NCBI RefSeq assembly: GCF_003590835.1 | Contig: NZ_QYUQ01000002.1 | Span: 2,852,001-2,916,000 of the forward strand | Length of the DNA stretch: 64,000 nucleotides | Source: Noviherbaspirillum sedimenti | GTDB lineage: Bacteria; Pseudomonadota; Gammaproteobacteria; Burkholderiales; Burkholderiaceae_D | Direction of reading: 5' to 3' | Shown here: positions 1-64,000 of the stretch, piece by piece | Layout: every line of letters starts with the position of its first letter | How positions within the stretch are numbered: position 1 is the first letter of the stretch | Made by a program: the position numbers and the translations under genes | The notes under the pieces: model-generated | The model's input: only the letters and a program-made list of their open reading frames with translations | What the model was told of the DNA's origin: nothing | Databases searched by the model: none

Positions 1-654
1 CCGCGCCTGTTCGCGATATTTCATGCGATATGCATGGATAATTTTGTCATACACGCCAGCCTCCCTCATCTTCCCTTCTGCCCAGACACGGTATGCATGC
101 AGGAAGATGATGTTCGCCTTGGGCGCAATCCTTAACGCCAGCCTGGCCGCGTGCCTTGACTCGTTCGAAAAGTCGACGGGAACGAGCACTTCACGATAGC
201 TGCCGAGCGGATCATTCCGCACAAGCAGCACCGGCAGTTTCGACATTCGCATCAGCCTGTCCGCCGCGGTTTCCTTCAGGTTTCCGAGAAAACTTCCGGT
301 TGGCTTAGCCATGACAATCATGTCTGCCGCCTTGGACTGCGATGCAGCGAGCACTTCCGCAACGGGGTCGCCAATACGCACGGCATAGCGGCAGCGCACA
401 TCAAAGGCAGACCTGATCCGCTGTTCTGCATTTCTAAGCTTCTGCAATGCCTGCGCAACCAACATCGCCTCCGGGTCGGAATTATCGTTTCGCAATGCAT
501 GCGCCAGAATGGCGCCTAATCTTGTGCGTTGAACAGTCAGCAACTCGAGCGCATCCAGCCGCATATCCTGGCAAAGTAGCGCTCCCCTTGATTCGGCATT
601 GACTGAATCTGCAGAGAAGTCGGTCGTGGCAAGTATTCGCTGGATGTCAAACAT
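1..654 (-). CDS. Tandem universal stress protein (3' end cut by window edge)
   Basis: The frame is open from an ATG at 654 to the left edge, giving 218 codons with no stop, so the C-terminus is missing. The protein starts MFDIQRILATTDFSADS, the usual first strand of a Usp domain. A first domain of about 148 residues ends in DRLMRMSKLPVLLVRND, the ATP-binding-type C-terminal strand region of the UspA family. A second domain begins at about residue 153 (REVLVPVDFSNESRHAARLAL). Tandem Usp proteins of about 280 residues are common in Betaproteobacteria and are linked to stress or energy-starvation survival. The next Usp gene lies only 4 bases upstream on the same strand, so the two are probably co-transcribed. 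Family assignment is firm; the ligand is unknown. Confidence 0.85.
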   Translation of the reverse strand, partial: MFDIQRILATTDFSADSVNAESRGALLCQDMRLDALELLTVQRTRLGAILAHALRNDNSDPEAMLVAQALQKLRNAEQRIRSAFDVRCRYAVRIGDPVAEVLAASQSKAADMIVMAKPTGSFLGNLKETAADRLMRMSKLPVLLVRNDPLGSYREVLVPVDFSNESRHAARLALRIAPKANIIFLHAYRVWAEGKMREAGVYDKIIHAYRMKYREQAR

Positions 655-658
655 GCAT

Positions 659-1363
659 TCACCACTTGAATGTTTCAATTCCCGTTCCCTTCGGTGGCAC
701 CACCAGCACATCGCTCCGTGACTTCACAAGGATCTGCGACGTCACGCTGCCAAAAAAAATACGTCTGAATCGTGAGCTTGAGCTGCGGCCGATAACCAGC
801 AAATCGGCGGCGAATGTCATCTCGCTATCCAGAATCAATTTCGGTGCGTAGCCAAATTCAGCCACCTTCACGACCTGTTGTTGCGGGACACCGCATCTCT
901 CCAGAAGATCATTGATGCGATTAAGCGCGTCTTCATGCTGCCGCATTCGCATCTGGCGAAACCTGTCATCGAACGTTTCGTCGCAGCGTCCGCTGTTTGC
1001 CGGAGAGTGGGCCATTGCATGCACCAGGATTAACTCCGCATCCGGCGCCAGTGCATAGGCCTGCTGAATGTGGGCGCATGCGCTGTCAGTGCCATCGACC
1101 GCGACCACGACGCGGCGATAGGGCTTTTCAGAATCTTTTTTGACAATCAGCACCGGCCTGGAAACCTGGTTCAGAAGCCGCAGCGCAATGCTCCTCTTCA
1201 ATGGCGCGTCCACCCAGCGCAGGATGGGAGAATCTGTCCACTGGCCAAGGGTGATCAAGCGCGCTCCCGATGCACGGGAGCATTTTCCGACCAGTCCGTT
1301 GCTGCCAAAATCATCTCTGCGGCCCCCATGCCCACTCTTCTCCATGTGCCTGCACAGCTTCAT
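659..1363 (-). CDS. Universal stress protein with damaged first Usp domain
   Basis: The C-terminal ~165 residues form a complete Usp domain, from RRVVVAVDGTDSACAHIQQA to SQILVKSRSDVLVVPP, with the GxxxxxxxxxGS-like phosphate-binding segment GRSSSSRFRRIFFGS. Before it sits only the tail of another Usp domain (about residues 33-78, ending LLNQVSRPVLIVKKD). The N-terminal ~30 residues of this frame look like no Usp. In the neighbouring frame, an ATG at 1329 encodes MGAAEMILAATDWSENAPVH, a convincing first Usp strand, which then stops. The simplest reading is that the first domain lost about 90 residues and shifted frame, so the gene is probably degraded or makes a shortened protein. The translation start is therefore uncertain. 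Confidence 0.6.
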   Translation of the reverse strand: MKLCRHMEKSGHGGRRDDFGSNGLVGKCSRASGARLITLGQWTDSPILRWVDAPLKRSIALRLLNQVSRPVLIVKKDSEKPYRRVVVAVDGTDSACAHIQQAYALAPDAELILVHAMAHSPANSGRCDETFDDRFRQMRMRQHEDALNRINDLLERCGVPQQQVVKVAEFGYAPKLILDSEMTFAADLLVIGRSSSSRFRRIFFGSVTSQILVKSRSDVLVVPPKGTGIETFKW

Positions 1364-1563
1364 TCATCGTATTGGCCGATCCTGGCGCTGATGCCAGAAG
1401 ATTGGCTATGCGGTAGTATCGGACATCCACCAGAAATTAAAAATTGGGGCTTGTACGTACGTGTTTTACTTATCAATGTCCGTTTGGCGGCATCCGTGCG
1501 CCAGCGCTGAGCGAATGTCCCATCTTCGGTATCATCATCAATTTTTGGACGCGTTGAGCAACC

Positions 1564-3159
1564 ATGCCTGAATTGCATTCTCTGCGTTATTTTTGGTGGG
1601 TCATTGGTAGCGCCGGCGCTTATGTCGCGCTCGATATCCTGTGCGGACCGCCCATGCGGTACCAGCCGATCAATCCGATCTGGCATCCTGCTGCGGGCCT
1701 GGCGGTATTCATATTATTGCGCAGTGGCTGGCGCGGCTTGCTTCCCCTGGCGGCTGCAGCCACCCTCTCGTCGTGGGTGGTGCCGGTGTTACCTGATGCG
1801 CTTGAATGGTCGGTTTTTATCGGCGTTCTTCCGCTGCCTGGCTATTTCGCCATCGCGCTGTTTATGCGACGACACCTGGACCAGGGGATTTTCCTGGCAA
1901 GCCACAAGGGATTAATTTTGTGGCTTGCCGCCGCGACGCCCGCCAGCATTTTCAGCGGCATGCTGTATGCAAGTGTGGTGTTGGGCACCGGCGTAGTTGG
2001 GTCCGATGCCTGGTTTGATACGCTTATCCGGTATGGCGTCGCCGAAATTGCGGGAATGGTGACATTCATGTCGATAGCCTATTGCCTGTCGGATTACGAA
2101 TCTCGATTCAACTTGTTCGCCAAAGTGGTGAATTGGGAAACGGCAGCTTACATGGCGCTCATCGTGTTGATACTGTGGACGTCAATGAATCAGCCGCCCA
2201 AGGAATCGATGGCCTACTATCTGCTGTTCTTTCCCCTGGCATGGGCGGCAGCGCGGCAGGGCATGGCGGGGGCAGTGGCAGCCACCGCAGCGCTGGAAGT
2301 TTGCGTCATGGCCGCGACCTATCTGCCCAATGCTTATGCAGCGAAAGTTCCCGACGTACAGGTGCTTGTGTTGACGCTGACCTTATCAGGTTTTCTGATT
2401 GGTATTGCGGTCGATGTCGCCCAACGTGCCAGCAACGAATTGCGGCAGTCGTTACGGCTTGCTGCTGCCGGCGAGATGGCAGGCGCCCTGGCCCACGAGC
2501 TTAACCAGCCTTTAACGGCATTGGCCGCGTATGGCAGCGCCTGCGCTCGACTGATCGAGCGTGACGGGGGCAACCCGCTATTGCAAAAAACCGTGAATGC
2601 CATGGTGACGGAGTCGGACCGGGCCGCCAATGTGCTCAAGCGTCTTCGTGATTTTTTTCGCACCGGATCAACGCGCCTGGAGGAACTGCAACTGGCAGAG
2701 TTGATTGACGCGGCAACCCCGCCCTTCCAGGAGCAAGCGCGTAGCGAGAAAATTGAATTTGTGATTTGCAATGTGCCCGCGGCGACGCTGTTGGGCGATC
2801 GCATCCAGCTTGAAATCGTCTTGAGAAATTTGCTTGCCAATGCCTTTCAGGCGGTTACGCAACAGGTGGATAATCAGGAACGGAAAGTCACGATCGATGC
2901 CGGCACGGATGGATCATGGATCTGGATCCGAATTGCGGATAATGGCCCGGGCATTGCGAACAAGATTCGCGCAAGGTTATTTGAACCCTTCATCTCACTG
3001 AAATCCAGCGGCATGGGGCTGGGACTGGCGATCAGCCGTTCCATCATCGAAACGCATGGGGGCACGTTGTCCATCGAGCCTAGCCCCCATGGCGTGTTGA
3101 AAATCACGCTTCCTGCAAACCCTACTGGCACTGATCACTCCAATGAACAGCAACAATAA
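1564..3159 (+). CDS. MASE1-domain sensor histidine kinase
   Basis: This is a 531-residue membrane kinase. Residues 1 to about 290 are strongly hydrophobic with roughly eight membrane segments and resemble the MASE1 integral-membrane sensor (the early motif NPIWHPAAGLAVFILL is typical). A HisKA domain follows at about 300-365, with the phospho-acceptor histidine in GALAHELNQPLTALAAY. The HATPase_c domain (about 405-520) carries an N-box (LRNLLANAFQAV), G1 (IADNGPGI) and G2 (GMGLGLAISRSIIETHGG). The HELNQPL type H-box is characteristic of FixL/DctB-like kinases. The stop codon overlaps the start of the response-regulator gene by 17 bases, so the two form a two-component pair. The stimulus is unknown; hmp and a P450 nearby are only weak hints. 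Confidence 0.9.
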   Translation: MPELHSLRYFWWVIGSAGAYVALDILCGPPMRYQPINPIWHPAAGLAVFILLRSGWRGLLPLAAAATLSSWVVPVLPDALEWSVFIGVLPLPGYFAIALFMRRHLDQGIFLASHKGLILWLAAATPASIFSGMLYASVVLGTGVVGSDAWFDTLIRYGVAEIAGMVTFMSIAYCLSDYESRFNLFAKVVNWETAAYMALIVLILWTSMNQPPKESMAYYLLFFPLAWAAARQGMAGAVAATAALEVCVMAATYLPNAYAAKVPDVQVLVLTLTLSGFLIGIAVDVAQRASNELRQSLRLAAAGEMAGALAHELNQPLTALAAYGSACARLIERDGGNPLLQKTVNAMVTESDRAANVLKRLRDFFRTGSTRLEELQLAELIDAATPPFQEQARSEKIEFVICNVPAATLLGDRIQLEIVLRNLLANAFQAVTQQVDNQERKVTIDAGTDGSWIWIRIADNGPGIANKIRARLFEPFISLKSSGMGLGLAISRSIIETHGGTLSIEPSPHGVLKITLPANPTGTDHSNEQQQ

Positions 3160-3781
3160 CACCGTATATATCGTCGATGATGATGCCGCTGTGCGCGACG
3201 CACTCGGCCTGTTGCTGAGCCTGCATGGCTACAGCACGGCGTTTTTTGCGGATAGCATGGCATTTTTAAATGCCTGGTCCGATGACATGCGCGGTTGCCT
3301 GTTACTGGATATCCGCATGCCGGGCATTGACGGCCTTGCCTTGCAAAAAATCTTGCGTGAAAAGATGACGCAGCTGCCAGTGATCATCATTACCGGCCAT
3401 GGCGATGTCGATTCCGCGCGCGAAGCCTTTCGCGCACATGCAGTCGACTTTCTGGAAAAACCGTTACAGGAAGCGCAATTGGTCAAGGCAATTGACGAGG
3501 CGTTTTCGCAGCATGCACGCGCTGATGAAAAACGTCGTGCAGGCGCTGCCTATGCGCAAGTCTATGCCACGCTGACACCGCGCGAACGTGAAGTGCTGCT
3601 GCTCGTGGTTGCTGGTCGCCACAACAGGGACATTGCTAACGCTTTGGCAATCAGTATACGCACCGCGGAAGTGCACAAGGCACGCATCATGAACAAGATG
3701 GGCGCCGCGAATAGCGCCGACCTCGTTCGGTTGCATTTGCAAAATGAAATTAGCCTGCGTGACTACCCACCGCAGGAATAG
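3143..3781 (+). CDS. FixJ/NarL-type response regulator
   Basis: This 212-residue protein has an N-terminal receiver (about 1-120) with the acidic pair in YIVDDDAAVR, the phospho-acceptor Asp in LLLDIRMPGIDG, the Thr in IIITGHGDVDSA and the Lys in FLEKPL. A LuxR/GerE helix-turn-helix follows (about 140-205: LTPREREVLLLVVAGRHNRD and RTAEVHKARIMNKMGA). The order and the GHGDVD and FLEKP motifs are those of FixJ-family regulators. The start codon lies inside the 3' end of the kinase gene, suggesting translational coupling. Its cognate kinase is almost certainly the MASE1 protein upstream. Target genes cannot be read from the sequence. Confidence 0.92.
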   Translation: MNSNNNTVYIVDDDAAVRDALGLLLSLHGYSTAFFADSMAFLNAWSDDMRGCLLLDIRMPGIDGLALQKILREKMTQLPVIIITGHGDVDSAREAFRAHAVDFLEKPLQEAQLVKAIDEAFSQHARADEKRRAGAAYAQVYATLTPREREVLLLVVAGRHNRDIANALAISIRTAEVHKARIMNKMGAANSADLVRLHLQNEISLRDYPPQE

Positions 3782-3786
3782 CAAGT

Positions 3787-4146
3787 TTACAGATCCACCA
3801 GCACCTCGAACCCACCATAGATCATGCGCTTGCCATCGAAGGGCATGGCTTCCGGCTTCATCATGTCAGCCATGCGCGGGTCCTTCATTACTTTGTCGTT
3901 GATTTCGTCGCGCGCCGCGCGCGATGCATAGACGATCCAGGAAAACACCACGGTCTCATCTTCCTTGAGATCCACGCTTTGCGGAAACGAGGTGAGCTTG
4001 CCAGGCTTCACGTCCTCCGCAATACATTCGCGAAATTGCAACGCGCCATGTTCGCGCCAGATCGTGCCGGCTTTTTGCGCGATCTCACGATAGGCCTCCA
4101 GATTTTTTTTGGGGAGTGGTAAAACAAAACCATCGACGTAAGCCAT
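3787..4146 (-). CDS. DUF1428 family protein
   Basis: A 119-residue cytoplasmic protein starting MAYVDGFVLPLPKKNLEAYR, with the family's central segments TSFPQSV and VFSWIVYASRAARDE and the end FDGKRMIYGGFEVLVDL. It is full length for DUF1428, a dimeric alpha/beta-barrel family of unknown function. The start at 4146 is chosen because a good ribosome binding site (AAGGAG) lies a few bases upstream and because homologues start here; a longer upstream frame would run into the divergent hmp region. It converges with the response regulator, leaving 5 bases between the two stop codons. Confidence 0.88.
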   Translation of the reverse strand: MAYVDGFVLPLPKKNLEAYREIAQKAGTIWREHGALQFRECIAEDVKPGKLTSFPQSVDLKEDETVVFSWIVYASRAARDEINDKVMKDPRMADMMKPEAMPFDGKRMIYGGFEVLVDL

Positions 4147-4231
4147 GAAGTTCTCCTTCAGAAAGAATATCCATTGGAACGGGCAATCATGCATGAACTG
4201 GCGCAAACACAAGCCACCCAAAAAATTTTGA

Positions 4232-5518
<1,287 letters not shown>

Positions 5519-5524
5519 TTGGCT

Positions 5525-5791
5525 TTATAAAGGAACACGCCGGCTGCCACTCGCGCGTATTGGTTCAGGCAAGAGCTTGAGCAATGCATGCAGGGCCAGC
5601 GGCACCACCACGAGGTCGTCGACCACGCCCAGCAGCGGCACGGCATAACTGAATGGTGACAGCGCATACAGTCCCAGCAAGCCCAAGGCTGGCAAGAGCC
5701 AGACCGGACGTGCCGGGTGGCGCAGTGCAAACCAGGCAAGACGCAAATCCACCCTGCTGGTGCGCCATAAGATCAGGAACAATCTTTTCAT
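5525..5791 (-). CDS. DUF1232 (YkvA-like) small membrane protein
   Basis: An 88-residue protein whose middle, YALSPFSYAVPLLGVVDDLV, matches the DUF1232/YkvA motif: a short hydrophobic hairpin with a conserved DD pair. It has one to two membrane segments and a basic C-terminus. It converges with hmp, with 6 bases between the stop codons. Function is unknown in the family. An overlapping frame starting at 5798 lacks this motif and is rejected. Confidence 0.72.
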   Translation of the reverse strand: MKRLFLILWRTSRVDLRLAWFALRHPARPVWLLPALGLLGLYALSPFSYAVPLLGVVDDLVVVPLALHALLKLLPEPIRASGSRRVPL

Positions 5792-5808
5792 TGGTCATGC
5801 CCTCTCAA

Positions 5809-5835
5809 GTAAGCCTCAGGTAAGCCTCAGGTAAG
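5809..5835. repeat. 11-bp tandem direct repeat, 2.5 copies
   Basis: The unit GTAAGCCTCAG occurs at 5809-5819 and 5820-5830 and is followed by a partial GTAAG (5831-5835). It lies just upstream of the DUF1232 gene on the opposite strand. It could be a slippage product or a small regulator site; nothing in the sequence decides. Confidence 0.7.
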
Positions 5836-6200
5836 CAATGCATCAGATTCATTGTGGCGGGTTTCGTTCAACCAGGAAAGGCCGTATCTGCGCATCGGGC
5901 GGCCTGCTGGCAGGCAAAAGCCATCATGTATAAATCGCCTGCAGCATCAACGACGACAGGGAAAATCAATTCACTCTGACCCCATATATTCGGTACTCCT
6001 GGGCCGGCACTGCATGTTTTTTACATGGAAGACACAAATGACTGGCCAATATGCCAGTCGTGATTTCGACTCAAACGCGTTTTGTTATGGCACCATTTTG
6101 TCCATAAATGTTGCCTAAGCTATCGCACCGAATAGATCGCAATATTTAAAAAAATGTTGCTACTTAATTAAAATCACAAAAAAATTCGGAGACATTCACC
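5836..6200. other. Intergenic region upstream of the PHB depolymerase gene
   Basis: No convincing gene. It contains CAATTCACTCTGACCCC at 5967-5983 and a perfect 7-bp inverted repeat, GACTGGC-CAATAT-GCCAGTC, at 6040-6059. From about 6100 the sequence becomes very AT-rich up to the depolymerase start, as expected for a promoter region, but I cannot assign -35/-10 boxes with confidence. A small open frame at 5852-6118 has no recognisable product. Confidence 0.5.
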
Positions 6201-7487
6201 ATGGAACAGTCGACTCAAAATTCCTCCCCTTTTTCATCATTCCTGAAAAAAGGCCTGTTTGCCGCAGGCGCAACCCTGCTGGCGCTGAGTGCATCTTCCG
6301 CCTTCGCGGCGACCGCAGTCACCAGCTTCGGCTCCAACCCCGGCGCCCTGAAAATGTACAAGCATGTGCCGTCCGCCATGCCGGCGAACGCCCCGCTGGT
6401 GGTCGCCCTGCACGGCTGCACCCAAACAGCGGCAGCCTACGAGGCGAGCGGCTGGACTGCCCTGGCGAACCAGCACAAGTTCTACGTAGTGTACCCGGAG
6501 CAACAAAGCGCCAACAACCAGAACAAATGTTTCAACTGGTTCGAACCAGGCGACATCGTCCGCGGCCAGGGCGAAACCCTGTCGATCAAGCAAATGGTCG
6601 ACAAGATGGCTGCCGACCACTCGATCGACCCTAGCAGGGTCTTCGTCACCGGCCTGTCCGCAGGCGCCTACATGGTGAATGTGTTGGCCGCAGCCTATCC
6701 GGACGTCTTCGCCGGCGCCGCCCCGATCGCCGGTGGCCCCTACAAGTGCGCCACTTCCATGACGGCGGCCTTCAGCTGCATGAGCCCGGGCACCGACAAG
6801 ACCCCGGCCGCCTGGGGTGACCTGGCCCGCAGCGGCTATAGCGGCTATACCGGCCGCAAGCCCCGCGTCTCGATCTGGCAAGGCTCTACCGATTCGACGG
6901 TCAAGCCGATGAACATGGATGAGACGATGCAGCAGTGGACCAATTACCACGGCATCGACCAAACCGCAGAAGTGAGCGAGAGCGTCGCGGGCTTTCCGCA
7001 CAAGGTCTATAAAGATGCCAGCGGCAATGCCATTGTGGAAACATACAGCATCACCAACATGGGCCATGGCACACCAGTCGACCCAGGCACCGGCGCCAGC
7101 CAGTGCGGCACAGCCGGCGCTTACATCCTGGATGTAAACATCTGCTCGAGCTACTACATCGGCCAGTTCTTCGGCATCATCGGCGGCGATACCGGCACGA
7201 CAACCACGACATCCAGCACCTCGAGCACCTCCAACACCAGCACATCGAGCACCAACACCTCAAGCTCCGGCGCCACCACGACCACCACCACCACGACCAC
7301 CATTGCCGGCGCATGCTTTAACACCAGCAATTATGCTCACGTGACTGCCGGCCGCGCCTACAACAGTGCCGGGTATGCGAAGGCCAATGGTTCGAACCAG
7401 AACATGGGCTTGAACAATACTTTCTACAAGTCCAAGTTGCGCCAGACCGGTACCAACTACTACGTCATCGACAACACCTGCCCGTAA
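6201..7487 (+). CDS. Extracellular poly(3-hydroxybutyrate) depolymerase
   Basis: A 428-residue secreted esterase. A signal peptide (about residues 14-36, KKGLFAAGATLLALSASSAFA) is followed by an alpha/beta-hydrolase catalytic domain of the PHB depolymerase esterase family: LVVALHGCTQTAAAYE near the oxyanion hole, lipase box GLSAGAY, and a late histidine in NMGHGTPVDPG. Next comes a Thr/Ser-rich linker (about 333-371) and a C-terminal domain of about 60 residues with two cysteines (ACFNTSNYAHVTAG to DNTCP), in the place of a polymer-binding domain. It hydrolyses PHB outside the cell to hydroxybutyrate oligomers. The start has GGAGA upstream and an intrinsic terminator follows, so it is monocistronic. 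Confidence 0.88.
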   Translation: MEQSTQNSSPFSSFLKKGLFAAGATLLALSASSAFAATAVTSFGSNPGALKMYKHVPSAMPANAPLVVALHGCTQTAAAYEASGWTALANQHKFYVVYPEQQSANNQNKCFNWFEPGDIVRGQGETLSIKQMVDKMAADHSIDPSRVFVTGLSAGAYMVNVLAAAYPDVFAGAAPIAGGPYKCATSMTAAFSCMSPGTDKTPAAWGDLARSGYSGYTGRKPRVSIWQGSTDSTVKPMNMDETMQQWTNYHGIDQTAEVSESVAGFPHKVYKDASGNAIVETYSITNMGHGTPVDPGTGASQCGTAGAYILDVNICSSYYIGQFFGIIGGDTGTTTTTSSTSSTSNTSTSSTNTSSSGATTTTTTTTTIAGACFNTSNYAHVTAGRAYNSAGYAKANGSNQNMGLNNTFYKSKLRQTGTNYYVIDNTCP

Positions 7488-7528
7488 AGACAGGCGCATA
7501 TTGCCCCGGATTTCCGGGTGCAAGCAGA

Positions 7529-7555
7529 AAAGCGGATCGCAAGATCCGCTTTTTT
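7529..7555 (+). terminator. Rho-independent terminator of the PHB depolymerase gene
   Basis: Perfect 8-bp stem AGCGGATC / GATCCGCT with a GCAA tetraloop and a run of five Ts, preceded by AA that extends the pairing. It lies about 40 bases after the depolymerase stop codon. Confidence 0.93.
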
Positions 7556-7700
7556 ATTGCCCGTGTTTATTGATCAGACGGCCATAAGACGGTATTTGAC
7601 GGTATTTACAAACTTTCCTTACTTACGCCTTTCCCTACGCCACTGGCGACATATACTGAAAAAGTAATGGTTACGCTCAAGGATCCGGAAGGAGGTTCAC

Positions 7701-8081
7701 ATGCCCAAATACCTGATTCAAGCCAATTACGTTGGTGACGGTATTAGCGGTCTGCTCAAGGAAGGTGGCAGCAAGCGCCGCGCGGCCGTCGATGCGCTGT
7801 TCAAATCGATGGACGGCACGGTGGAAGCTTTTTATTACGCCTTTGGCGACACCGACGTCTTCATCATCGGCGAACTGCCGGACAATGCCACCGCCTCGGG
7901 GTTGGCGCTACGGGTCAATGCCACGGGCGCGGCGATCTGCAAGACGACTGTGCTGCTGACGCCGGCGGAAATTGATGAGGCAGTGAAAAAAACCGCCATT
8001 TACCGGCCGCCGGGATTCGAAGTGGATCCGAATGAAGTCGCCAAGTGGGACGGTGAAGGCGGGCATCTACCCAGCAAATAA
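7701..8081 (+). CDS. GYD domain protein
   Basis: A 126-residue protein with the GYD-family pattern: MPKYLIQANYVGDGI at the start, the GTVEAFYYAFGDTDVFIIGE core, and a helical C-terminus. GYD proteins are small ferredoxin-fold proteins of unknown function. The start has an excellent ribosome binding site (GGAAGGAGG). It has its own upstream region after the depolymerase terminator and converges with the P450 gene. Confidence 0.85.
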   Translation: MPKYLIQANYVGDGISGLLKEGGSKRRAAVDALFKSMDGTVEAFYYAFGDTDVFIIGELPDNATASGLALRVNATGAAICKTTVLLTPAEIDEAVKKTAIYRPPGFEVDPNEVAKWDGEGGHLPSK

Positions 8082-8209
8082 TTGAGGAACTTGCCACGGG
8101 CAACAATTAGAACGAACGCGCGCTAGAATTGCTGCCTTGTGCGCGCCACGGTGCTTGGAAGCTGGATAAATCTCATGTCAGTGGAGCGAGTGGACTGGGT
8201 GCCGGGTAT

Positions 8210-9646
8210 TTAAGCCCGGTTGGCAACGGCCTCTTTCATTGCTACTTGAGAACGCCTGGTGAAATTGACCATCAAGGTTTTCTCCGGCTTCAAGACCATG
8301 TCGATTTTTGGCTTCGGCAGACTTTGTCCTTCAAGCAGGGCCAGATCAAATTCCCTGAGCAGTAAAGAAGCGATCAACGCCATCTCAATCAAGGCGAGAT
8401 GCTGGCCGATGCAAACGCGCGGGCCGTGCCCGAACGGGATGTAGGCGCCACGCGGTATCTCCGGCGCATTCGGCATGAACCGCTCCGGCCGGAACTGCTC
8501 AGGATCGGCAAACCAGCGCCCGTCATGCTGGACATGCCATACGGGCAAATTGACAGAAGCGCCTTTAGGTACATGCCATCCGCCAATCTGGACATCACGG
8601 ATCGCGCGCCGGAAGAACAGATTCGGCGTTGGAGGATAGAGCCGCATGGCTTCCTTGATCGTGGCGTTGACCCATTTAAGGCGCGTCAGCTCTTCAGTCG
8701 TCGGCGTCCTGTCGCCGATCACTTCTGCAATTTCTTGTCTGGCCTGGCCGGCGTAGTGCGGGTGCTGGGCCATGAGGCCGATCCACCAGGTCATCACGGT
8801 TGCCGTGGTATCGTGCCCCGCCGCAAAAATAACCATGCAGTTGGCGCCGATTTCGTCATCCGTCAGCCTGGCGGATGAGGGCGTTTTCGCCTCGTCGTCA
8901 TGGGCGGAAAGGAGCATGGCAAGATAATCCGTCTTGTCCGCATGTTCATTGACCGCGGCACGGCGCATCTGGACCTGGCTATGGATCAGGTTTTCCAGCG
9001 CGGCCTTGGCGTGCAGCTTCTGCTTCCTGCCCGGATATGGCATCCAGTCTGGCGGCGTTTTGGGCCAGAAGAGTTCCCGCATGCCCTGATGCTCGAGTGT
9101 ACGCGTCGCCTGGAAGGCTTGCTGTGATTCTTCCTGGCTGGTCTTGTGGCTGAACAGCACCCGCAGAATCACCTCCATGGTCAGGACGGTGGTGAAAGCA
9201 TCCACATCGATCACATGATTTTTTCCTTCTGCCTGGGGAAGGCCTGCATGTAAAGCGTCTGTCGTTGCGTCGACCATCAAGTCCAGATAGCCGGCAAGTC
9301 TTTTGGGCACAAAGCCGGGCATCAGGATCCGGCGTTGCCGTTTCCAGGTCTCCCCTTCCGTTGTCAAAACATTGTCGCCATACACCTGTGAAAAGACTTC
9401 GATTGCCCGCTCGTGGCGGATGAAGTCATCCGCACGCTCCACCAGCAGTTCCCGAATCAGTTCAGGCGCAAAAAAATAGTAATAAGACTGGTTGGCCATC
9501 CGGAAATGCAGGGCATCGCCATACTGTTCCTGCAGCTTTCGCGCTGTGCCCAATGCGTCCTTTTGCATTTCGCGCAGAATCGACAAACCAAACCACGACG
9601 TTTTTGGACCAGGAGGAACTTTTTTGAAGTTAATTGGTGTATTCAT
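8210..9646 (-). CDS. Cytochrome P450
   Basis: A 478-residue soluble P450 with all signature elements: I-helix AGHDTTATVMTWW, K-helix ExxR in EAMRLYPPTP, and the heme loop FGHGPRVCIGQH with the cysteine thiolate ligand. It has no N-terminal membrane anchor and no fused reductase, so it needs separate redox partners, none of which lie next to it. The substrate cannot be told; the long-chain P450-like helix pattern would suit fatty acids or terpenoids, which is only a guess. The start ATG overlaps the stop of a tiny upstream reading frame (ATGA). Confidence 0.92.
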   Translation of the reverse strand: MNTPINFKKVPPGPKTSWFGLSILREMQKDALGTARKLQEQYGDALHFRMANQSYYYFFAPELIRELLVERADDFIRHERAIEVFSQVYGDNVLTTEGETWKRQRRILMPGFVPKRLAGYLDLMVDATTDALHAGLPQAEGKNHVIDVDAFTTVLTMEVILRVLFSHKTSQEESQQAFQATRTLEHQGMRELFWPKTPPDWMPYPGRKQKLHAKAALENLIHSQVQMRRAAVNEHADKTDYLAMLLSAHDDEAKTPSSARLTDDEIGANCMVIFAAGHDTTATVMTWWIGLMAQHPHYAGQARQEIAEVIGDRTPTTEELTRLKWVNATIKEAMRLYPPTPNLFFRRAIRDVQIGGWHVPKGASVNLPVWHVQHDGRWFADPEQFRPERFMPNAPEIPRGAYIPFGHGPRVCIGQHLALIEMALIASLLLREFDLALLEGQSLPKPKIDMVLKPEKTLMVNFTRRSQVAMKEAVANRA

Positions 9647-9669
9647 GTTCTCGCAAGCCAGGTCGACAT
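9643..9669 (-). CDS. Possible 8-codon leader ORF coupled to the P450 gene
   Basis: An ATG at 9669, preceded four bases upstream by GGGGAGG, encodes MSTWLART and ends in a TGA that overlaps the P450 start codon as ATGA. The strong ribosome binding site belongs to this mini-ORF; the P450 start itself has only a weak one. The arrangement suggests translational coupling, but could also be chance. Confidence 0.35.
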   Translation of the reverse strand: MSTWLART

Positions 9670-10171
9670 CGAACCTCCCCTTTTGTATTATTTACGGGTA
9701 GTTGTTTTTTCGGAAAGTTTATCAGTTCCTGGTGAAAATCTTCCTTAATCGTCGTTTATCTTCCACATTGATGGTTAAATGTCGGGCCAGTCAGGCGGAG
9801 ACGGCAGCGAGAAAAGGCGATCGCCAGACCAACAGACTGTACTTGCGTCTCGCTTGCCCAAAGACGGATGAAAGATGAAATTCAGAATTAAGAATATTTA
9901 ACAAATATCGGCATGAAAGGCATTTAGTTTCTATCCGGAATTATTTATCATGGAATAGCAACGTGAAAGTTGGGCCTGCGTCACCCAGGTATATGTAAAA
10001 GTTTTTTATTCCGTGCAAGCTGCGCTACAGTTTTATTTCTCCCAGCCAACAAAACCTTTATTTTATGGAAACTCATTTAGAATGAAAGGTTATTGTTTGC
10101 CGCTCAAATGTGCGCGCCGGCCCGCCCGGCGCGATCCGGCGATGTAAGTCACCGGCACATCGAACGCGTCA
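9670..10171. other. Divergent intergenic region with two hairpins near its right end
   Basis: No gene is apparent in about 500 bases between the P450 and diguanylate cyclase genes, which diverge. The left part is AT-rich (a TAATAC-like -10 for the P450 lies near 9685-9690). A palindrome GGCGATCGCC sits at 9816-9825. At the right end are two successive stem-loops in the cyclase leader: CGCGCCGG/CCGGCGCG with a 5-base loop (10113-10133) and CGATGT/ACATCG with an 11-base loop (10140-10162). Confidence 0.5.
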
Positions 10172-11227
10172 ATGGCCAAGACACCGAGCATGGAAAACCT
10201 TTTAAAACATCTGGTGGAAATCACGGGACACCGTGACCATAACCTGCTGGATATCTCCATTATTTCAGCGCTCAGCGATCTGGTGGGCGCAAGGCAGGCG
10301 CGCGTGCTCGAAATCTTCCGCGTGCGTGAGGAAACCTTCGTGCGTCCGCGCGTGTGGCTCAAGGATGGCCAAGCGGTTTCGATGGAAGAACATGCCGAGG
10401 GCGACCAGAGCGGCGAGCCGATCAGTGATTTTCCGGCACTCGTGACGTGCATGGAACAGCACAGTGTAAGCATCGAGGAAACCACTGCCGAAAACGAACA
10501 TGTGCTGTGGATACCGGTCTGGCTGAACGAAAAAGTCAGCACTTGCCTGCACATCGTCAATGCGACGCCGTATACGCCAGCGATGAAGGATGTCATGAAC
10601 GGCATCCTGAATGTGTATCGCAATTTCCAGAATCTGCTCGATTACAGCGAACGCGATTCACTGACCGGCCTCCTGAACCGCAAGACTTTCGACGAGAAAT
10701 TCTCGAAGATGACTGCCTATATCGCGCCGCCCGACAGCACCGGGCAGGAGGGCGACGAGCGGCGCAGCAGCGACGAAGTGCGCGAGCACTGGATGGCGAT
10801 GGTCGATATCGACCATTTCAAGCGCATCAACGATACCTTCGGCCACCTGTATGGCGATGAAGTGCTGATCCTGGTAGCCAATCTGCTGCGCGCCTCGTTC
10901 CGCGCGCAAGACCGCATCTTCCGCTTCGGCGGCGAGGAATTCATGATCCTGCTGCGCTCGACCACGCTGGAGGATGCCCGCAGGATATTCGAACGCTTCC
11001 GCGCCAGCGTCGAGCAATACAGCTTTCCGCAAGTCGGCCAGGTCACGGTCAGCCTGGGCTTCGTGAAGATTTCCGCGCAAACGCCGGTGGTGCTGGTCGG
11101 CCACGCCGACCAGGCGCTGTATTATGCCAAGACGCACGGTCGCAACCAGGTCTGCCACTACGAAGAATTGATTGCCGCGGGCCTGCTGTATTCCGGCGTC
11201 TCCAACGATAGCGTCGAGTTCTTCTGA
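10172..11227 (+). CDS. Diguanylate cyclase (GGEEF)
   Basis: A 351-residue cytoplasmic protein. An N-terminal GAF-like sensory region (about 7-155) is followed by a GGDEF domain (about 165-335) with the active-site motif FRFGGEEFMILL, the metal-binding VDIDHFKRINDTFGH and the DQALYYAKTHGRN end. The inhibitory RxxD site is present as RAQD, five residues before GGEEF, so product feedback is expected. It makes c-di-GMP from two GTP. A second in-frame ATG at 10190 (MENLLKHLVE) is an equally possible start; neither has a good ribosome binding site. The leader carries two hairpins. Confidence 0.9.
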   Translation: MAKTPSMENLLKHLVEITGHRDHNLLDISIISALSDLVGARQARVLEIFRVREETFVRPRVWLKDGQAVSMEEHAEGDQSGEPISDFPALVTCMEQHSVSIEETTAENEHVLWIPVWLNEKVSTCLHIVNATPYTPAMKDVMNGILNVYRNFQNLLDYSERDSLTGLLNRKTFDEKFSKMTAYIAPPDSTGQEGDERRSSDEVREHWMAMVDIDHFKRINDTFGHLYGDEVLILVANLLRASFRAQDRIFRFGGEEFMILLRSTTLEDARRIFERFRASVEQYSFPQVGQVTVSLGFVKISAQTPVVLVGHADQALYYAKTHGRNQVCHYEELIAAGLLYSGVSNDSVEFF

Positions 11228-11535
11228 GATTTCGTTCACTTCCTGTCGGCCTAATTGTGCTAATGTCATCAGTGCGGCACGGCTCGCGCCACGGAATATC
11301 TAATCGTTTGTGAAACCTTTGTCAATTCGTACAAAACGCAATAGTCACTCCACAATCGCACGCGATAAAATATTGGCTTCCACCAGGAAATCCAATCCAT
11401 TCGACGATTACAAAAACGCAAACGATGTCAGTGCATTAGCATCAAAACAGTTGTTTCTGCTCCCCCATCCTCTGTAGTTGCGGCGTACCACGCTGCGCTG
11501 TTTTCGCCGTCCCTATTTATCCATTGGGAGTCAGC
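11228..11535. other. Intergenic region upstream of dctA
   Basis: About 308 bases without a gene. I looked for a sigma-54 -24/-12 pair (TGGCAC-N5-TTGC), common for dctA, and found none convincing. Only the GGGAG ribosome binding site at 11526-11530 is clear. Confidence 0.4.
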
Positions 11536-12858
11536 ATGAGCGGCACACCTTTTTATCGCACCCTCTATTTCCAGGTCATTACCGCCATTGTCATTGGCGT
11601 TTTGCTTGGCCATTTTTATCCTGAAACCGGCGCAGCCATGAAGCCGCTGGGCGACGGTTTCATCAAACTGATCAAGATGATCATTGCGCCGATCATCTTT
11701 TGTACCGTGGTGATCGGCATCGCCGGCATGGAAGACATGAAAAAGGTCGGCAAGACTGGTGGTCTGGCCTTGCTGTATTTCGAGGTAGTGAGCTCACTGG
11801 CCCTGGTCATCGGCCTGATCATTGTCAACTTGGCAAAACCGGGCGTCGGCATGCATGTCGATGCAGCGTCGCTGGATACCAAGGACCTGGCGACCTACAC
11901 GGAGCCGGGCCAGCTGGAAAGCACCACCGATTTTTTCCTGAACATCATTCCCTCCAGCGTGGTCGATGCCTTCGCCAAGGGCAATATACTGCAAGTACTG
12001 CTGTTTTCCATCCTGTTCGGCTTCGCCCTGCACCACTTCGGCGGCCGCAACAATACGGTGTTCCATTTCATCGAGAAAATGGGCGCAATCCTGTTCGGCA
12101 TTGTCGGCATCATCATGAAACTGGCGCCAATCGGTGCGTTCGGCGCCATGGCTTTCACCATCGGCAAATATGGCGTCGGCTCCCTGGTTTCTCTGGGCAT
12201 GCTGATGGCGACCTTTTACGCGACCTGCCTGCTGTTTATCTTCGTGGTGCTGGGGGGCATCGCGCGCTTCCACGGCTTCAGCGTCTGGAAACTCATCAAG
12301 TACATCAAGGAAGAATTGTTCATCGTGCTGGGCACATCCTCGTCGGAGTCGGTACTGCCACGCATCATGGCCAAGATGGAAAACCTCGGCGCGAAAAAAT
12401 CCGTGGTCGGGCTGGTGGTGCCGACCGGGTATTCGTTCAACCTTGACGGCACCTCGATCTACCTGACCCTGGCGGCGGTGTTCGTGGCCCAGGCCACCGA
12501 CACGCCCATGACACTGACCCAGCAACTGACCTTGCTGGCGGTCTTGCTGGTGACATCGAAGGGGGCGGCGGGCGTGACCGGCAGCGGCTTCATCGTGCTG
12601 GCGGCGACGCTGTCGGCGGTGGGTGGGGTTCCGGTGGCGGGATTGGCGCTGATCCTGGGTATTGACCGCTTCATGTCGGAAGCGCGCGCACTGACCAACC
12701 TGATCGGCAACAGCGTGGCAACCCTGGTGGTGGCGAAATGGACCGGCGACCTCGATACCGCGCGCATGCGCTCCCACCTGGACCGGGAAAGCGATATGGA
12801 GGCGAACGACCCCGAGGAAATCGTCGCCGATGAACTGGACAAGAACGGCACGGTCTGA
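11536..12858 (+). CDS. dctA: C4-dicarboxylate/proton symporter DctA
   Basis: A 440-residue inner-membrane transporter of the DAACS (glutamate/dicarboxylate symporter) family. Recognisable parts are the [20 protein letters not shown] start, the serine-rich loop [21 protein letters not shown], the [15 protein letters not shown] motif in TM7 and the [20 protein letters not shown] segment in TM8. Length and motifs are those of DctA, which imports succinate, fumarate and malate with protons. The start at 11536 follows GGGAG; an upstream in-frame start at 11524 would overlap that site. No DctB/DctD sensor pair lies next to it. Confidence 0.94.
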
Positions 12859-12879
12859 CGGCAACATCACTGATCGCCC

Positions 12880-12897
12880 GCACGCCGCACGGCGTGC
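12880..12897. terminator. GC-rich hairpin after dctA
   Basis: Perfect 7-bp stem GCACGCC/GGCGTGC around GCAC, 22 bases after the dctA stop codon. There is no T-run, so it is a weak or factor-dependent terminator at best. Confidence 0.35.
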
Positions 12898-13012
12898 GCG
12901 GCAGGCCGGCTGCCTGCTCTGCCAAACAGCGATATCAGATGCCATTGCATGATGCGATAATTGCATTCCGCATTCTCTGCAACCCCTGCTTTTCTTTTCC
13001 TCCTCCTCATTA

Positions 13013-13897
13013 ATGAATTCCGGTCTCCTTTACGCCGCCGTGGCCTATGCCGTGTGGGGCTTGTTCCCCCTGTATTTCAAGGCGGTGCAGGACGTCCCGC
13101 CCCTGCAGATGCTGATGCACCGGGCGGTCTGGTCAATGCTGTTCCTGGTCATCGTGCTGATGACGCGCCGCCAATGGGCATGGCTCGGCCGCGCCGTGCG
13201 CGACCGCAAAGTGCTGGGCTGTTTCGTCGCCAGCGCCTTGCTGCTGTCGCTGAACTGGTTTGTTTATATCTGGGCGGTCAACCACGGACGGGTGGTCGAT
13301 GCCAGCCTGGGCTATTTCATCACGCCCTTGCTCAATGTTCTGCTCGGCCTGCTCGTGCTGGGCGAGCGCTTGCGGTCGCTGCAATGGGGCGCGGTCGGCC
13401 TGGCGGCGGCCGGGGTGGCCTGGCTGACCTGGCACAGCGGCGGCCTGCCGTGGATCGGCCTGTTGCTGGCAGCGACCTTCGGCATCTATGGCTTGCTGCG
13501 CAAGACCGCACCGCTGGGCGCGCTGGAAGGACTGACGCTGGAAACCCTGCTGATGTTTCCGGCCGCCGCGCTTTATCTTGGCTGGCAAAGTGCCGCCGGC
13601 GCCAATGCATTCAGTGGCGCGCCGCTGTCGACCCAGTTGCTGCTGGCTGCGGCCGGCCCGATCACCGCGATCCCCCTCTTGATGTTCGCCACCGGCGCGC
13701 GCCGCATTCCGATGTCACTGTTAGGCTTGCTGCAATACATCTCCCCGACATTGCAACTGCTGCTCGGCGTGGCGCTCTATGACGAGCCGCTCGGCGGCGC
13801 GCGCCTGCTCGGCTTTATCCTGATCTGGGGCGGCCTGGCCATCTATTCACTGGAAGGCTTGTGGCGCAGCCGCGCCGGCAAAACGCTCGGAGCATGA
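13013..13897 (+). CDS. rarD: EamA-family transporter RarD
   Basis: A 294-residue protein with about ten membrane segments in two EamA repeats. The opening AAVAYAVWGLFPLYFKAV, LNWFVYIWAVNHGRVVDASLGYFI-type motif region (about residues 82-105) and LLGLLQYISPTLQLLLGV are typical of RarD. Homologues are drug/metabolite exporters named from a chloramphenicol-sensitivity phenotype; the natural substrate is unsettled. It stands alone between dctA and ettA. A frame overlapping it from 12961 is an artefact of high GC. Confidence 0.92.
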   Translation: MNSGLLYAAVAYAVWGLFPLYFKAVQDVPPLQMLMHRAVWSMLFLVIVLMTRRQWAWLGRAVRDRKVLGCFVASALLLSLNWFVYIWAVNHGRVVDASLGYFITPLLNVLLGLLVLGERLRSLQWGAVGLAAAGVAWLTWHSGGLPWIGLLLAATFGIYGLLRKTAPLGALEGLTLETLLMFPAAALYLGWQSAAGANAFSGAPLSTQLLLAAAGPITAIPLLMFATGARRIPMSLLGLLQYISPTLQLLLGVALYDEPLGGARLLGFILIWGGLAIYSLEGLWRSRAGKTLGA

Positions 13898-14039
13898 AGC
13901 ATCGGCAAGCGCGTTAGCGTCCCGATGCTTGGAAATGTCGGATTTTCCCTGCGTGCCCATGTTCGCTGGCAACCCTTCGGCTCCCCGATGCGGTATCCTT
14001 GCACTCTTCATTTTTTTGGATTCAACTCCGGTATTTACC

Positions 14040-15707
<1,668 letters not shown>

Positions 15708-15736
15708 GCTGCCAAGCCGATCCGGCGGCAAGTGCA

Positions 15737-15764
15737 ACGGGGTGAGCCATGCTCGCCCCGTTTT
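15737..15764 (+). terminator. Rho-independent terminator of ettA
   Basis: An 11-bp stem with one G-T wobble (ACGGGGTGAGC / GCTCGCCCCGT), a 3-base loop, and a TTTT tail, 30 bases after the ettA stop codon. It sits against the 3' end of the convergent small gene at 15769. Confidence 0.9.
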
Positions 15765-15768
15765 GCTT

Positions 15769-16002
15769 TCAATCGACCGCGCCCTGTTCGCGCAGCCATT
15801 GCACCAGCTTTTGCAAGCCAGCCTGGTTGATGGTGATCGAACTGGAGACCACGTCCTGGCCGCCGGCATCTTCGCGGATCTGGATATCGACCGAGGAATC
15901 GTTTTCCGGATGCAGGGTCACCACCAGTTTTTCCGTGCCGATCGCGGTGGCGTTCTGGATCACCGCCTGGCCGGAGTCCGATGCCTGGAATGTCGAATGC
16001 AT
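15769..16002 (-). CDS. Small hypothetical protein
   Basis: A 77-residue soluble acidic protein with no membrane segment (start MHSTFQASDSGQAVIQNATA, end LQKLVQWLREQGAVD). The pattern of a small beta sheet followed by a C-terminal helix is suggested by the alternating hydrophobic residues. I do not recognise the family. It lies 9 bases downstream of another small gene on the same strand, so the two are probably one transcript. Confidence 0.6.
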   Translation of the reverse strand: MHSTFQASDSGQAVIQNATAIGTEKLVVTLHPENDSSVDIQIREDAGGQDVVSSSITINQAGLQKLVQWLREQGAVD

Positions 16003-16011
16003 GCCACCTCC

Positions 16012-16227
16012 CTATTCATCCATGCCGTTCAGGGTTTCGATATCGCCGATGGCCAGCTTCAGCATCAATTCGGGCGTGGCTTCTTTCGCCGATATGCCGG
16101 TCACTATGGCATCCGGGAAAGATTTTTTCATGATGCCATTTCGATGGATGAAGTATTCGCCTTGATCATACTCAATGACATAAGTTAGCCGCTTGCCGCC
16201 GCGGCGCGTATATTCTTCAACTGGCAT
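16012..16227 (-). CDS. Small hypothetical protein
   Basis: A 71-residue protein starting MPVEEYTRRGGKRLTYVIEY. The start at 16227 is chosen because GGAGAA lies just upstream; a longer frame to 16257 would swallow this site. The sequence reads as a short beta-rich N-terminal part followed by a helix and no signal peptide. Not recognised. It is the first gene of a two-gene unit with the 77-residue protein. Confidence 0.6.
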   Translation of the reverse strand: MPVEEYTRRGGKRLTYVIEYDQGEYFIHRNGIMKKSFPDAIVTGISAKEATPELMLKLAIGDIETLNGMDE

Positions 16228-16338
16228 GGCGGTTCTCCATGTGCGGTGGTGAAGCATCGATAACGTTCACGCTAGCATGGTATATCAACTGTCGATGCGC
16301 GTTTGATCAAAAAGTGATTTTAGACAGCGGGGTTGACG

Positions 16339-16581
16339 ATGCCGTCACAGCTGATCGATGAATTCGAGATCGAGTATGAGGGAGTCCACTTGCCGGACAA
16401 GCAAGGCTGGGGGGCGTATGTGGCAGTGTATGGTCCCTCGCACAATCCTATGCATATGAACAATCTTTTTCCGAAGCAGCATGTGACTATCGAGGTGGTT
16501 TTCCCCACGGAACAATTGGCCGAAGCGGAAGCGCACCGGGTGGCACTGGAACTGCTGCAAGGCCATCGGCCGCACCAATAA
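16339..16581 (+). CDS. Small hypothetical protein
   Basis: An 80-residue protein (MPSQLIDEFEIEYEGVHLPD at the start), soluble, rich in aromatic residues in the middle and ending in a helix with HRVALELLQGHRPHQ. It is divergent from the 71-residue gene. A TTG six bases before the ATG is a possible alternative start. I do not recognise a family. Confidence 0.6.
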   Translation: MPSQLIDEFEIEYEGVHLPDKQGWGAYVAVYGPSHNPMHMNNLFPKQHVTIEVVFPTEQLAEAEAHRVALELLQGHRPHQ

Positions 16582-16737
16582 GCGTTCAAGCCCTTAGCCT
16601 CCAAATCCCGCAGATACGCCGGCACGCCGGCACGCCGATCGTGACTGTGCCGGCGCCAAGGAACAATGGCCAGGATTTCATGCCTAATTACTTTAGTAAT
16701 GATAAATATGCGCATCAGCGCAGGCATGGAGACTGAC

Positions 16738-17079
16738 ATGAGCATTGCAAAACTGCAAAAGGAAGCTTGGCGTCCCTACTTTGACGCCATGTCCAAGGAA
16801 TTGGCTGGGAAAACCGCCGAAATCGCTGTTGATTCCCTCAAACTCGGGCATCAGATCGAGGCGGAATGGCTACCGCTGTATGGTCTTGTCTATGATCCGA
16901 AAAGCGATATCTTCGAAGTGGTGATGGAAGGTCTGGACCATATGATCGCGCATCCGCAGGAAGTGTATGTCGATGTTGACGCCAGCGGCTTGAATAGCGT
17001 GGAAGTGATCGATGAAGACGATGTGCGCCAGATCATCAGCCTGCGTTCTCCCTTGCTGCTGCCGCAGTCGCTGCATTAA
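16738..17079 (+). CDS. DUF5335 family protein
   Basis: A 113-residue protein whose segments (KEAWRPYFDAMSKELAGKTA, LGHQIEAEWLPLYGLVYDPK, EGLDHMIAHPQEVYVD, VEVIDEDDVRQIISLR) match the DUF5335 family along its whole length. It is a small soluble protein of unknown function, often found beside stress genes. The ATG at 16738 is preceded by GGAG at a normal distance; an ATG at 16726 is possible but contains that site. Confidence 0.85.
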   Translation: MSIAKLQKEAWRPYFDAMSKELAGKTAEIAVDSLKLGHQIEAEWLPLYGLVYDPKSDIFEVVMEGLDHMIAHPQEVYVDVDASGLNSVEVIDEDDVRQIISLRSPLLLPQSLH

Positions 17080-17185
17080 AAATCCAGGCCAACAAGGATA
17101 AACTTCAGGGCACAATTGACAACGTGGCGGCTTGTCTTCTGGCCGCTACCGTTGCCGCAGGAGTTGTGGTATAAATGAAAACAAA

Positions 17186-17217
17186 AAGCCCCAACACACG
17201 TTCTGGCAATCGGGCTT
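17186..17217 (-). terminator. Possible terminator-like hairpin pointing left
   Basis: AAGCCC (17186-17191) pairs with GGGCTT (17212-17217) over a 20-base loop. Read leftward it is followed by TTTTTGTTTT. No leftward gene lies immediately upstream of it, so its role is unclear; read rightward the tail is weak. Confidence 0.3.
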
Positions 17218-17321
17218 CTTGTGCATGTTTTTCGGCTTGCCGTTGTTCAAGGCTTGAACGCTCGTAGAATGATTGCATTGCACTTGGCCGTCCCTTGCGC
17301 ACCATGCGGTGAGGAGTGGCC

Positions 17322-20300
17322 GTGCTTGCCTCTTTTGCAATAGGCGAACGACAAGCACGGCGAGCGCTGGTACGGCACAACGGATTTTCCAGCATGGAAC
17401 GCATTATTCATTTTGGTTTCCTGACCACTGTCTCGATCATCATCGGGATGAGCCTGTTGCTGTACGGCGCATTGTCGCGCTCGCATGAAGCTTCCCAGCA
17501 ACTGTATCAAATCAATGCAATCCTCAATGGCCTGCAGCAGGTGCGGGACGACTACCTCCGAGCCGAACTGGCGGTGCGCAAATATACCGCCGCCGGCAAT
17601 CCCGCCGATTTGGCCGAAAACGCGTTCTTCCTGAAGCGGATCGGTGCCGACATCGCCGCGCTGAAACCGCTGTTGGCAGACGATGCCGGCCAGCAACGCC
17701 GGCTGCAACAACTGGCGTCCGCATTCGCCAAGCCCAACCCGGCACTGGATGCATCCCTGCCGAACCGGCCCGCCGACAACATTGGCGCCCCACTGATGCA
17801 GGTACGCCAGGATTTTTTCGATGTGGCCAGCGACATTGGTAGCGAAACCCTGCGCGACTTCACGGCGCATGGTGAAGCAGCGCAGCGCCGTTTCCACACC
17901 ACGCTGGTGACACTGGCCAGCATGGTCGCCATCGGCTTGATGATGCTGCTTGCAGTGTACCTGAACGTGATCATGCAAATCCGCGCGCGCAAGCTTGCCG
18001 AAATGCAGCAAAAAGAAAGCAGCGAGATATTGCGCCTGACGGTCGATTCGGTGGATGGCATGATCATCTATGTCGATCGCGACCAGCGCTTCAAATTCCA
18101 CAACAAGGCTTACGCGCAGTTATTCAAAGACGGTAGCGAATCCATCGTCGGCGCCACGGTGGAACAAGCGCTGGGCCAAGACTTGTACGGCAAGATCAAG
18201 CACTGGATCGACCAAGTCCTGGCAGGACAGACGGTGCAAGGCGAATACCAGCGCATACTCCCCGACGGCAGCCGCATGGATGTCCGGACCAGCCTGGTGC
18301 CCCACCGCGACGAGACCGGAGAGGTACAGGGCTTCTTCGGCCAGCTGACTGACATCACCGAATACAAGCGCAAGGAAGCCTTGCTGCTGGCGACGACCAC
18401 TTTCCAGAAAGCGATTCTCGACAGTGCACGCATTTCCATCATCACGGTCGACCGCGAAGGTAACATCCAGTCCTTCAACGTCGGCGCCGAACGCATGCTG
18501 GGCTACCGCGCCGAGGAAGTCATTGGCAAGATCAACCCCCTATGCTTTCACGACGAGCGGGAAATCCGTGAACGCGCACCGGCCTTGAGCCTGGAACTGG
18601 GCGAAACGGTCGAGCCCGGGCTCGACGTTTTCATCGCCAAGGGAAAACGCAGCCAGGTCTACGAAGATGAATGGACGTATGTGCGCAAGGATGGCTCGCG
18701 CCTGCCGGTATTTCTGTCGATCACCGCGCTGCGCACTAACGCGGATGACATCATCGGCTACCTGGGAATCGCCTTCGACATCACCCAGCAGAAAGAAACC
18801 GAGGCGCAGCTCCAGCAGGCACGGGCCGACGCGGAAGAGGCCTCGCGCGCCAAAAGCGCCTTCCTTGCCACCATGAGCCATGAAATCCGCACGCCCATGA
18901 ATGGCGTGCTCGGCATGGCCGAGGTACTGGCGCGCAGCAAATTGACCCGACACCAGAGCGAAATGGTGCAAACCATCCGCGACTCGGCGGGCGTGCTGCT
19001 GAACCTGATCGACGCTATCCTCGATTTTTCCAAGATCGAGGCTGGCCGCCTGGAACTGGAACGGGCACCGCTTTCCATCCGCGACCTGGCCGAAGGGATT
19101 TGTACCTCGCTGCTGCCGGTGGCGGCGGGCAAGGGCGTCGACCTGAACCTGTTCGTTTCGCCCGCCATTCCGGAACGCGTCATGGCGGACGATGTGCGGC
19201 TGCGCCAGATGCTGTACAACCTGCTGGGCAACGCCATCAAGTTTTCCGGCGACCGCCCCGGACAACGCGGCCGCGTCTGGCTACGGGCGGAAGTGTTGCA
19301 GGCGGCACCGCTGAAAATCGCCTTCCGCATCAGCGACAACGGCATCGGCATGGCGCCGGAAGCGGTGGACAAGCTGTTCAGTCCCTTCACTCAGGCCGAA
19401 GCGTCGACCACGCGCCGCTTCGGCGGCAGCGGTCTCGGACTGGCAATCTGCAAACGCCTGGTCGAGCTGACGCAAGGCGAAATCAGGGTTGACAGCACCT
19501 TGGGAAGCGGTTCAAGCTTTACAATCATATTACCCTTCACGCTTGCCGAGGAACAAACAGCGCAGGCATTGCCGGATCTGAATGGGATCAGCTGTATCGT
19601 GATCGAAAATCCGCAGATTGCCGCTGCCGACCTGTGTGCCTACCTGGCCCCGCAGGGCGCACAGGTGCATATCGCCGCCAGTCTTGAAACCGCGGCGGCG
19701 ATGGCGGCTGGCGCTGCGCCACCCGTGGTGGTCGTGCATGATGCCAGCAGCGACCAGCAGGCGGCACGGCAGGCAGTGCATGCTGCCTTTGCAGCCACCC
19801 AGGATGTGCGCCACCTGCTGCTGACGCGCGGCAGCCGGCGGCAGGGGCGCGCTGAGGCGCCCGGCATCGTCAGCCTGGATGCCGATGCCTTGCCGCGAGG
19901 CAGTTTTCTGCATGCTGTTGCGGTGGCTGCCGGCCGCTTAGCACTGGAAATGTTGCACTATTCAGCCGGCGACCAGCCGGCAACCGAGGTAGCACCACCC
20001 GGCGTCACCGAGGCCCGGGCGCAGGGTCGCCTGATCCTGGTCGCCGAAGACGACGCCATCAACCAGAAAGTCATCCTGCGCCAGCTGGCCGTGCTGGGCT
20101 ATGCCGCCGAAGTCGCCGGCACCGGGGTCGAGGCCCTGCAGCTATGGCGCGCCGGCAGGTATGCCTTGCTGCTGACCGACCTGCACATGCCGGAGCTCGA
20201 TGGCTACGAGCTGACGAAGGCAATCCGGGCGGAGGAATCTCCCGAGCAGCATATGCCGATCCTGGCGCTGACCGCGAATGCGCTGCGCGGCGAAACCGGC

Positions 20301-20816
20301 CTTGCCCGCGCGGCCGGCATGGACGACTACCTGACCAAGCCGGTGCAACTCAAGGTGCTGCAGCGCGTTCTTGAGAAATGGATGCCGGCTGCCGATATGG
20401 CTACCATTGGCGCAACGGTAGCCGCCCCGGACAATGCCGCGCCCGAGGCGGCTGCGGTCGATGTGAATGTGTTGAAAGGCCTGGTCGGCGCGGACGACGA
20501 TGCCGTGCGCGAATTGCTGGCCGATTACCGGGCAATTGCGCGCCAGCAGGCAGTGGAGTTGCGTCATGAGCTCGACGCCGGCAATATCGGGCTGGTCGGC
20601 GCCATTGCCCACAAACTCAAGTCGTCGTCGCAATCGGTGGGAGCGCTGGCGCTGGCGGCGGTGTGCGCCGAACTGGAACGTGCCGGCAAAGCGGCGGACA
20701 AGGATGCCGTCCTGCGCAATATGCCGAAATTCGACGTGGCACTGGGCGCCGCCGACAGCGCACTTGCCGGCTTGCTGGCTGAAGAACCAGGCACGGCAAG
20801 CAGGAGCAAGCCATGA
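17322..20816 (+). CDS. Hybrid sensor histidine kinase with PAS, two receivers and Hpt
   Basis: About 1164 residues. TM1 (about 28-48) and TM2 (about 200-225) flank a helical periplasmic domain of CHASE3-like size. Two PAS domains follow (about 240-360 and 365-485), then HisKA with the acceptor His in [12 protein letters not shown], HATPase_c ([26 protein letters not shown]), a degenerate receiver (about 745-870), a complete receiver with the Asp in [13 protein letters not shown], and an Hpt domain with [14 protein letters not shown]. This is a full phosphorelay in one membrane protein. The start is uncertain: GTG at 17322 has GAGGAG upstream, while ATG at 17394 ([10 protein letters not shown]) begins just before TM1. 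The REC-EAL gene overlaps its stop codon. Confidence 0.92.
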
Positions 20817-22015
20817 AAATTCTTTTGGTTGACGACGACGCCTTCGCGCTCCAGCTCCTCAGCCGTCAGTTGGCCAACCTCGGCTTTGTCAATATCGTTC
20901 CTTGCCTGCGGGCCCAGGAAGCCTTGGTCTGGCTGGAAAGCAATAGCGCACACTTCGGCCTGATATTCTGCGACCTGCAAATGCCGGAAATGGATGGCGT
21001 CGAATTCGTCCGCCAGCTGGTGCACATCGGCTATCGCGGCGGACTGGCACTGGTCAGCGGCGAGGATGAGCGGGTTTTGCAAACCGCCGAGAGGCTGGCC
21101 AGGGCGCACCGGCTCGATGTGCTGGGGGCGCTGCACAAACCGGTTGCGCCCCAGGCGCTGCAAGAGATGCTGGCCCGTCATGCCCGGCGCGTTGCCGGCA
21201 AGCCCGACGCCACCCCCAGGACGTATACGCCGCAACAGCTGCGACAGGCGATCGACGATGGGCAGTTGATCAACCATTACCAGCCCAAAGTGGCTTTCGC
21301 CAGCGGCGAGCTGATCGGCGTCGAAACGCTGGTACGCTGGCAGCATCCGGACGACGGCCTGGTCGAGCCGGATCAGTTCATCGGCATCGCCGAGGACCAT
21401 GGCATGATCGATGACCTGACGCGCATGGTGCTGGGCGCCGCCTTGCGGCAGGGTGGCGCCTGGCATGCGGGAGGCCTGCCGCTGCAGGTGGCCGTCAACA
21501 TCTCGATGGACAACCTCGGCGCGCTCGACTTTCCCGATGTGGTCGAACGCGCGGCGGCGGCGGCCGGCATGCCGCTCACGCACCTGGTGCTGGAAGTGAC
21601 CGAAAGCTGCCTGATGAAGGATCCGCTGTCGCCGCTGGATATCCTGACGCGCCTGCGCCTGAAACGCATCGGCCTGTCGATCGACGATTTCGGCACCGGC
21701 CATTCGTCGCTGGCGCAGCTGCGCGACATCCCCTTTACCGAACTCAAGATCGACCGCAGCTTCGTCCATGGCGCCAGCCGCAACGCCTACCTGCAGGTGA
21801 TTCTCGAAGCCAGCCTCGGCATGGCGCGCCAGCTTGGCATGAAAACGGTGGCCGAGGGCGTGGAAGAGTCGGAGGACTGGCATCTGTTGCGCGCCTGCGG
21901 CTGCGATGTGGCGCAAGGTTTCCTGGTCGCCAGGCCGATGGCGGCGGCGGAATTGCCCGGCTGGCTGCGGGAGTGGGAAACTCGCCGGGGCGAGCTGACT
22001 GCGGATGCGGCATGA
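20813..22015 (+). CDS. REC-EAL response regulator (c-di-GMP phosphodiesterase)
   Basis: A 400-residue cytoplasmic protein. Its receiver (1-125) has DDD near the start, the acceptor Asp in LIFCDLQMPEMDG and the Lys in LHKPV. The EAL domain (about 145-390) keeps the catalytic residues: VETLVRW in place of EALLRW, VNIS, EVTES, IDDFGTGHSS, LKIDRSF and AEGVE. It is therefore probably an active phosphodiesterase that hydrolyses c-di-GMP to pGpG. The start overlaps the kinase stop by 4 bases (ATGA), so phosphotransfer from the hybrid kinase's Hpt domain is the likely control. PvrR and RocR are known proteins with this architecture. Confidence 0.92.
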   Translation: MKILLVDDDAFALQLLSRQLANLGFVNIVPCLRAQEALVWLESNSAHFGLIFCDLQMPEMDGVEFVRQLVHIGYRGGLALVSGEDERVLQTAERLARAHRLDVLGALHKPVAPQALQEMLARHARRVAGKPDATPRTYTPQQLRQAIDDGQLINHYQPKVAFASGELIGVETLVRWQHPDDGLVEPDQFIGIAEDHGMIDDLTRMVLGAALRQGGAWHAGGLPLQVAVNISMDNLGALDFPDVVERAAAAAGMPLTHLVLEVTESCLMKDPLSPLDILTRLRLKRIGLSIDDFGTGHSSLAQLRDIPFTELKIDRSFVHGASRNAYLQVILEASLGMARQLGMKTVAEGVEESEDWHLLRACGCDVAQGFLVARPMAAAELPGWLREWETRRGELTADAA

Positions 22016-22124
22016 CGCCGGCCATCGACACCCTGCCATCGAAAATCCGCAGTCTTATGCTTGCAGCACCACCTTGATGCACTGCCAGCATTTACACTGT
22101 CGCCTACCCCGATGCTTGCGATGA

Positions 22125-22454
<330 letters not shown>

Positions 22455-22548
22455 ACCCACTTCGGCAAACCCGCTTCCGGCCAAAACTTCCCAAACCGGA
22501 TAAGCGCATGCGACAATCGCAGCCATTGTTTTAGCCACGCAACTTCCC

Positions 22549-23001
22549 ATGCAACGCGATACCCTGATTTATTGCAAGCCCGACGACTTGCCCTGGGTGC
22601 CCTGGGCCTTGCCCGGCGCCGACTTCAAGCTGCTGCACGCCGACCCCGACAGCGGCCGCTTTTCCCTCATGATCCGACTGGCCGGCGGCGTCGATGCGCC
22701 CATGCACAGGCATATCGGCGCAGTCGAAGGCTGCGTGCTGGCCGGCGGCTTTTATTATGACGATCAGCCGGACGTCTGGTTCGGCCCGGGGTGCTATCTG
22801 CTGGAACGCGATGGCGCGGTGCACCGTCCAGTCTGCCCGCACGGCGCGGAAATGTTCGCGGTGTACTACGGCGCGGTGGAGGGACTGGATGCGGCGGGCA
22901 ACGTCACCGGCCGCATCGACTGGCGCTGGCATGTGAAAGCCTGGCGGCTACGCACGGCAAGCGCCCGCAGGGCGCGCAGCCCCGGGCAGGCGCCGGCATG
23001 A
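22549..23001 (+). CDS. Cupin-domain protein (acetylacetone/ChrR-like cupin)
   Basis: A 150-residue protein with a cupin core: MHRHIGAVEGCVLAGGFYY (metal-binding His residues and Glu) and FGPGCYLLERDGAVHRPVCPHG. It resembles the cupin of 2,4'-dihydroxyacetophenone dioxygenase and ChrR-like proteins in layout, but the function here is unknown. The C-terminal ~20 residues are Arg/Ala-rich and not conserved in character. It lies 22 bases before the DUF748 gene, perhaps in one operon. Confidence 0.75.
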   Translation: MQRDTLIYCKPDDLPWVPWALPGADFKLLHADPDSGRFSLMIRLAGGVDAPMHRHIGAVEGCVLAGGFYYDDQPDVWFGPGCYLLERDGAVHRPVCPHGAEMFAVYYGAVEGLDAAGNVTGRIDWRWHVKAWRLRTASARRARSPGQAPA

Positions 23002-23023
23002 GGCGCGCCAGGAATATCTCTGC

Positions 23024-24175
23024 ATGAGCGACGCCGTCGGTACCGGCGGTACTGGCAGCGCACGTGGCGGCCGGCGCGCGCGCTATGCCGGCATCGCCCT
23101 GGTCTTGCTGCTGGCACTGGCGGCGGCCGGCTTTTTCGGGCTGCGCTACGCCACTGCCCTGCTGAAAACCCAGGTCGAGGCGGCGCTGGGCGAGACCAGC
23201 GAAATCGGCGCCATCGACGTCGGCTGGTCGGCCATCGAAGTGCGGGACTTGCGCATCCGCGCGCCGCGCGACTGGCCGGCGCAAGATACCCTGCAAGCGG
23301 CCAGGATCATCATCGTGCCCGACCTGCGCGGTCTCTTGTCGGACCGCTCGCGCGTCCACATCCACAGCATCACGATCGACGACGCCTACCTGTCGGTGCT
23401 GCGCACCCGCAGCGGCCGCCTGCGCCTGTTGCCCAGCCTGCTGGAAACGAAAAAAGACCAGGGCGACGGCGCCGTCCCCAGCAACGGCGCCATCGAGGTC
23501 GCCATCGGCAAGGTCGAATTGCGCGGCGGCCGGGTGGAATTCTTCGATGCCAGCGTCAAGCAACCGGCGCACCGCATGCGGCTGGAACAGTTGCATGCCA
23601 GCGTGGAACAACTGCAAGTGCCCAGCCTGGCCGGGCGTACCGGCGTCACGGTCGATGGCGTGATCAAGGGCGTGCGGCGCGACGGCAGACTGGCGGTGTC
23701 CGGCTGGCTGGAACTGGCCGCTAAAAATTCCCAGTTGAACAGCCGCCTGGTCGGGGTCGATCTGGTCGCCCTGCAGCCTTACCTGATCAAGGCCGCCGAA
23801 ACCGGCGTCAAGCGCGGTACGCTCGAGATGCAGCTGCAATCGACGGTGAAAGCCAACCGCCTGCATGCACCGGGCAAGCTCACCCTGACCGACCTGGAAT
23901 TACGTGAAAAAAGCGGCGCCGTCGGCACCTTCATGGGCTTGCCGCGGCAAGCGGTGGTGGCGGGCCTGAAAGACCGCAACAACCGCATCACGATCCAGTT
24001 CACCCTGGAAGGCAAGCTCGACGATCCGCGCTTTTCCCTCAATGAGAATTTTGCCAAGAGCATCGGTGCAGCCACCGCCGGCTTGCTTGGCATCAGCATC
24101 GAAGGCCTGGCAAAACACCTGGGCAATGCCCCGCAAGCCATCGGCTCGGCCATCAAAAACCTGTTCGGGCAATAG
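23024..24175 (+). CDS. DUF748 / AsmA-like envelope protein
   Basis: A 383-residue protein with a single N-terminal membrane segment (about 21-42, GIALVLLLALAAAGFFGLRY) and a long periplasmic part. The repeated pattern IDVGWSAIEVRDLRIRAP, ITIDDAYLSVLRTRSGRLRL and VELRGGRVEFFDASVK is that of DUF748/AsmA-like proteins, which build beta-taco bridges and are tied to lipid traffic to the outer membrane. It is short for the family. It follows the cupin closely; the link is probably only positional. Confidence 0.82.
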   Translation: MSDAVGTGGTGSARGGRRARYAGIALVLLLALAAAGFFGLRYATALLKTQVEAALGETSEIGAIDVGWSAIEVRDLRIRAPRDWPAQDTLQAARIIIVPDLRGLLSDRSRVHIHSITIDDAYLSVLRTRSGRLRLLPSLLETKKDQGDGAVPSNGAIEVAIGKVELRGGRVEFFDASVKQPAHRMRLEQLHASVEQLQVPSLAGRTGVTVDGVIKGVRRDGRLAVSGWLELAAKNSQLNSRLVGVDLVALQPYLIKAAETGVKRGTLEMQLQSTVKANRLHAPGKLTLTDLELREKSGAVGTFMGLPRQAVVAGLKDRNNRITIQFTLEGKLDDPRFSLNENFAKSIGAATAGLLGISIEGLAKHLGNAPQAIGSAIKNLFGQ

Positions 24176-24249
24176 CGCCGGAGCCACGCACACCGAACTT
24201 CCGGGGCGCGCACGACTCCATTGATTTTGACCCGCAAGGAGACGACATC

Positions 24250-24852
24250 ATGGAAAACACGCAAGGACTGGAAGGCTTGCGCGTGGCGATTCTGGTTACC
24301 GATGGCTTTGAGCAATCCGAATTCACTGGCCCACGCGATGCGCTGCAACAAGCCGGCGCCAGCGTTACGGTCGTGTCCACCCACCTGGGCACGGTGCAGG
24401 GGGTCAAGCATGTCGACAAGGCCGATACCTTCGACGTCGATTTGAGCTTCGACGACGCCGATCCGGAGGATTTCGATGCGGTTGTCTTGCCGGGCGGCGT
24501 GGTCAATGCCGACCAGATCCGCATCGCGCCGCAGGCGCAGCAATTCGTGCGCAGCATGCAGGATGCCGGCAAGACCATCGCGGTGATCTGCCACGGCGCC
24601 TGGCTGCTGGTATCGGCCGGACTGGTGCAGGGACGCACCCTGACCAGTTGGCCGACCCTGCAGGATGACATCCGCAATGCCGGCGGCCACTGGGTCAACC
24701 AGCAGGTGGCAGTCGATGGCAACTGGATCAGCAGCCGCCGCCCGGGGGACATTCCGGCTTTCAATGAAAAGCTGATCGAGAAGCTGGGCGAACGTGTCAG
24801 CGTGAGCGTGCGCGGCACTGCCGATGAACAGCGGCCGGGGCTGAGCAGTTAA
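24250..24852 (+). CDS. DJ-1/PfpI family protein (type 1 glutamine amidotransferase-like)
   Basis: A 200-residue protein with VAILVTDGFEQSEF at the start and the nucleophile elbow in IAVICHGAWLLVSAGLV, the hallmarks of PfpI/YhbO-type DJ-1 proteins. The C-terminus has SRRPGDIPAFNEKLIEKL. Such proteins are described as deglycases/glyoxalases or stress chaperones; substrate preference is debated. AAGGAG precedes the start. It converges with the next gene through a shared hairpin. Confidence 0.9.
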   Translation: MENTQGLEGLRVAILVTDGFEQSEFTGPRDALQQAGASVTVVSTHLGTVQGVKHVDKADTFDVDLSFDDADPEDFDAVVLPGGVVNADQIRIAPQAQQFVRSMQDAGKTIAVICHGAWLLVSAGLVQGRTLTSWPTLQDDIRNAGGHWVNQQVAVDGNWISSRRPGDIPAFNEKLIEKLGERVSVSVRGTADEQRPGLSS

Positions 24853-24864
24853 GCAGTAGCGTTT

Positions 24865-24892
24865 GAGTGCGCCGGCTGGCGCTGGCGCACTC
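24865..24892. terminator. Shared hairpin between convergent genes
   Basis: Perfect 9-bp inverted repeat GAGTGCGCC / GGCGCACTC with a 10-base loop, followed rightward by AGTTTGTT. It lies directly after the PfpI stop and reaches the stop codon of the leftward GGDEF-EAL gene, so it could serve both. Confidence 0.65.
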
Positions 24893-27035
24893 AGTTTGTT
24901 CGCGGGAATTGCGGCAGTTCGCTGGCCGGCACCGGCTGGGTGCAATAATTTCCCTGGAATTCGTCACAACCCTGCGAACGCAGGAACTCCAGCTGATCGT
25001 TGGTTTCGACGCCTTCGGCGATCACTTTCAGCTTCAGGCTCTTGGCCATGATCAGGATGGCGCGGATGATCGCGGCATCATTGGCATCGCCGCTCAGGTG
25101 GCGCACGAAGGATTGGTCGATCTTGAGTTTATCGACAGGGCAATGCTTCAGAAAATTCAGGCTGGAATAACCGGTGCCGAAATCATCGACTGCCAGTACC
25201 ACGCCCATTGCACGCAACGCATGCATGGTTTCCAGCGCGGCGCCGGCGCTATCGACCAGGACGCTTTCGGTGATTTCCAGTTCGAGGTATTGCGGCGCGA
25301 GGCCGGTCTGCCGCAGCACCTCCCGGATCTTTTGCAATAAATCCTTTTGCCGGAACTGGATGGCCGACAAGTTGACGCCGACCATCATCGGCGTGCCCTG
25401 GTCATGCCAGCTTCTGGCCTGGCGGCAGGCGGTTTGCAATACCCAGTCGCCGATCGGCAGGATCAGTCCGCATGCCTCGGCTGCCTCAAGGAAATGTCCG
25501 GGGGTGAGCATGCCGGCGTCCGGATGCTGCCAGCGCAGCAATGCCTCCACGCCGATGATGCGGCCGCTGGCGATGTCGATTTCCGGCTGATATGCCAGGA
25601 AAAACTGCTCCTGTTCGAGCGCCGTCTTGAGCTGGCGTTCCAGCGTCAGTCGCGCGACCATGCGCACATTCATGTCCGGGTTGAAGAACTGATAGCTGTT
25701 GCGCCCGCTTTCCTTGGCATGGTACATCGCGGTGTCGGCATTCCTGAGCAAGGCATCCATATCCTGACCATCGTCCGGATACATGCTGATGCCGATGCTG
25801 GTCGTGATCGTCAAGGCATGGCCCTCGATCTGGTAGGCCATGCTGGCCGAATGCAGGATGTTGGCGGCGATATGCGCCACCTGTTCGACGCCGCCGATCT
25901 CGGTCAGCATCACGACGAACTCGTCGCCGCCCTGGCGGCTGACGGTGTCGTTGCCGCGCACGCACTTCTTCAGGCGCTCGGCGACGGTTTGCAGCAGCTT
26001 GTCGCCGATGTGATGGCCAAGCGAATCGTTGACATTCTTGAAGCGGTCGAGGTCGAGGAACAGCACCGCCAGCTTGCCGCGGTTGCGCCGCGCTGCGGCG
26101 ATTGCCTGCTGCAGGCGGTCGCGCAGCAATATCCGGTTCGGCAACCCGGTCAGGATGTCATGCTCGCTCAAGTGGCGAACGCGCTCTTCGGCCGCCTTGC
26201 GATCGGAAATGTCGCAAAAGATGACGATGAAATTGACAATGTCGCGCACGCCGCCGGGTACGGCGGAGATGGAAGCCCAGGCTGGAAACGCTTCGCCATT
26301 GCTGCGCCGCCCCCAGAGTTCGCCTTGCCAATGACCGTTGCGGCTGACTTCATCATGGATGGCGTCATAAAATGCCGCATCATGCTCTTCCGAGCGCAGC
26401 AACGACTCCTTCGCGCCGGTGAGTTGTTGCTCGCTAAAGCCCGTCATGGCCGTGAACGCGGCATTGACGCTGACAATGCGCCATTGCGCATCCAGGATAA
26501 TGATGCCTTCATGACTGTTCTCGAATACCTGGGCCGACAGGCGCAGCGCCTGCTCTGCCTGTTTGCGGTCGGTGATGTCGATATCCATGCAAAAGACTTG
26601 CCGGGTCTGGCCATGTTCAAGTACGGGGAACATGGTCGAATACACCCAGAGCAGCTTGCCGGACACCGTGCTGACTTGCCAGTCACATGGCAGTGCGGGC
26701 TGTCCGCTCTCCCACATGGTCGTCAGAACGGCGTCAAATGCAGCGGTAGTGCCGCGGAAAGTCAGCAAATCGCAGAAGTGCCGTCCGATCGCGTCAGCGC
26801 GCGCAATGCCATACAGCTTTGCACTGGCGTCATTCCAGGTACAAATGATGCCGTCACGATCAACGCCCTGCAACGCGACCATCGACGTTTGTTCGATCGC
26901 TTCGGCAAATGGGCCCCGCACATCAATGGCCATCCCGCCACTGTCACCAGCAGGCATTTCCCTATCCAGCGGCGCGATGCTGCGCAGGCCGTCCGCTGCC
27001 GGCGCTGCCTTCCTTCCAAAAAATTTGTCGCGCAT
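24891..27035 (-). CDS. PAS-PAS-GGDEF-EAL c-di-GMP turnover protein
   Basis: About 714 residues from MRDKFFGRKA; ATGs at 27047 and further upstream are alternatives, and the chosen one has GGAAAG upstream. Two PAS domains (about 55-165 and 175-290) precede a GGDEF domain with VSRQGGDEFVVML, an intact RxxD I-site (RGND) and LDLDRFKNVNDSLGH, then an EAL domain with VEALLRWQHP, VNLSAIQF, EITES, VDDFGTGYSSL, LKIDQSF and AEGVET. All catalytic positions are present in both domains, so it could make or break c-di-GMP; bifunctional proteins usually favour one. No membrane segment. PAS ligands are unknown. Confidence 0.92.
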   Translation of the reverse strand: MRDKFFGRKAAPAADGLRSIAPLDREMPAGDSGGMAIDVRGPFAEAIEQTSMVALQGVDRDGIICTWNDASAKLYGIARADAIGRHFCDLLTFRGTTAAFDAVLTTMWESGQPALPCDWQVSTVSGKLLWVYSTMFPVLEHGQTRQVFCMDIDITDRKQAEQALRLSAQVFENSHEGIIILDAQWRIVSVNAAFTAMTGFSEQQLTGAKESLLRSEEHDAAFYDAIHDEVSRNGHWQGELWGRRSNGEAFPAWASISAVPGGVRDIVNFIVIFCDISDRKAAEERVRHLSEHDILTGLPNRILLRDRLQQAIAAARRNRGKLAVLFLDLDRFKNVNDSLGHHIGDKLLQTVAERLKKCVRGNDTVSRQGGDEFVVMLTEIGGVEQVAHIAANILHSASMAYQIEGHALTITTSIGISMYPDDGQDMDALLRNADTAMYHAKESGRNSYQFFNPDMNVRMVARLTLERQLKTALEQEQFFLAYQPEIDIASGRIIGVEALLRWQHPDAGMLTPGHFLEAAEACGLILPIGDWVLQTACRQARSWHDQGTPMMVGVNLSAIQFRQKDLLQKIREVLRQTGLAPQYLELEITESVLVDSAGAALETMHALRAMGVVLAVDDFGTGYSSLNFLKHCPVDKLKIDQSFVRHLSGDANDAAIIRAILIMAKSLKLKVIAEGVETNDQLEFLRSQGCDEFQGNYCTQPVPASELPQFPRTN

Positions 27036-27447
27036 AAGGCTTTCCATGCTTATCAAAAAACAAGAAAACACCTGACGCAGTAGTTTGCTGGCAGGGCGGC
27101 AGAAGGAGACTAAGTGCTTACGAATAGAATTGAAATGCACAATAACCAAAAATCCGTGCGGTTTTTTGATTAGTTGTTGCCAATTTGAGGCGGATTAACA
27201 TTGTTCCCTGATTACAAGGAGGCGATGTTTGCTTTGTGTTTTAAAAACATCGCAAAATGCACGCAAAACGCTTTTTTCCATTTTCCATCAGGAAGTTTTT
27301 TTAATGCCGGTGCCGCGTGCGCGTCTTTGTGCAGAGGCGAGCGTACCGGGCGACGGGAAAACCTCCATCACGCATTTTTTATCAGTAAGTATGACAAAGG
27401 ACGTAAAGCGTACTGACAGCATCGCGCATCGGCAACACCTTTGGCAA
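27036..27447. other. Intergenic region between two leftward genes
   Basis: About 410 bases. A rightward frame at 27225-27416 begins after AAGGAGG (only two bases from the ATG) and would encode a 63-residue Phe- and Cys-rich peptide with no recognised family; I do not count it as a gene. The 27060-27200 stretch is AT-rich and is the likely promoter region of the GGDEF-EAL gene. Confidence 0.4.
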
Positions 27448-28410
27448 CTACAAGGCGAGACGTTTTTTCGCTTCCCTGTATTCGTATTCCAAGCGTTCGA
27501 CCACCTCGGTGACGGCCGGCGCGTCATCGATCAGGCCGACGCCCTGCCCGGCACCCCAGATATCGCGCCAGGCTTTGGCAGCGCTATTGCCGCCGGAGGC
27601 GAAACTCATCGCGGATTTATCGGACTGCGGCAGATTGTCCGGGTCCAGCCCGGCCTGGACGATCGATTTTTTCAGGTAATTGCCATGCACGCCGGTAAAC
27701 AGGTTGGTGTACACGATATCGGCGGCGCTGGACTCAAGGAGTGCCTGACGGTAGGCATCGCTGACATTCGCCTCCCGGGTCGCCAGCCAGCGCGAACCGA
27801 TATAGGCCAGATCCGCCCCCATCGCCTGCGCCGCCAGGATCGCGTCGCCGCTGGCGATCGCGCCCGACAAGGCCAGCGGCCCCTGGAAAAACCGCCGCAC
27901 CTCGCCCACCAGCGCGAACGGCGACAAGGCGCCGGCATGGCCGCCGGCGCCGGCGGCCACCAGGATCAGGCCATCGACGCCGGCTTCCAGCGCCTTGTGC
28001 GCATGGCGAATCGAAATCACGTCATGCAGGACGATGCCGCCATAGCCATGGATGGCCGCCAGCATCTCGGGGGGCGGCACACGCAAGCTGGAAATGATGA
28101 TCGGCACCCGGTGCTGCACGCAGACCGCCACATCCTGCGCCAGGCGATCGTTGGACTGGTGCACGATCTGGTTGACCGCAATCGGGCCGACAATTGCTTG
28201 CGGGTGGGCAGCCTGGTAAGCGGCCAGTTCGGCCTGCATGTCGGTCAGCCAGGTATCGAGCATGGCCGCCGGGCGCGCATTCAGGGCGGGAAAGGCGCCG
28301 ACCAGGCCAGCCTTGCATTGCGCCAGCACCAGTTGCGGGCCGCTGGCGATGAACATCGGCGAACAGATCACCGGCAAGCGCAAATGTTGCAATACGGCGG
28401 GCAGGGCCAT
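27448..28410 (-). CDS. Nitronate monooxygenase
   Basis: A 320-residue FMN-dependent TIM-barrel enzyme of the NMO/2-nitropropane dioxygenase family. Key parts are LPVICSPMFIASGPQLVLAQ at the start, VLHDVISIRHAHKALEAG, the AAGAGGHAG loop with the probable catalytic His, LSGAIASGDAILAAQAMGAD and AYIGSRWLATREA, which bind FMN phosphate. It oxidises alkyl nitronates such as propionate 3-nitronate to detoxify them. It has its own upstream region, shared with the divergent GGDEF gene. Confidence 0.92.
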   Translation of the reverse strand: MALPAVLQHLRLPVICSPMFIASGPQLVLAQCKAGLVGAFPALNARPAAMLDTWLTDMQAELAAYQAAHPQAIVGPIAVNQIVHQSNDRLAQDVAVCVQHRVPIIISSLRVPPPEMLAAIHGYGGIVLHDVISIRHAHKALEAGVDGLILVAAGAGGHAGALSPFALVGEVRRFFQGPLALSGAIASGDAILAAQAMGADLAYIGSRWLATREANVSDAYRQALLESSAADIVYTNLFTGVHGNYLKKSIVQAGLDPDNLPQSDKSAMSFASGGNSAAKAWRDIWGAGQGVGLIDDAPAVTEVVERLEYEYREAKKRLAL

Positions 28411-28466
28411 GGCCTTTTCCTTTCAGAGTGCGGATGCGGATGATTATACGGAAAAAAGCACGGTCG

Positions 28467-28494
28467 TTCACCATTTGACCGAACTTCATATACT
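28467..28494 (+). promoter_or_regulatory. Candidate sigma-70 promoter of the PAS-GGDEF gene
   Basis: TTCACC (28467-28472) and TATACT (28489-28494) with a 16-base spacer, 39 bases before the start codon. A CGGTC/GACCG inverted repeat overlaps the -35 side and could be an operator. Confidence 0.45.
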
Positions 28495-28533
28495 CCGTAT
28501 GGTGCTGTTGTCAAAAAGAAATAGTTTGCTGAG

Positions 28534-31026
28534 ATGAAAAAATTTCCGGTTTACGCCTATCAAATCCTCGGGCTGGCAATTGCCCTGTTTGGCGCGACGA
28601 TCGCCCTGCGCTGGATCTTCCAGATTGAAGCGATTGCCCACCTGATTCCCGGTTCGGAGCAGATGGGTTTGAATACCCCGCTGATGTTCCTGGCCAGCGG
28701 CCTCGCCTGCGTATGCCTGCCGCAGCGCCAGCCGCCGCTGCAGGTGCTGCTCAGGCTGTGCATCCTGCTGCTGATGGTGCTGCCGGGATTGACCATGGTC
28801 CAGCACCTGTTTGGCGTCAATCTGGGGATCGATTTCGTGCGGGTGCCAAGCATGCCGAGCGCATCCATCCCGTATCCGGGGCGAATGGCGCCGAACACCA
28901 CGCTTGGCTTCCTGTGCGCCGGAATGGCGTTGCTGCTGCTGTCCCGTCCGGGCCGCGAGCGCCGCCGCGATCGGCTGGGCATGGTGGCGATCGCCGCCAC
29001 CATGCTGATCGGCCTGGCCGCGCTGGCCGGCTATTTCATGCGCCTGGATGCGCTTTACCACCTGGCCAGTTTCAACCAGATGCTGGTGCCCACGGCGGCC
29101 GTCATGAGCATGCTCGGCTGCTGCCTGTGGCTGCTGCGCCAGCATCGGTACAATCCGCGGCAGGGCGGCACCAGCGCCTATCAGCGCCGTATCACCTGGC
29201 GCGCCGGCGTGGTGCTGACGCTGGTGGCGCTGGCCGCCGGCGTGGCGGGTTTCGCGGTGGTGCGCAATGTGCTCGAAAAAGCATTGACGGACAACATGTT
29301 GTTCGCCACCACCACCAACGCCACTTCCATGGCCAACATATTGGACGACAGGCTGGCCTTCCATCGCACGATCGTCACCCGCCCCATCGTGCAGCGGCAG
29401 TTCGTCCGCCTCGCCGCCAATCCTCAAGACCGGGAAGCGCGCGATTTCCTGCAAACCGCCGCCAGCAATCTGCTCACCGCGGGCCCAAGCGGCGTGCGCA
29501 TGCTGGATGCCGACGGCCGCCTGATTGCCGCCAGCGGGCAGGTGCTGCGCGAGCGCGCGCCGCTGGCGCAGCACCTGCAGCGTGCCGGCCAGAACGCCTA
29601 CCTGGTGTGGCAGGACGATTACCTGCTGTATGCCGAAACCCCGGTCCTGGCGAACGGGCACCGGGTCGGCACGGTGGTTGTCGAACAACCCCTGCCGGCA
29701 TTCGACAAGCTGCTGCACGTGATTCAGACCAGCGGCGACTCCACCGACGCCCTGTTGTGCAGCCGCCGGCAGGATGCGGCGCTGTGCGCGCCCAGCCGTT
29801 TCAACAGCGGCGTCACCAGCATCCCCGCGCACCTGGAAGGCAAAGCGCACGACCAGCCCATCCACCGCGCGCTGGCCGGGCAACGCGGCGTGATATCGAT
29901 TCTTGACCTGCGCAAAGTACCGGTATTCTCCGCCTACACGCCGCTGCAGGACTTCGGCCTGGGGCTGGTGATCCAGAGCGATTCCGACAGCCTGTATGCG
30001 CCGTTGAAGGCACAGACGCAGTTGCTGACGGCGCTGCTGGTGGCCTTGGTGGCGCTCGGCACCACCACTATGGGCCTGGCAGTGCGGCCGCTGCTGGAGC
30101 GGATCGAGCGCGACATCACCGATCTGCGCCTGGCGGAAGAAAAACTGGCCGGCAGCGAGAAGCGTCTGCGCTCCATCACCGACAATCTGCCGGTGCTGAT
30201 TTCCTACATCGACCGCGAGCAGAAATACGGCTTTTGCAACCGCACCTTCGAGACCTGGACCGGCGTGCCGCCGCAACAGGTGCTGCAGCACCATGTTGCG
30301 GAAGTGCTGGGCCAGGAGCGATACGTGGAGCGCCAGGCCAACATCGCGCTGGCGCTGAGCGGACAACGGGTCGAGTTCGACATTGCCACGCTTGGCGGCG
30401 ACGGCACTCTGCGCCAGCTGCACACCACCTTTGTGCCGGACATTGCCGCCGACGGCACGGTGCTTGGCATCTACACGCTGAGCACCGACGTCAGCGCCCT
30501 GCATGCGGTGCAGCGACAGCTGCAGCAGATGGCGCGCTTCGATGCCCTGACCGGCTTGCCGAACCGCTACCAGATGAACGAGAAACTGGTCGAGGCGATC
30601 GCCCGCTGCCGCCGCGCAGGAACACCGATGGCGCTGATGTTCCTCGACATCGACCATTTCAAGGCGATCAACGACAGCCTCGGACACGCGGCCGGCGACG
30701 AGATGCTGAAGGAATTCGGCCGGCGCCTGAAGGCCAGCGTGCGCGAAACCGACGCGGTGTGCCGCCTGGCCGGCGATGAATTCCTGATCATCCTGGAACA
30801 GCTGGGCAGCACCGCAGAGACCGAAGGCATCGCCCGCAAGATCCTCGCCAACGCCGGCGCGCCCTGCAAGATCCAGGGCCAGCCGCTGCGCATCGGCACC
30901 AGCATCGGCATCGCCTACTGCCAGGAGCAGCCGCTGTTGCCCGATGCGCTGATCGACCATGCCGACCAGGCCCTGTACCAGGCCAAGCAGGCCGGGCGCG
31001 GCACTTTCCGCCTGATCCTCTGCTGA
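28534..31026 (+). CDS. Membrane-bound PAS-GGDEF diguanylate cyclase
   Basis: An 830-residue protein. Residues 1-210 hold about six hydrophobic segments. A TM at about 225-245 and another near 490-512 flank a periplasmic Cache-like sensor (about 250-485). A PAS domain (about 535-650, SITDNLPVLISYIDREQKYG) and a GGDEF domain (about 665-828) follow. The active site reads AGDEF instead of GGDEF, a variant known to be active in several cyclases; the I-site RETD and the metal site LDIDHFKAINDSLGH are intact. So it is probably a working, feedback-inhibited cyclase. It has no EAL partner in the same protein. Confidence 0.9.
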   Translation: MKKFPVYAYQILGLAIALFGATIALRWIFQIEAIAHLIPGSEQMGLNTPLMFLASGLACVCLPQRQPPLQVLLRLCILLLMVLPGLTMVQHLFGVNLGIDFVRVPSMPSASIPYPGRMAPNTTLGFLCAGMALLLLSRPGRERRRDRLGMVAIAATMLIGLAALAGYFMRLDALYHLASFNQMLVPTAAVMSMLGCCLWLLRQHRYNPRQGGTSAYQRRITWRAGVVLTLVALAAGVAGFAVVRNVLEKALTDNMLFATTTNATSMANILDDRLAFHRTIVTRPIVQRQFVRLAANPQDREARDFLQTAASNLLTAGPSGVRMLDADGRLIAASGQVLRERAPLAQHLQRAGQNAYLVWQDDYLLYAETPVLANGHRVGTVVVEQPLPAFDKLLHVIQTSGDSTDALLCSRRQDAALCAPSRFNSGVTSIPAHLEGKAHDQPIHRALAGQRGVISILDLRKVPVFSAYTPLQDFGLGLVIQSDSDSLYAPLKAQTQLLTALLVALVALGTTTMGLAVRPLLERIERDITDLRLAEEKLAGSEKRLRSITDNLPVLISYIDREQKYGFCNRTFETWTGVPPQQVLQHHVAEVLGQERYVERQANIALALSGQRVEFDIATLGGDGTLRQLHTTFVPDIAADGTVLGIYTLSTDVSALHAVQRQLQQMARFDALTGLPNRYQMNEKLVEAIARCRRAGTPMALMFLDIDHFKAINDSLGHAAGDEMLKEFGRRLKASVRETDAVCRLAGDEFLIILEQLGSTAETEGIARKILANAGAPCKIQGQPLRIGTSIGIAYCQEQPLLPDALIDHADQALYQAKQAGRGTFRLILC

Positions 31027-31042
31027 AGCGCGGTTCGCCGAT

Positions 31043-33616
31043 TCAAGCCGCCAGTTTCAATTCGAAGACGGCGGCGGCATCCTGCAGCAGCGGCTCGTTC
31101 GGCGCCTCAGGGTCGTTCAGCACGGCGAACAGGTAGTCGACATTGACGGCCTGGATCAGCAGGTCGCCGTCGTTGGCCTTGATCACCTGCGTGATCAGCA
31201 TGCCGCCCTCGCCGTTGGCCAGCGGCGTCGGAATGATCTGCGCGACATCGAATTCCGGCACGCCATGCAGGTCTTCCACCAGCAGGCCGATGGTCTGGCC
31301 GCCGTGGGACACGATCATCACCTGGCTGGCGGCGTCCACCGGCGAGGGTGTGCCGCGCATCAGGTGGCCGAGGTCATACACCCAGGCGAAACGCTTGTCC
31401 TCGCCCTGCTGTTCCAGCGAGATGATGCCGACGCGCTCGGGCCTGCCACCGAGCGACACGCGCGAGATGCGCTGCGCCGGCAGCGCCTGCTGCGCATGCT
31501 CGGCGGCGATTGCGAACATGGCGCCGTCGAGGAAGAAGGTGGCGAATTCACGGCCGCCGACGCCGGCGTCAAGCACGGTTTCCTGCCGGTGCCTGGCCGC
31601 CATCTTGCGCACCTCGCCGAAGTAGGCAAACACCACCGCCAGGACGTCGTCGACATAGCCGTCGGAGACCTTGAATTCGCGGTAGCCGCTGCATGCCGTG
31701 CAACCCATGACGGCGTAGTGACCACGATCTTCGACAATGCGTGAAGTGCCGCTGCCACCGGGAAGTTTCAGCAGGACCGGATCGATGTCCAGCACGCTGC
31801 CGACCGGGCGAGCCGGATCGGTGCTGGAAATGATGCGGCCCTGGCGGTCGACATAGAAGGCGTGCGCGGCATCCTTGCCGGCCAGGCCGCTATTGAGCAT
31901 TGCCGAGAATTCCACCGTGGCGTCGAACACGATGCCGATGCCGCCGACCACCACGCCGGCATTGTCGGGGGCGCGGATCGCCGCATGGTAGACATAGGTT
32001 GGTGCCCCTTTATACAGCGAGGTCGGCACAAACGGCGTGACGTGGTAGTTCTGCTCGCCGCGCAGGGCTTTGACGCTGGCCAGCGTGGCAGCATCGAGCG
32101 CGGCGCCGACAATGGTGTTGCCGCCTTCCCCATCCCTGCTGCTGGCGACGATCATGCCATTGCGGTCATACACGAAGATGCGCGTGTAGACCGTGTAAAG
32201 GCGATTGATGTAATCGAGGATGGCGCTCACCTGCTGGGCCGATTCCAGATCCATTTCATCCTCGGCCAGGCGCATGCGCAATTCCGGCGTCAGGGCCCAC
32301 CAGCGGCAGTCATCCGAACGTTCGTACAGATTGCGGTCGAGCAGGTCCACCAGCAAATGCGAGACGAACTCGACATCGTCCAGGCTGGAGCCGAGCACGG
32401 TCTGGTACAAGTCACGGATCGACTGCGAAAACAGTTCATTGCTGCGGTTGCCGGTTTCGCCGATCTGCTCGAGGATGGTTTTGAGCTTCTGCAGCTCGCC
32501 GCGCTGACCGGCGGTCATGACCTGGCCGTTCCAGACCACGCGGCGGATGGTGTCGGCGGCAGTCATGATCTCGAACAGCGGCGGGCAGAACGAGTGCGCA
32601 TGGGTCAGCAGGCCTTCGGCGCTGGCCGGATCCAGCGCGTCCAGTGCATTGCTGGCGGCGCCGCTGAACGCCACCTCCACCGGGATCATCACCTGGCCCT
32701 GCCAGCCTGGCGGCCCCATGTAGCCCTGGTAGCCGGCGGTGGCAAAGGTGCGCACCAGGTATTCGCGGCCGCCATAGATCATGAGGCGCGGGCTGCCGTC
32801 GCGGTTGACCGGCACGGTGGCGCCGACATCGATCCAGCTGCGGTCGGCGCTGGCGATGACGCGGTTGGCGCCGTCCAGCAGCAGCATGTTGAAGCGGTCT
32901 TCCTCCTCGCGCAGCGAGCGGAACACGCCCGCCATCTCCTCCTCGAAATTGAAGCACAGGCACAAGACCCCGACCACGACGCCGGTCTGCGGATGCAGCA
33001 TGCGCTGCGAATAGATCAGCGCCTGCTTCCTGGACGGGCGCAGGTCGGTGGCGCGGAAGGTCTGGACATAGCCCGACGCCGCCAGGGTTTGCCCGAGCAG
33101 CGGATCGACGCTGCCCTCGACCGGGCTTTCCTCGTCGATCTGCACCAGCACGTTGCCTTTGGTATCGAGCAACATGATCTCGTCGTACACGGTGTACTTG
33201 TTGCGGTAGGCGCGCAGGCGGTAGCGGATGGCATCGACATTGTCGGTATCGCCGGCGACAAATTCGCACAACTCGCGATCGGTGGCGAGAAAACCGACAT
33301 CGGCGGTGCGCTCGTACAGGTTGCGCACCACGATATCGATCACGTATTGCGCCTTGGCGCCGATCTTGGCCAAAACGGTGGCGACCTTTTCACGCACCAG
33401 GCTGGTCACCAGTTCCTGCTCCAGCCGGTTGAAGCCGGCGCGGGTGGCGGCCATGGTCGGCAGAATGGTTTTGGCCTCGGTCGGACAGTTCATCTTGGCG
33501 GAGGACTCGATCATGCGCCACATCAGGTTCAGTTCATGCAGCGACTGTTCGCACCGGATCACGTCGCGCATGTAGGGCAGGAAGTTGTCGATCTGTAGCG
33601 GTGCGTGGCTTTCCAT
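31043..33616 (-). CDS. Soluble CheW protein with two Cache-like sensor modules
   Basis: An 857-residue protein without signal peptide or membrane segments. It contains an internal duplication: each half has a helical lead with a conserved block (NLYERTADVGFLATDREL at about 120 and NLYERSDDCRWWALTPEL at about 415), followed by a Cache/PAS-like sensor (YTVYDEIMLLDTKGNVLVQI and YTVYTRIFVYDRNGMIVASS). Residues from about 690 form a CheW domain (VYDLGHLMRGTP, IGLLVEDLHGV). CheW domains couple receptors to the CheA kinase, so this may be a cytosolic ligand-sensing adaptor. It lies 11 bases downstream of the PAS-GAF-GGDEF-EAL gene and is probably co-transcribed with it. Confidence 0.8.
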   Translation of the reverse strand: MESHAPLQIDNFLPYMRDVIRCEQSLHELNLMWRMIESSAKMNCPTEAKTILPTMAATRAGFNRLEQELVTSLVREKVATVLAKIGAKAQYVIDIVVRNLYERTADVGFLATDRELCEFVAGDTDNVDAIRYRLRAYRNKYTVYDEIMLLDTKGNVLVQIDEESPVEGSVDPLLGQTLAASGYVQTFRATDLRPSRKQALIYSQRMLHPQTGVVVGVLCLCFNFEEEMAGVFRSLREEEDRFNMLLLDGANRVIASADRSWIDVGATVPVNRDGSPRLMIYGGREYLVRTFATAGYQGYMGPPGWQGQVMIPVEVAFSGAASNALDALDPASAEGLLTHAHSFCPPLFEIMTAADTIRRVVWNGQVMTAGQRGELQKLKTILEQIGETGNRSNELFSQSIRDLYQTVLGSSLDDVEFVSHLLVDLLDRNLYERSDDCRWWALTPELRMRLAEDEMDLESAQQVSAILDYINRLYTVYTRIFVYDRNGMIVASSRDGEGGNTIVGAALDAATLASVKALRGEQNYHVTPFVPTSLYKGAPTYVYHAAIRAPDNAGVVVGGIGIVFDATVEFSAMLNSGLAGKDAAHAFYVDRQGRIISSTDPARPVGSVLDIDPVLLKLPGGSGTSRIVEDRGHYAVMGCTACSGYREFKVSDGYVDDVLAVVFAYFGEVRKMAARHRQETVLDAGVGGREFATFFLDGAMFAIAAEHAQQALPAQRISRVSLGGRPERVGIISLEQQGEDKRFAWVYDLGHLMRGTPSPVDAASQVMIVSHGGQTIGLLVEDLHGVPEFDVAQIIPTPLANGEGGMLITQVIKANDGDLLIQAVNVDYLFAVLNDPEAPNEPLLQDAAAVFELKLAA

Positions 33617-33627
33617 GGCGGCATTCC

Positions 33628-35949
33628 TTAAGGCTGGCGAAGCTGTTGTTTCCCGTTGTGGTGCAAGGCGATCAGTTGCTGCAGCGGCAGCGGCCGGCTC
33701 AGCAGGTAGCCCTGCAGGTAGGTGCAGCCGAACTGCGCCAGGTACAGCAACTGGGCGTCGGTTTCGACGCCTTCGGCCACCACGTCGAGCTTCATGTGGC
33801 GTCCGAGGTCGATAATCGAACGCACGATGGCGCCGTCGCCGCGGTCGTGCGGCAGGCCGGCGACGAATGAGCGGTCGATCTTGAGCGAGGTGATCGGCAG
33901 CTTTTTCAGGCGCGACAGCGAAGAGTGGCCGATGCCGAAATCATCCAGGCTGATATGAAAGCCCAGCTGGCGCAGCATTTGCATCACCGGCAGCACCTTT
34001 TCCGGCTGCTTCATGACCAGGCCTTCGGTCAGCTCCAGGCACAGGTGCCGGGCGGCGATGCCACAGGAGGCAACCACCTCGGTCAGTTCGTAGGGCAGGC
34101 TGGTGTTGGTGAATTCGGGGGCCGCCATGTTGACGTTAACCCGCAGGCCGGCCAGGCCGGCGCTGTGCAGCACCGCCAGGTCGCGGCAGGCCTGGCGCAC
34201 CACCCAGCGGCCGATCTGCACGATCAGCCGGCTTTTTTCGGCGATGGGAATGAACTGGTCGGGAGGGACCATCTCGCCGTCGGGCTTGCGCCAGCGCAGC
34301 AAGGCTTCGACCGCCACCATGCGGTCGCCGTAATGGTCGAACACCGGCTGGTATTCGAGGTGGAATTCGTTTTCCGCCAGGGCGCGGTGCAGCTCGGCTT
34401 CCATGGTCAGCTGGCGCGCCAGCGAGGTCTGCTGCTGCGCCAGCAGCAGGGTACCGCTGTCCGAGCAGAAGCAATAGGCATTGCGGCCGCTCTTCTTGCT
34501 GCGGTACATGGCTTCGTCCGCGCTGCGCAGCAATTCCTGCGGGGTCCAGCCGTTTTCGGCAAACACGCTGATGCCGATGCTGGTGGACACTTTCAGGTCA
34601 TTGCCTTCGAACTGGAATGGCATGCGCGCCGCCGCCAGCACACGTTCGGCCAGCGCCTGCAAGGCGGGCATCGCCTCGGCCCGGCACGCGAGCGGCGCCA
34701 GGATGGCGAATTCGTCGCCGCCCAGGCGACCAATGCAGACGTCTTGCGGCGCCAGCTTTTGCAGGCGCTGGGCGAACTCGCGCAGCACCAGGTTGCCGGC
34801 GTCGTGGCCAAACGCATCATTGACTGGCTTGAAGCGGTCGAGGTCAATGTAAAGCAAGCCGAAGGGTGCGCCGCTCCTGCCGGCATCCGCGCTCATTTCT
34901 TCCAGCTGGCGGTGAAAATAGTTGCGGTTGGCCAGCCCGGTCAGGTCATCGGTCTGCGCCAGGCGACGCATGATTTCCTGTTGCTCCATGCGCTGCACCG
35001 CCTGCGCGATCAGGCCGCCGATCACCGCCGACAGGTTCGGCAATTGCGCATCGTGCTGGCGCGTCAAGGTGCTGAAAAATTCCAGCACGCCGACGCTGTG
35101 GCGCTGGCCATCGGCCGTCACATACGACACCGGAAAGGCGTAGCCGGATTCCAGCCCGCATTCGCGCGCGCTGTCGCGCCGCAGAAAGCTGCTGTCATTT
35201 TTCATATCCTCGATCCAGCACGCCTGGCCGGTGTCCCAGACATGGCCGATGAAGCCTTCGCCTGGCGTCATGCGGATATCGCAGCTTGCGCGGGTAAATG
35301 CCGCCAGCGCATATTCGGAATGATTCCAGAAATACTGGCAGGCCAGCTGCGGCTGTTCCATCGGCGCATGCCGCATCTGCCAGTAGGCGCCCCACTCCCA
35401 CCCGAGGTTCTCGCACACCAGCTGGATTACCCGCGGCACCGCTTCGTCCAGCGAACCGGCGCCGACCAGCGATTGCGTCATCGCGTAACTGAAACGCTCG
35501 CGCATTTCGATATGCCGCGCAGCAGTGACATCGACCAGCACGCCGGCATGCATGCCGGCGATGCCGCCCTCTTGCGGCACCGATTGCATGCGCAGCCAAC
35601 GCAAGCCGCGCGTGCCCTGCAGCACCCGGAATTCATAGTCAAGCTTCACACCGGGCAGCTTGGCCTGCATTAATGCCATGATCAACAACAGCATGTCTTC
35701 CGGCACGACGTGGGTGAAACAGGTTTCCAGCGCGCGGTGCAAGCCCGCATCCACATTGAGGAATTGCGCCGCGCCATGCGACAGGACCAGCTGCGCCTCG
35801 CGGGTATCGAGCCACCAGCGGCCGAAGCCCGCAGCGGCTTCCATGGTTTCGGGCAACGCGACCTGTGCCAGCAGTGCGGGCAGGGCGATGGCACGCGGCG
35901 CCTCGATCGCCCCCCGCTCTACCTGCGAAGATAACAGTTTGTTATTCAT
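33628..35949 (-). CDS. PAS-GAF-GGDEF-EAL c-di-GMP turnover protein
   Basis: A 773-residue cytoplasmic protein. A PAS-like domain (about 35-145), a GAF domain (about 160-330, with ECGLESGYAFPVSY), GGDEF (about 345-500; IGRLGGDEFAIL) and EAL (about 520-765; VEALLRWRKPDG, VNVNMAAPEF, ELTEG, LDDFGIGHSSL, LKIDRSF, AEGVET). The GGDEF and EAL active sites are complete. The inhibitory RxxD site is absent (PQDV at that position). First gene of an operon with the CheW-Cache protein, which suggests coupling of c-di-GMP levels to a chemotaxis-type array. Confidence 0.92.
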   Translation of the reverse strand: MNNKLLSSQVERGAIEAPRAIALPALLAQVALPETMEAAAGFGRWWLDTREAQLVLSHGAAQFLNVDAGLHRALETCFTHVVPEDMLLLIMALMQAKLPGVKLDYEFRVLQGTRGLRWLRMQSVPQEGGIAGMHAGVLVDVTAARHIEMRERFSYAMTQSLVGAGSLDEAVPRVIQLVCENLGWEWGAYWQMRHAPMEQPQLACQYFWNHSEYALAAFTRASCDIRMTPGEGFIGHVWDTGQACWIEDMKNDSSFLRRDSARECGLESGYAFPVSYVTADGQRHSVGVLEFFSTLTRQHDAQLPNLSAVIGGLIAQAVQRMEQQEIMRRLAQTDDLTGLANRNYFHRQLEEMSADAGRSGAPFGLLYIDLDRFKPVNDAFGHDAGNLVLREFAQRLQKLAPQDVCIGRLGGDEFAILAPLACRAEAMPALQALAERVLAAARMPFQFEGNDLKVSTSIGISVFAENGWTPQELLRSADEAMYRSKKSGRNAYCFCSDSGTLLLAQQQTSLARQLTMEAELHRALAENEFHLEYQPVFDHYGDRMVAVEALLRWRKPDGEMVPPDQFIPIAEKSRLIVQIGRWVVRQACRDLAVLHSAGLAGLRVNVNMAAPEFTNTSLPYELTEVVASCGIAARHLCLELTEGLVMKQPEKVLPVMQMLRQLGFHISLDDFGIGHSSLSRLKKLPITSLKIDRSFVAGLPHDRGDGAIVRSIIDLGRHMKLDVVAEGVETDAQLLYLAQFGCTYLQGYLLSRPLPLQQLIALHHNGKQQLRQP

Positions 35950-36170
35950 GTGAATTTCCTGCTCTTTGACCGTGCTTTATATCTATAAAGCAACATCCAG
36001 GCCATCAGGAACGGGGGGGTTTTGGGTGCGCTTATCGCCCGTCCAGGGGCAGTAACGTGCTCTGCGGGAGGCGTCGATACAGGTCGCACCAGGGAAGTGC
36101 GCCCCAGAAGTGTGCGAGATGAATGATCAGATGCTGCATTCAGCGCCGCAGGACAAGGCGCGCCAGAAAA

Positions 36171-36620
36171 TCAGCGGGTGTTCTGGTAAGCCAGCGCGAT
36201 CTTGGCGAATTCGATCAGCACGTCTTGTGTGCAGCCATTGAAAGTCATGAAGGCAGTCCCCGTACGCACCGCCAGACGCGGCGGGAAAATCCAGCCGGCG
36301 TAGGGAATGCTAAGCATTTTCACGCCGCGCACGTCAGACCATGCCACCTGCTTCGTATAGAGCGAGGTTTGGCGTATGCCTTTTTCATCGATGGTGGTGC
36401 GTGCCTTGAGGAACCAGTAATAACTGACGCCGAGCATGAGAGCGGCGCCCAGCAAGAGCAATTTGACGCCCCAACCGAGCTGCAACAGCGGGAAGCGCAG
36501 TGCGACCGAAAGGCCATAGGCTGCCAGGCCAAACGACAAGACCGTGGCCATCAGCTTGAACCAGAGGCTGTAGGCCGGTCCGCTGACTGCTTTTTCAGGT
36601 TGATACCAAGGTAAAGTCAT
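36171..36620 (-). CDS. Small membrane protein with PH-like domain
   Basis: A 149-residue protein. Two membrane segments (about 20-40 and 48-70) are followed by a soluble part with TIDEKGIRQTSLYTKQVAWSDVRGV, the signature of bacterial PH-like (YdbS/PH_10-type) domains. Function unknown; such proteins sit in the inner membrane. It is monocistronic. Confidence 0.65.
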   Translation of the reverse strand: MTLPWYQPEKAVSGPAYSLWFKLMATVLSFGLAAYGLSVALRFPLLQLGWGVKLLLLGAALMLGVSYYWFLKARTTIDEKGIRQTSLYTKQVAWSDVRGVKMLSIPYAGWIFPPRLAVRTGTAFMTFNGCTQDVLIEFAKIALAYQNTR

Positions 36621-36794
36621 GCGTCTTAATTTCCATCAATGTCAGGATCACTGTTGGCGGCAAGATGCGGGTGTTCAAGCCCGCACCGCCTGCCCGGTCG
36701 CCATTATGCCGGCAAATAGTCCTGGCCGAGGCCGGGGCGCGCGCTTTCGCCTTTTTTGTCGCCGGTTAGATTGTCGATATAGCATTTTTACCAG

Positions 36795-36823
36795 TGGACA
36801 ATGCCAAGACAGGCGTTTAGACT
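36795..36823 (+). promoter_or_regulatory. Candidate sigma-70 promoter of the acyl-CoA synthetase gene
   Basis: TGGACA (36795-36800) and TAGACT (36818-36823) separated by exactly 17 bases, about 110 bases before the start codon at 36935. The rest of the 314-base gap (36621-36934) shows no gene. Confidence 0.45.
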
Positions 36824-36934
36824 TTCTTCCATTATAAAAAAGCAAACGGCCGAAGCGGTATCGGATTGCATGAGAGACAGGGCTTGAAAGTTATTGAAGA
36901 TCACTTTCGACAAAGCCTCACTAAAGGAGAATGC

Positions 36935-38515
36935 ATGACCGACGCGCGTAATTACGATGCGTTGCCGATGAATTGGGTCGGCGATTATTCTGGCAAGAAG
37001 GCGCTACTGACGCCAAACCTCGAAGCGATTTTCGACCCGCATGACGGCGCCCGTTACACCTACCGGCAAGTCGATGAACGCGCCAAGCGCGTCGCCACTT
37101 ACCTGGTCGACCAGTTGGGCATCATCAAGGGCGACCGCGTGGCGCTGATTTCGCGCAACCGCATGGAATGCATCGATTTATTTTTTGCCTGCGGCAAGAT
37201 TGGCGCGATCCTTTGCCCGCTCTCCTACCGCTTGCAAAAACCGGAGTTGCGTGATCTGATGGCGCGCGAATTGCCGAAAGTGATCTTTGTCGAAGACATG
37301 TTCGCCGCGCTGGCCGATGACAGCGTCTTGCCGGCGCCGCAACCGACGGTGATCTGTTTTGGCGACGCCAGCGATGTCTATGACGCGATCCTGGCCACCG
37401 AAGCGCGCGATGTCACCGTGCCGATGGCAATGAACGATCCGTTTCTTTACATTCACACCGGTGGCACCACCGCAGTTCCCAAGGTCTGCATCGTGCCGCA
37501 CCGGCAAATGATGTGGAATGCCTTCGAAGCGCTGCTGATGTCGGCCGGCTCGCCGCAAGCCAGGGAGCTGGTGTTGTTCCCGCTGTTCCATGTCGGCGGC
37601 TGGAACGTATTCTTCTGCCTGTTCATGCGCAACAGCCTGGCGATTCCGCTGCGGCAGTTCGATGCCGGCCAGATCCTCGACATGATCGAGCAGAAAGTCA
37701 TCAACCGGCTGGGGGTGGTGGAAGCGATGCTGCAAATGCTCAAAGCCCATCCGAAGTTCGAGCAAACGGATTTTTCGGGGCTGGAGCTGATCACCACCGC
37801 CGCCGCCCCCTGCTCCAATGAAACCCTGCAACCCTTTTGGGAGCGCGGCATTCCGACCAACCAGGCGTATGGCCTGACCGAAGCCGGCCCTTCGAATTTC
37901 GCCTTCCTCGCCCGCGAACCCGGCATGGAACACATCAAGGCCCATTCGCGCAAGGTCGGCACCCCCTTCTACTGCTGCGATTACAAGATCGTCGCCGAAG
38001 ATGACCGCAACAAGCTGCAGCCGCCAGGCGAAATCGGCGTGCTGTGCCTGCGCAGCTACCACAACTTCGACGGTTACCTGCACGACCCGGAACGCACCGC
38101 CAAGGTGCTCGACGCCGACGGCTGGATCTATACCGGCGACCTGGCCGTGTGCGATGAGGAAGGACTGGTGTCGGTGGTCGGCCGCGCCGACAACATGTTC
38201 ATTACCGGCGGCGAAAACGTCTCGCCGGAAGAAATCGAAAACGCCCTGCGCAGCCACCCGGCAGTGGCGGCCGCCATCTGCGCCGGCATCCCCGACAAGA
38301 AGTGGGGCGAAATCCCGGTTTCGATGGTGGTGCTCAATCCCGGCAAGAAAGCCAGCGAAGCCGATCTGCGCGCGCACTGCAAGGAATTGCTGGCCGCGTA
38401 CAAGGTGCCGAGATCAGTGGCGATTGAAGAGACGATTCCGCTGACGCCGGTCGGCAAGCTCGACCGCAAGGCGCTCAAGGCTTACTTCACCAGCAGGGAA
38501 GCGGCGTTCGGCTGA
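36935..38515 (+). CDS. AMP-dependent acyl-CoA synthetase
   Basis: A 526-residue adenylate-forming enzyme. Motifs in order: YIHTGGTTAVPKVCIV (P-loop; the usual Ser/Thr-rich motif), NQAYGLTEAGP, GWIYTGDLAV, GRADNMFITGGENVSPEEIE, and the catalytic Lys in PLTPVGKLDRKALK. It activates a carboxylic acid to its acyl-CoA via acyl-AMP; the family includes long-chain fatty acid and aryl-acid ligases, and I cannot choose between them. The start at 36935 follows AAAGGAGA; an in-frame extension to 36866 has no such site. Confidence 0.9.
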   Translation: MTDARNYDALPMNWVGDYSGKKALLTPNLEAIFDPHDGARYTYRQVDERAKRVATYLVDQLGIIKGDRVALISRNRMECIDLFFACGKIGAILCPLSYRLQKPELRDLMARELPKVIFVEDMFAALADDSVLPAPQPTVICFGDASDVYDAILATEARDVTVPMAMNDPFLYIHTGGTTAVPKVCIVPHRQMMWNAFEALLMSAGSPQARELVLFPLFHVGGWNVFFCLFMRNSLAIPLRQFDAGQILDMIEQKVINRLGVVEAMLQMLKAHPKFEQTDFSGLELITTAAAPCSNETLQPFWERGIPTNQAYGLTEAGPSNFAFLAREPGMEHIKAHSRKVGTPFYCCDYKIVAEDDRNKLQPPGEIGVLCLRSYHNFDGYLHDPERTAKVLDADGWIYTGDLAVCDEEGLVSVVGRADNMFITGGENVSPEEIENALRSHPAVAAAICAGIPDKKWGEIPVSMVVLNPGKKASEADLRAHCKELLAAYKVPRSVAIEETIPLTPVGKLDRKALKAYFTSREAAFG

Positions 38516-38610
38516 CGGGCTGACCTGCCGCGGCCGATGCCAGTGTGCGGATTTGTCACACCGGCGGCGTTTTCGGCAGCTTATTTAGCTTTTATAAGCT
38601 TTTCCCCATT

Positions 38611-38651
38611 CCCCTCGGAAAACAAACCAGTACAATAAAAAAACCGAGGGG
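38611..38651. repeat. Long-loop inverted repeat before the chemoreceptor gene
   Basis: CCCCTCGG (38611-38618) and CCGAGGGG (38644-38651), a perfect 8-bp inverted repeat over a 25-base A-rich loop. It could be the terminator of the synthetase gene, a regulator site, or chance. A short AGCTT/AAGCT stem lies just upstream. Confidence 0.45.
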
Positions 38652-38725
38652 ACATTGGCATAAAAATAATACGCCATCGCCAAAGCCTGCCATACACAAT
38701 AACAAGTTCATAGAGACAAAGGCAA

Positions 38726-40216
38726 ATGAATCTGGCAAATGCAAGCATCCGCGTCCGGCTCCGCTTTAGCCTGGGCATCCTGTTGTCATTCCTGGCCGCC
38801 ATGACGGCGCTAGCCCTTTTCACTGCCGCTCCCGATGCCAGCCAGGCGATGATCGCCGGCACCGGCGCCGCCATGCTGGTGGCCGGCATGCTATGCGCAT
38901 GGTGGCTCAGCCACAGCCTCATCGCGCCGCTGCAGGAAGCCATCGCCATCGCCAGGCGCATGGCCGAGGGCGACATCAGCGAGCCCTTCAGCGCACGCGG
39001 GCACGGCGAATTGCTGGAACTGCAGCAATCGCTGCAGGAAATGAGCGAGCGCATGTTCCAGATCGTCGCCAAGGTGCGCTCCGGCACCACCGCCGTCGCG
39101 ACTTCGGCCGGCTTCGTCAATGGCGACAATACTGCGCTTTCCGCGCGCACGGAAACGCAGGCCAGCTCGCTGGAGGAAACCGCTTCCTCGATGGAAGAGC
39201 TGACCTCGACGGTGCGCCAGAATGCCGACAATGCCCGCCAGGCCAACCAGCTGGTGGCCTCCGCCGCAGGCTCGGCGGTCAAGGGCGGCCGGGTGGTCGA
39301 TGACGTGGTCGCCACCATGGGTTCGATCAAGGACAGCTCGCGCAAGATCGTCGACATCATTTCCGTCATCGATGGCATCGCCTTCCAGACCAATATCCTG
39401 GCGCTCAATGCCGCCGTGGAAGCGGCGCGCGCCGGCGAGCAGGGGCGCGGCTTCGCGGTGGTGGCAGCCGAAGTGCGCACGCTGGCGCAACGCTCGGCGT
39501 CGGCGGCCAAGGAAATCAAGACGCTGATCGGCGATTCGGTCGGCAAGGTCGAGGCCGGCGGCCAGCTGGTCGATGAAGCCGGGCGCGCCATGAAGGAGAT
39601 CGTCACCAGCGTCAAGCGCGTGGAAGACATCATGAGCGAGATCGCCGCCGCCAGCGCCGAGCAGAGCAGCGGCATCGAGGAAATCAACAAGGCGGTGATG
39701 CAGATCGACGGCATGACCCAGCAGAACGCCACCCTGGTCGAGCAGTCCGCCAAGACCGTGGTCAGCCTGCAGGAGCAGGCAGTGCAGCTGAGCCAGGCAG
39801 TATCGGTGTTCGACCTGGGCGAGCGCGAATTCGGCAATGCCGAGGAAGCCCAGACGCTGATCGAGCGCGGCTGCGAAATCCTGCGCACTTACGGCAAGCA
39901 GGCCTTCTTCGACGAGGTATGCAATCCAACCGGCCAGCTGATCGACCGCGACCTCTACCTGTCGGCCTGCGACGACACCGACAGGATTGTGGTGCACGGC
40001 ACCCTGCCGCGCCTGGTTGGCATCGATGGCAAGGCGGTCAAGGACCCGGACGGCAAGCATTTCATTGTCGAGATGCTGCGCATCGGCCGCACCCAGGGCA
40101 ATGGCTGGGTCGATTACAAGTTCGTGCACCCGGTGACCAAGGAAGTCATGCCCAAGACCGCCTACGTCTGCGCGGTCGGCAACATCGTCATGACCTGCGG
40201 CTTTTACAAGCGCTAA
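38726..40216 (+). CDS. Methyl-accepting chemotaxis protein with C-terminal Cache domain
   Basis: A 496-residue receptor. Two membrane segments (about 14-33 and 39-59) are separated by only a few residues, so there is essentially no periplasmic sensor. A HAMP-like linker is followed by the MCP signalling domain (about 110-370), whose tip is IDGIAFQTNILALNAAVEAA-type with the conserved hairpin. After it, residues about 380-495 match a single Cache domain (LVGIDGKAVKDPDGKHFIVE, GWVDYKFVHPVTKEVMPKTA), which is normally periplasmic and N-terminal. The ligand-binding domain is thus cytoplasmic and C-terminal. It signals to CheA/CheW; no che genes other than the CheW-Cache protein are in the window. 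Confidence 0.9.
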   Translation: MNLANASIRVRLRFSLGILLSFLAAMTALALFTAAPDASQAMIAGTGAAMLVAGMLCAWWLSHSLIAPLQEAIAIARRMAEGDISEPFSARGHGELLELQQSLQEMSERMFQIVAKVRSGTTAVATSAGFVNGDNTALSARTETQASSLEETASSMEELTSTVRQNADNARQANQLVASAAGSAVKGGRVVDDVVATMGSIKDSSRKIVDIISVIDGIAFQTNILALNAAVEAARAGEQGRGFAVVAAEVRTLAQRSASAAKEIKTLIGDSVGKVEAGGQLVDEAGRAMKEIVTSVKRVEDIMSEIAAASAEQSSGIEEINKAVMQIDGMTQQNATLVEQSAKTVVSLQEQAVQLSQAVSVFDLGEREFGNAEEAQTLIERGCEILRTYGKQAFFDEVCNPTGQLIDRDLYLSACDDTDRIVVHGTLPRLVGIDGKAVKDPDGKHFIVEMLRIGRTQGNGWVDYKFVHPVTKEVMPKTAYVCAVGNIVMTCGFYKR

Positions 40217-40260
40217 ACTTTGAACGCCTGGCGCCGACGGCGGCGGCGGAGGGAGGCATC

Positions 40261-41082
40261 TTACGGCTGTCCCGGCCGCTCCAGGAACTGCTCCAGGCGG
40301 ACGTTGAATTGCACCGCCTTTTCATGAAACAGCACATGCCCGGCCTGTTCGAACAGGGCCAGTTCGGCGTGCGTGCCGATGCCCCTGGCCAGCGTGTGTG
40401 CGTTCTTCACCGGCCACACCACGTCGTCCTCGCCGTGCATCACCAGCACCGGCACCTTGATATGCCCCAGCCACTTGTAGTACGGCCTGCTATCCTGCAC
40501 CGCCATCAGCTGCGCCTTGGTTGCGTGCTCGGGCTGGGCGCCAATACGGGCATACAGCCGCGCCGCATCATCGAACACTTCCGGATGCGCCGCCAGGTAT
40601 TGCGGGTGGAAATACAGACCGAACAGGGTCTGCATGCGCTGCTGCGGGGTGGTGCCGGGAAAGGCCAGCCTCTGCAGCACTGCCATCGAAGGAAAGGTAA
40701 TGTGCGGATCGCCTCCCGCAACGCCGGTGGACACCAGCACCAGCTGCGCGACACGCCAGGGATAATGGTGGATGAAGCATTGCACCAGCACGCCCCCCAT
40801 CGAGGCGCCGACCAGGTGCACCGGCTCGGCGATGTCGAGGGCATCGAGCAGGCCGGCCAGGTCGACGGCCATTTCATCCATGGTATAGGGGCCGGGCGGC
40901 TTGCTGCTGCGGCCCGAGCCGCGGTTATCCAGCGCAATCACGCGATAGCGGCGCTGGAAGTGGGCAATCTGCGCGCGCCATGACTCGACCGTGCCGCCCA
41001 GACCGGGCACCAGCACCAGCGGCGCGCCGGCGCCGAATTCCTCGTAGTACAGGTCGATTCCGTTGATGTGCGAGGTCGGCAT
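40261..41082 (-). CDS. Alpha/beta hydrolase
   Basis: A 273-residue cytoplasmic hydrolase with the HGG-like oxyanion region LVLVPGLGGTVESW, the nucleophile elbow GASMGG (Ser), an Asp in HGEDDVVWP and the catalytic His in GHVLFHEKA. It resembles 3-oxoadipate enol-lactonase and other carboxylester hydrolases, but the substrate is not clear. The start at 41082 (MPTSHINGIDLYYEEFG) is typical; a longer frame to 41223 overlaps the upstream gene. It precedes nothing obviously related. Confidence 0.85.
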   Translation of the reverse strand: MPTSHINGIDLYYEEFGAGAPLVLVPGLGGTVESWRAQIAHFQRRYRVIALDNRGSGRSSKPPGPYTMDEMAVDLAGLLDALDIAEPVHLVGASMGGVLVQCFIHHYPWRVAQLVLVSTGVAGGDPHITFPSMAVLQRLAFPGTTPQQRMQTLFGLYFHPQYLAAHPEVFDDAARLYARIGAQPEHATKAQLMAVQDSRPYYKWLGHIKVPVLVMHGEDDVVWPVKNAHTLARGIGTHAELALFEQAGHVLFHEKAVQFNVRLEQFLERPGQP

Positions 41083-41116
41083 CGGTGGCTCCGTGAAAGG
41101 TTTCAGGGAAGTCGGG

Positions 41117-41437
41117 TCAATGCGCGCGCTGCTGCACCAGGATCCAGGGCTTGACCACCACGGTCCACAGCGCCGCATCGGCTTGCAGCCAGCTTTGCGC
41201 TTGCACATCCGAGACCTGGCCAAGCTGGCCGGCCGCCATCCACTGCGCGACGGCGGCCTTGTTGTCCCTGGCTATCTGCACGGCGACCTCGACCAGGTCG
41301 AGGGCATCGTCCACCACAATCACGGTACCAGCGGCAAAAAACCGCTGCAATTCCTTCCAGGCAAAGCGCGCAGTTTCGCCGTTCAGGGTGGCGCGCAACT
41401 GTTCTTCCTGCGAAAGTGCGTCTGTCGAATCGGTCAT
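41117..41437 (-). CDS. DUF2288 family protein
   Basis: A 106-residue soluble protein matching DUF2288 over its length (LNGETARFAWKELQRFFAAG, VDDALDLVEVAVQIARDNKA, WLQADAALWTVVVKPWILVQ). Function unknown. It lies upstream of the alpha/beta hydrolase gene, about 34 bases apart on the same strand. Confidence 0.85.
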   Translation of the reverse strand: MTDSTDALSQEEQLRATLNGETARFAWKELQRFFAAGTVIVVDDALDLVEVAVQIARDNKAAVAQWMAAGQLGQVSDVQAQSWLQADAALWTVVVKPWILVQQRAH

Positions 41438-41514
41438 TTTTCCGCTGCCTTGCGAGAATTAAAGTACCGCCATTTTAATCGTTCATCGGACGCAGCGGAC
41501 CAGCGGTGCCCGCC

Positions 41515-41859
41515 CTAGCGACCGACCACCAGGATCAGCGATATGCAGGCAGCGAGCACGGAAATGCCCATCGCGGTCACGCAGAGGCGCAGCAGGCGCT
41601 GCGCCTTGGCATCAGCTGCCAGCGCCGCTTCCTCAAGGGCCGTGACGGCGGTTTGCAGTTGCGCGGCCAGTTCGCGGATGTGCGCATCGTTTTGGGCGGC
41701 CACCGCCTGCAACTCGTCGATCTGCTGCTGTACCGGGGCGTTCGCGGACAAGCCGGCCGCATCGGCGCTTGTCTTGGTGAAAATCGGCTTGGCGGCCGAA
41801 ACGATGGTGCCCACATGCGGCAGCACCGCTTTCAAGGCAGGGATGATCCAGGGGGCCAT
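41515..41859 (-). CDS. Small coiled-coil protein with C-terminal membrane anchor
   Basis: A 114-residue protein. After a short hydrophobic N-terminus (MAPWIIPALKAVLPHVGTIV) comes a predicted coiled coil (about 44-85, rich in Gln/Ala/Leu heptads) and a C-terminal membrane segment (about 92-112, AMGISVLAACISLILVVGR). AAGGAG precedes the start. No family is recognised; the layout would suit a tail-anchored scaffold. Confidence 0.6.
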   Translation of the reverse strand: MAPWIIPALKAVLPHVGTIVSAAKPIFTKTSADAAGLSANAPVQQQIDELQAVAAQNDAHIRELAAQLQTAVTALEEAALAADAKAQRLLRLCVTAMGISVLAACISLILVVGR

Positions 41860-41969
41860 GCAGTGCTCCTTGCACGCGACAATATGAATAAAAAAACCGC
41901 GGAAACCCTGATGCGCGGCATCGCATTCAATGGTTTAATACCACTCTATCACTTCATAAAGGCATCGGC

Positions 41970-42203
41970 ATGACCAGGCAAAACAGTGAAACCGAAGACG
42001 ATGACTCGATCTGGGTTGTTTATGAAGCGCCGCCCGATTTTCCGGACCAGTATGTTGCCCGTCGCCTGCACATGAACCGGAGGACCGCCGATTATGTCGT
42101 CGGCGACACGCTCAATGATGTGCGCAGCAAGCTGCCCAAGGGTTTGTTCAGGATCGAGCGCAGCGAACGCGACGATCCGATGATCCGGGAATCCTGGATT
42201 TAA
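41970..42203 (+). CDS. Small hypothetical protein
   Basis: A 77-residue acidic-then-basic soluble protein (SETEDDDSIWVVYEAPPDFP, then GDTLNDVRSKLPKGLFRIER). Not recognised. Its stop overlaps that of the convergent carbonic anhydrase gene by 4 bases. Confidence 0.6.
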   Translation: MTRQNSETEDDDSIWVVYEAPPDFPDQYVARRLHMNRRTADYVVGDTLNDVRSKLPKGLFRIERSERDDPMIRESWI

Positions 42204-42829
42204 CTGCCTGGCGGCAGGCCGTCGAAGAATTCGACCAGGCCGGTTTCCAGCGAATACTCGGCGCCCACCACCACCAGGCCTTCCTTCTGGATCAGTTGCT
42301 CGATGACTTCCGAACCATGCCGCAGATGGTTGGCCGAGGCGCGGATGTTGGCGCGCACGGCATGGTGCACGAGGGCGCCATGGTCATGTCGCAATTCGGT
42401 CGCGAGCAGCGCTTCCACCGAGGGCCGCACGCGGTCGACGATCGAATGCAGGTTGCGCGACTGGTTTTCGGTCGGCCGCTGCAGCTCTTCCAGGGTCGCC
42501 TGGATGGCGCCGCAGCGGGAATGGCCGAGCACGACCACCAGTCGCGTGTGAAAACGCTCGGCGGCGAATTCGACGCTGCCGACCTGCGACGGCGCCACGA
42601 TGTTGCCTGCCACACGGATAACGAACAGGTCGCCCAGGCCCTGATCAAAAATGATTTCGGCCGGCACCCGCGAATCGGAGCAGCCGAGGATGATGGCGAA
42701 CGGTTCCTGGCTGGCGGCCACTTCGCTGCGCCGGCTCTGACTGGTGAGGGCGCCACTGCTCTCGGTCTCCGAGACGAAGCGGAGGTTGCCTTCGCGCAGG
42801 CGCTGTAGTGCTTCTTGTGCTGAAATCAT
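42200..42829 (-). CDS. Beta-carbonic anhydrase
   Basis: A 209-residue enzyme with the beta-class zinc site: Cys and Asp-Arg in ILGCSDSRVPAEIIFDQGLGD, and His/Cys in VVLGHSRCGAI. It interconverts CO2 and bicarbonate. The start ATG at 42829 (MISAQEALQRLREGN) is chosen over an upstream TTG. Confidence 0.92.
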   Translation of the reverse strand: MISAQEALQRLREGNLRFVSETESSGALTSQSRRSEVAASQEPFAIILGCSDSRVPAEIIFDQGLGDLFVIRVAGNIVAPSQVGSVEFAAERFHTRLVVVLGHSRCGAIQATLEELQRPTENQSRNLHSIVDRVRPSVEALLATELRHDHGALVHHAVRANIRASANHLRHGSEVIEQLIQKEGLVVVGAEYSLETGLVEFFDGLPPGS

Positions 42830-43085
42830 CGGCAATTCATCCTTTCTTGCCTGGTCGGCGATTTCCCTGCAGACAGGCGCTGCAGTGTGCAGGAGCGGCT
42901 TGATCGTTCAAAAAAATCCACATGTTTGATTTACTGCCGGCACATTGCCGCCGGCCGTTTGTTGCTGGTTCTTGCCACGCGCGACGCTGCGCCGGGCAAC
43001 ATCAAGGCAGGTTCGCCATTATAGGGGAAGCCCCGCAACGCCGTAAATGTCGCGCCCCCTTGCAGCCTGTTTCCAGTAGCCGCTC

Positions 43086-43910
43086 TCAGCCAAACCGGTA
43101 GGCCGAGATGGCCACCTCAAGTACGCGGTCGGCAAACACACAGCGGCCGCTGTCGGCAGCGGCGGCGCCAGCCGCCACCAGCAGCGGCAACAAGTGTTCC
43201 TCTGCGCCCGGCGGATGCGACAACCGCGCCGACGGACCCTGCTCCCATTGCCGCAGGGCGGCGTCGCGTTGCGCCGGTGCGGATTCAACCGTCGCGGTCA
43301 GCCAGCGATCGAAATCGTCGGAAACCGGCCCGAAGCGCAGATCGCCATAGCCGCGCATGTTATGAAAACTCATGCCGCTGCCGACGATCAGCACGCCTTC
43401 CTGGCGCAGCGACGCCAGCGCGCGCCCGGCATCCAGGTGCGCCTGCGGGTCGAGGTCGGTACGCAGCGACAGCTGCACCACCGGAATGTCGGCATCCTGG
43501 AACATCAGCTTCAGTGGAATGAACATGCCATGGTCGAAACCGCGCACGGCATCTTCGCGCGCGGCGATGCTGGCCTGGCCCAGCAGTGCGGCGATGCGCT
43601 GCGCCAGTTTGGGACTGCCGGGAGCGTCATAACGCAGTTCGTAGGTATGCGGCGGGAATCCGTAATAATCATAGATCAGTTCCGGGTGCTGGCCGCTGGT
43701 GACACTGAAATCGCGCTCGAGCCAGTGTCCCGAGACCAGCACGATGGCGCTCGGCTTTTGCGGCAGGGTCGCCGCCACGCCCTTGAGAAAATCCGCCATG
43801 CGGTTCCAGGTGTCGGGCGGATTCCAGTCCATGAAAAAGCAGGGGCCGGCGCCGTGCGGGATGTACAGGGTCGGCATGCTTGCTGAAACAGAAGTTTGAT
43901 TGATTGACAT
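43086..43910 (-). CDS. DODA-type extradiol aromatic ring-opening dioxygenase
   Basis: A 274-residue LigB-superfamily enzyme. The opening PTLYIPHGAGPCFFMDW carries a metal-ligand His, VSGHWLERDFSVT a second, and VRGFDHGMFIPLKLMF the acid/base His; GSGMSFHNMRG closes the site. It is close to YgiD/4,5-DOPA-type dioxygenases, which cleave catechols next to the hydroxyls. Physiological substrate is unknown, and this is unrelated to the catechol 2,3-dioxygenase in the dmp cluster. CAGGAG precedes the start. Confidence 0.88.
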   Translation of the reverse strand: MSINQTSVSASMPTLYIPHGAGPCFFMDWNPPDTWNRMADFLKGVAATLPQKPSAIVLVSGHWLERDFSVTSGQHPELIYDYYGFPPHTYELRYDAPGSPKLAQRIAALLGQASIAAREDAVRGFDHGMFIPLKLMFQDADIPVVQLSLRTDLDPQAHLDAGRALASLRQEGVLIVGSGMSFHNMRGYGDLRFGPVSDDFDRWLTATVESAPAQRDAALRQWEQGPSARLSHPPGAEEHLLPLLVAAGAAAADSGRCVFADRVLEVAISAYRFG

Positions 43911-43914
43911 GGTG

Positions 43915-44055
43915 CTACTCCTGTCTGATGAATTGCCAGGACAATAGCACGCTACACATCAATCTCGCAGCGCGCATGCCGAGCTTGTCCAGCAAAACGC
44001 GGTCGGCATCGAATTGCGGCGGGCCGTACTGGTCCAGAATATGTTGGGGCGTCAT
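43915..44055 (-). CDS. Possible 46-residue ORF of unknown nature
   Basis: An ATG at 44055 opens a frame starting MTPQHILDQYGPPQFDADRV and ending at a TAG five bases before the dioxygenase start. The first eleven residues resemble the start of Burkholderiales ETF-ubiquinone oxidoreductase from memory, but the rest does not. It could be a real small gene or a remnant next to the island junction. Confidence 0.25.
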   Translation of the reverse strand: MTPQHILDQYGPPQFDADRVLLDKLGMRAARLMCSVLLSWQFIRQE

Positions 44056-44165
44056 CAAGCTAACCTATTATTGAAGAATGCTTCGCAGTAGCGAGCGACA
44101 AAAAAATGCTCGCATCCGTGAAGAGTACGAGCTGAAACCACATTGGAAGTGGTGGAGAAACTGAA

Positions 44166-44335
44166 TTACGCTGTTTCGCCAAACAATTCTCGGCCGATCA
44201 GCATGCGGCGGATTTCTCTGGTGCCGGCGCCGATCTCGTAGAGCTTGGCATCGCGCCACAGGCGTCCGGCCGGATATTCATTGATATAGCCATTGCAGCC
44301 GAGTGCCTGGATCGTCTCGCCCGCCAACGCGGAGA
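44166..44335 (-). pseudogene. C-terminal remnant of isovaleryl-CoA dehydrogenase
   Basis: Reading leftward directly after the cytochrome c stop codon, an open frame without a start encodes about 55 residues ending at a TAA (44166-44168). It reads as [36 protein letters not shown] and [12 protein letters not shown], which is the extreme C-terminus of acyl-CoA dehydrogenases of the isovaleryl-CoA (liuA/ivd) type, including the final FAD-binding helix. The other ~330 residues are absent. The homology begins at, or a few bases before, the junction with the cytochrome gene, so the catabolic block evidently replaced or split this gene. Confidence 0.85.
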
Positions 44336-44725
44336 CTACTTCCCTTTTTCTCCCGTCAAATAGTCGACGATTTGCCCTCGGTACTTGGCATCATCAAGGA
44401 AGTAGGTCATCAGTGAACCCGGCGCAACTTGTTGGGTGTCGGTAAGCCAGGCATCGAGCAGCTCCTTGGTCCAAACCTTGCCCGTCAGTGCCTTCTTGAA
44501 CGCAGGAGAGTAGGCGAAGCCGGGCACGCTACCGGCTTTTTGGCCTATTAACCCGTAGAGATTCGGACCCTGCCCGTTCGGACCACCCTTGTTGAAACTA
44601 TGGCAGTAGGCGCAGCTGTTTTTAACTAAGGCCGGCAATGCCAGCTCACCGCTCGTTGCTTGGGCCATCACTGAACTTGCAAAAAAAAGTAGTGCGCCAC
44701 CGCACCAGACATGGAAATTTTTCAT
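44336..44725 (-). CDS. Periplasmic monohaem cytochrome c
   Basis: A 129-residue class I cytochrome c. A signal peptide (1 to about 22, ending SSVMA) is followed by the haem site CAYCH and a late Met ligand in PGSLMTYF. It carries single electrons in the periplasm. Its start overlaps the stop of the flavoprotein gene by 4 bases (ATGA), so the two are translationally coupled and the cytochrome is the likely electron acceptor of that dehydrogenase. It is the last gene of the leftward catabolic block. Confidence 0.9.
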
Positions 44726-46473
44726 GCCGAAACCTCTTTCACAGATTCCTTTTGCAAGGCATTGGCAGCACGGTAAGCGAATGTGATGATCGGCCCCAAT
44801 GTTGCACCACCTGACCAATACGCCGGACCAGATGCTGATGCGACGCAATTGCCAACCCCATACAAACCGGGAATCGGCTTGCCATTCACATCAAGAATGC
44901 GGCCATGCGTGTCGGTTCTTGGGCCGCCTTTTGTATCCAGCGAACCCGGCCCGAGCAAAGCAGCGTAAAACGGCCCCTTGTCACTGATGGGCGACATGGT
45001 GGGGTTTTTCTTCCCTGGCGCAGTCTTGACATTGCCATTAAACAAGAGTTCGACGGGGCGCTCGCCACGATGGAAATCGGTATCTTTTCCGCTGCGGGCA
45101 AAGCCATTGAAGCGCTTGATCGTCTCATCCAGATTCGCGACAAATTCCGGCGCCAGCGTAACATTGACCTGTTCGCGATACTTTGCAAGTCGCGCGGCGA
45201 TATTTTTCGCCAGTTCTGCCCGCGTCGCCCCCTTGATCACGTGGCGGTCATCGCTACCGGGCGGAACGATATACGATCCATAATTTGCTTCAGCGCAGTT
45301 GTCTTGCGCCTGCTGGTCCCAGATCGCAACGAGCAAAGCGTTCGGAAACTCTTCCCTAGTGCCGTCCCAAGCCCAAAATGCACGGGTCATTTCGTTGTAC
45401 TGCAATTTCTCATTGACGACACGACGTCCGTACTTATTGACGAATACCATCGAATCGCCAGAGGGCATGAATGCCCCCCACATCGAACCTTCCTTGGCAA
45501 CTGCTTTCTCATACACAACCGGGCAATTCCATGCATGGTTCATGTTGCCAAGTTGCATGCCCAAAGGACTCGAGATGCGGATCAAGTCGCCTTCGTTCGA
45601 GTTGGCGGCACACCCCCCTACGATGTTGCCCCCCAAAAAATCGCGACGCAATTCCGGATCATGGGTAAAGCCGCCGGTACCGAACACCACCGCTTTTTTT
45701 GCCCGGAATCGCAACTGTCCCCCATCCGGTGCCGTCACTTCGACGCCGATGACCTCGCCCCGATTGTTGCGAATGACGCCCTGTACGCGGTGCGAGGTTT
45801 TGATGGCAATGCCGTCACGTCGCGCAGCAGCAGAGAGCGCACGGATCCCGAACTTGCCACCATCATGCAGCTCTGCGCCTGCGGGCTGCAATGCACGTCC
45901 CGTCGGCGCCTTATTCTCGGGCAACTCGGCCCAATAGTCAGGTACTTCCTTCCTATGCTGATAGGGCAATGCATTCTTCTCGTTAAGCAATTCAGCTGCG
46001 GTCGAGGCGGTGTCATAGAACGCCTCACACATCTCGTATTGCCAATCGCTCAATCCCAGTTTTGGTAGCGCTGGGTTATAGGCATGCGTCGCCGTCAGGC
46101 GCGCGACCAGCTTCATGAAATCAGGTTTTGGGTCGGCAATTCCGGCCTTTTGCATGGGGACATTATTCGGAATCCAGTACCAGAAACCCGACTTGGCCGT
46201 GGTACCACCAACACTGCCCGCTTTTTCAAGAACCAGCACCTGATTGCCTTGCCAGCGTGAAAACAACGCAGTGCCCAGCCCTGCTGCGCCGCTGCCGCAC
46301 ACGATCACGTCGTATTCGGCATCAAAGCGCTGCTCGCCCTTGGTAGATGCAGAAGCCGTCTGTGTGAGTGCGCCCAGCGCCCCCGCAGTAACTGCCCCTG
46401 CGGCCCCCAAAAAACTACGCCGCGAAAGCTTGCCGTTCGCAAGGTCCTCAATTTTTTTTACATCTTTGCTCAT
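44722..46473 (-). CDS. Tat-exported FAD dehydrogenase, 3-ketosteroid delta-1-dehydrogenase-like
   Basis: A 583-residue flavoprotein. A twin-arginine signal (SRRSFLGAAG; Arg18-Arg19) is followed by the dinucleotide fold YDVIVCGSGAAGLGTAL and GGTTAKSGFWYWIPNN, then the C-terminal FAD motif GLYGVGNCVASASG and Y-W-S-G-G near 552-556. These match the 3-ketosteroid delta-1-dehydrogenase/fumarate-reductase-like family, including the Tyr...Gly spacing that in KstD forms the catalytic pair, and a DYWAELPENKAPTGRAL segment near the KstD Tyr119 region. It would desaturate a cyclic ketone in the periplasm and pass electrons to the coupled cytochrome c. GGGGAC precedes the start. Substrate is inferred, not shown. 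Confidence 0.82.
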   Translation of the reverse strand: MSKDVKKIEDLANGKLSRRSFLGAAGAVTAGALGALTQTASASTKGEQRFDAEYDVIVCGSGAAGLGTALFSRWQGNQVLVLEKAGSVGGTTAKSGFWYWIPNNVPMQKAGIADPKPDFMKLVARLTATHAYNPALPKLGLSDWQYEMCEAFYDTASTAAELLNEKNALPYQHRKEVPDYWAELPENKAPTGRALQPAGAELHDGGKFGIRALSAAARRDGIAIKTSHRVQGVIRNNRGEVIGVEVTAPDGGQLRFRAKKAVVFGTGGFTHDPELRRDFLGGNIVGGCAANSNEGDLIRISSPLGMQLGNMNHAWNCPVVYEKAVAKEGSMWGAFMPSGDSMVFVNKYGRRVVNEKLQYNEMTRAFWAWDGTREEFPNALLVAIWDQQAQDNCAEANYGSYIVPPGSDDRHVIKGATRAELAKNIAARLAKYREQVNVTLAPEFVANLDETIKRFNGFARSGKDTDFHRGERPVELLFNGNVKTAPGKKNPTMSPISDKGPFYAALLGPGSLDTKGGPRTDTHGRILDVNGKPIPGLYGVGNCVASASGPAYWSGGATLGPIITFAYRAANALQKESVKEVSA

Positions 46474-46536
46474 ACACTTTGTCCCCATTTTTAAATTTGC
46501 AGCGGCGGAGACCGCCGCGGCTGCAAGGTCAATATA

Positions 46537-47790
46537 CTACTGGAAACTTTCCAATATTTCGGCGTTGAATTTGGTCGCATTCATCCCGGTATCGTTCACC
46601 CCGGGATCCGTATGGAAGGTCGAGTGCCCGGACTTCACATCCAGGTATTCTCCGGACACGACAGAGATGTAGCGGATGCCGGATTTAACGCCAGTTCTCG
46701 TCTGAAAGTTGTACTGCATCCAGCGCCAGAACTCCCCTTTCTTGTCATACGCCTCACCTAAATAAATCGCATTGGTAGCAACATCGGCGTAGACCACCTT
46801 CTTGCTATAGGGATGCTCCGGGGGCGGGGTTCCTTCGACCACCCACACTTCACGTGGAGTGACGTTGTGGGTTGACGTCGCATAACCTTGGGAGATATTA
46901 AGGTGTGGCCACTCCTCGGCCGTACCCGCCTTGTCCTTGACGCGCTTGAGCTCGACATCGACTGCAGCAAGGATCCAACGCTTGCCGAGCAGCTTGGCAG
47001 ATTTGTAACGCGATGGGCGTGAATTCCAGATATTGATGTCGTCATTGATGAAATCAAACCCGGCAACATTGTCCATCCAGGCATTGCCGGACAGGCGCCG
47101 GATCCGGCGGGCAGACTTGATATATGCCCACTGGTCATCCAGCTTTCCAGCGACATCGTATTGCACCGTCATGGTGCCCACGCCTTTCAAGTCCTGCGGC
47201 GCCCGCGCCACCAGCGCTGTCTTGTGGAGCACATCTTGCTCGCTCGGGAAAGCCATCTCCCCGCCCCACAAGCGGCCGCGGTTGTAAATGCGCTGATAGG
47301 CATAGAACTGCGTGGCCTCGTAGCCATTTTTATTCGCCGTTACGAAATGCACATCCTGGTTCAAGTCCGAACCGGTCGATGCGCCGTAGTAATAATTCCA
47401 GATGACCTTGTCGCCGGCGAACGGATCCGCCGGGTCGATATTCGGAAATGGCTTGCCTGCGACATAGCCTGTCACTTCCCTGGTCTGCGGATCAAACTTG
47501 ACCTGGCCAGAATATTTTTTTGTCGCTTCTACATACTTCGGATCCAGTGTCGGCTCTTTGCTCTTCACGAGCGGGAATTTCTTATCATAGTTTCGGACCA
47601 TCCATTCCATCTTCTCCGTCAACAGATCACCGATCTTGTGTCCCATGAAGGTGTCATTGCGAACCTTGTCGAGATTGCTCTTGCTGATGACCGTCCCCTC
47701 AGGCAACTCCGCAGCAAACGACGAAGCGCTCAGGGAAAGCAGGATGACTGCCATTGACGTGACAGCTTTTCGCAACGTAATGGTATGCAT
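46537..47790 (-). CDS. DUF1329 family exported protein
   Basis: A 417-residue protein with a signal peptide (about 1-28, ending ASSFAAEL) and the DUF1329 body: NYYYGASTGSDLNQDVHF, QRIYNRGRLWGGEM and DVATNAIYLGEAYDKKGEFW. The family is periplasmic or outer-membrane associated, beta-rich, and of unknown function; it often sits beside DUF1302 genes. The start at 47790 follows GAGG; an ATG at 47802 contains that site. It lies 65 bases downstream of the DUF1302 gene. Confidence 0.88.
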   Translation of the reverse strand: MHTITLRKAVTSMAVILLSLSASSFAAELPEGTVISKSNLDKVRNDTFMGHKIGDLLTEKMEWMVRNYDKKFPLVKSKEPTLDPKYVEATKKYSGQVKFDPQTREVTGYVAGKPFPNIDPADPFAGDKVIWNYYYGASTGSDLNQDVHFVTANKNGYEATQFYAYQRIYNRGRLWGGEMAFPSEQDVLHKTALVARAPQDLKGVGTMTVQYDVAGKLDDQWAYIKSARRIRRLSGNAWMDNVAGFDFINDDINIWNSRPSRYKSAKLLGKRWILAAVDVELKRVKDKAGTAEEWPHLNISQGYATSTHNVTPREVWVVEGTPPPEHPYSKKVVYADVATNAIYLGEAYDKKGEFWRWMQYNFQTRTGVKSGIRYISVVSGEYLDVKSGHSTFHTDPGVNDTGMNATKFNAEILESFQ

Positions 47791-47855
47791 GGTGGGCCTC
47801 ATTTTTTTAGCTGATACGTGGATAATTGAGTTGTTCATTGCACGATTTCCTTTTC

Positions 47856-49541
47856 TCAGAACTGATAGGTGGCACGAATAGTTGCGTAGTCATGGCGGTT
47901 CATAGCGGCAAAGCCTGCGCTTTGATATCCTGGGTCGACAATATTGTCGGTCCTGGCGTGATCAGCACGGAAGAACACGGCGTCAGCGGAAAGACGCCAG
48001 TTGTTGCCGATGTTGTAAGTCACACTCGGAATAAAGAAGCTGGTGCGCGCCTGGAACTCCCGTCCAACGGCCAACATGTAGGTAAGCCGAGAATTCATGT
48101 ACGGAAACTGCATGAGCGCGGTACCGATCGTGTAATGTTTGCGCAGTGGTGCCGCACCGCCAACCGCGGCGACAACGTCCTCACCACTTCGCAATTGAGG
48201 CACCCAGGTGTCAAATATCTGGATGGACGAGAACGAAGGGGCATTCGTGCCAAGCCAATCCTGCAAACGCACCTGCTTGTCTATCCGCAGGGTGGTCTGA
48301 ACCACATCCTTCTTGACGATCGGGCCCATCGTGCCGGCATTGTTGGGGATCTGGAAAAAACCGCTGGCATTCGGCACACCGCTGACATTCGAATTCGAAT
48401 TGAACAGACGGCCTTTCTGGTATGCCATCTCGAAGTTCACGACCGCATCGATCGTCTGGCTTTCACCGCTGGCGCTGAATCCGAAGACATCGATGATTGG
48501 ATAAATCCAGTCGCCATATGCCTTGTTTTGCGGCGCCTGCTTGTAATACAGGCTTCCCACGCAGCCGCTGGCATCCCGCTGTCCCGCGCCGGCGAACACA
48601 CCACAGGGATTGAGAACGAAGTCCGGCTGGAATACGCGCTGGTAACCCAACGCATAATTCAGGTTCCCCGCCGTGCCCGCCCAACGAATCGCCCCTGTGA
48701 CCTTTTTGTAATCTGCGTCCGGGTGGTCATAATTGAATGCGGTTGCATACGCCAGGTAGTCAACACCCATGTTCGGCGAAGCCGACCAGCGTCCGCCTGA
48801 AATGTCATAGGTGTTGCCGATGTCTTTCTTGCGATCCCAGCCGGGACGCACCACAACTTGCAAACTGCCTTGCGCCTCGGGCACGGCAATCTTCACATTG
48901 GCCATGATGAGCGGCTTGCGCAGCTCGTCGCTTTCAGGCTCGCCAAACAGGCGCCAGCGATAGTCGAAGCCATGGAGCAAATCGTTCGGGTGGAAAAAAT
49001 CGGTCTCCCCGAATACAACTTGTTGCTTGCCGAGACGAACGGAAACGCGCTCACCCAAATTAAAATCCGCGTAAAACTCACGCAACTCACCTTGATTGTA
49101 GCTATCGCGAACATTGCAGCCGGGGCCCACGGGCGAGCCCGCGATCGTCGCGCTATAACAAGAGCGCGATTGCAATTCCTTTTGATAGGAGGTGATCGCT
49201 TCACGATCCACTCGGCCAACTGCTCGCCATGTCACCGGACCGCTCTTGGCATCGGCAGTCAGTTGCACCGCTGCACGCTGCATCATCATTTTTCCCTTGC
49301 CGCCCAACTGGGAATAGGGCGGCTGCCCAGGGAGCGGACTGGTTACATCGATCTTGTCGCGCAGGTTCCATGACAGCCAGGTGCGGGCGTATCCACCCAC
49401 CTTGAAATAATTCCCATTTGATTCTTCCTCAACAGCCGGTTCATCTGCAGCCATGGCATTGCTACAAACTGCCCCTAGCACCAGAATGGATGCCGCAGAT
49501 CGTCGCAACACGTCGATTGTTTTGTCTGATATATTTTTCAT
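47856..49541 (-). CDS. DUF1302 family outer-membrane protein
   Basis: A 561-residue exported protein. A signal peptide (about 1-30, ending SNAMAADE) is followed by a beta-rich body with KVGGYARTWLSWNLRDKI, VRLGKQQVVFGETDFFHPND and a C-terminal aromatic residue (RATYQF), as expected for an outer-membrane barrel. DUF1302 proteins are predicted porin-like or lipid-transport proteins. GGAGGAGAC lies directly upstream of the start. It is part of the same leftward set as the RND protein upstream and DUF1329 downstream. Confidence 0.88.
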   Translation of the reverse strand: MKNISDKTIDVLRRSAASILVLGAVCSNAMAADEPAVEEESNGNYFKVGGYARTWLSWNLRDKIDVTSPLPGQPPYSQLGGKGKMMMQRAAVQLTADAKSGPVTWRAVGRVDREAITSYQKELQSRSCYSATIAGSPVGPGCNVRDSYNQGELREFYADFNLGERVSVRLGKQQVVFGETDFFHPNDLLHGFDYRWRLFGEPESDELRKPLIMANVKIAVPEAQGSLQVVVRPGWDRKKDIGNTYDISGGRWSASPNMGVDYLAYATAFNYDHPDADYKKVTGAIRWAGTAGNLNYALGYQRVFQPDFVLNPCGVFAGAGQRDASGCVGSLYYKQAPQNKAYGDWIYPIIDVFGFSASGESQTIDAVVNFEMAYQKGRLFNSNSNVSGVPNASGFFQIPNNAGTMGPIVKKDVVQTTLRIDKQVRLQDWLGTNAPSFSSIQIFDTWVPQLRSGEDVVAAVGGAAPLRKHYTIGTALMQFPYMNSRLTYMLAVGREFQARTSFFIPSVTYNIGNNWRLSADAVFFRADHARTDNIVDPGYQSAGFAAMNRHDYATIRATYQF

Positions 49542-49608
49542 GTCTCCTCCATTGTCATATTTAATTACTACCAATTAAATCCACCACTGCCTGTCGCCCG
49601 CTCATGCA

Positions 49609-51996
49609 CTAAGCGGCCATCACCATTCTTCTCGCGGGCATCGCACCGCAATCAGCGACCGTTTTTTTTCGCTTACTCATCACGAATTCCGGTTTGAATA
49701 CGTAGACCATCGACGGAACAATGAAGAGTGCGCTGAATGAAGAAACGAACAGCCAGATCGCCATCAGGATGCCCATCTCCGCCTGGAATCGCAGTGATGA
49801 CGAAAACCACAGGACCACGCTCACAGTCAAGGTAAGCGAGGTAATCAGGACGCCCATGCCCGCAGTGCGCAAGGCCTTGGCGATCGCAAGTTCCAGGTTG
49901 TCGTTCTCATGCAATTCCTCACGGATCGCGTCGACGACGTAGAACGCATAATCAACGCCAAGGCCGATTCCGAGTGCAGCAACCGGCAGCGTACTCAAGG
50001 TCATGCCAATGCCCTGCCATGCCATCACACTAAAGGTGATGGTATTGGACAGCACCACGGGCACCATGAAAAAAATACCTGCGCGCGTGGACCTGTAAGC
50101 CACGGCACAACAGATGACGAGAACAAGCAAAGCCAAGGCGATACTCTCGATCTGACCAGCAAAGATCACTTCGTTGACGGCAGCTGTCACACCAATCAGG
50201 CCGCCGGCAAGCACGTACTTGCCCTGCTCTATCGGGTTTTCCGCAATGAATTCCTTGACGCGATGGATCGCCGTGCGAATCGTTTCGCCACGATGGTCCT
50301 TGAAAAAGAAAGTTACTGGCGCAGAAGTTTGCTGCGGCTCCATGAAACGGGCGGCATCGCCGGCATCGGGGCCCCACATGTAGAGCAGCTCGCCGTTTTC
50401 GTTGGCACTCCGGCCAAGGTCGCGGTAGCGCGGATTACCCTCGCGCAGCACTTGATTTACCATCGGCAAAATATCGACGAGCGAGAGGCTGCCGCCGATC
50501 TCGGGTTGCGCTCCCATGAAGCGCTGCATAGACGCCATGCTATTCAACACTGCTGGCTCCTTGATCGCACCGGGCTGCTTTCCTTCGAATACAACATACA
50601 TGCGGTCCGCACCCTGGAACTGCTTATTGATGGCAGCGGCATCCTGGTTATAGCGAGAGTCCCGCCACAGGATGGGCGAACCTGCGTCGGCGTCACCCAC
50701 CTGCAGCTTGAAAGCGTATGCGCCGGAACCGAGCAATACCACCGCCGTGCCCGCCAACACAAAGTAACGCCGGCGCGATGTCGCCACCGCGATGCAAAGG
50801 TCCAGTAAGCGTTCCAGGGCCGGGGCGATATTGATCGGATGCGCAAATCCCTTTGGCTGCTTGACCCAGGAAAGCAAGACCGGGGTCATGACGCACGCGC
50901 ACAGACCGATCGTGAGCACCCAGATGGTGCCAATGAGCGAGATTTTTTGCATCAATGGGATTGGCGTGAGAACCACGACAACCATGCATCCGGCATCGGC
51001 AACCACGCCAAGCATCCCCGGCTTGAACAACTGCAGCATCGCGGAACTCGCTGCTGCACGCGGCGTCGACGCGCCCGTCGCCAGTTCATCCCCGAAGCGT
51101 GTCACCAGTTGCACGGAATGGGAAATCGAACGCGCCGTAATCAGGAAGGCAATCACGATAACCAGCGGATCAAGGTTGTAACCGATCAACCGCGCCGCAC
51201 CCAACGCCCAGATAGCGCTCGTTGCGCCGGCAAGCAAGGGCAACAAGGTGCCACGCCAGGTACGCGCAGTCACGAAGAGCAGCGCCAACAGGCAGGCCAG
51301 CGTCATCATGAAAATCTGCATCGTTTCCGGGACATAGAAGTCCACCCAGCCGAACAGGATAGGTTCACCCACCACCCGTACGCGCACACCGTCGCCCTGA
51401 GCAGAATCAACGAGCTTCATGATCTGGGGGAAAATCTTGCTGTAATCGACCTCATTTTCGTAAAAGTCGACAGTAATCAGGGCGGCCTTCAAATCCTGAG
51501 ACACATAGGCCCCATAGATCAATGGGCTCTTCAGGACTGTATTCCTGAGCGCATCCATCTCTTGCGCCGTCTTGGGAACATCCGGGAACATGACTGGACT
51601 CGATTCAATCGCATCGGTAGAAGACTTGATGTCTTTCAACTTACTCGATGCCAACGAGAGAATCTGGAACGGATTGACGCCATGAACGAGCGCCAGATCG
51701 TTGGTGAGCTTCTTGACTTTTTCGAGCGCTCCGATGTTGAAGATATCGCCCTGCTCCACTTCCACCATGATGCTGACCATATTCGATCCGCCAAAATCCT
51801 GGCGGAAGCGTTTATGTACTTCAATGTAGTCATGACTGGTGGGCAGCAGGTCGTCAAACACGGTCTTGACTTCGACCCGCGCAGCGAAGAATCCCATGAC
51901 CAGTGTCAGGAGCGTAAAAATGACGGTAACTGCAATACGGTGCCGGATGCATGCCTCGACAAATTTCTCGAGCCTGCTTGATTTGGAAGTCTTCAT
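49609..51996 (-). CDS. MMPL/RND-superfamily transporter
   Basis: A 795-residue inner-membrane protein with about twelve membrane segments in two RND repeats, each with a large periplasmic loop (about 40-230 and 445-620). Features are FDDLLPTSHDYIEVHKRFRQ-type early periplasmic sequence, GVVADAGCMVVVVLTPIPLM and ALGIGLGVDYAFYVVDAIRE in TM regions. This HAE2/MMPL-like branch moves hydrophobic compounds or lipids using the proton gradient, in either direction in different members. No membrane-fusion (AcrA-like) or TolC-like gene accompanies it. The beta-propeller protein upstream and DUF1302/1329 downstream may be its partners. Confidence 0.88.
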   Translation of the reverse strand: MKTSKSSRLEKFVEACIRHRIAVTVIFTLLTLVMGFFAARVEVKTVFDDLLPTSHDYIEVHKRFRQDFGGSNMVSIMVEVEQGDIFNIGALEKVKKLTNDLALVHGVNPFQILSLASSKLKDIKSSTDAIESSPVMFPDVPKTAQEMDALRNTVLKSPLIYGAYVSQDLKAALITVDFYENEVDYSKIFPQIMKLVDSAQGDGVRVRVVGEPILFGWVDFYVPETMQIFMMTLACLLALLFVTARTWRGTLLPLLAGATSAIWALGAARLIGYNLDPLVIVIAFLITARSISHSVQLVTRFGDELATGASTPRAAASSAMLQLFKPGMLGVVADAGCMVVVVLTPIPLMQKISLIGTIWVLTIGLCACVMTPVLLSWVKQPKGFAHPINIAPALERLLDLCIAVATSRRRYFVLAGTAVVLLGSGAYAFKLQVGDADAGSPILWRDSRYNQDAAAINKQFQGADRMYVVFEGKQPGAIKEPAVLNSMASMQRFMGAQPEIGGSLSLVDILPMVNQVLREGNPRYRDLGRSANENGELLYMWGPDAGDAARFMEPQQTSAPVTFFFKDHRGETIRTAIHRVKEFIAENPIEQGKYVLAGGLIGVTAAVNEVIFAGQIESIALALLVLVICCAVAYRSTRAGIFFMVPVVLSNTITFSVMAWQGIGMTLSTLPVAALGIGLGVDYAFYVVDAIREELHENDNLELAIAKALRTAGMGVLITSLTLTVSVVLWFSSSLRFQAEMGILMAIWLFVSSFSALFIVPSMVYVFKPEFVMSKRKKTVADCGAMPARRMVMAA

Positions 51997-52046
51997 ATGT
52001 ATCTCTTCTTTAAATGGCGCACTCTGGAATTGGGCATTGATATGGC

Positions 52047-53012
52047 TTACAAAACGTTTGCCGGCGTCACGACGACCCGCGAACCGGACAAGTAGTAATG
52101 CCCCTCATGCATTGCAATCGCGGTGTACCAGTTGCGATCGAGCTCGGACAATCGGGTCGCTTTCCATTCGGCGCCCTTGGCGTCGCCCACCAGAATCGCG
52201 CCGTTGGCACCCACTGCCAGCCAGCGCTGGCCATCCCACATCACGTTGAACATATGCTCGGCCGAAGCCTTGCTGGCCAGCTCCCATTTTCCACCGCCAT
52301 CACGCGTGACCAGAACGATGCCGCCAAGACCGACGGCAACACCCACCCCGTCGTCATTAAACGAAACCGACATCAAGCTGCTTTTGGCAGGGACCGTGAC
52401 CTTGCGCCAAGTGGCGCCGTTGTCGTCGGAAACCTTGACCCGACCGAATTCTCCAACCAGCCAAACCTGATTCTTCGTGATCGCAATGTCATTCCATGCC
52501 GAGTCTTCGTGCGCGCCGGCTTGTCGCCAGGTTGTGCCGAAATCTGTTGAATGCAGAATGTTGCCAGCCTCACCAGCCGCCCATGCGCTGCCGCCAGGCT
52601 GCACCAAAACAGTCAACAGTTTGTTTGCGATGCTCGACTTTGGAACTTCGACATTGCGCCAGCTTTGGCCGCCATCCTCGGTTACCACCACCACCCCGCC
52701 ATTGCCGACCGCAACGGCACGCTGCTTATCCCAGGCGGACACGCTTTGCAATGTCTCTGTGACGCCGGTAGCCTGAACTTGCCATTCGGCGCCACCGTTT
52801 TCTGTTGCCGCAATTTTTCCGTTGCTGCCAACGACCCATACCGTTGAACGATCCGCCACCGACAAGCCGTAAAAGCCTTCGCCGCGCGCGAAAACAGGAA
52901 TTGATACAGAGCCTCCGGCGGGCACCGGCTTGATGAAAAGTCCTGCATAGAGCAAGCCACCGACGATCAACAGCGGGAGCGCGGACATGAAAAGTTTGAG
53001 AGCACGTTGCAT
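52047..53012 (-). CDS. YCF48-like beta-propeller protein
   Basis: A 321-residue protein. One N-terminal membrane segment (about 7-27) anchors a periplasmic beta-propeller of repeats with the pattern SWR/TW followed by V/VWAVG: GGAEWQVQATG, GGQSWRNVEVP, FGTTWRQAGAHED and NGATWRKVTVP. This is the YCF48/photosystem II assembly (HCF136-like) fold, here in a non-photosynthetic setting. In other bacteria such proteins accompany MMPL/RND transporters. The start at 53012 is chosen because the upstream ATG at 53030 lacks a ribosome binding site. It is the first gene after dmpB. Confidence 0.85.
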   Translation of the reverse strand: MQRALKLFMSALPLLIVGGLLYAGLFIKPVPAGGSVSIPVFARGEGFYGLSVADRSTVWVVGSNGKIAATENGGAEWQVQATGVTETLQSVSAWDKQRAVAVGNGGVVVVTEDGGQSWRNVEVPKSSIANKLLTVLVQPGGSAWAAGEAGNILHSTDFGTTWRQAGAHEDSAWNDIAITKNQVWLVGEFGRVKVSDDNGATWRKVTVPAKSSLMSVSFNDDGVGVAVGLGGIVLVTRDGGGKWELASKASAEHMFNVMWDGQRWLAVGANGAILVGDAKGAEWKATRLSELDRNWYTAIAMHEGHYYLSGSRVVVTPANVL

Positions 53013-53261
53013 TTTTTTACCATTCCACATGTATTAAAGGGCGGCTAATACGGCTGATATTCATGCTATTTTCCGAAGGCATTACAGTCCAATGCTTTTT
53101 ATATCAACCGTCGATACCGAACCCGTATCAACAATTTTTTCCAGACCAAAAAGTCACATCAACCGCCCGGACAACAAGTCTTGAATGAGCGCGCGCCAAG
53201 CGCTCTGCCGACAACAGCAGCGCAAAGGGCAAGTTTTAAAGATCGGGATCGCCGCTGCCCA

Positions 53262-54194
53262 TCAGGTCAAGACGTTAAAGAAACTTTCTCGCGGGGTGTT
53301 GTCCTGGGAAAAAGAGGCTGCTCCGAGGTCGCTCGTATCCCAGGTAAGCACCGGAGTGTCGGGATAGTGAACATAACCACCGGTGAACACTTCATTGCGG
53401 TTACCGGATGGATCAAAGAAATAAATCGTCGCACCGCGTGTAATGCCATGCCTGTTGGTATTTACATCAACGGGAATGCGATATTTTCCGATCAAGTCCG
53501 CAGCATGGAAAAGATCGTTGATCGAATCCAGAAGGAAGGAAACATGATGGAATCGATTCGGCTCTGGTTGCAGAACGAATGCGACATCATGCGGCTTGGT
53601 AGAGCAACTGACAAACAGCGCAAGCGACTGTTTGGAATCCGCATCCACCAGACGCTCTGTCATATCGAATTCGAACACTTCCTGGAATAGCTTGGCGTTC
53701 TCGTCAATATTCACGCCGCCTAACAGCACATGGTCAATGCGGTTGATCCGGAAGCCGCGGACGACACCTTCGTCTGGCATCACCCCTGGATTACTGGTCC
53801 CCAGCGTATTGCCGATCTGTTCTTTTTCAGCATAAAGATGCATCGTGTGACCGCTCGGCAGGACAAACTGCAAGCGTCGACCACTTTTTGGATAGACGCC
53901 AGCGGCAATACGTTCCACCGGAATTCCATAGGCATTTAACTTTTCTTCGAGATCCGTAAGAGTTTGGTCGTCGTAAACCTTGAATGCGAAGGAGTCGATT
54001 CCGGCAGAGTCTGCCTCGCGCAACACGATGCAGTGGTGATCATGCTCATCCCACGCCTTGTAATAATGCTTACCCTCCGCGTCGGTCATCACTTCAATCA
54101 GACCCATGCGGTCGCCATAATGGCGGCGGGCCGCCTTCATATCCAATACCCGGATGCAAACCTCGCCCAATCGCAGAACGCCTCTTAGTGCCAT
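53262..54194 (-). CDS. dmpB: Catechol 2,3-dioxygenase
   Basis: A 310-residue two-domain type I extradiol dioxygenase. The iron ligands are His155 (IDHVLLGG), His216/217 region (RFHHVSFLL) and Glu268 (NRNEVFTGG). It opens catechol to 2-hydroxymuconic semialdehyde. Length fits XylE/DmpB. AAGGAG precedes the start. It lies 75 bases downstream of dmpG rather than next to the hydroxylase genes, and no XylT/DmpQ-type ferredoxin, which reactivates the iron in many such clusters, is present in the window. Confidence 0.95.
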   Translation of the reverse strand: MALRGVLRLGEVCIRVLDMKAARRHYGDRMGLIEVMTDAEGKHYYKAWDEHDHHCIVLREADSAGIDSFAFKVYDDQTLTDLEEKLNAYGIPVERIAAGVYPKSGRRLQFVLPSGHTMHLYAEKEQIGNTLGTSNPGVMPDEGVVRGFRINRIDHVLLGGVNIDENAKLFQEVFEFDMTERLVDADSKQSLALFVSCSTKPHDVAFVLQPEPNRFHHVSFLLDSINDLFHAADLIGKYRIPVDVNTNRHGITRGATIYFFDPSGNRNEVFTGGYVHYPDTPVLTWDTSDLGAASFSQDNTPRESFFNVLT

Positions 54195-54269
54195 TTTCGT
54201 CTCCTTAAAATTATTTAATATTTGTTGCAATGAGGGCCGCCAGCCTGGCCACCGCCCATCAAGGGTTGA

Positions 54270-55310
54270 TCAAGCAACGGCTTTCAAAAGACCGCGCTCT
54301 TTGGCCATCGTCATCGCAGTGTCTTCAATCATGTCTTCCTGGCCGCCGATCAACTTTCTGCGGCTCATCTCGATCAAGATATCGCGCGCCGGCACGCCAT
54401 ATTTCTTTGCTGCCCGTTGGGCCGGATACAGGAAAGTGGAATAGACGCCTGCGTAGCCAATCGTGAGCGATTCGCGGTCTACTCGCACCAGGGTATCCAT
54501 CAATGGCACAACGATTTCTTCGGCAATGTCCATCAGTTTAAAAAGATCAACACCTGTTTCAATGCCCATCCGATCGCACACGGCGGCGAAGACTTCGAGC
54601 GCCGTATTCCCTGCACCTGCGCCAAGACCACCTACCGATCCATCGATCCGGTTTGCGCCGGCCTCCAATGCAGCGATGGAATTTGCCACGCCCATGCCGA
54701 GATTATTGTGGCCATGAAAACCAAGTTCGGTCTCCGGCTTCAGGACATCGCGGAGTAGGCGGATACGCGCCTTGACATCCTCCGGCAGCAGGTAACCTGC
54801 GGAATCCGTGACATAAATGCAATTGGCGCCATAAGACTCCATCAGCAATCCTTGCTTGAGCAGACCTTCCGGAGAATTCAGGTGCGCCATCATCAGAAAG
54901 CCGGTCGTATCCATTCCCAGATTTTTCGCACAGGCGATATGCTGCTCGGCGACATCGGCTTCTGTGCAATGCGTAGCCACATGCACGCTGTGCACCCCGC
55001 ATGCGCGCGCAGAACGCAATTGGTCCATGCTTCCCAGACCAGGCACCAGCAACACAGATACTTTTGCCTGCTTAAGTTTCGGAATTACTGCATTGAGATA
55101 TTCTTCGTTGGTATGTAGCGCACGCCCAAGATTCAGTGAATGACCGCCAAGACCATCCCCATGCGTCACTTGAATCAACGGGACACCGGCATCATCCAGC
55201 GCGGTGGCAACACGCACCATCTCGTCCAGTGTCATCTGATGATGCTTGGAGTGCATACCATCGCGCAGACACATGTCATGCAAAAATACTTTTTTTCCTT
55301 TTAAAGACAT
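54270..55310 (-). CDS. dmpG: 4-hydroxy-2-oxovalerate aldolase
   Basis: A 346-residue class II (metal-dependent) aldolase of the DmpG/MhpE/BphI family. Active-site elements are [17 protein letters not shown] (Asp, Arg and His) and the metal-binding HxH in [15 protein letters not shown]; the C-terminal domain binds the partner DmpF. It splits 4-hydroxy-2-oxovalerate into pyruvate and acetaldehyde, which is channelled to DmpF. The start ATG at 55310 overlaps the dmpF stop (TGATG); a GTG at 55313 is also possible. Confidence 0.95.
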
Positions 55311-56230
55311 CACGCGATCTCCTTCTGTTTCGGCGAGAGTTTCAGTGCTCCGGCGAGCATCTGTTCTGCAAACATTTCCGCTGTGCGCGTTGCCGCTGCA
55401 GTCATAATGTCCAGATTGCCGGCATAGGTTGGCAAGTAGTCGCCCAAGCCAGCCACCTCCATATAGACAGAAACCTGATGACCGTCGAAGACGGGGCCGT
55501 TGACAAGCCGATAGCCTGGAACATATTTTTGAACTTCTTTGATCATGGCCAGAACTGACGCAATGATGGCTGGCTGATCCGGCTCGCCTTCTGTTTCGCA
55601 GTAGATCGTGTTTCGCATCATCATTGGCGGCTCGGCCGGATTGATGATCGCCATTGCTTTACCTGACTTTGCGCCGCCGACTTTCTGGATCGCGTTCGAC
55701 GTCGTGCAAGAGAATTCATCCAAATTCTTGCGGGTTCCTGGCCCGGCGGATTTTGACGAGATGCTGGCGATGATTTCTCCATACGCTACGGGCTGCACAC
55801 TTGACACCGCATAGACGATGGGGATCGTTGCCTGCCCCGCACAGGAAATCATGTTCACATTCATCTCACCACGTTCGGCAATCGAGCGTAGATTGACCGG
55901 GGGAACGCAAAGCGGTCCAATTGCGGCCGGTGTCAAGTCGATTACCATGACGCCAAGCCCATTGAGCTTGCGTGAATTTTCCGCATGCACATAGGCAGAT
56001 GTGGCGTCAAATGCAATCTTGATGCCATCTGCTTCAATATGCGGCAACAATCCATCGATGCCTTCAGCGGTTGTCTTGATGCCCATCTTTCTGGCAAACG
56101 CAAGACCTTCCGAGTCTGGATCAATCCCGACCATCCACACTGGTTCCAGCACCGCACTACGCTGGATTTTATAGATCAGATCTGTTCCAATATTGCCGGA
56201 GCCGATCAGTGCGCATTTAATTTTTTTCAT
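55310..56230 (-). CDS. dmpF: Acetaldehyde dehydrogenase (acylating)
   Basis: A 306-residue NAD-dependent enzyme. The Rossmann motif is [13 protein letters not shown] and the catalytic Cys lies in [12 protein letters not shown]. It converts acetaldehyde plus CoA to acetyl-CoA and forms the channelled complex with DmpG. The start at 56230 ([12 protein letters not shown]) lies inside the 3' end of the tautomerase gene, an overlap of 14 bases; no good ribosome binding site is seen, so translational coupling is likely. Confidence 0.95.
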
Positions 56231-56465
56231 GATTTGCCATCCCATAAGTCGCGTTGAGAGTCTCGCTATGGACTCGCTCAAGATGTTCCCCTCTGGTTTT
56301 TCCGGAAACCGCAAAATGCTCCGGCAATAACTCGTCAATCAAGATCCTTACTTGATCGGATTTAACACCCAGGGCGTTCGTCACTGCGTCGGTAATGCCT
56401 GCTATCAGGGCGCGTTTTTGAATGACAGAACGGCCTTCAAGAAGGTGAATTTCAATAATTGGCAT
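56217..56465 (-). CDS. dmpI: 4-oxalocrotonate tautomerase, C-terminally extended
   Basis: An 82-residue tautomerase. The catalytic Pro1 follows Met ([20 protein letters not shown]), and [13 protein letters not shown] matches the family's Arg and loop region. It ketonises 4-oxalocrotonate between DmpC and DmpH. Family members of this pathway are about 62 residues; this one carries roughly 20 extra residues (from [10 protein letters not shown] onward) that overlap the start of dmpF. The tail could modify the hexamer surface, or be a fusion product of gene overlap. Confidence 0.9.
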
Positions 56466-56531
56466 TTTTTCCCCTAATGAGCTGGTAGAACCCTTTTCGT
56501 TGATCAACTTTCATGTAGCGCTCAATGCTGG

Positions 56532-57326
56532 TCATATAAACCGCATGGAAACACTTCCAAGTTCCTGAAATCGTGCCGTCACGTGATCGCCCGCCTTTAC
56601 CGGAATCGCTTCGGTAATTCCACCGCTCATGACGAAACTGCCAGCCGCCAGTTCTTCACCTTGCGCATGCAGGATATTGACCAGCCTGGCGATCGCTTCT
56701 GCAGGATGGTCGAGTACCGCTGCCGAGGCGCCCGTGGCGACAATTTCGCCGTTAATCTCAATCACTACACCGAGCGTACGCAGGTCGAGATCAGACGTAT
56801 TTCGCGCGCGTCCGCCAGCCACGAAACGGGCGCTGGAACTGTTGTCCGCGATGACGCTGGGGAGGTCAAATTTATACGCGGCATAGCGGGAATCGATCAC
56901 TTCGACGGCAGGCAGAACAAAGTCGGTCGCCGCCAACACCTGCGCCCTGTTACAGTCCGGGCCGCGCAGCGCCTGCCTGGTGACGAATGCCACTTCACAC
57001 TCCACGCGCGGATGAATCATCCCGGCGGCAACGATCGTGGAATTTTCCGGCCGTGCCATGTCGTGCGTGAGAAATCCGATCGCTGGCTCGTACACGTTCA
57101 TCTGCTGCATTTTTGCCTTGGATGTCAGCCCGATCTTCCAGCCGATAAGGCGGTTGCCGCGCACGACCCAGCCGCGACGAAGTTCCTGTTGCACGGCGTA
57201 GCCATCTGCCACGGTCATTGCAGGGAATTCCTCTGTCAGCAGCGGAATGACATGGGCCGTGGTTTGCGCTTCAGCCACGCGCTCCGCAAGGCGAATAATG
57301 TCTTCCTTTTGCAATGTCAGGCTCAT
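56532..57326 (-). CDS. dmpH: 4-oxalocrotonate decarboxylase
   Basis: A 264-residue member of the hydratase/decarboxylase family (DmpH/XylI), with GWKIGLTSKAKMQQMNVYEP, HPRVECEVAFV (metal-ligand Glu pair) and VLPAVEVIDSRYAAYKF. It decarboxylates the ketone form of 4-oxalocrotonate to 2-oxopent-4-enoate, in complex with the hydratase. The start overlaps the hydratase stop by 4 bases (ATGA). Its paralogue, encoded next to it, shares the fold, so the decarboxylase/hydratase assignment rests on sequence resemblance and gene order. Confidence 0.92.
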   Translation of the reverse strand: MSLTLQKEDIIRLAERVAEAQTTAHVIPLLTEEFPAMTVADGYAVQQELRRGWVVRGNRLIGWKIGLTSKAKMQQMNVYEPAIGFLTHDMARPENSTIVAAGMIHPRVECEVAFVTRQALRGPDCNRAQVLAATDFVLPAVEVIDSRYAAYKFDLPSVIADNSSSARFVAGGRARNTSDLDLRTLGVVIEINGEIVATGASAAVLDHPAEAIARLVNILHAQGEELAAGSFVMSGGITEAIPVKAGDHVTARFQELGSVSMRFI

Positions 57327-58123
57327 GCCGCACTCCTTCCAGAAAATGCAACCTTGCAGCTTCCCAGGCCGCCGATGGTGCAAACAAGTTCATCACCATC
57401 TTTGATCGGCAAAAGTGCTGATTGCGCACCAGACAGAATCACCTCGCCAGCCTTGAATGAAATGCCGAGTGCTCCGAGCGTGTTGGCCAGCCATGCAACG
57501 GCGTTGGCCGGGGATCCCTGGACCGCTGCGCCAGCGCCTGTCGACACCAGCTCGCCATTTTTCTCTACCACCATGCCGGCCAGCGTGATATCCAAGGTGC
57601 GCGGATCGCCTTTGGTTTTTCCCAGCACATATACGCCGCATGAGGCATTGTCCGCGACCGTATCCTGAATTTTTATCTTCCAGTCGGTAATCCGGGAATC
57701 GACGATTTCAAAGCAGGGCACGACATAATCCGTGGCACGGATTACATCCATTGCCGTAATGCCGGGACCAATCAAATCATCTTTGAGAACAAAAGCCAGT
57801 TCGGCCTCGGCCTTGGGCTGTATCAACGTATCGATATCAATCGTGCTGCCATCTGCATAACTCATGCCCGAGGTGAGCTGCCCGAAATCGGGTTGAAACA
57901 CGCCGAGGAAATCCTGGATTGCCTTACTGGTGACACCGATTTTTTTTCCGACGATCGTCTCTCCGGCCTGCACGCGGCGCTCGATCATGCGCTGCTGAAT
58001 CCGGTATGCGTCGTTAATGGTGATGTCGGGCTCTCGCTCAAGCAGCGGCGCTACCGTCTTTCTTGCGACCAATGCCTCGTACAACTCATCACCATACTTC
58101 TCGATTTTCTGAGCATTCATCAT
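57323..58123 (-). CDS. dmpE: 2-oxopent-4-enoate hydratase
   Basis: A 266-residue paralogue of DmpH of the MhpD/DmpE/XylJ type. Conserved parts are GKKIGVTSKAIQDFLGVFQP, IQPKAEAELAFVLKDDL (metal ligands) and YVVPCFEIVDSRITDWKIKI. It adds water to 2-oxopent-4-enoate to give 4-hydroxy-2-oxovalerate. It lies 15 bases downstream of dmpC and overlaps dmpH. Confidence 0.92.
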   Translation of the reverse strand: MMNAQKIEKYGDELYEALVARKTVAPLLEREPDITINDAYRIQQRMIERRVQAGETIVGKKIGVTSKAIQDFLGVFQPDFGQLTSGMSYADGSTIDIDTLIQPKAEAELAFVLKDDLIGPGITAMDVIRATDYVVPCFEIVDSRITDWKIKIQDTVADNASCGVYVLGKTKGDPRTLDITLAGMVVEKNGELVSTGAGAAVQGSPANAVAWLANTLGALGISFKAGEVILSGAQSALLPIKDGDELVCTIGGLGSCKVAFSGRSAA

Positions 58124-58138
58124 CTGAGTCTTCCCCTA

Positions 58139-59599
58139 TCAAAGCTTGACGCAGATATTGCGCGTCTCGGTATAGAACTCCAGGGAATGGATGCCGCCCT
58201 CGCGACCGATCCCGGATTGCCCGGACCCACCAAATGGCGTGCGCAAATCTCGCAAGAACCAGCTGTTGATCCAGGTAATGCCAACTTCCACGCGCGCAGC
58301 AACGCGGTGCGCACGCGCAAGATGTTGCGTCCAGATCGTCGTGGAAAGCCCATACTGGGAATCATTGGCAAGCTTGACCACTTCGTCTTCGGTGTCGAAC
58401 GGACGTATGTGGCAACATGGGCCAAAAATTTCTTCCTTCACGACTGCGGCATCGTCGGCAAGGCCGGTCCAGATGGTGGGCTGCACCCATGCGCCGCCCT
58501 TGAGCTCAGCCGACATGTCGGGCACGCCGCCGCCCGTAACCAGACTGGCACCGTCGTCCAGCGCTTTTTTGTAATAGGAAAGTACTTTGCGCTGGTGCTC
58601 CAGGCTGATGAGGGGGCCGAAATTCACGGCGTGATCCTCCGGCCGACCGAACTTCACAGCCTCAGCCTTCAGCTTCAATGCCTGCACAAATTTTTCAAAG
58701 ATCGGACGTTCGACATAGACCCGCTCCGTGCCCAGGCAGACCTGCCCGCTATTGAGGAAGGATGAGCGGAAAATTCCCTCGACTGCAGCGTCAAAATCGC
58801 AATCGGCGAACACGATCCCGGCATTTTTTCCGCCCAGTTCAAACGATACGTCGCGCATTCCTTCGGCCGCCGCTTTCATGATGGCGGTGCCGGTGCGCGT
58901 CTCGCCTGTAAAGGTGATGGCATTGATACCTTGATGCTGGGTCAGAAATTCTCCAGCCGATCCTGGCCCGAAGCCATGCACGACGTTATAAACGCCTTTC
59001 GGTATGCCGACCTTGTTCATGACTTCGCCAAGCAATGCTGCCGTCTGCGGCGTTTCCTCGGAAGGTTTCACGACCACGGCATTGCCACATGCGAGCGCCG
59101 GACTGACTTTCCAGGTCATCAGCAGGAATGGCGCGTTCCAGGGGCAAACAACGCCGATGACACCCTTGGGTGAGCGGATCGCATAGTTCAGCGCGCCACG
59201 CCCGTCTGGCGTAGCCATCTGAAAGGACTCGGCTGCGACGTTTTTCACCACATCGGCAAAGACCTTGAAATTGGCTGCACCGCGCGGAATGAAGGCATGC
59301 GTCATGACATGATGCGGCTGCCCCGTATCGGCCATTTCTGCGGCAACAAAATCATCGAAGCGACGCGTGATCTCATTGGCGACTTCGTACAGAAGTTCCG
59401 TCCGTTGATCGATCGTGATCCGGCTCCACTCTCCCTGAAGCGCGGCGCGAGCGGCCCTTACCGCAGCATCCACCTCGAGCTGTCCCGCTTCGGAGACGCT
59501 GGCAATCAGCTTGCCATCCAGTGGCGATCGCTTTTCAAAGCGCTTTCCACCAATTGCGGAGGTGAACTCGCCGTTAATAAAATTCTCTATTTGATGCAT
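58139..59599 (-). CDS. dmpC: 2-hydroxymuconic semialdehyde dehydrogenase
   Basis: A 486-residue NAD-dependent aldehyde dehydrogenase of the DmpC/XylG type. The glutamate is in VSFELGGKNAGIVF and the catalytic Cys in NSGQVCLGTERVYVE; the substrate region LNSWFLRDLRTPFGGSGQSG is typical. It oxidises the ring-fission product to 4-oxalocrotonate. With no hydrolase (DmpD) gene visible, this is the only branch encoded in the window, which suits phenol and 4-methyl- rather than 3-methyl-substituted catechols. Confidence 0.95.
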   Translation of the reverse strand: MHQIENFINGEFTSAIGGKRFEKRSPLDGKLIASVSEAGQLEVDAAVRAARAALQGEWSRITIDQRTELLYEVANEITRRFDDFVAAEMADTGQPHHVMTHAFIPRGAANFKVFADVVKNVAAESFQMATPDGRGALNYAIRSPKGVIGVVCPWNAPFLLMTWKVSPALACGNAVVVKPSEETPQTAALLGEVMNKVGIPKGVYNVVHGFGPGSAGEFLTQHQGINAITFTGETRTGTAIMKAAAEGMRDVSFELGGKNAGIVFADCDFDAAVEGIFRSSFLNSGQVCLGTERVYVERPIFEKFVQALKLKAEAVKFGRPEDHAVNFGPLISLEHQRKVLSYYKKALDDGASLVTGGGVPDMSAELKGGAWVQPTIWTGLADDAAVVKEEIFGPCCHIRPFDTEDEVVKLANDSQYGLSTTIWTQHLARAHRVAARVEVGITWINSWFLRDLRTPFGGSGQSGIGREGGIHSLEFYTETRNICVKL

Positions 59600-59618
59600 G
59601 CCATCTCGCCTTTTTTAA

Positions 59619-59750
59619 TCAGTAATGCACACCGGGGCGTGTAATGAAGCGACCATTCATCGTCACCTCTGTAATCACGTTTTTCGTCACAACATTTCCA
59701 TCAGCGACTGGTTCTGCGATGGTTGTTGAAATCGAGTCTAGGTTTGCACC
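59619..59750 (-). pseudogene. Orphan 43-codon open fragment between dmpP and dmpC
   Basis: In the 257-base gap, an open stretch bounded by stops reads ...LDSISTTIAEPVADGNVV, TEVTMNGRFITRPGVHY, then TGA. It has no good start codon. The pattern vADGNvv..nviTEvTmNGrF resembles the central strands of SnoaL/limonene-epoxide-hydrolase-like proteins, but this is only a visual resemblance. It may be the remnant of a deleted gene, or chance. Confidence 0.25.
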
Positions 59751-59856
59751 TCAATACCGTCAAATACCTTTGGAGGTAACTCTCATTTCCTTTTCGGTAT
59801 CAATGGGCACAGCACTCAATGCGCGCTGCCATCCCCCCCTGACCGGACGCCACGAA

Positions 59857-60918
59857 TCAGATCGCTTTGAATAAAGGACTGCGCACACGCTGGGCATCCG
59901 CGGCGGAAAAGAATTTCTCCATATAGATGTCACGTTCGAATAATCTTCCCTGCATGAGCGTCGTAATGCATGCATCGATCATGAGGGGCGGACCACATAG
60001 ATATGCTTTATGTCCACGGAAATCATTATTGAAATGCCCCTTCGCCACCTCATGCACGAATCCTCTGGCACTAGTCCAGCCATTGCCATCAAGCTCGCCA
60101 GATAAGGCCGGGATATACGTGAAGTTGGGGTGCTCAGCCGCCAGGCGATCAAACTCCTCGTGGTAATAGAGCTCATCTCGGCTGCGCGCGCCATAGATCA
60201 AAGTAATGGGAAGTGTGCAACCGTCCTCGATCAATTCCAGAATCATTGATCGCGGACTCGACAAGCCGGATCCTCCCGCGAGAAAAAGCGAAGGAAGATT
60301 GGCCGACTTCCGTACAAAAAATCGTCCATATGGGCCACTCAAGCTCACGCAATCGCCTTCGCGCAATTCCTGATGAATCCAGCCGGTCACTGTGCCACCA
60401 GGTACATGGCGAATGTTCAACTCGATTTCGCCGTTCACCGAGGGCGCATTTGCAAGCGAAAATGCGCGCCTCGTCTGCCCGTCCGGCATGTTCAGATTGA
60501 TGTACTGGCCAGCCTGAAAACGCATTCCGCCTGGACTATCGAGGCGAATCCAGATGCCTTTGATGGTTGGCGTAAGGTCCTCGATTCTGCTGACGACACC
60601 GCTAAAATCCTGAACCGGAAATTCCTGCGCATCCGGGTCTTCCTCGATATCGGCCTCGATCGTCAAATCGCTTTGCAGCGTTGCGCAACACGCCAGGCAT
60701 TTCTGTTCGTCACGCTCGATATCCATGAGCGCGAAATTCGTTGCCTCGCCGTGTTCGATTTCACCATCTAGCACCTGCACTTTGCAGGTGCCACACACAC
60801 CGTGGCCGCAGGCATGTGGCAAGTGGAGGCCTGCGCGCAGGCTGGCGTCAAGAATGGTCTGGCCTGCCTGAACTTCAATCGTGCGTCCCAGCGGTTCGAT
60901 CGTCAGTTGATAGCTCAT
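59857..60918 (-). CDS. dmpP: Phenol hydroxylase P5, ferredoxin:NAD(P)H reductase
   Basis: A 353-residue reductase. An N-terminal plant-type [2Fe-2S] domain has Cys37, Cys42, Cys45 (ACGHGVCGTC) and Cys77 (KCLACC). An FAD domain (about 105-205) contains RRAFSLANAP and an NAD domain (about 210-335) contains LFLAGGSGLSSPRSM. It passes electrons from NADH to the di-iron hydroxylase (DmpLNO). It lies 11 bases downstream of dmpO. It is the last gene of the hydroxylase set. Confidence 0.96.
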   Translation of the reverse strand: MSYQLTIEPLGRTIEVQAGQTILDASLRAGLHLPHACGHGVCGTCKVQVLDGEIEHGEATNFALMDIERDEQKCLACCATLQSDLTIEADIEEDPDAQEFPVQDFSGVVSRIEDLTPTIKGIWIRLDSPGGMRFQAGQYINLNMPDGQTRRAFSLANAPSVNGEIELNIRHVPGGTVTGWIHQELREGDCVSLSGPYGRFFVRKSANLPSLFLAGGSGLSSPRSMILELIEDGCTLPITLIYGARSRDELYYHEEFDRLAAEHPNFTYIPALSGELDGNGWTSARGFVHEVAKGHFNNDFRGHKAYLCGPPLMIDACITTLMQGRLFERDIYMEKFFSAADAQRVRSPLFKAI

Positions 60919-60929
60919 ATAGACCCCTT

Positions 60930-61289
60930 TTACACTCCCACTCCGGCAAGCCCATCTCTGCCGGGTGTCTGGAAACGCAGGACATCTTTATGCTCAAGGC
61001 CGTTTTCCGCGATGGATTTATCCATGTCCGGTGTCCATGGCTGGCCAGACTTTAGCCAACACACTTGATTCCAGTCGATGCCGGAAAATTCCGGGTGCAC
61101 GCCATAGGCATTGGCCAGGTGCGTTTCAACGACATCACGGAAACGGGTATCCGGTGGCAGGCAGAACACCGTCGGCGCGTAAAACAGCAGATGCTTGTCC
61201 CAACCGACATACAGCAATTGCGCGCCATGAAAGTTTTCTTTGCGGTCCTTGTTATCCACCGGATAAAGCTTGATTGATACAACAGGCAT
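60930..61289 (-). CDS. dmpO: Phenol hydroxylase P4 subunit
   Basis: A 119-residue gamma subunit of the multicomponent phenol hydroxylase, with KENFHGAQLLYVGWDKHLLF, APTVFCLPPDTRFRDVV and DWNQVCWLKSGQPWTPDMDK, typical of DmpO/PoxE. It packs on the DmpN/DmpL hydroxylase dimer. It sits 12 bases downstream of dmpN. Confidence 0.95.
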   Translation of the reverse strand: MPVVSIKLYPVDNKDRKENFHGAQLLYVGWDKHLLFYAPTVFCLPPDTRFRDVVETHLANAYGVHPEFSGIDWNQVCWLKSGQPWTPDMDKSIAENGLEHKDVLRFQTPGRDGLAGVGV

Positions 61290-61301
61290 GTGTCTTCCCC
61301 C

Positions 61302-62849
61302 TTAGTTTTTTGTAGAGGCCTGGCGCCATTCGGCAAAATTTTTCTGGTCTTCCGATCCTTCGAAATCCAGATTGTCTTTTCCGAATTGCAAGTTCCAGTA
61401 CGCCATGACAGATTTGATGGGATCGAAATCCGGCGCCGTCGGATCTGCGCCTTCAGCAAAACAATTTCCTTGGGAAATCTGGTGCGCAGGCAGCCACGCT
61501 TGAGAATATTTCTCCGGCTCTTTTTCGAAAATGCATTTGCAGTGATCGGAGCAGAAGTGAAACTTGTCGCCAAGGTAAGTGGTCTCCCGGTACGCAATCT
61601 GCGTCGGGTCATCCGGTTCGGTAAACATCATCGGGATCTGGCAGGTCTGGCAGAGCATCGGCATGGTCGTGCCATAGAAACGCTCGCCTTTGTCGGCCTT
61701 CTGCTTCCAGAATTCAAGACGGGGACGGTAATACTTGTCGAACGTGTCTGGATACTTCGACGCCAGCCATGTCATTTCTTCTTCACTTGGCAGCCAGGTG
61801 TGGAAATTGGTCATCCCGCCTGCAGTATAAAAAGCCAGCCATGCCTGATGCGAGATATGGTCTTTCTCCTTGCGGATCTGTTCGACGCATGCCGGCACCT
61901 TGATGCCATAGCGCGCCAGGTCGTCAAAGAGCGCCATGGCATTCTCTTCGAAGTAAATGCCCCATGCCTCTTTCCAGCTCATCACACGCTTCGGCAGCAT
62001 GTAATCCATCATCATCGCAACCAGCGTCAGGACCCGCACGCCACGCCATGTCCATTTATCGATCCAGCCCTGAACGATCGGGAGATTGTCCGGATCCTGC
62101 TCCAGCATGAACTTGATAAATTCAAGGCCCAGCGTCATATGACGCGCCTCATCGGACTGCGCGGAAAAGCCGAATGTCATCGCAGCCATGTCGCCGTTGT
62201 GGGCTGCGCCGGAAATGAATGGAACGAACACGAGATTGGTGAGTACGTATTCGAACGAAAACCCGATGGCCGTGATGAACTCGAATGGCCCGGCGGTCAT
62301 CGCATCTTCAAAGAATGACTTCGAGACCGACAAGTACCACATCTTGTCGTTCATGTTGCGCCAGTCATGGAGGCCGTTGTAGTACTTGTTGTAATTGGAG
62401 AGAGAGTGAATCTGCGTCTGCGCATGGCGAATTTCATCCAGCGACTGCATCTGGCACGCCACCGCAGGTCCAACGCCGCGCATCTGTCTGCCAATATGGG
62501 CAAATCCGCGATGCGAGTTGTATTCCAGTGATGGAAAAGCTGACATGATCAGCTTCAGCGCATTGAGATAGCGCGCGTCGGTGACACCAAGATGGCCGTT
62601 ATTTTGAGCAAACGCATCAATAATGGCGTAAAGCTTTTTCTCTTTTTCTGCCTGATACTTCCAGTAGGAGTCCATCGTTAGCCGGAATGGATCTTCCCAT
62701 TTGTCCCAATCATGAATCTTGATGCCCTCAAACTTCATGTAAGGATAAACATCATCCATGGACTCATAAGTAGTTTCCCAGCCCAGGTCGCGCGTCATCA
62801 GCGAGTACTTTTCTTTCAACCCCAGCTTTTTCTTGACTTGCATATCCAT
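61302..62849 (-). CDS. dmpN: Phenol hydroxylase P3, di-iron catalytic subunit
   Basis: A 515-residue catalytic subunit. The carboxylate-bridged di-iron ligands are Glu109 (SLEY), Glu139 and His142 (LDEIRHAQ), Glu200 (FSFEYVLTN), and Glu234 and His237 (SDEARHMTLG). It adds one oxygen of O2 ortho to the phenolic OH, giving catechol. The start (MDMQVKKKLGLKEKYSLMTR) matches DmpN-type proteins, as do DWDKWEDPFRLTMDSYWKYQ and the C-terminal CQTC-containing segment. It is flanked by dmpM and dmpO with gaps of 33 and 12 bases. Confidence 0.97.
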   Translation of the reverse strand: MDMQVKKKLGLKEKYSLMTRDLGWETTYESMDDVYPYMKFEGIKIHDWDKWEDPFRLTMDSYWKYQAEKEKKLYAIIDAFAQNNGHLGVTDARYLNALKLIMSAFPSLEYNSHRGFAHIGRQMRGVGPAVACQMQSLDEIRHAQTQIHSLSNYNKYYNGLHDWRNMNDKMWYLSVSKSFFEDAMTAGPFEFITAIGFSFEYVLTNLVFVPFISGAAHNGDMAAMTFGFSAQSDEARHMTLGLEFIKFMLEQDPDNLPIVQGWIDKWTWRGVRVLTLVAMMMDYMLPKRVMSWKEAWGIYFEENAMALFDDLARYGIKVPACVEQIRKEKDHISHQAWLAFYTAGGMTNFHTWLPSEEEMTWLASKYPDTFDKYYRPRLEFWKQKADKGERFYGTTMPMLCQTCQIPMMFTEPDDPTQIAYRETTYLGDKFHFCSDHCKCIFEKEPEKYSQAWLPAHQISQGNCFAEGADPTAPDFDPIKSVMAYWNLQFGKDNLDFEGSEDQKNFAEWRQASTKN

Positions 62850-62882
62850 GCTATATCTCCTTGTACCCTCAATTGTTTATAT

Positions 62883-63149
62883 TCATTTCCAGAACAGCGT
62901 AAATTCTTCTGCCGTCTCATCGACATGACCGGAAATGCTGATCAGGTGCAGCTGCAGTTCTTGCAGATCAAAGTCACGTCCGATTTTTTCTTCCACGGTT
63001 TCGCGTTTGATGACCATCCGGCCGGGAACGTCCACCTTGACCATTGCCGGCTGTTCGTTGACGATTGCCGTGGGGTTGTCTTCGACAATGGCGGCGATAA
63101 TTGCGCGGCTTTCGTCGCTGGCCTGCAGAGCAATGAATACGTTATGCAT
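62883..63149 (-). CDS. dmpM: Phenol hydroxylase P2, activator/effector protein
   Basis: An 88-residue cofactorless effector of the MmoB/DmpM family (FIALQASDESRAIIAAIVED near the start, then VDVPGRMVIKRETVEEKIG and DFDLQELQLHLISISGHVDE). It binds the hydroxylase to tune O2 activation. It is 9 bases downstream of dmpL. Confidence 0.95.
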   Translation of the reverse strand: MHNVFIALQASDESRAIIAAIVEDNPTAIVNEQPAMVKVDVPGRMVIKRETVEEKIGRDFDLQELQLHLISISGHVDETAEEFTLFWK

Positions 63150-63158
63150 GGCGGCTCC

Positions 63159-64000
63159 TCAGATTGACAGGCCGAGCCTGGCGGCACGCGCATTGAATGC
63201 ATCGACAACGACATTGAGCGTTTCATTAGCCTCCGATTTCAATGCCTTCATCACCAGCGGCACCAGTGCTTCGACAGCACGCTCACGCCAGTAAGCCGCC
63301 CACTCCGACAACAACGCCTTGTTTTCTTCCGATTCTGCCGCCGCCGTCTTGATGCACGCGTCAATCCACTTGCTGGTTTCCACGTACCAGTCGGTCATGA
63401 ATGATGTGACCATGGCGATTGGCGCGCCCCCGGAAGTCGTCATCTTCTTGTCAATGACGTTTTGATAGACGAGCGGGTAAAGCAAGCCGTCGAGCACGAA
63501 ATTTTGTGCAACGAACAGCTCGAACCAGTCCTTTTTGACCAGCAGATTTTCTGTATAGCGACGCAGCCCTTGCCATTTCGGATTGACCAGCCATGCCTGC
63601 TTTGCGGAATCGAGCGCGTTGGCATCCGCCAGAAGGAGACCGATCCTGGTCAGGTACTGTGCAATGGCAAGATGGTCCATCGCATGAAATGTGCAGGGCT
63701 GGGTGATTGCGGTGCCGTATCCATACGCGCAGATATAGGTATTGTTCAGGTTGCCGCCCCATGCAAGGTGGCGTAAAGGCAGCAGTAGTTCGAGCGCTTG
63801 CTGCGTGACTTCCTCAGACAGCTGCTCGGTCAGATTGCGTGACTCGACAAAAACAAATCCTGCCTCGACTGCCTCATGCTGGCGCGCACGCGCCATTGTG
63901 TAGGTGCCATAGTAGAACTGGCGCGGATCCTTCAGCGCATACCAGTCCTTCATCACGATTTTTGTCCGACGCGGATCGTACAGCTCGTGGTCCGGATCCC
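63159..64000 (-). CDS. dmpL: Phenol hydroxylase P1 subunit (5' end cut by window edge)
   Basis: The frame is open from the right edge to the stop at 63159, giving 280 codons read in-frame through DPDHELYDPRRTKIVMKDWY, so the start lies outside the window; a GTG at 63956 inside it is not the true start. DmpL-type proteins are about 330 residues, so about 50 residues are missing. Landmarks are DPRQFYYGTYTMARARQHEA, LRHLAWGGNLNN and WLVNPKWQGLRRYTENLLVKKDWFEL-type sequence. It is the beta subunit of the hydroxylase. dmpK and a DmpR-type regulator may lie beyond the edge. Confidence 0.93.
   Translation of the reverse strand, partial: DPDHELYDPRRTKIVMKDWYALKDPRQFYYGTYTMARARQHEAVEAGFVFVESRNLTEQLSEEVTQQALELLLPLRHLAWGGNLNNTYICAYGYGTAITQPCTFHAMDHLAIAQYLTRIGLLLADANALDSAKQAWLVNPKWQGLRRYTENLLVKKDWFELFVAQNFVLDGLLYPLVYQNVIDKKMTTSGGAPIAMVTSFMTDWYVETSKWIDACIKTAAAESEENKALLSEWAAYWRERAVEALVPLVMKALKSEANETLNVVVDAFNARAARLGLSI

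Follow-up and report, generated by a model that had tools for sequence, protein, structure and literature searches.

Gene organization of the locus

The window (the whole stretch of DNA that was analysed, 64,000 nucleotides of Noviherbaspirillum sedimenti) contains a leftward block of catabolic genes that begins with phenol hydroxylase and the meta-cleavage pathway and closes with the genes for an FAD-dependent dehydrogenase of the cyclohexanone dehydrogenase (CDH) type and a class I cytochrome c (Table 1). A preliminary description, made from the sequence alone, had placed an exported dehydrogenase at the end of such a block and reported that its gene overlaps that of a cytochrome c; the same-strand gene order bears this out, as do the four bases ATGA (44722-44725) that are shared by the stop of the flavoprotein gene and the start of the cytochrome gene. 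The flavoprotein gene starts with the ATG at 46473, which is preceded by GGGGAC, and a second in-frame ATG lies upstream at 46488. At the other end of the block dmpL extends beyond the end of the window. The large subunit of the phenol hydroxylase matches the phenol hydroxylase of structure 2INN with 743 bits, the tautomerase of the meta-pathway set is matched by PF01361, and the catechol 2,3-dioxygenase (C23O) may start at an internal MALRG at 54194. No ketone-forming alcohol dehydrogenase was found among the annotated genes of the block.

Intergenic gaps within the block measure at most 72 bp, except for 231 bp between the C23O and YCF48-like genes and 257 bp between dmpP and dmpC. Neither promoter-like sites (8 in the window compared to 9.0 in shuffles), nor terminator-like sites (16 compared to 16.2), nor sigma-54-type sites (11 compared to 9.5 expected from shuffles) were enriched in the window, and no sigma-54-type site was found from 43 to 54 kb when one mismatch was allowed. 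Such a site, with one mismatch, does lie upstream of the dmp operon, before its first gene (L025:1959-1973), in a sequence where these sites are modestly enriched (7 compared to 2.8, a count of 7 being reached in 6 of 200 shuffles). Because of the 231-bp gap that separates C23O from the transporter genes and the lack of a sigma-54-type site between 43 and 54 kb, co-regulation of the CDH gene with the dmp genes is putative.

At the left edge of the block lies a truncated 3' gene end, which resembles an acyl-CoA dehydrogenase gene by a motif that we take to be typical of that family. The GC content drops at this edge, but since the first 12 kb of the window are equally low (0.54-0.57), this counts little for acquisition. 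Considering the edge remnant, a transposase gene beyond the window and the patchy distribution described below, the block may nevertheless have been acquired. Such an acquisition would take weight from arguments that use only gene position within this genome, while arguments based on repeated linkage would be unaffected.

Table 1. Features of the CDH-cytochrome pair and the adjoining phenol/meta-cleavage block (positions in the window)
Feature	Position	Strand	Basis or remark
Truncated 3' gene end at block edge	44163..44336	-	sequence; at the cytochrome stop
Class I cytochrome c	44336..44725	-	129 aa; Sec-type N-terminus by eye; ATGA overlap with the CDH gene
Haem motif CAYCH of the cytochrome	44600..44614	-	sequence; residues 38-42
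FAD dehydrogenase, CDH type, Tat-type signal	44722..46473	-	583 aa; 8AM3 775 bits, E 3.9e-232
Tyr552...Gly556 (CDH Tyr570/Gly574, bind ketone oxygen)	44806..44820	-	alignment
Tyr359 codon (CDH Tyr376, proposed catalytic base)	45397..45399	-	alignment
Cys288 codon (CDH Cys305)	45610..45612	-	alignment
Tyr180 codon (CDH Tyr195, catalytic)	45934..45936	-	alignment
Tat-type N-terminal signal region	46330..46473	-	sequence; residues 1-48, RRSF at 18-21
DUF1329 protein	46537..47838	-	PF07044 206 bits
DUF1302 protein	47856..49574	-	PF06980 46.5 bits, cut-off 23
RND/MMPL-type transporter	49609..51996	-	PF03176 103 bits
YCF48-like BNR-repeat protein	52047..53030	-	PF14870 80 bits
Catechol 2,3-dioxygenase (C23O)	53262..54230	-	TIGR03211 361 bits, cut-off 320
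Meta-pathway dmpG, F, I, H, E, C	54270..59599	-	TIGR03217, 03215, 03218, 03220, 03216 above cut-off
Phenol hydroxylase dmpP, O, N, M, L	59857..64000	-	PF02332, PF02406, PF04663

The flavoprotein groups with cyclohexanone dehydrogenase

A FAD_binding_2 domain spans residues 55-559 of the flavoprotein. Among solved structures its best matches are 8AM3, 8AM6 and 8AM8 (775-769 bits, the 8AM3 match covering residues 16-576), followed by 3-ketosteroid dehydrogenases with at most 148 bits. The 8AM3 entry is the cyclohexanone dehydrogenase (EC 1.3.99.14) of Alicycliphilus denitrificans K601 (PMC10966990), and the window protein is 59-60% identical to the A. denitrificans entries. By sequence comparison the enzyme class can thus firmly be given as CDH-type, a predicted desaturase of cyclic ketones. 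The preliminary description had assigned the protein to the 3-ketosteroid delta-1-dehydrogenase (KstD) family; what stands of this are the superfamily and the KstD-type Tyr/Gly site, while the protein itself groups with CDH and not with the KstDs (775 compared to 142-148 bits). The best alignment was thus to CDH, with Y552 and G556 present, and not to a fumarate-reductase-type active site that lacks the Tyr/Gly pair.

Several candidate families were tried and rejected because of the CDH match and by their NCBIfam models, namely steroid 1-dehydrogenase (NF009478, 245 bits with a cut-off of 789; NF005882, 231 with 788; NF009479, 169 with 793), flavocytochrome c (TIGR01813, 136 bits with a cut-off of 285) and vinyl phenol reductase (97 bits with a cut-off of 600). 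A scan of genome contigs yielded a single relative. The paralogue in the own genome is 41% identical, and the open frame that follows it has a CXXCH motif of another type. The AlphaFold model of the window protein has a mean pLDDT of 71.5 with several active-site stretches below 50, and a Foldseek search of the PDB with it returned 8AM3 first, at a TM score of 0.58-0.63 and an rmsd of 10 A; because of this TM score and rmsd the model was given no weight.

The ten published CDH residues are retained

Ten residues with published roles in CDH (PMC10966990) were mapped by aligning 120 listed sequences out of 1991 matches; the window protein has every one of them, and so does each of the ten members of its clade (query included). 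The gate and pocket residues Trp113, Tyr415, Phe496, Phe352 and Leu530 of CDH correspond to W98, Y398, F478, F335 and L512. Among the 120 listed of the 1991 matches no variation is seen at Cys305, Phe352, Tyr376, Phe496, Leu530, Tyr570 or Gly574. Trp113 and Tyr195 each occur in 119, the exceptions being the engineered entries P0069 and P0056, and Tyr415 occurs in 118, with Phe in P0111 and P0114. The Tyr552/Gly556 pair with KstD spacing had been pointed out correctly in the preliminary description; it is the counterpart of Y570/G574 of CDH and, since CDH has the same pair, it is not diagnostic of KstD. Cys305 of CDH sits 1.84 A from C8M of the FAD (PMC10966990), and the alignment suggests that FAD is probably bound to its counterpart Cys288. 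The proposal that the enzyme desaturates cyclic ketones such as cyclohexanone or cyclohexenone is backed by the kept pocket and approximately 60% identity to CDH, from which this activity is predicted.

A Tat-type start and a following cytochrome recur among CDH relatives

The N-terminus of the flavoprotein, LSRRSFLGAAGA, has a Tat-type motif as judged by eye, and the adjoining cytochrome, again by sequence, has a Sec-type start. The cytochrome is matched by PF00034 (22.5 bits, cut-off 21.3), and its best solved relative scores 74 bits. An RRx[FLVIMA] motif occurs within the first 50 residues of 117 of the 120 listed of the 1991 relatives, query included; the three without it are P0009, P0010 and P0052, two of which belong to the clade, and their starts may have been mis-called. 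A c-haem gene of related type lies 3' of the CDH gene in 10 of the 11 loci examined (the window, G720, L005, G157, G065, G118, G342, G023, Caballeronia NK8 and Paraburkholderia PGU19), and in the remaining one, Shinella PSBB067, no CXXCH was found within 900 bp downstream of the CDH relative. The cytochrome neighbour is confirmed, but the combination of predicted Tat export and a cytochrome, which had been called unusual, is instead the rule among the relatives: the predicted Tat-type start and the cytochrome that follows are family traits of CDH relatives.

This cytochrome is the obvious candidate electron acceptor. The main text of the 2024 CDH paper, in which the gene was linked to its activity, names neither the physiological electron acceptor nor the compartment, and mentions no cytochrome, periplasm or signal peptide (PMC10966990). 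In A. denitrificans the cytochrome partner may be missing, since Alide2_4319, numbered next after the CDH gene, is labelled a CO-dehydrogenase gene in a genome paper (PMC3692508).

Distribution and the linkage to phenol and Rieske genes within the clade

With a threshold of E <= 1e-150 and the own genome counted, the numbers of genomes with a CDH match were 2 of 392 for the family, 6 of 399 for the order and 1 of 369 for the class. A second draw from the order, at a completeness of 98 or more, gave 3 of 398 (own genome counted), all three within the first six. The five other genomes listed under the same genus had no CDH at this threshold. In a tree of 53 sequences the window protein falls in a clade of ten, with a moderate support of 88/94 (below the starred level) and a stem of 0.58, and the A. 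denitrificans enzyme falls outside this clade.

The proposed link to the phenol pathway is kept in all three close-clade loci examined (the window, G720 and L005). Genome G720, probably Telluria mixta, has the order dmp - C23O - YCF48 - RND - DUF1302 - DUF1329 - Rieske set - CDH - cytochrome, in which the Rieske set on the same strand consists of a small protein, a Rieske oxygenase, rubredoxin and rubredoxin reductase; the genes common to G720 and the window are 58-87% identical (dmpF left out). In the Methylibium MAG L005 the order is Rieske - C23O - CDH - cytochrome, facing the phenol hydroxylase genes, and the CDH gene starts at the stop of C23O or 15 bases past it. A match of 775 bits along the whole protein to a solved enzyme, together with a gene order kept in another genus of the family, argues that the observation is not due to chance.

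The own genome holds a Rieske orthologue (82% identical to that of G720), the small partner (77%), rubredoxin and the reductase at 6-9 kb past the window end, on the opposite strand from the block. They adjoin a LysR gene, and genes for an XylR/DmpR-type activator and a DDE transposase are found in between. A Glaciimonas-labelled genome likewise has both genes, CDH being 74% and the Rieske protein 84% identical, on contigs for which the same length is listed. The Rieske oxygenase, rubredoxin and reductase are co-inherited within the clade, and a simple cyclohexanone route does not account for them. Relatives of the Rieske protein and its small partner (the small protein at 45-46%) were also found on two plasmids, in which no CDH was detected at 1e-60.

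Outside the clade the pair occurs with hydroquinone genes

Eight loci outside the clade were examined, with CDH proteins 57-63.5% identical to the window protein. In five of them (Caballeronia NK8, G157, G065, G118 and G023) the CDH-cytochrome pair lies together with hydroquinone 1,2-dioxygenase and is surrounded by aldehyde dehydrogenase, maleylacetate reductase and intradiol dioxygenase genes. The large subunit of the hydroquinone dioxygenase was tested with PF18191 in the Caballeronia copy, to which the others are 68-80% identical; a PF18191 profile search of the own genome gave no match, and neither did its control, so the genome may still hold the gene. Both G065 and G157 have CoA-transferase genes, and G065 also has a 3-oxoadipyl-CoA thiolase that scores above the cut-off. 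No hydroquinone dioxygenase was found in the stretches examined of G342 (a contig of 12.4 kb, which does hold an intradiol gene), Paraburkholderia and Shinella. In the 53-sequence tree Caballeronia stands apart from the group of G065, G023, G157 and G118, so the hydroquinone link is not limited to one branch. Coupling of the pair to ring cleavage thus recurs with a different aromatic compound. Among the matches listed from the open-licence literature we found no paper that describes a CDH-cytochrome pair among phenol or hydroquinone genes, and none with a biochemical test of the hydroquinone-linked pairs.

Proposed function

From the enzyme family, the conserved site, the signal motifs and the gene order, we infer that a six-membered ring ketone, as the true substrate, would be desaturated in the periplasm by the exported enzyme, that the electrons would pass to cytochrome c, and that the product would aromatise to phenol, the meeting point with the dmp enzymes. 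We assign this reading a probability of somewhat more than one half (about 0.57). In such a scheme the flavoprotein would fold around FAD in the cytoplasm and leave via Tat. In the periplasm Tyr552 and Gly556 would bind the ketone, a small six-membered ring. Tyr359, as a base and together with Tyr180, would remove its alpha proton, and the beta hydride would pass to FAD. The reduced flavin would then hand its electrons one at a time to the cytochrome c encoded next to it, from which they would reach a terminal oxidase. Cyclohexanone would thereby give the enone, and cyclohexenone a dienone tautomer of phenol; enone or dienone would then enter the cell, where phenol hydroxylase and the meta pathway could consume the phenol.

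A single desaturation converts cyclohexenone into a tautomer of phenol and 1,4-cyclohexanedione into a tautomer of hydroquinone. Both aromatising chemistries are feasible, since flavoproteins of another family, the old yellow enzymes, convert cyclohex-2-enone to phenol and 3-methylcyclohex-2-enone to 3-methylphenol, as well as 1,4-cyclohexanedione to 1,4-dihydroxybenzene (PMC4034509). Aromatisation of a cyclohexane ring is moreover a known theme for cyclohexanecarboxylate (PMC5906575). CDH itself is active on cyclohexanone, 3-methylcyclohexanone and, weakly, 4,4-dimethylcyclohexanone, from which its authors suspected a doubly unsaturated product; phenol formation by tautomerisation is mentioned by them as a possible side event only (PMC10966990). 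The product reported from cyclohexanone is the enone (PMC10966990), and in the pathway proposed for Alicycliphilus this enone is hydrated and not aromatised (PMC3692508, PMC4052635), both of which count against aromatisation in the reading that we prefer. This reading is also weakened by the lack of a ketone-forming alcohol dehydrogenase among the annotated genes of the block, by the co-inherited Rieske set, by the CO-dehydrogenase label of Alide2_4319, and by the clade members without a Tat motif and the Shinella relative without a CXXCH downstream. As a whole, the aromatisation idea put forward in the preliminary description is chemically sound and has comparative support.

More tentatively, and at somewhat less than even odds, CDH-cytochrome pairs may represent a recurring exported module that aromatises alicyclic ketones to phenols outside the cytoplasm and delivers the electrons directly to cytochrome c, from cyclohexenone to phenol in the window and from 1,4-cyclohexanedione to hydroquinone elsewhere. 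If true, alicyclic rings could be processed aerobically without passing through a Baeyer-Villiger lactone. The own genome gave FMO-like matches of 53 and 21.5 bits, so a Baeyer-Villiger route may exist elsewhere in it. From the recurring placement beside phenol or hydroquinone ring-cleavage genes, specific alicyclic growth substrates can be predicted for the carriers in the order (6 of 399 sampled), and the predicted direct desaturation of ring ketones to phenols could be useful for biocatalysis too.

Alternative explanations

The co-inherited Rieske oxygenase suggests another function, in which CDH acts not on simple cyclohexanone but on a ring compound formed by this oxygenase. CDH, Rieske and phenol/meta genes would then form a single pathway for a larger hydrophobic compound, which the RND, DUF1302 and DUF1329 proteins would transport. 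The recurrence of a Rieske gene with CDH in G720, in L005 (beside C23O) and 6 kb past the window end is consistent with this, as is the long stem of the clade, which looks as if the use of the enzyme had shifted. The small closed CDH pocket with its Trp gate, Phe and Leu is nevertheless entirely kept, CDH needed a Trp-to-Ala exchange to admit dihydrocoumarin (PMC10966990), and the plasmid-borne Rieske relatives occur without a CDH match at 1e-60. We consider this explanation rather unlikely.

We consider it improbable that the enzyme makes the enone only, for hydration and hydrolysis as in Alicycliphilus, and that the phenol-gene neighbourhood reflects the assembly of a catabolic island. The A. 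denitrificans CDH does work in such a proposed pathway (PMC3692508, PMC4052635) and the block was possibly acquired, but no molybdenum hydratase gene was seen within the block, and linkage to ring cleavage is found repeatedly, in separate clades whose partner genes differ.

Flavin-cytochrome pairs of the fumarate/urocanate reductase superfamily are often reductases, and the window protein has some similarity to urocanate reductase (69 bits) and to the vinyl phenol reductase model. That it is a periplasmic enzyme of the fumarate, urocanate or vinylphenol reductase kind, supplied with electrons by the cytochrome, is however very improbable, given that the flavocytochrome c and vinyl phenol reductase models remain far under their cut-offs, that the dehydrogenase tyrosines are kept and that the oxygenase neighbours suggest an oxidative setting. 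Identity with a 3-ketosteroid delta-1-dehydrogenase can hardly be maintained: the superfamily and the Tyr/Gly site are shared and three steroid 1-dehydrogenase models give 169-245 bits, but all fall far short of their cut-offs, the solved KstDs score well below CDH and the CDH pocket is kept.

Comparison with known systems

The closest known system is the CDH of A. denitrificans, which resembles the window protein in about 60% identity over the whole length, in all ten active-site, gate and FAD residues and in a Tat-like N-terminus. It lies near molybdenum 3-hydroxycyclohexanone dehydrogenase genes, whereas the window CDH lies inside a phenol/meta-cleavage block. The KstDs (4c3x, 7p18) are alike in fold, ketone-binding Tyr/Gly pair and alpha,beta-desaturation chemistry, but differ by their 142-148 bits, by 24-27% identity in the Foldseek alignment and by models that stay under cut-off. 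Flavocytochrome c and urocanate reductase belong to the same superfamily and also combine a periplasmic flavin with a cytochrome; they are 19-22% identical (Foldseek) to the window protein, which has no fused haem domain. ChcC1 and ChcC2 (4-oxocyclohexanecarboxylate 2-dehydrogenase and 4-oxocyclohex-2-ene-1-carboxylate 5-dehydrogenase) are related flavoproteins whose names imply stepwise desaturation of a cyclohexanone ring, but their substrate is carboxylated and the window protein stays under the cut-off of both NCBIfam models (221 bits of 1000 and 181 of 900). Finally, plasmid pNK83 of Caballeronia sp. NK8 and four genomes of the same order carry the same CDH-cytochrome pair at 60-63.5% identity, but with a partner route that leads from hydroquinone to 3-oxoadipate instead of through phenol-catechol meta cleavage.

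Surroundings of the CDH-cytochrome block

At the edge of the block, GC content falls from ~0.60-0.65 to 0.53-0.55 (window 20001-64000), and a DDE transposase lies past the window end, near the DmpR-type regulator. The first 12 kb of the window are also low in GC (0.54-0.57). It is possible that the block was gained horizontally. The truncated gene at its edge, a remnant which by its motif appears to be acyl-CoA-dehydrogenase-like, has five further matching DNA stretches elsewhere in the genome (80-92% identity) and is likely a recombination scar. No ferredoxin frame was seen in the 257-bp dmpP-dmpC gap (window 59600-59856); a ferredoxin gene is found in L025, the stretch of the same genome beyond the window end.

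Features at the block edge and beyond the window end
Feature	Sequence	Coordinates	Strand	Position
Truncated gene, 3' end	window	44163-44336	-	starts exactly at cytochrome stop codon
2Fe-2S ferredoxin	L025	1482-1883		upstream of dmp operon, instead of between dmpP and dmpC
Rieske oxygenase, ~130-aa partner, rubredoxin, rubredoxin reductase	L025	6718-9807		6-9 kb past window end

CDH relatives and associated oxygenases

Two members of the CDH clade, P0009 and P0010 (the latter labelled Glaciimonas), have an N-terminus without a Tat motif and are either cytoplasmic versions or proteins with mis-called starts. In the genome that holds the window, a region of contig 2 (3.98-4.04 Mb) combines two KstD-like paralogues, at 41% and 32% identity, with five Rieske oxygenase matches; it may represent a steroid or terpenoid island. 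Because CDH-cytochrome pairs are enclosed by hydroquinone 1,2-dioxygenase clusters in other genomes (loci L036, L014, L016/L017, L018/L019 and L021/L022), a route from 1,4-cyclohexanedione to hydroquinone is suggested there.

The Rieske oxygenase of L025, together with its conserved ~130-aa partner, rubredoxin and reductase, is co-inherited with the CDH clade. Sphingobium and Cupriavidus plasmids hold relatives of the oxygenase and small partner together, without a CDH in a search at 1e-60. A rubredoxin chain feeding a Rieske oxygenase would be unusual.
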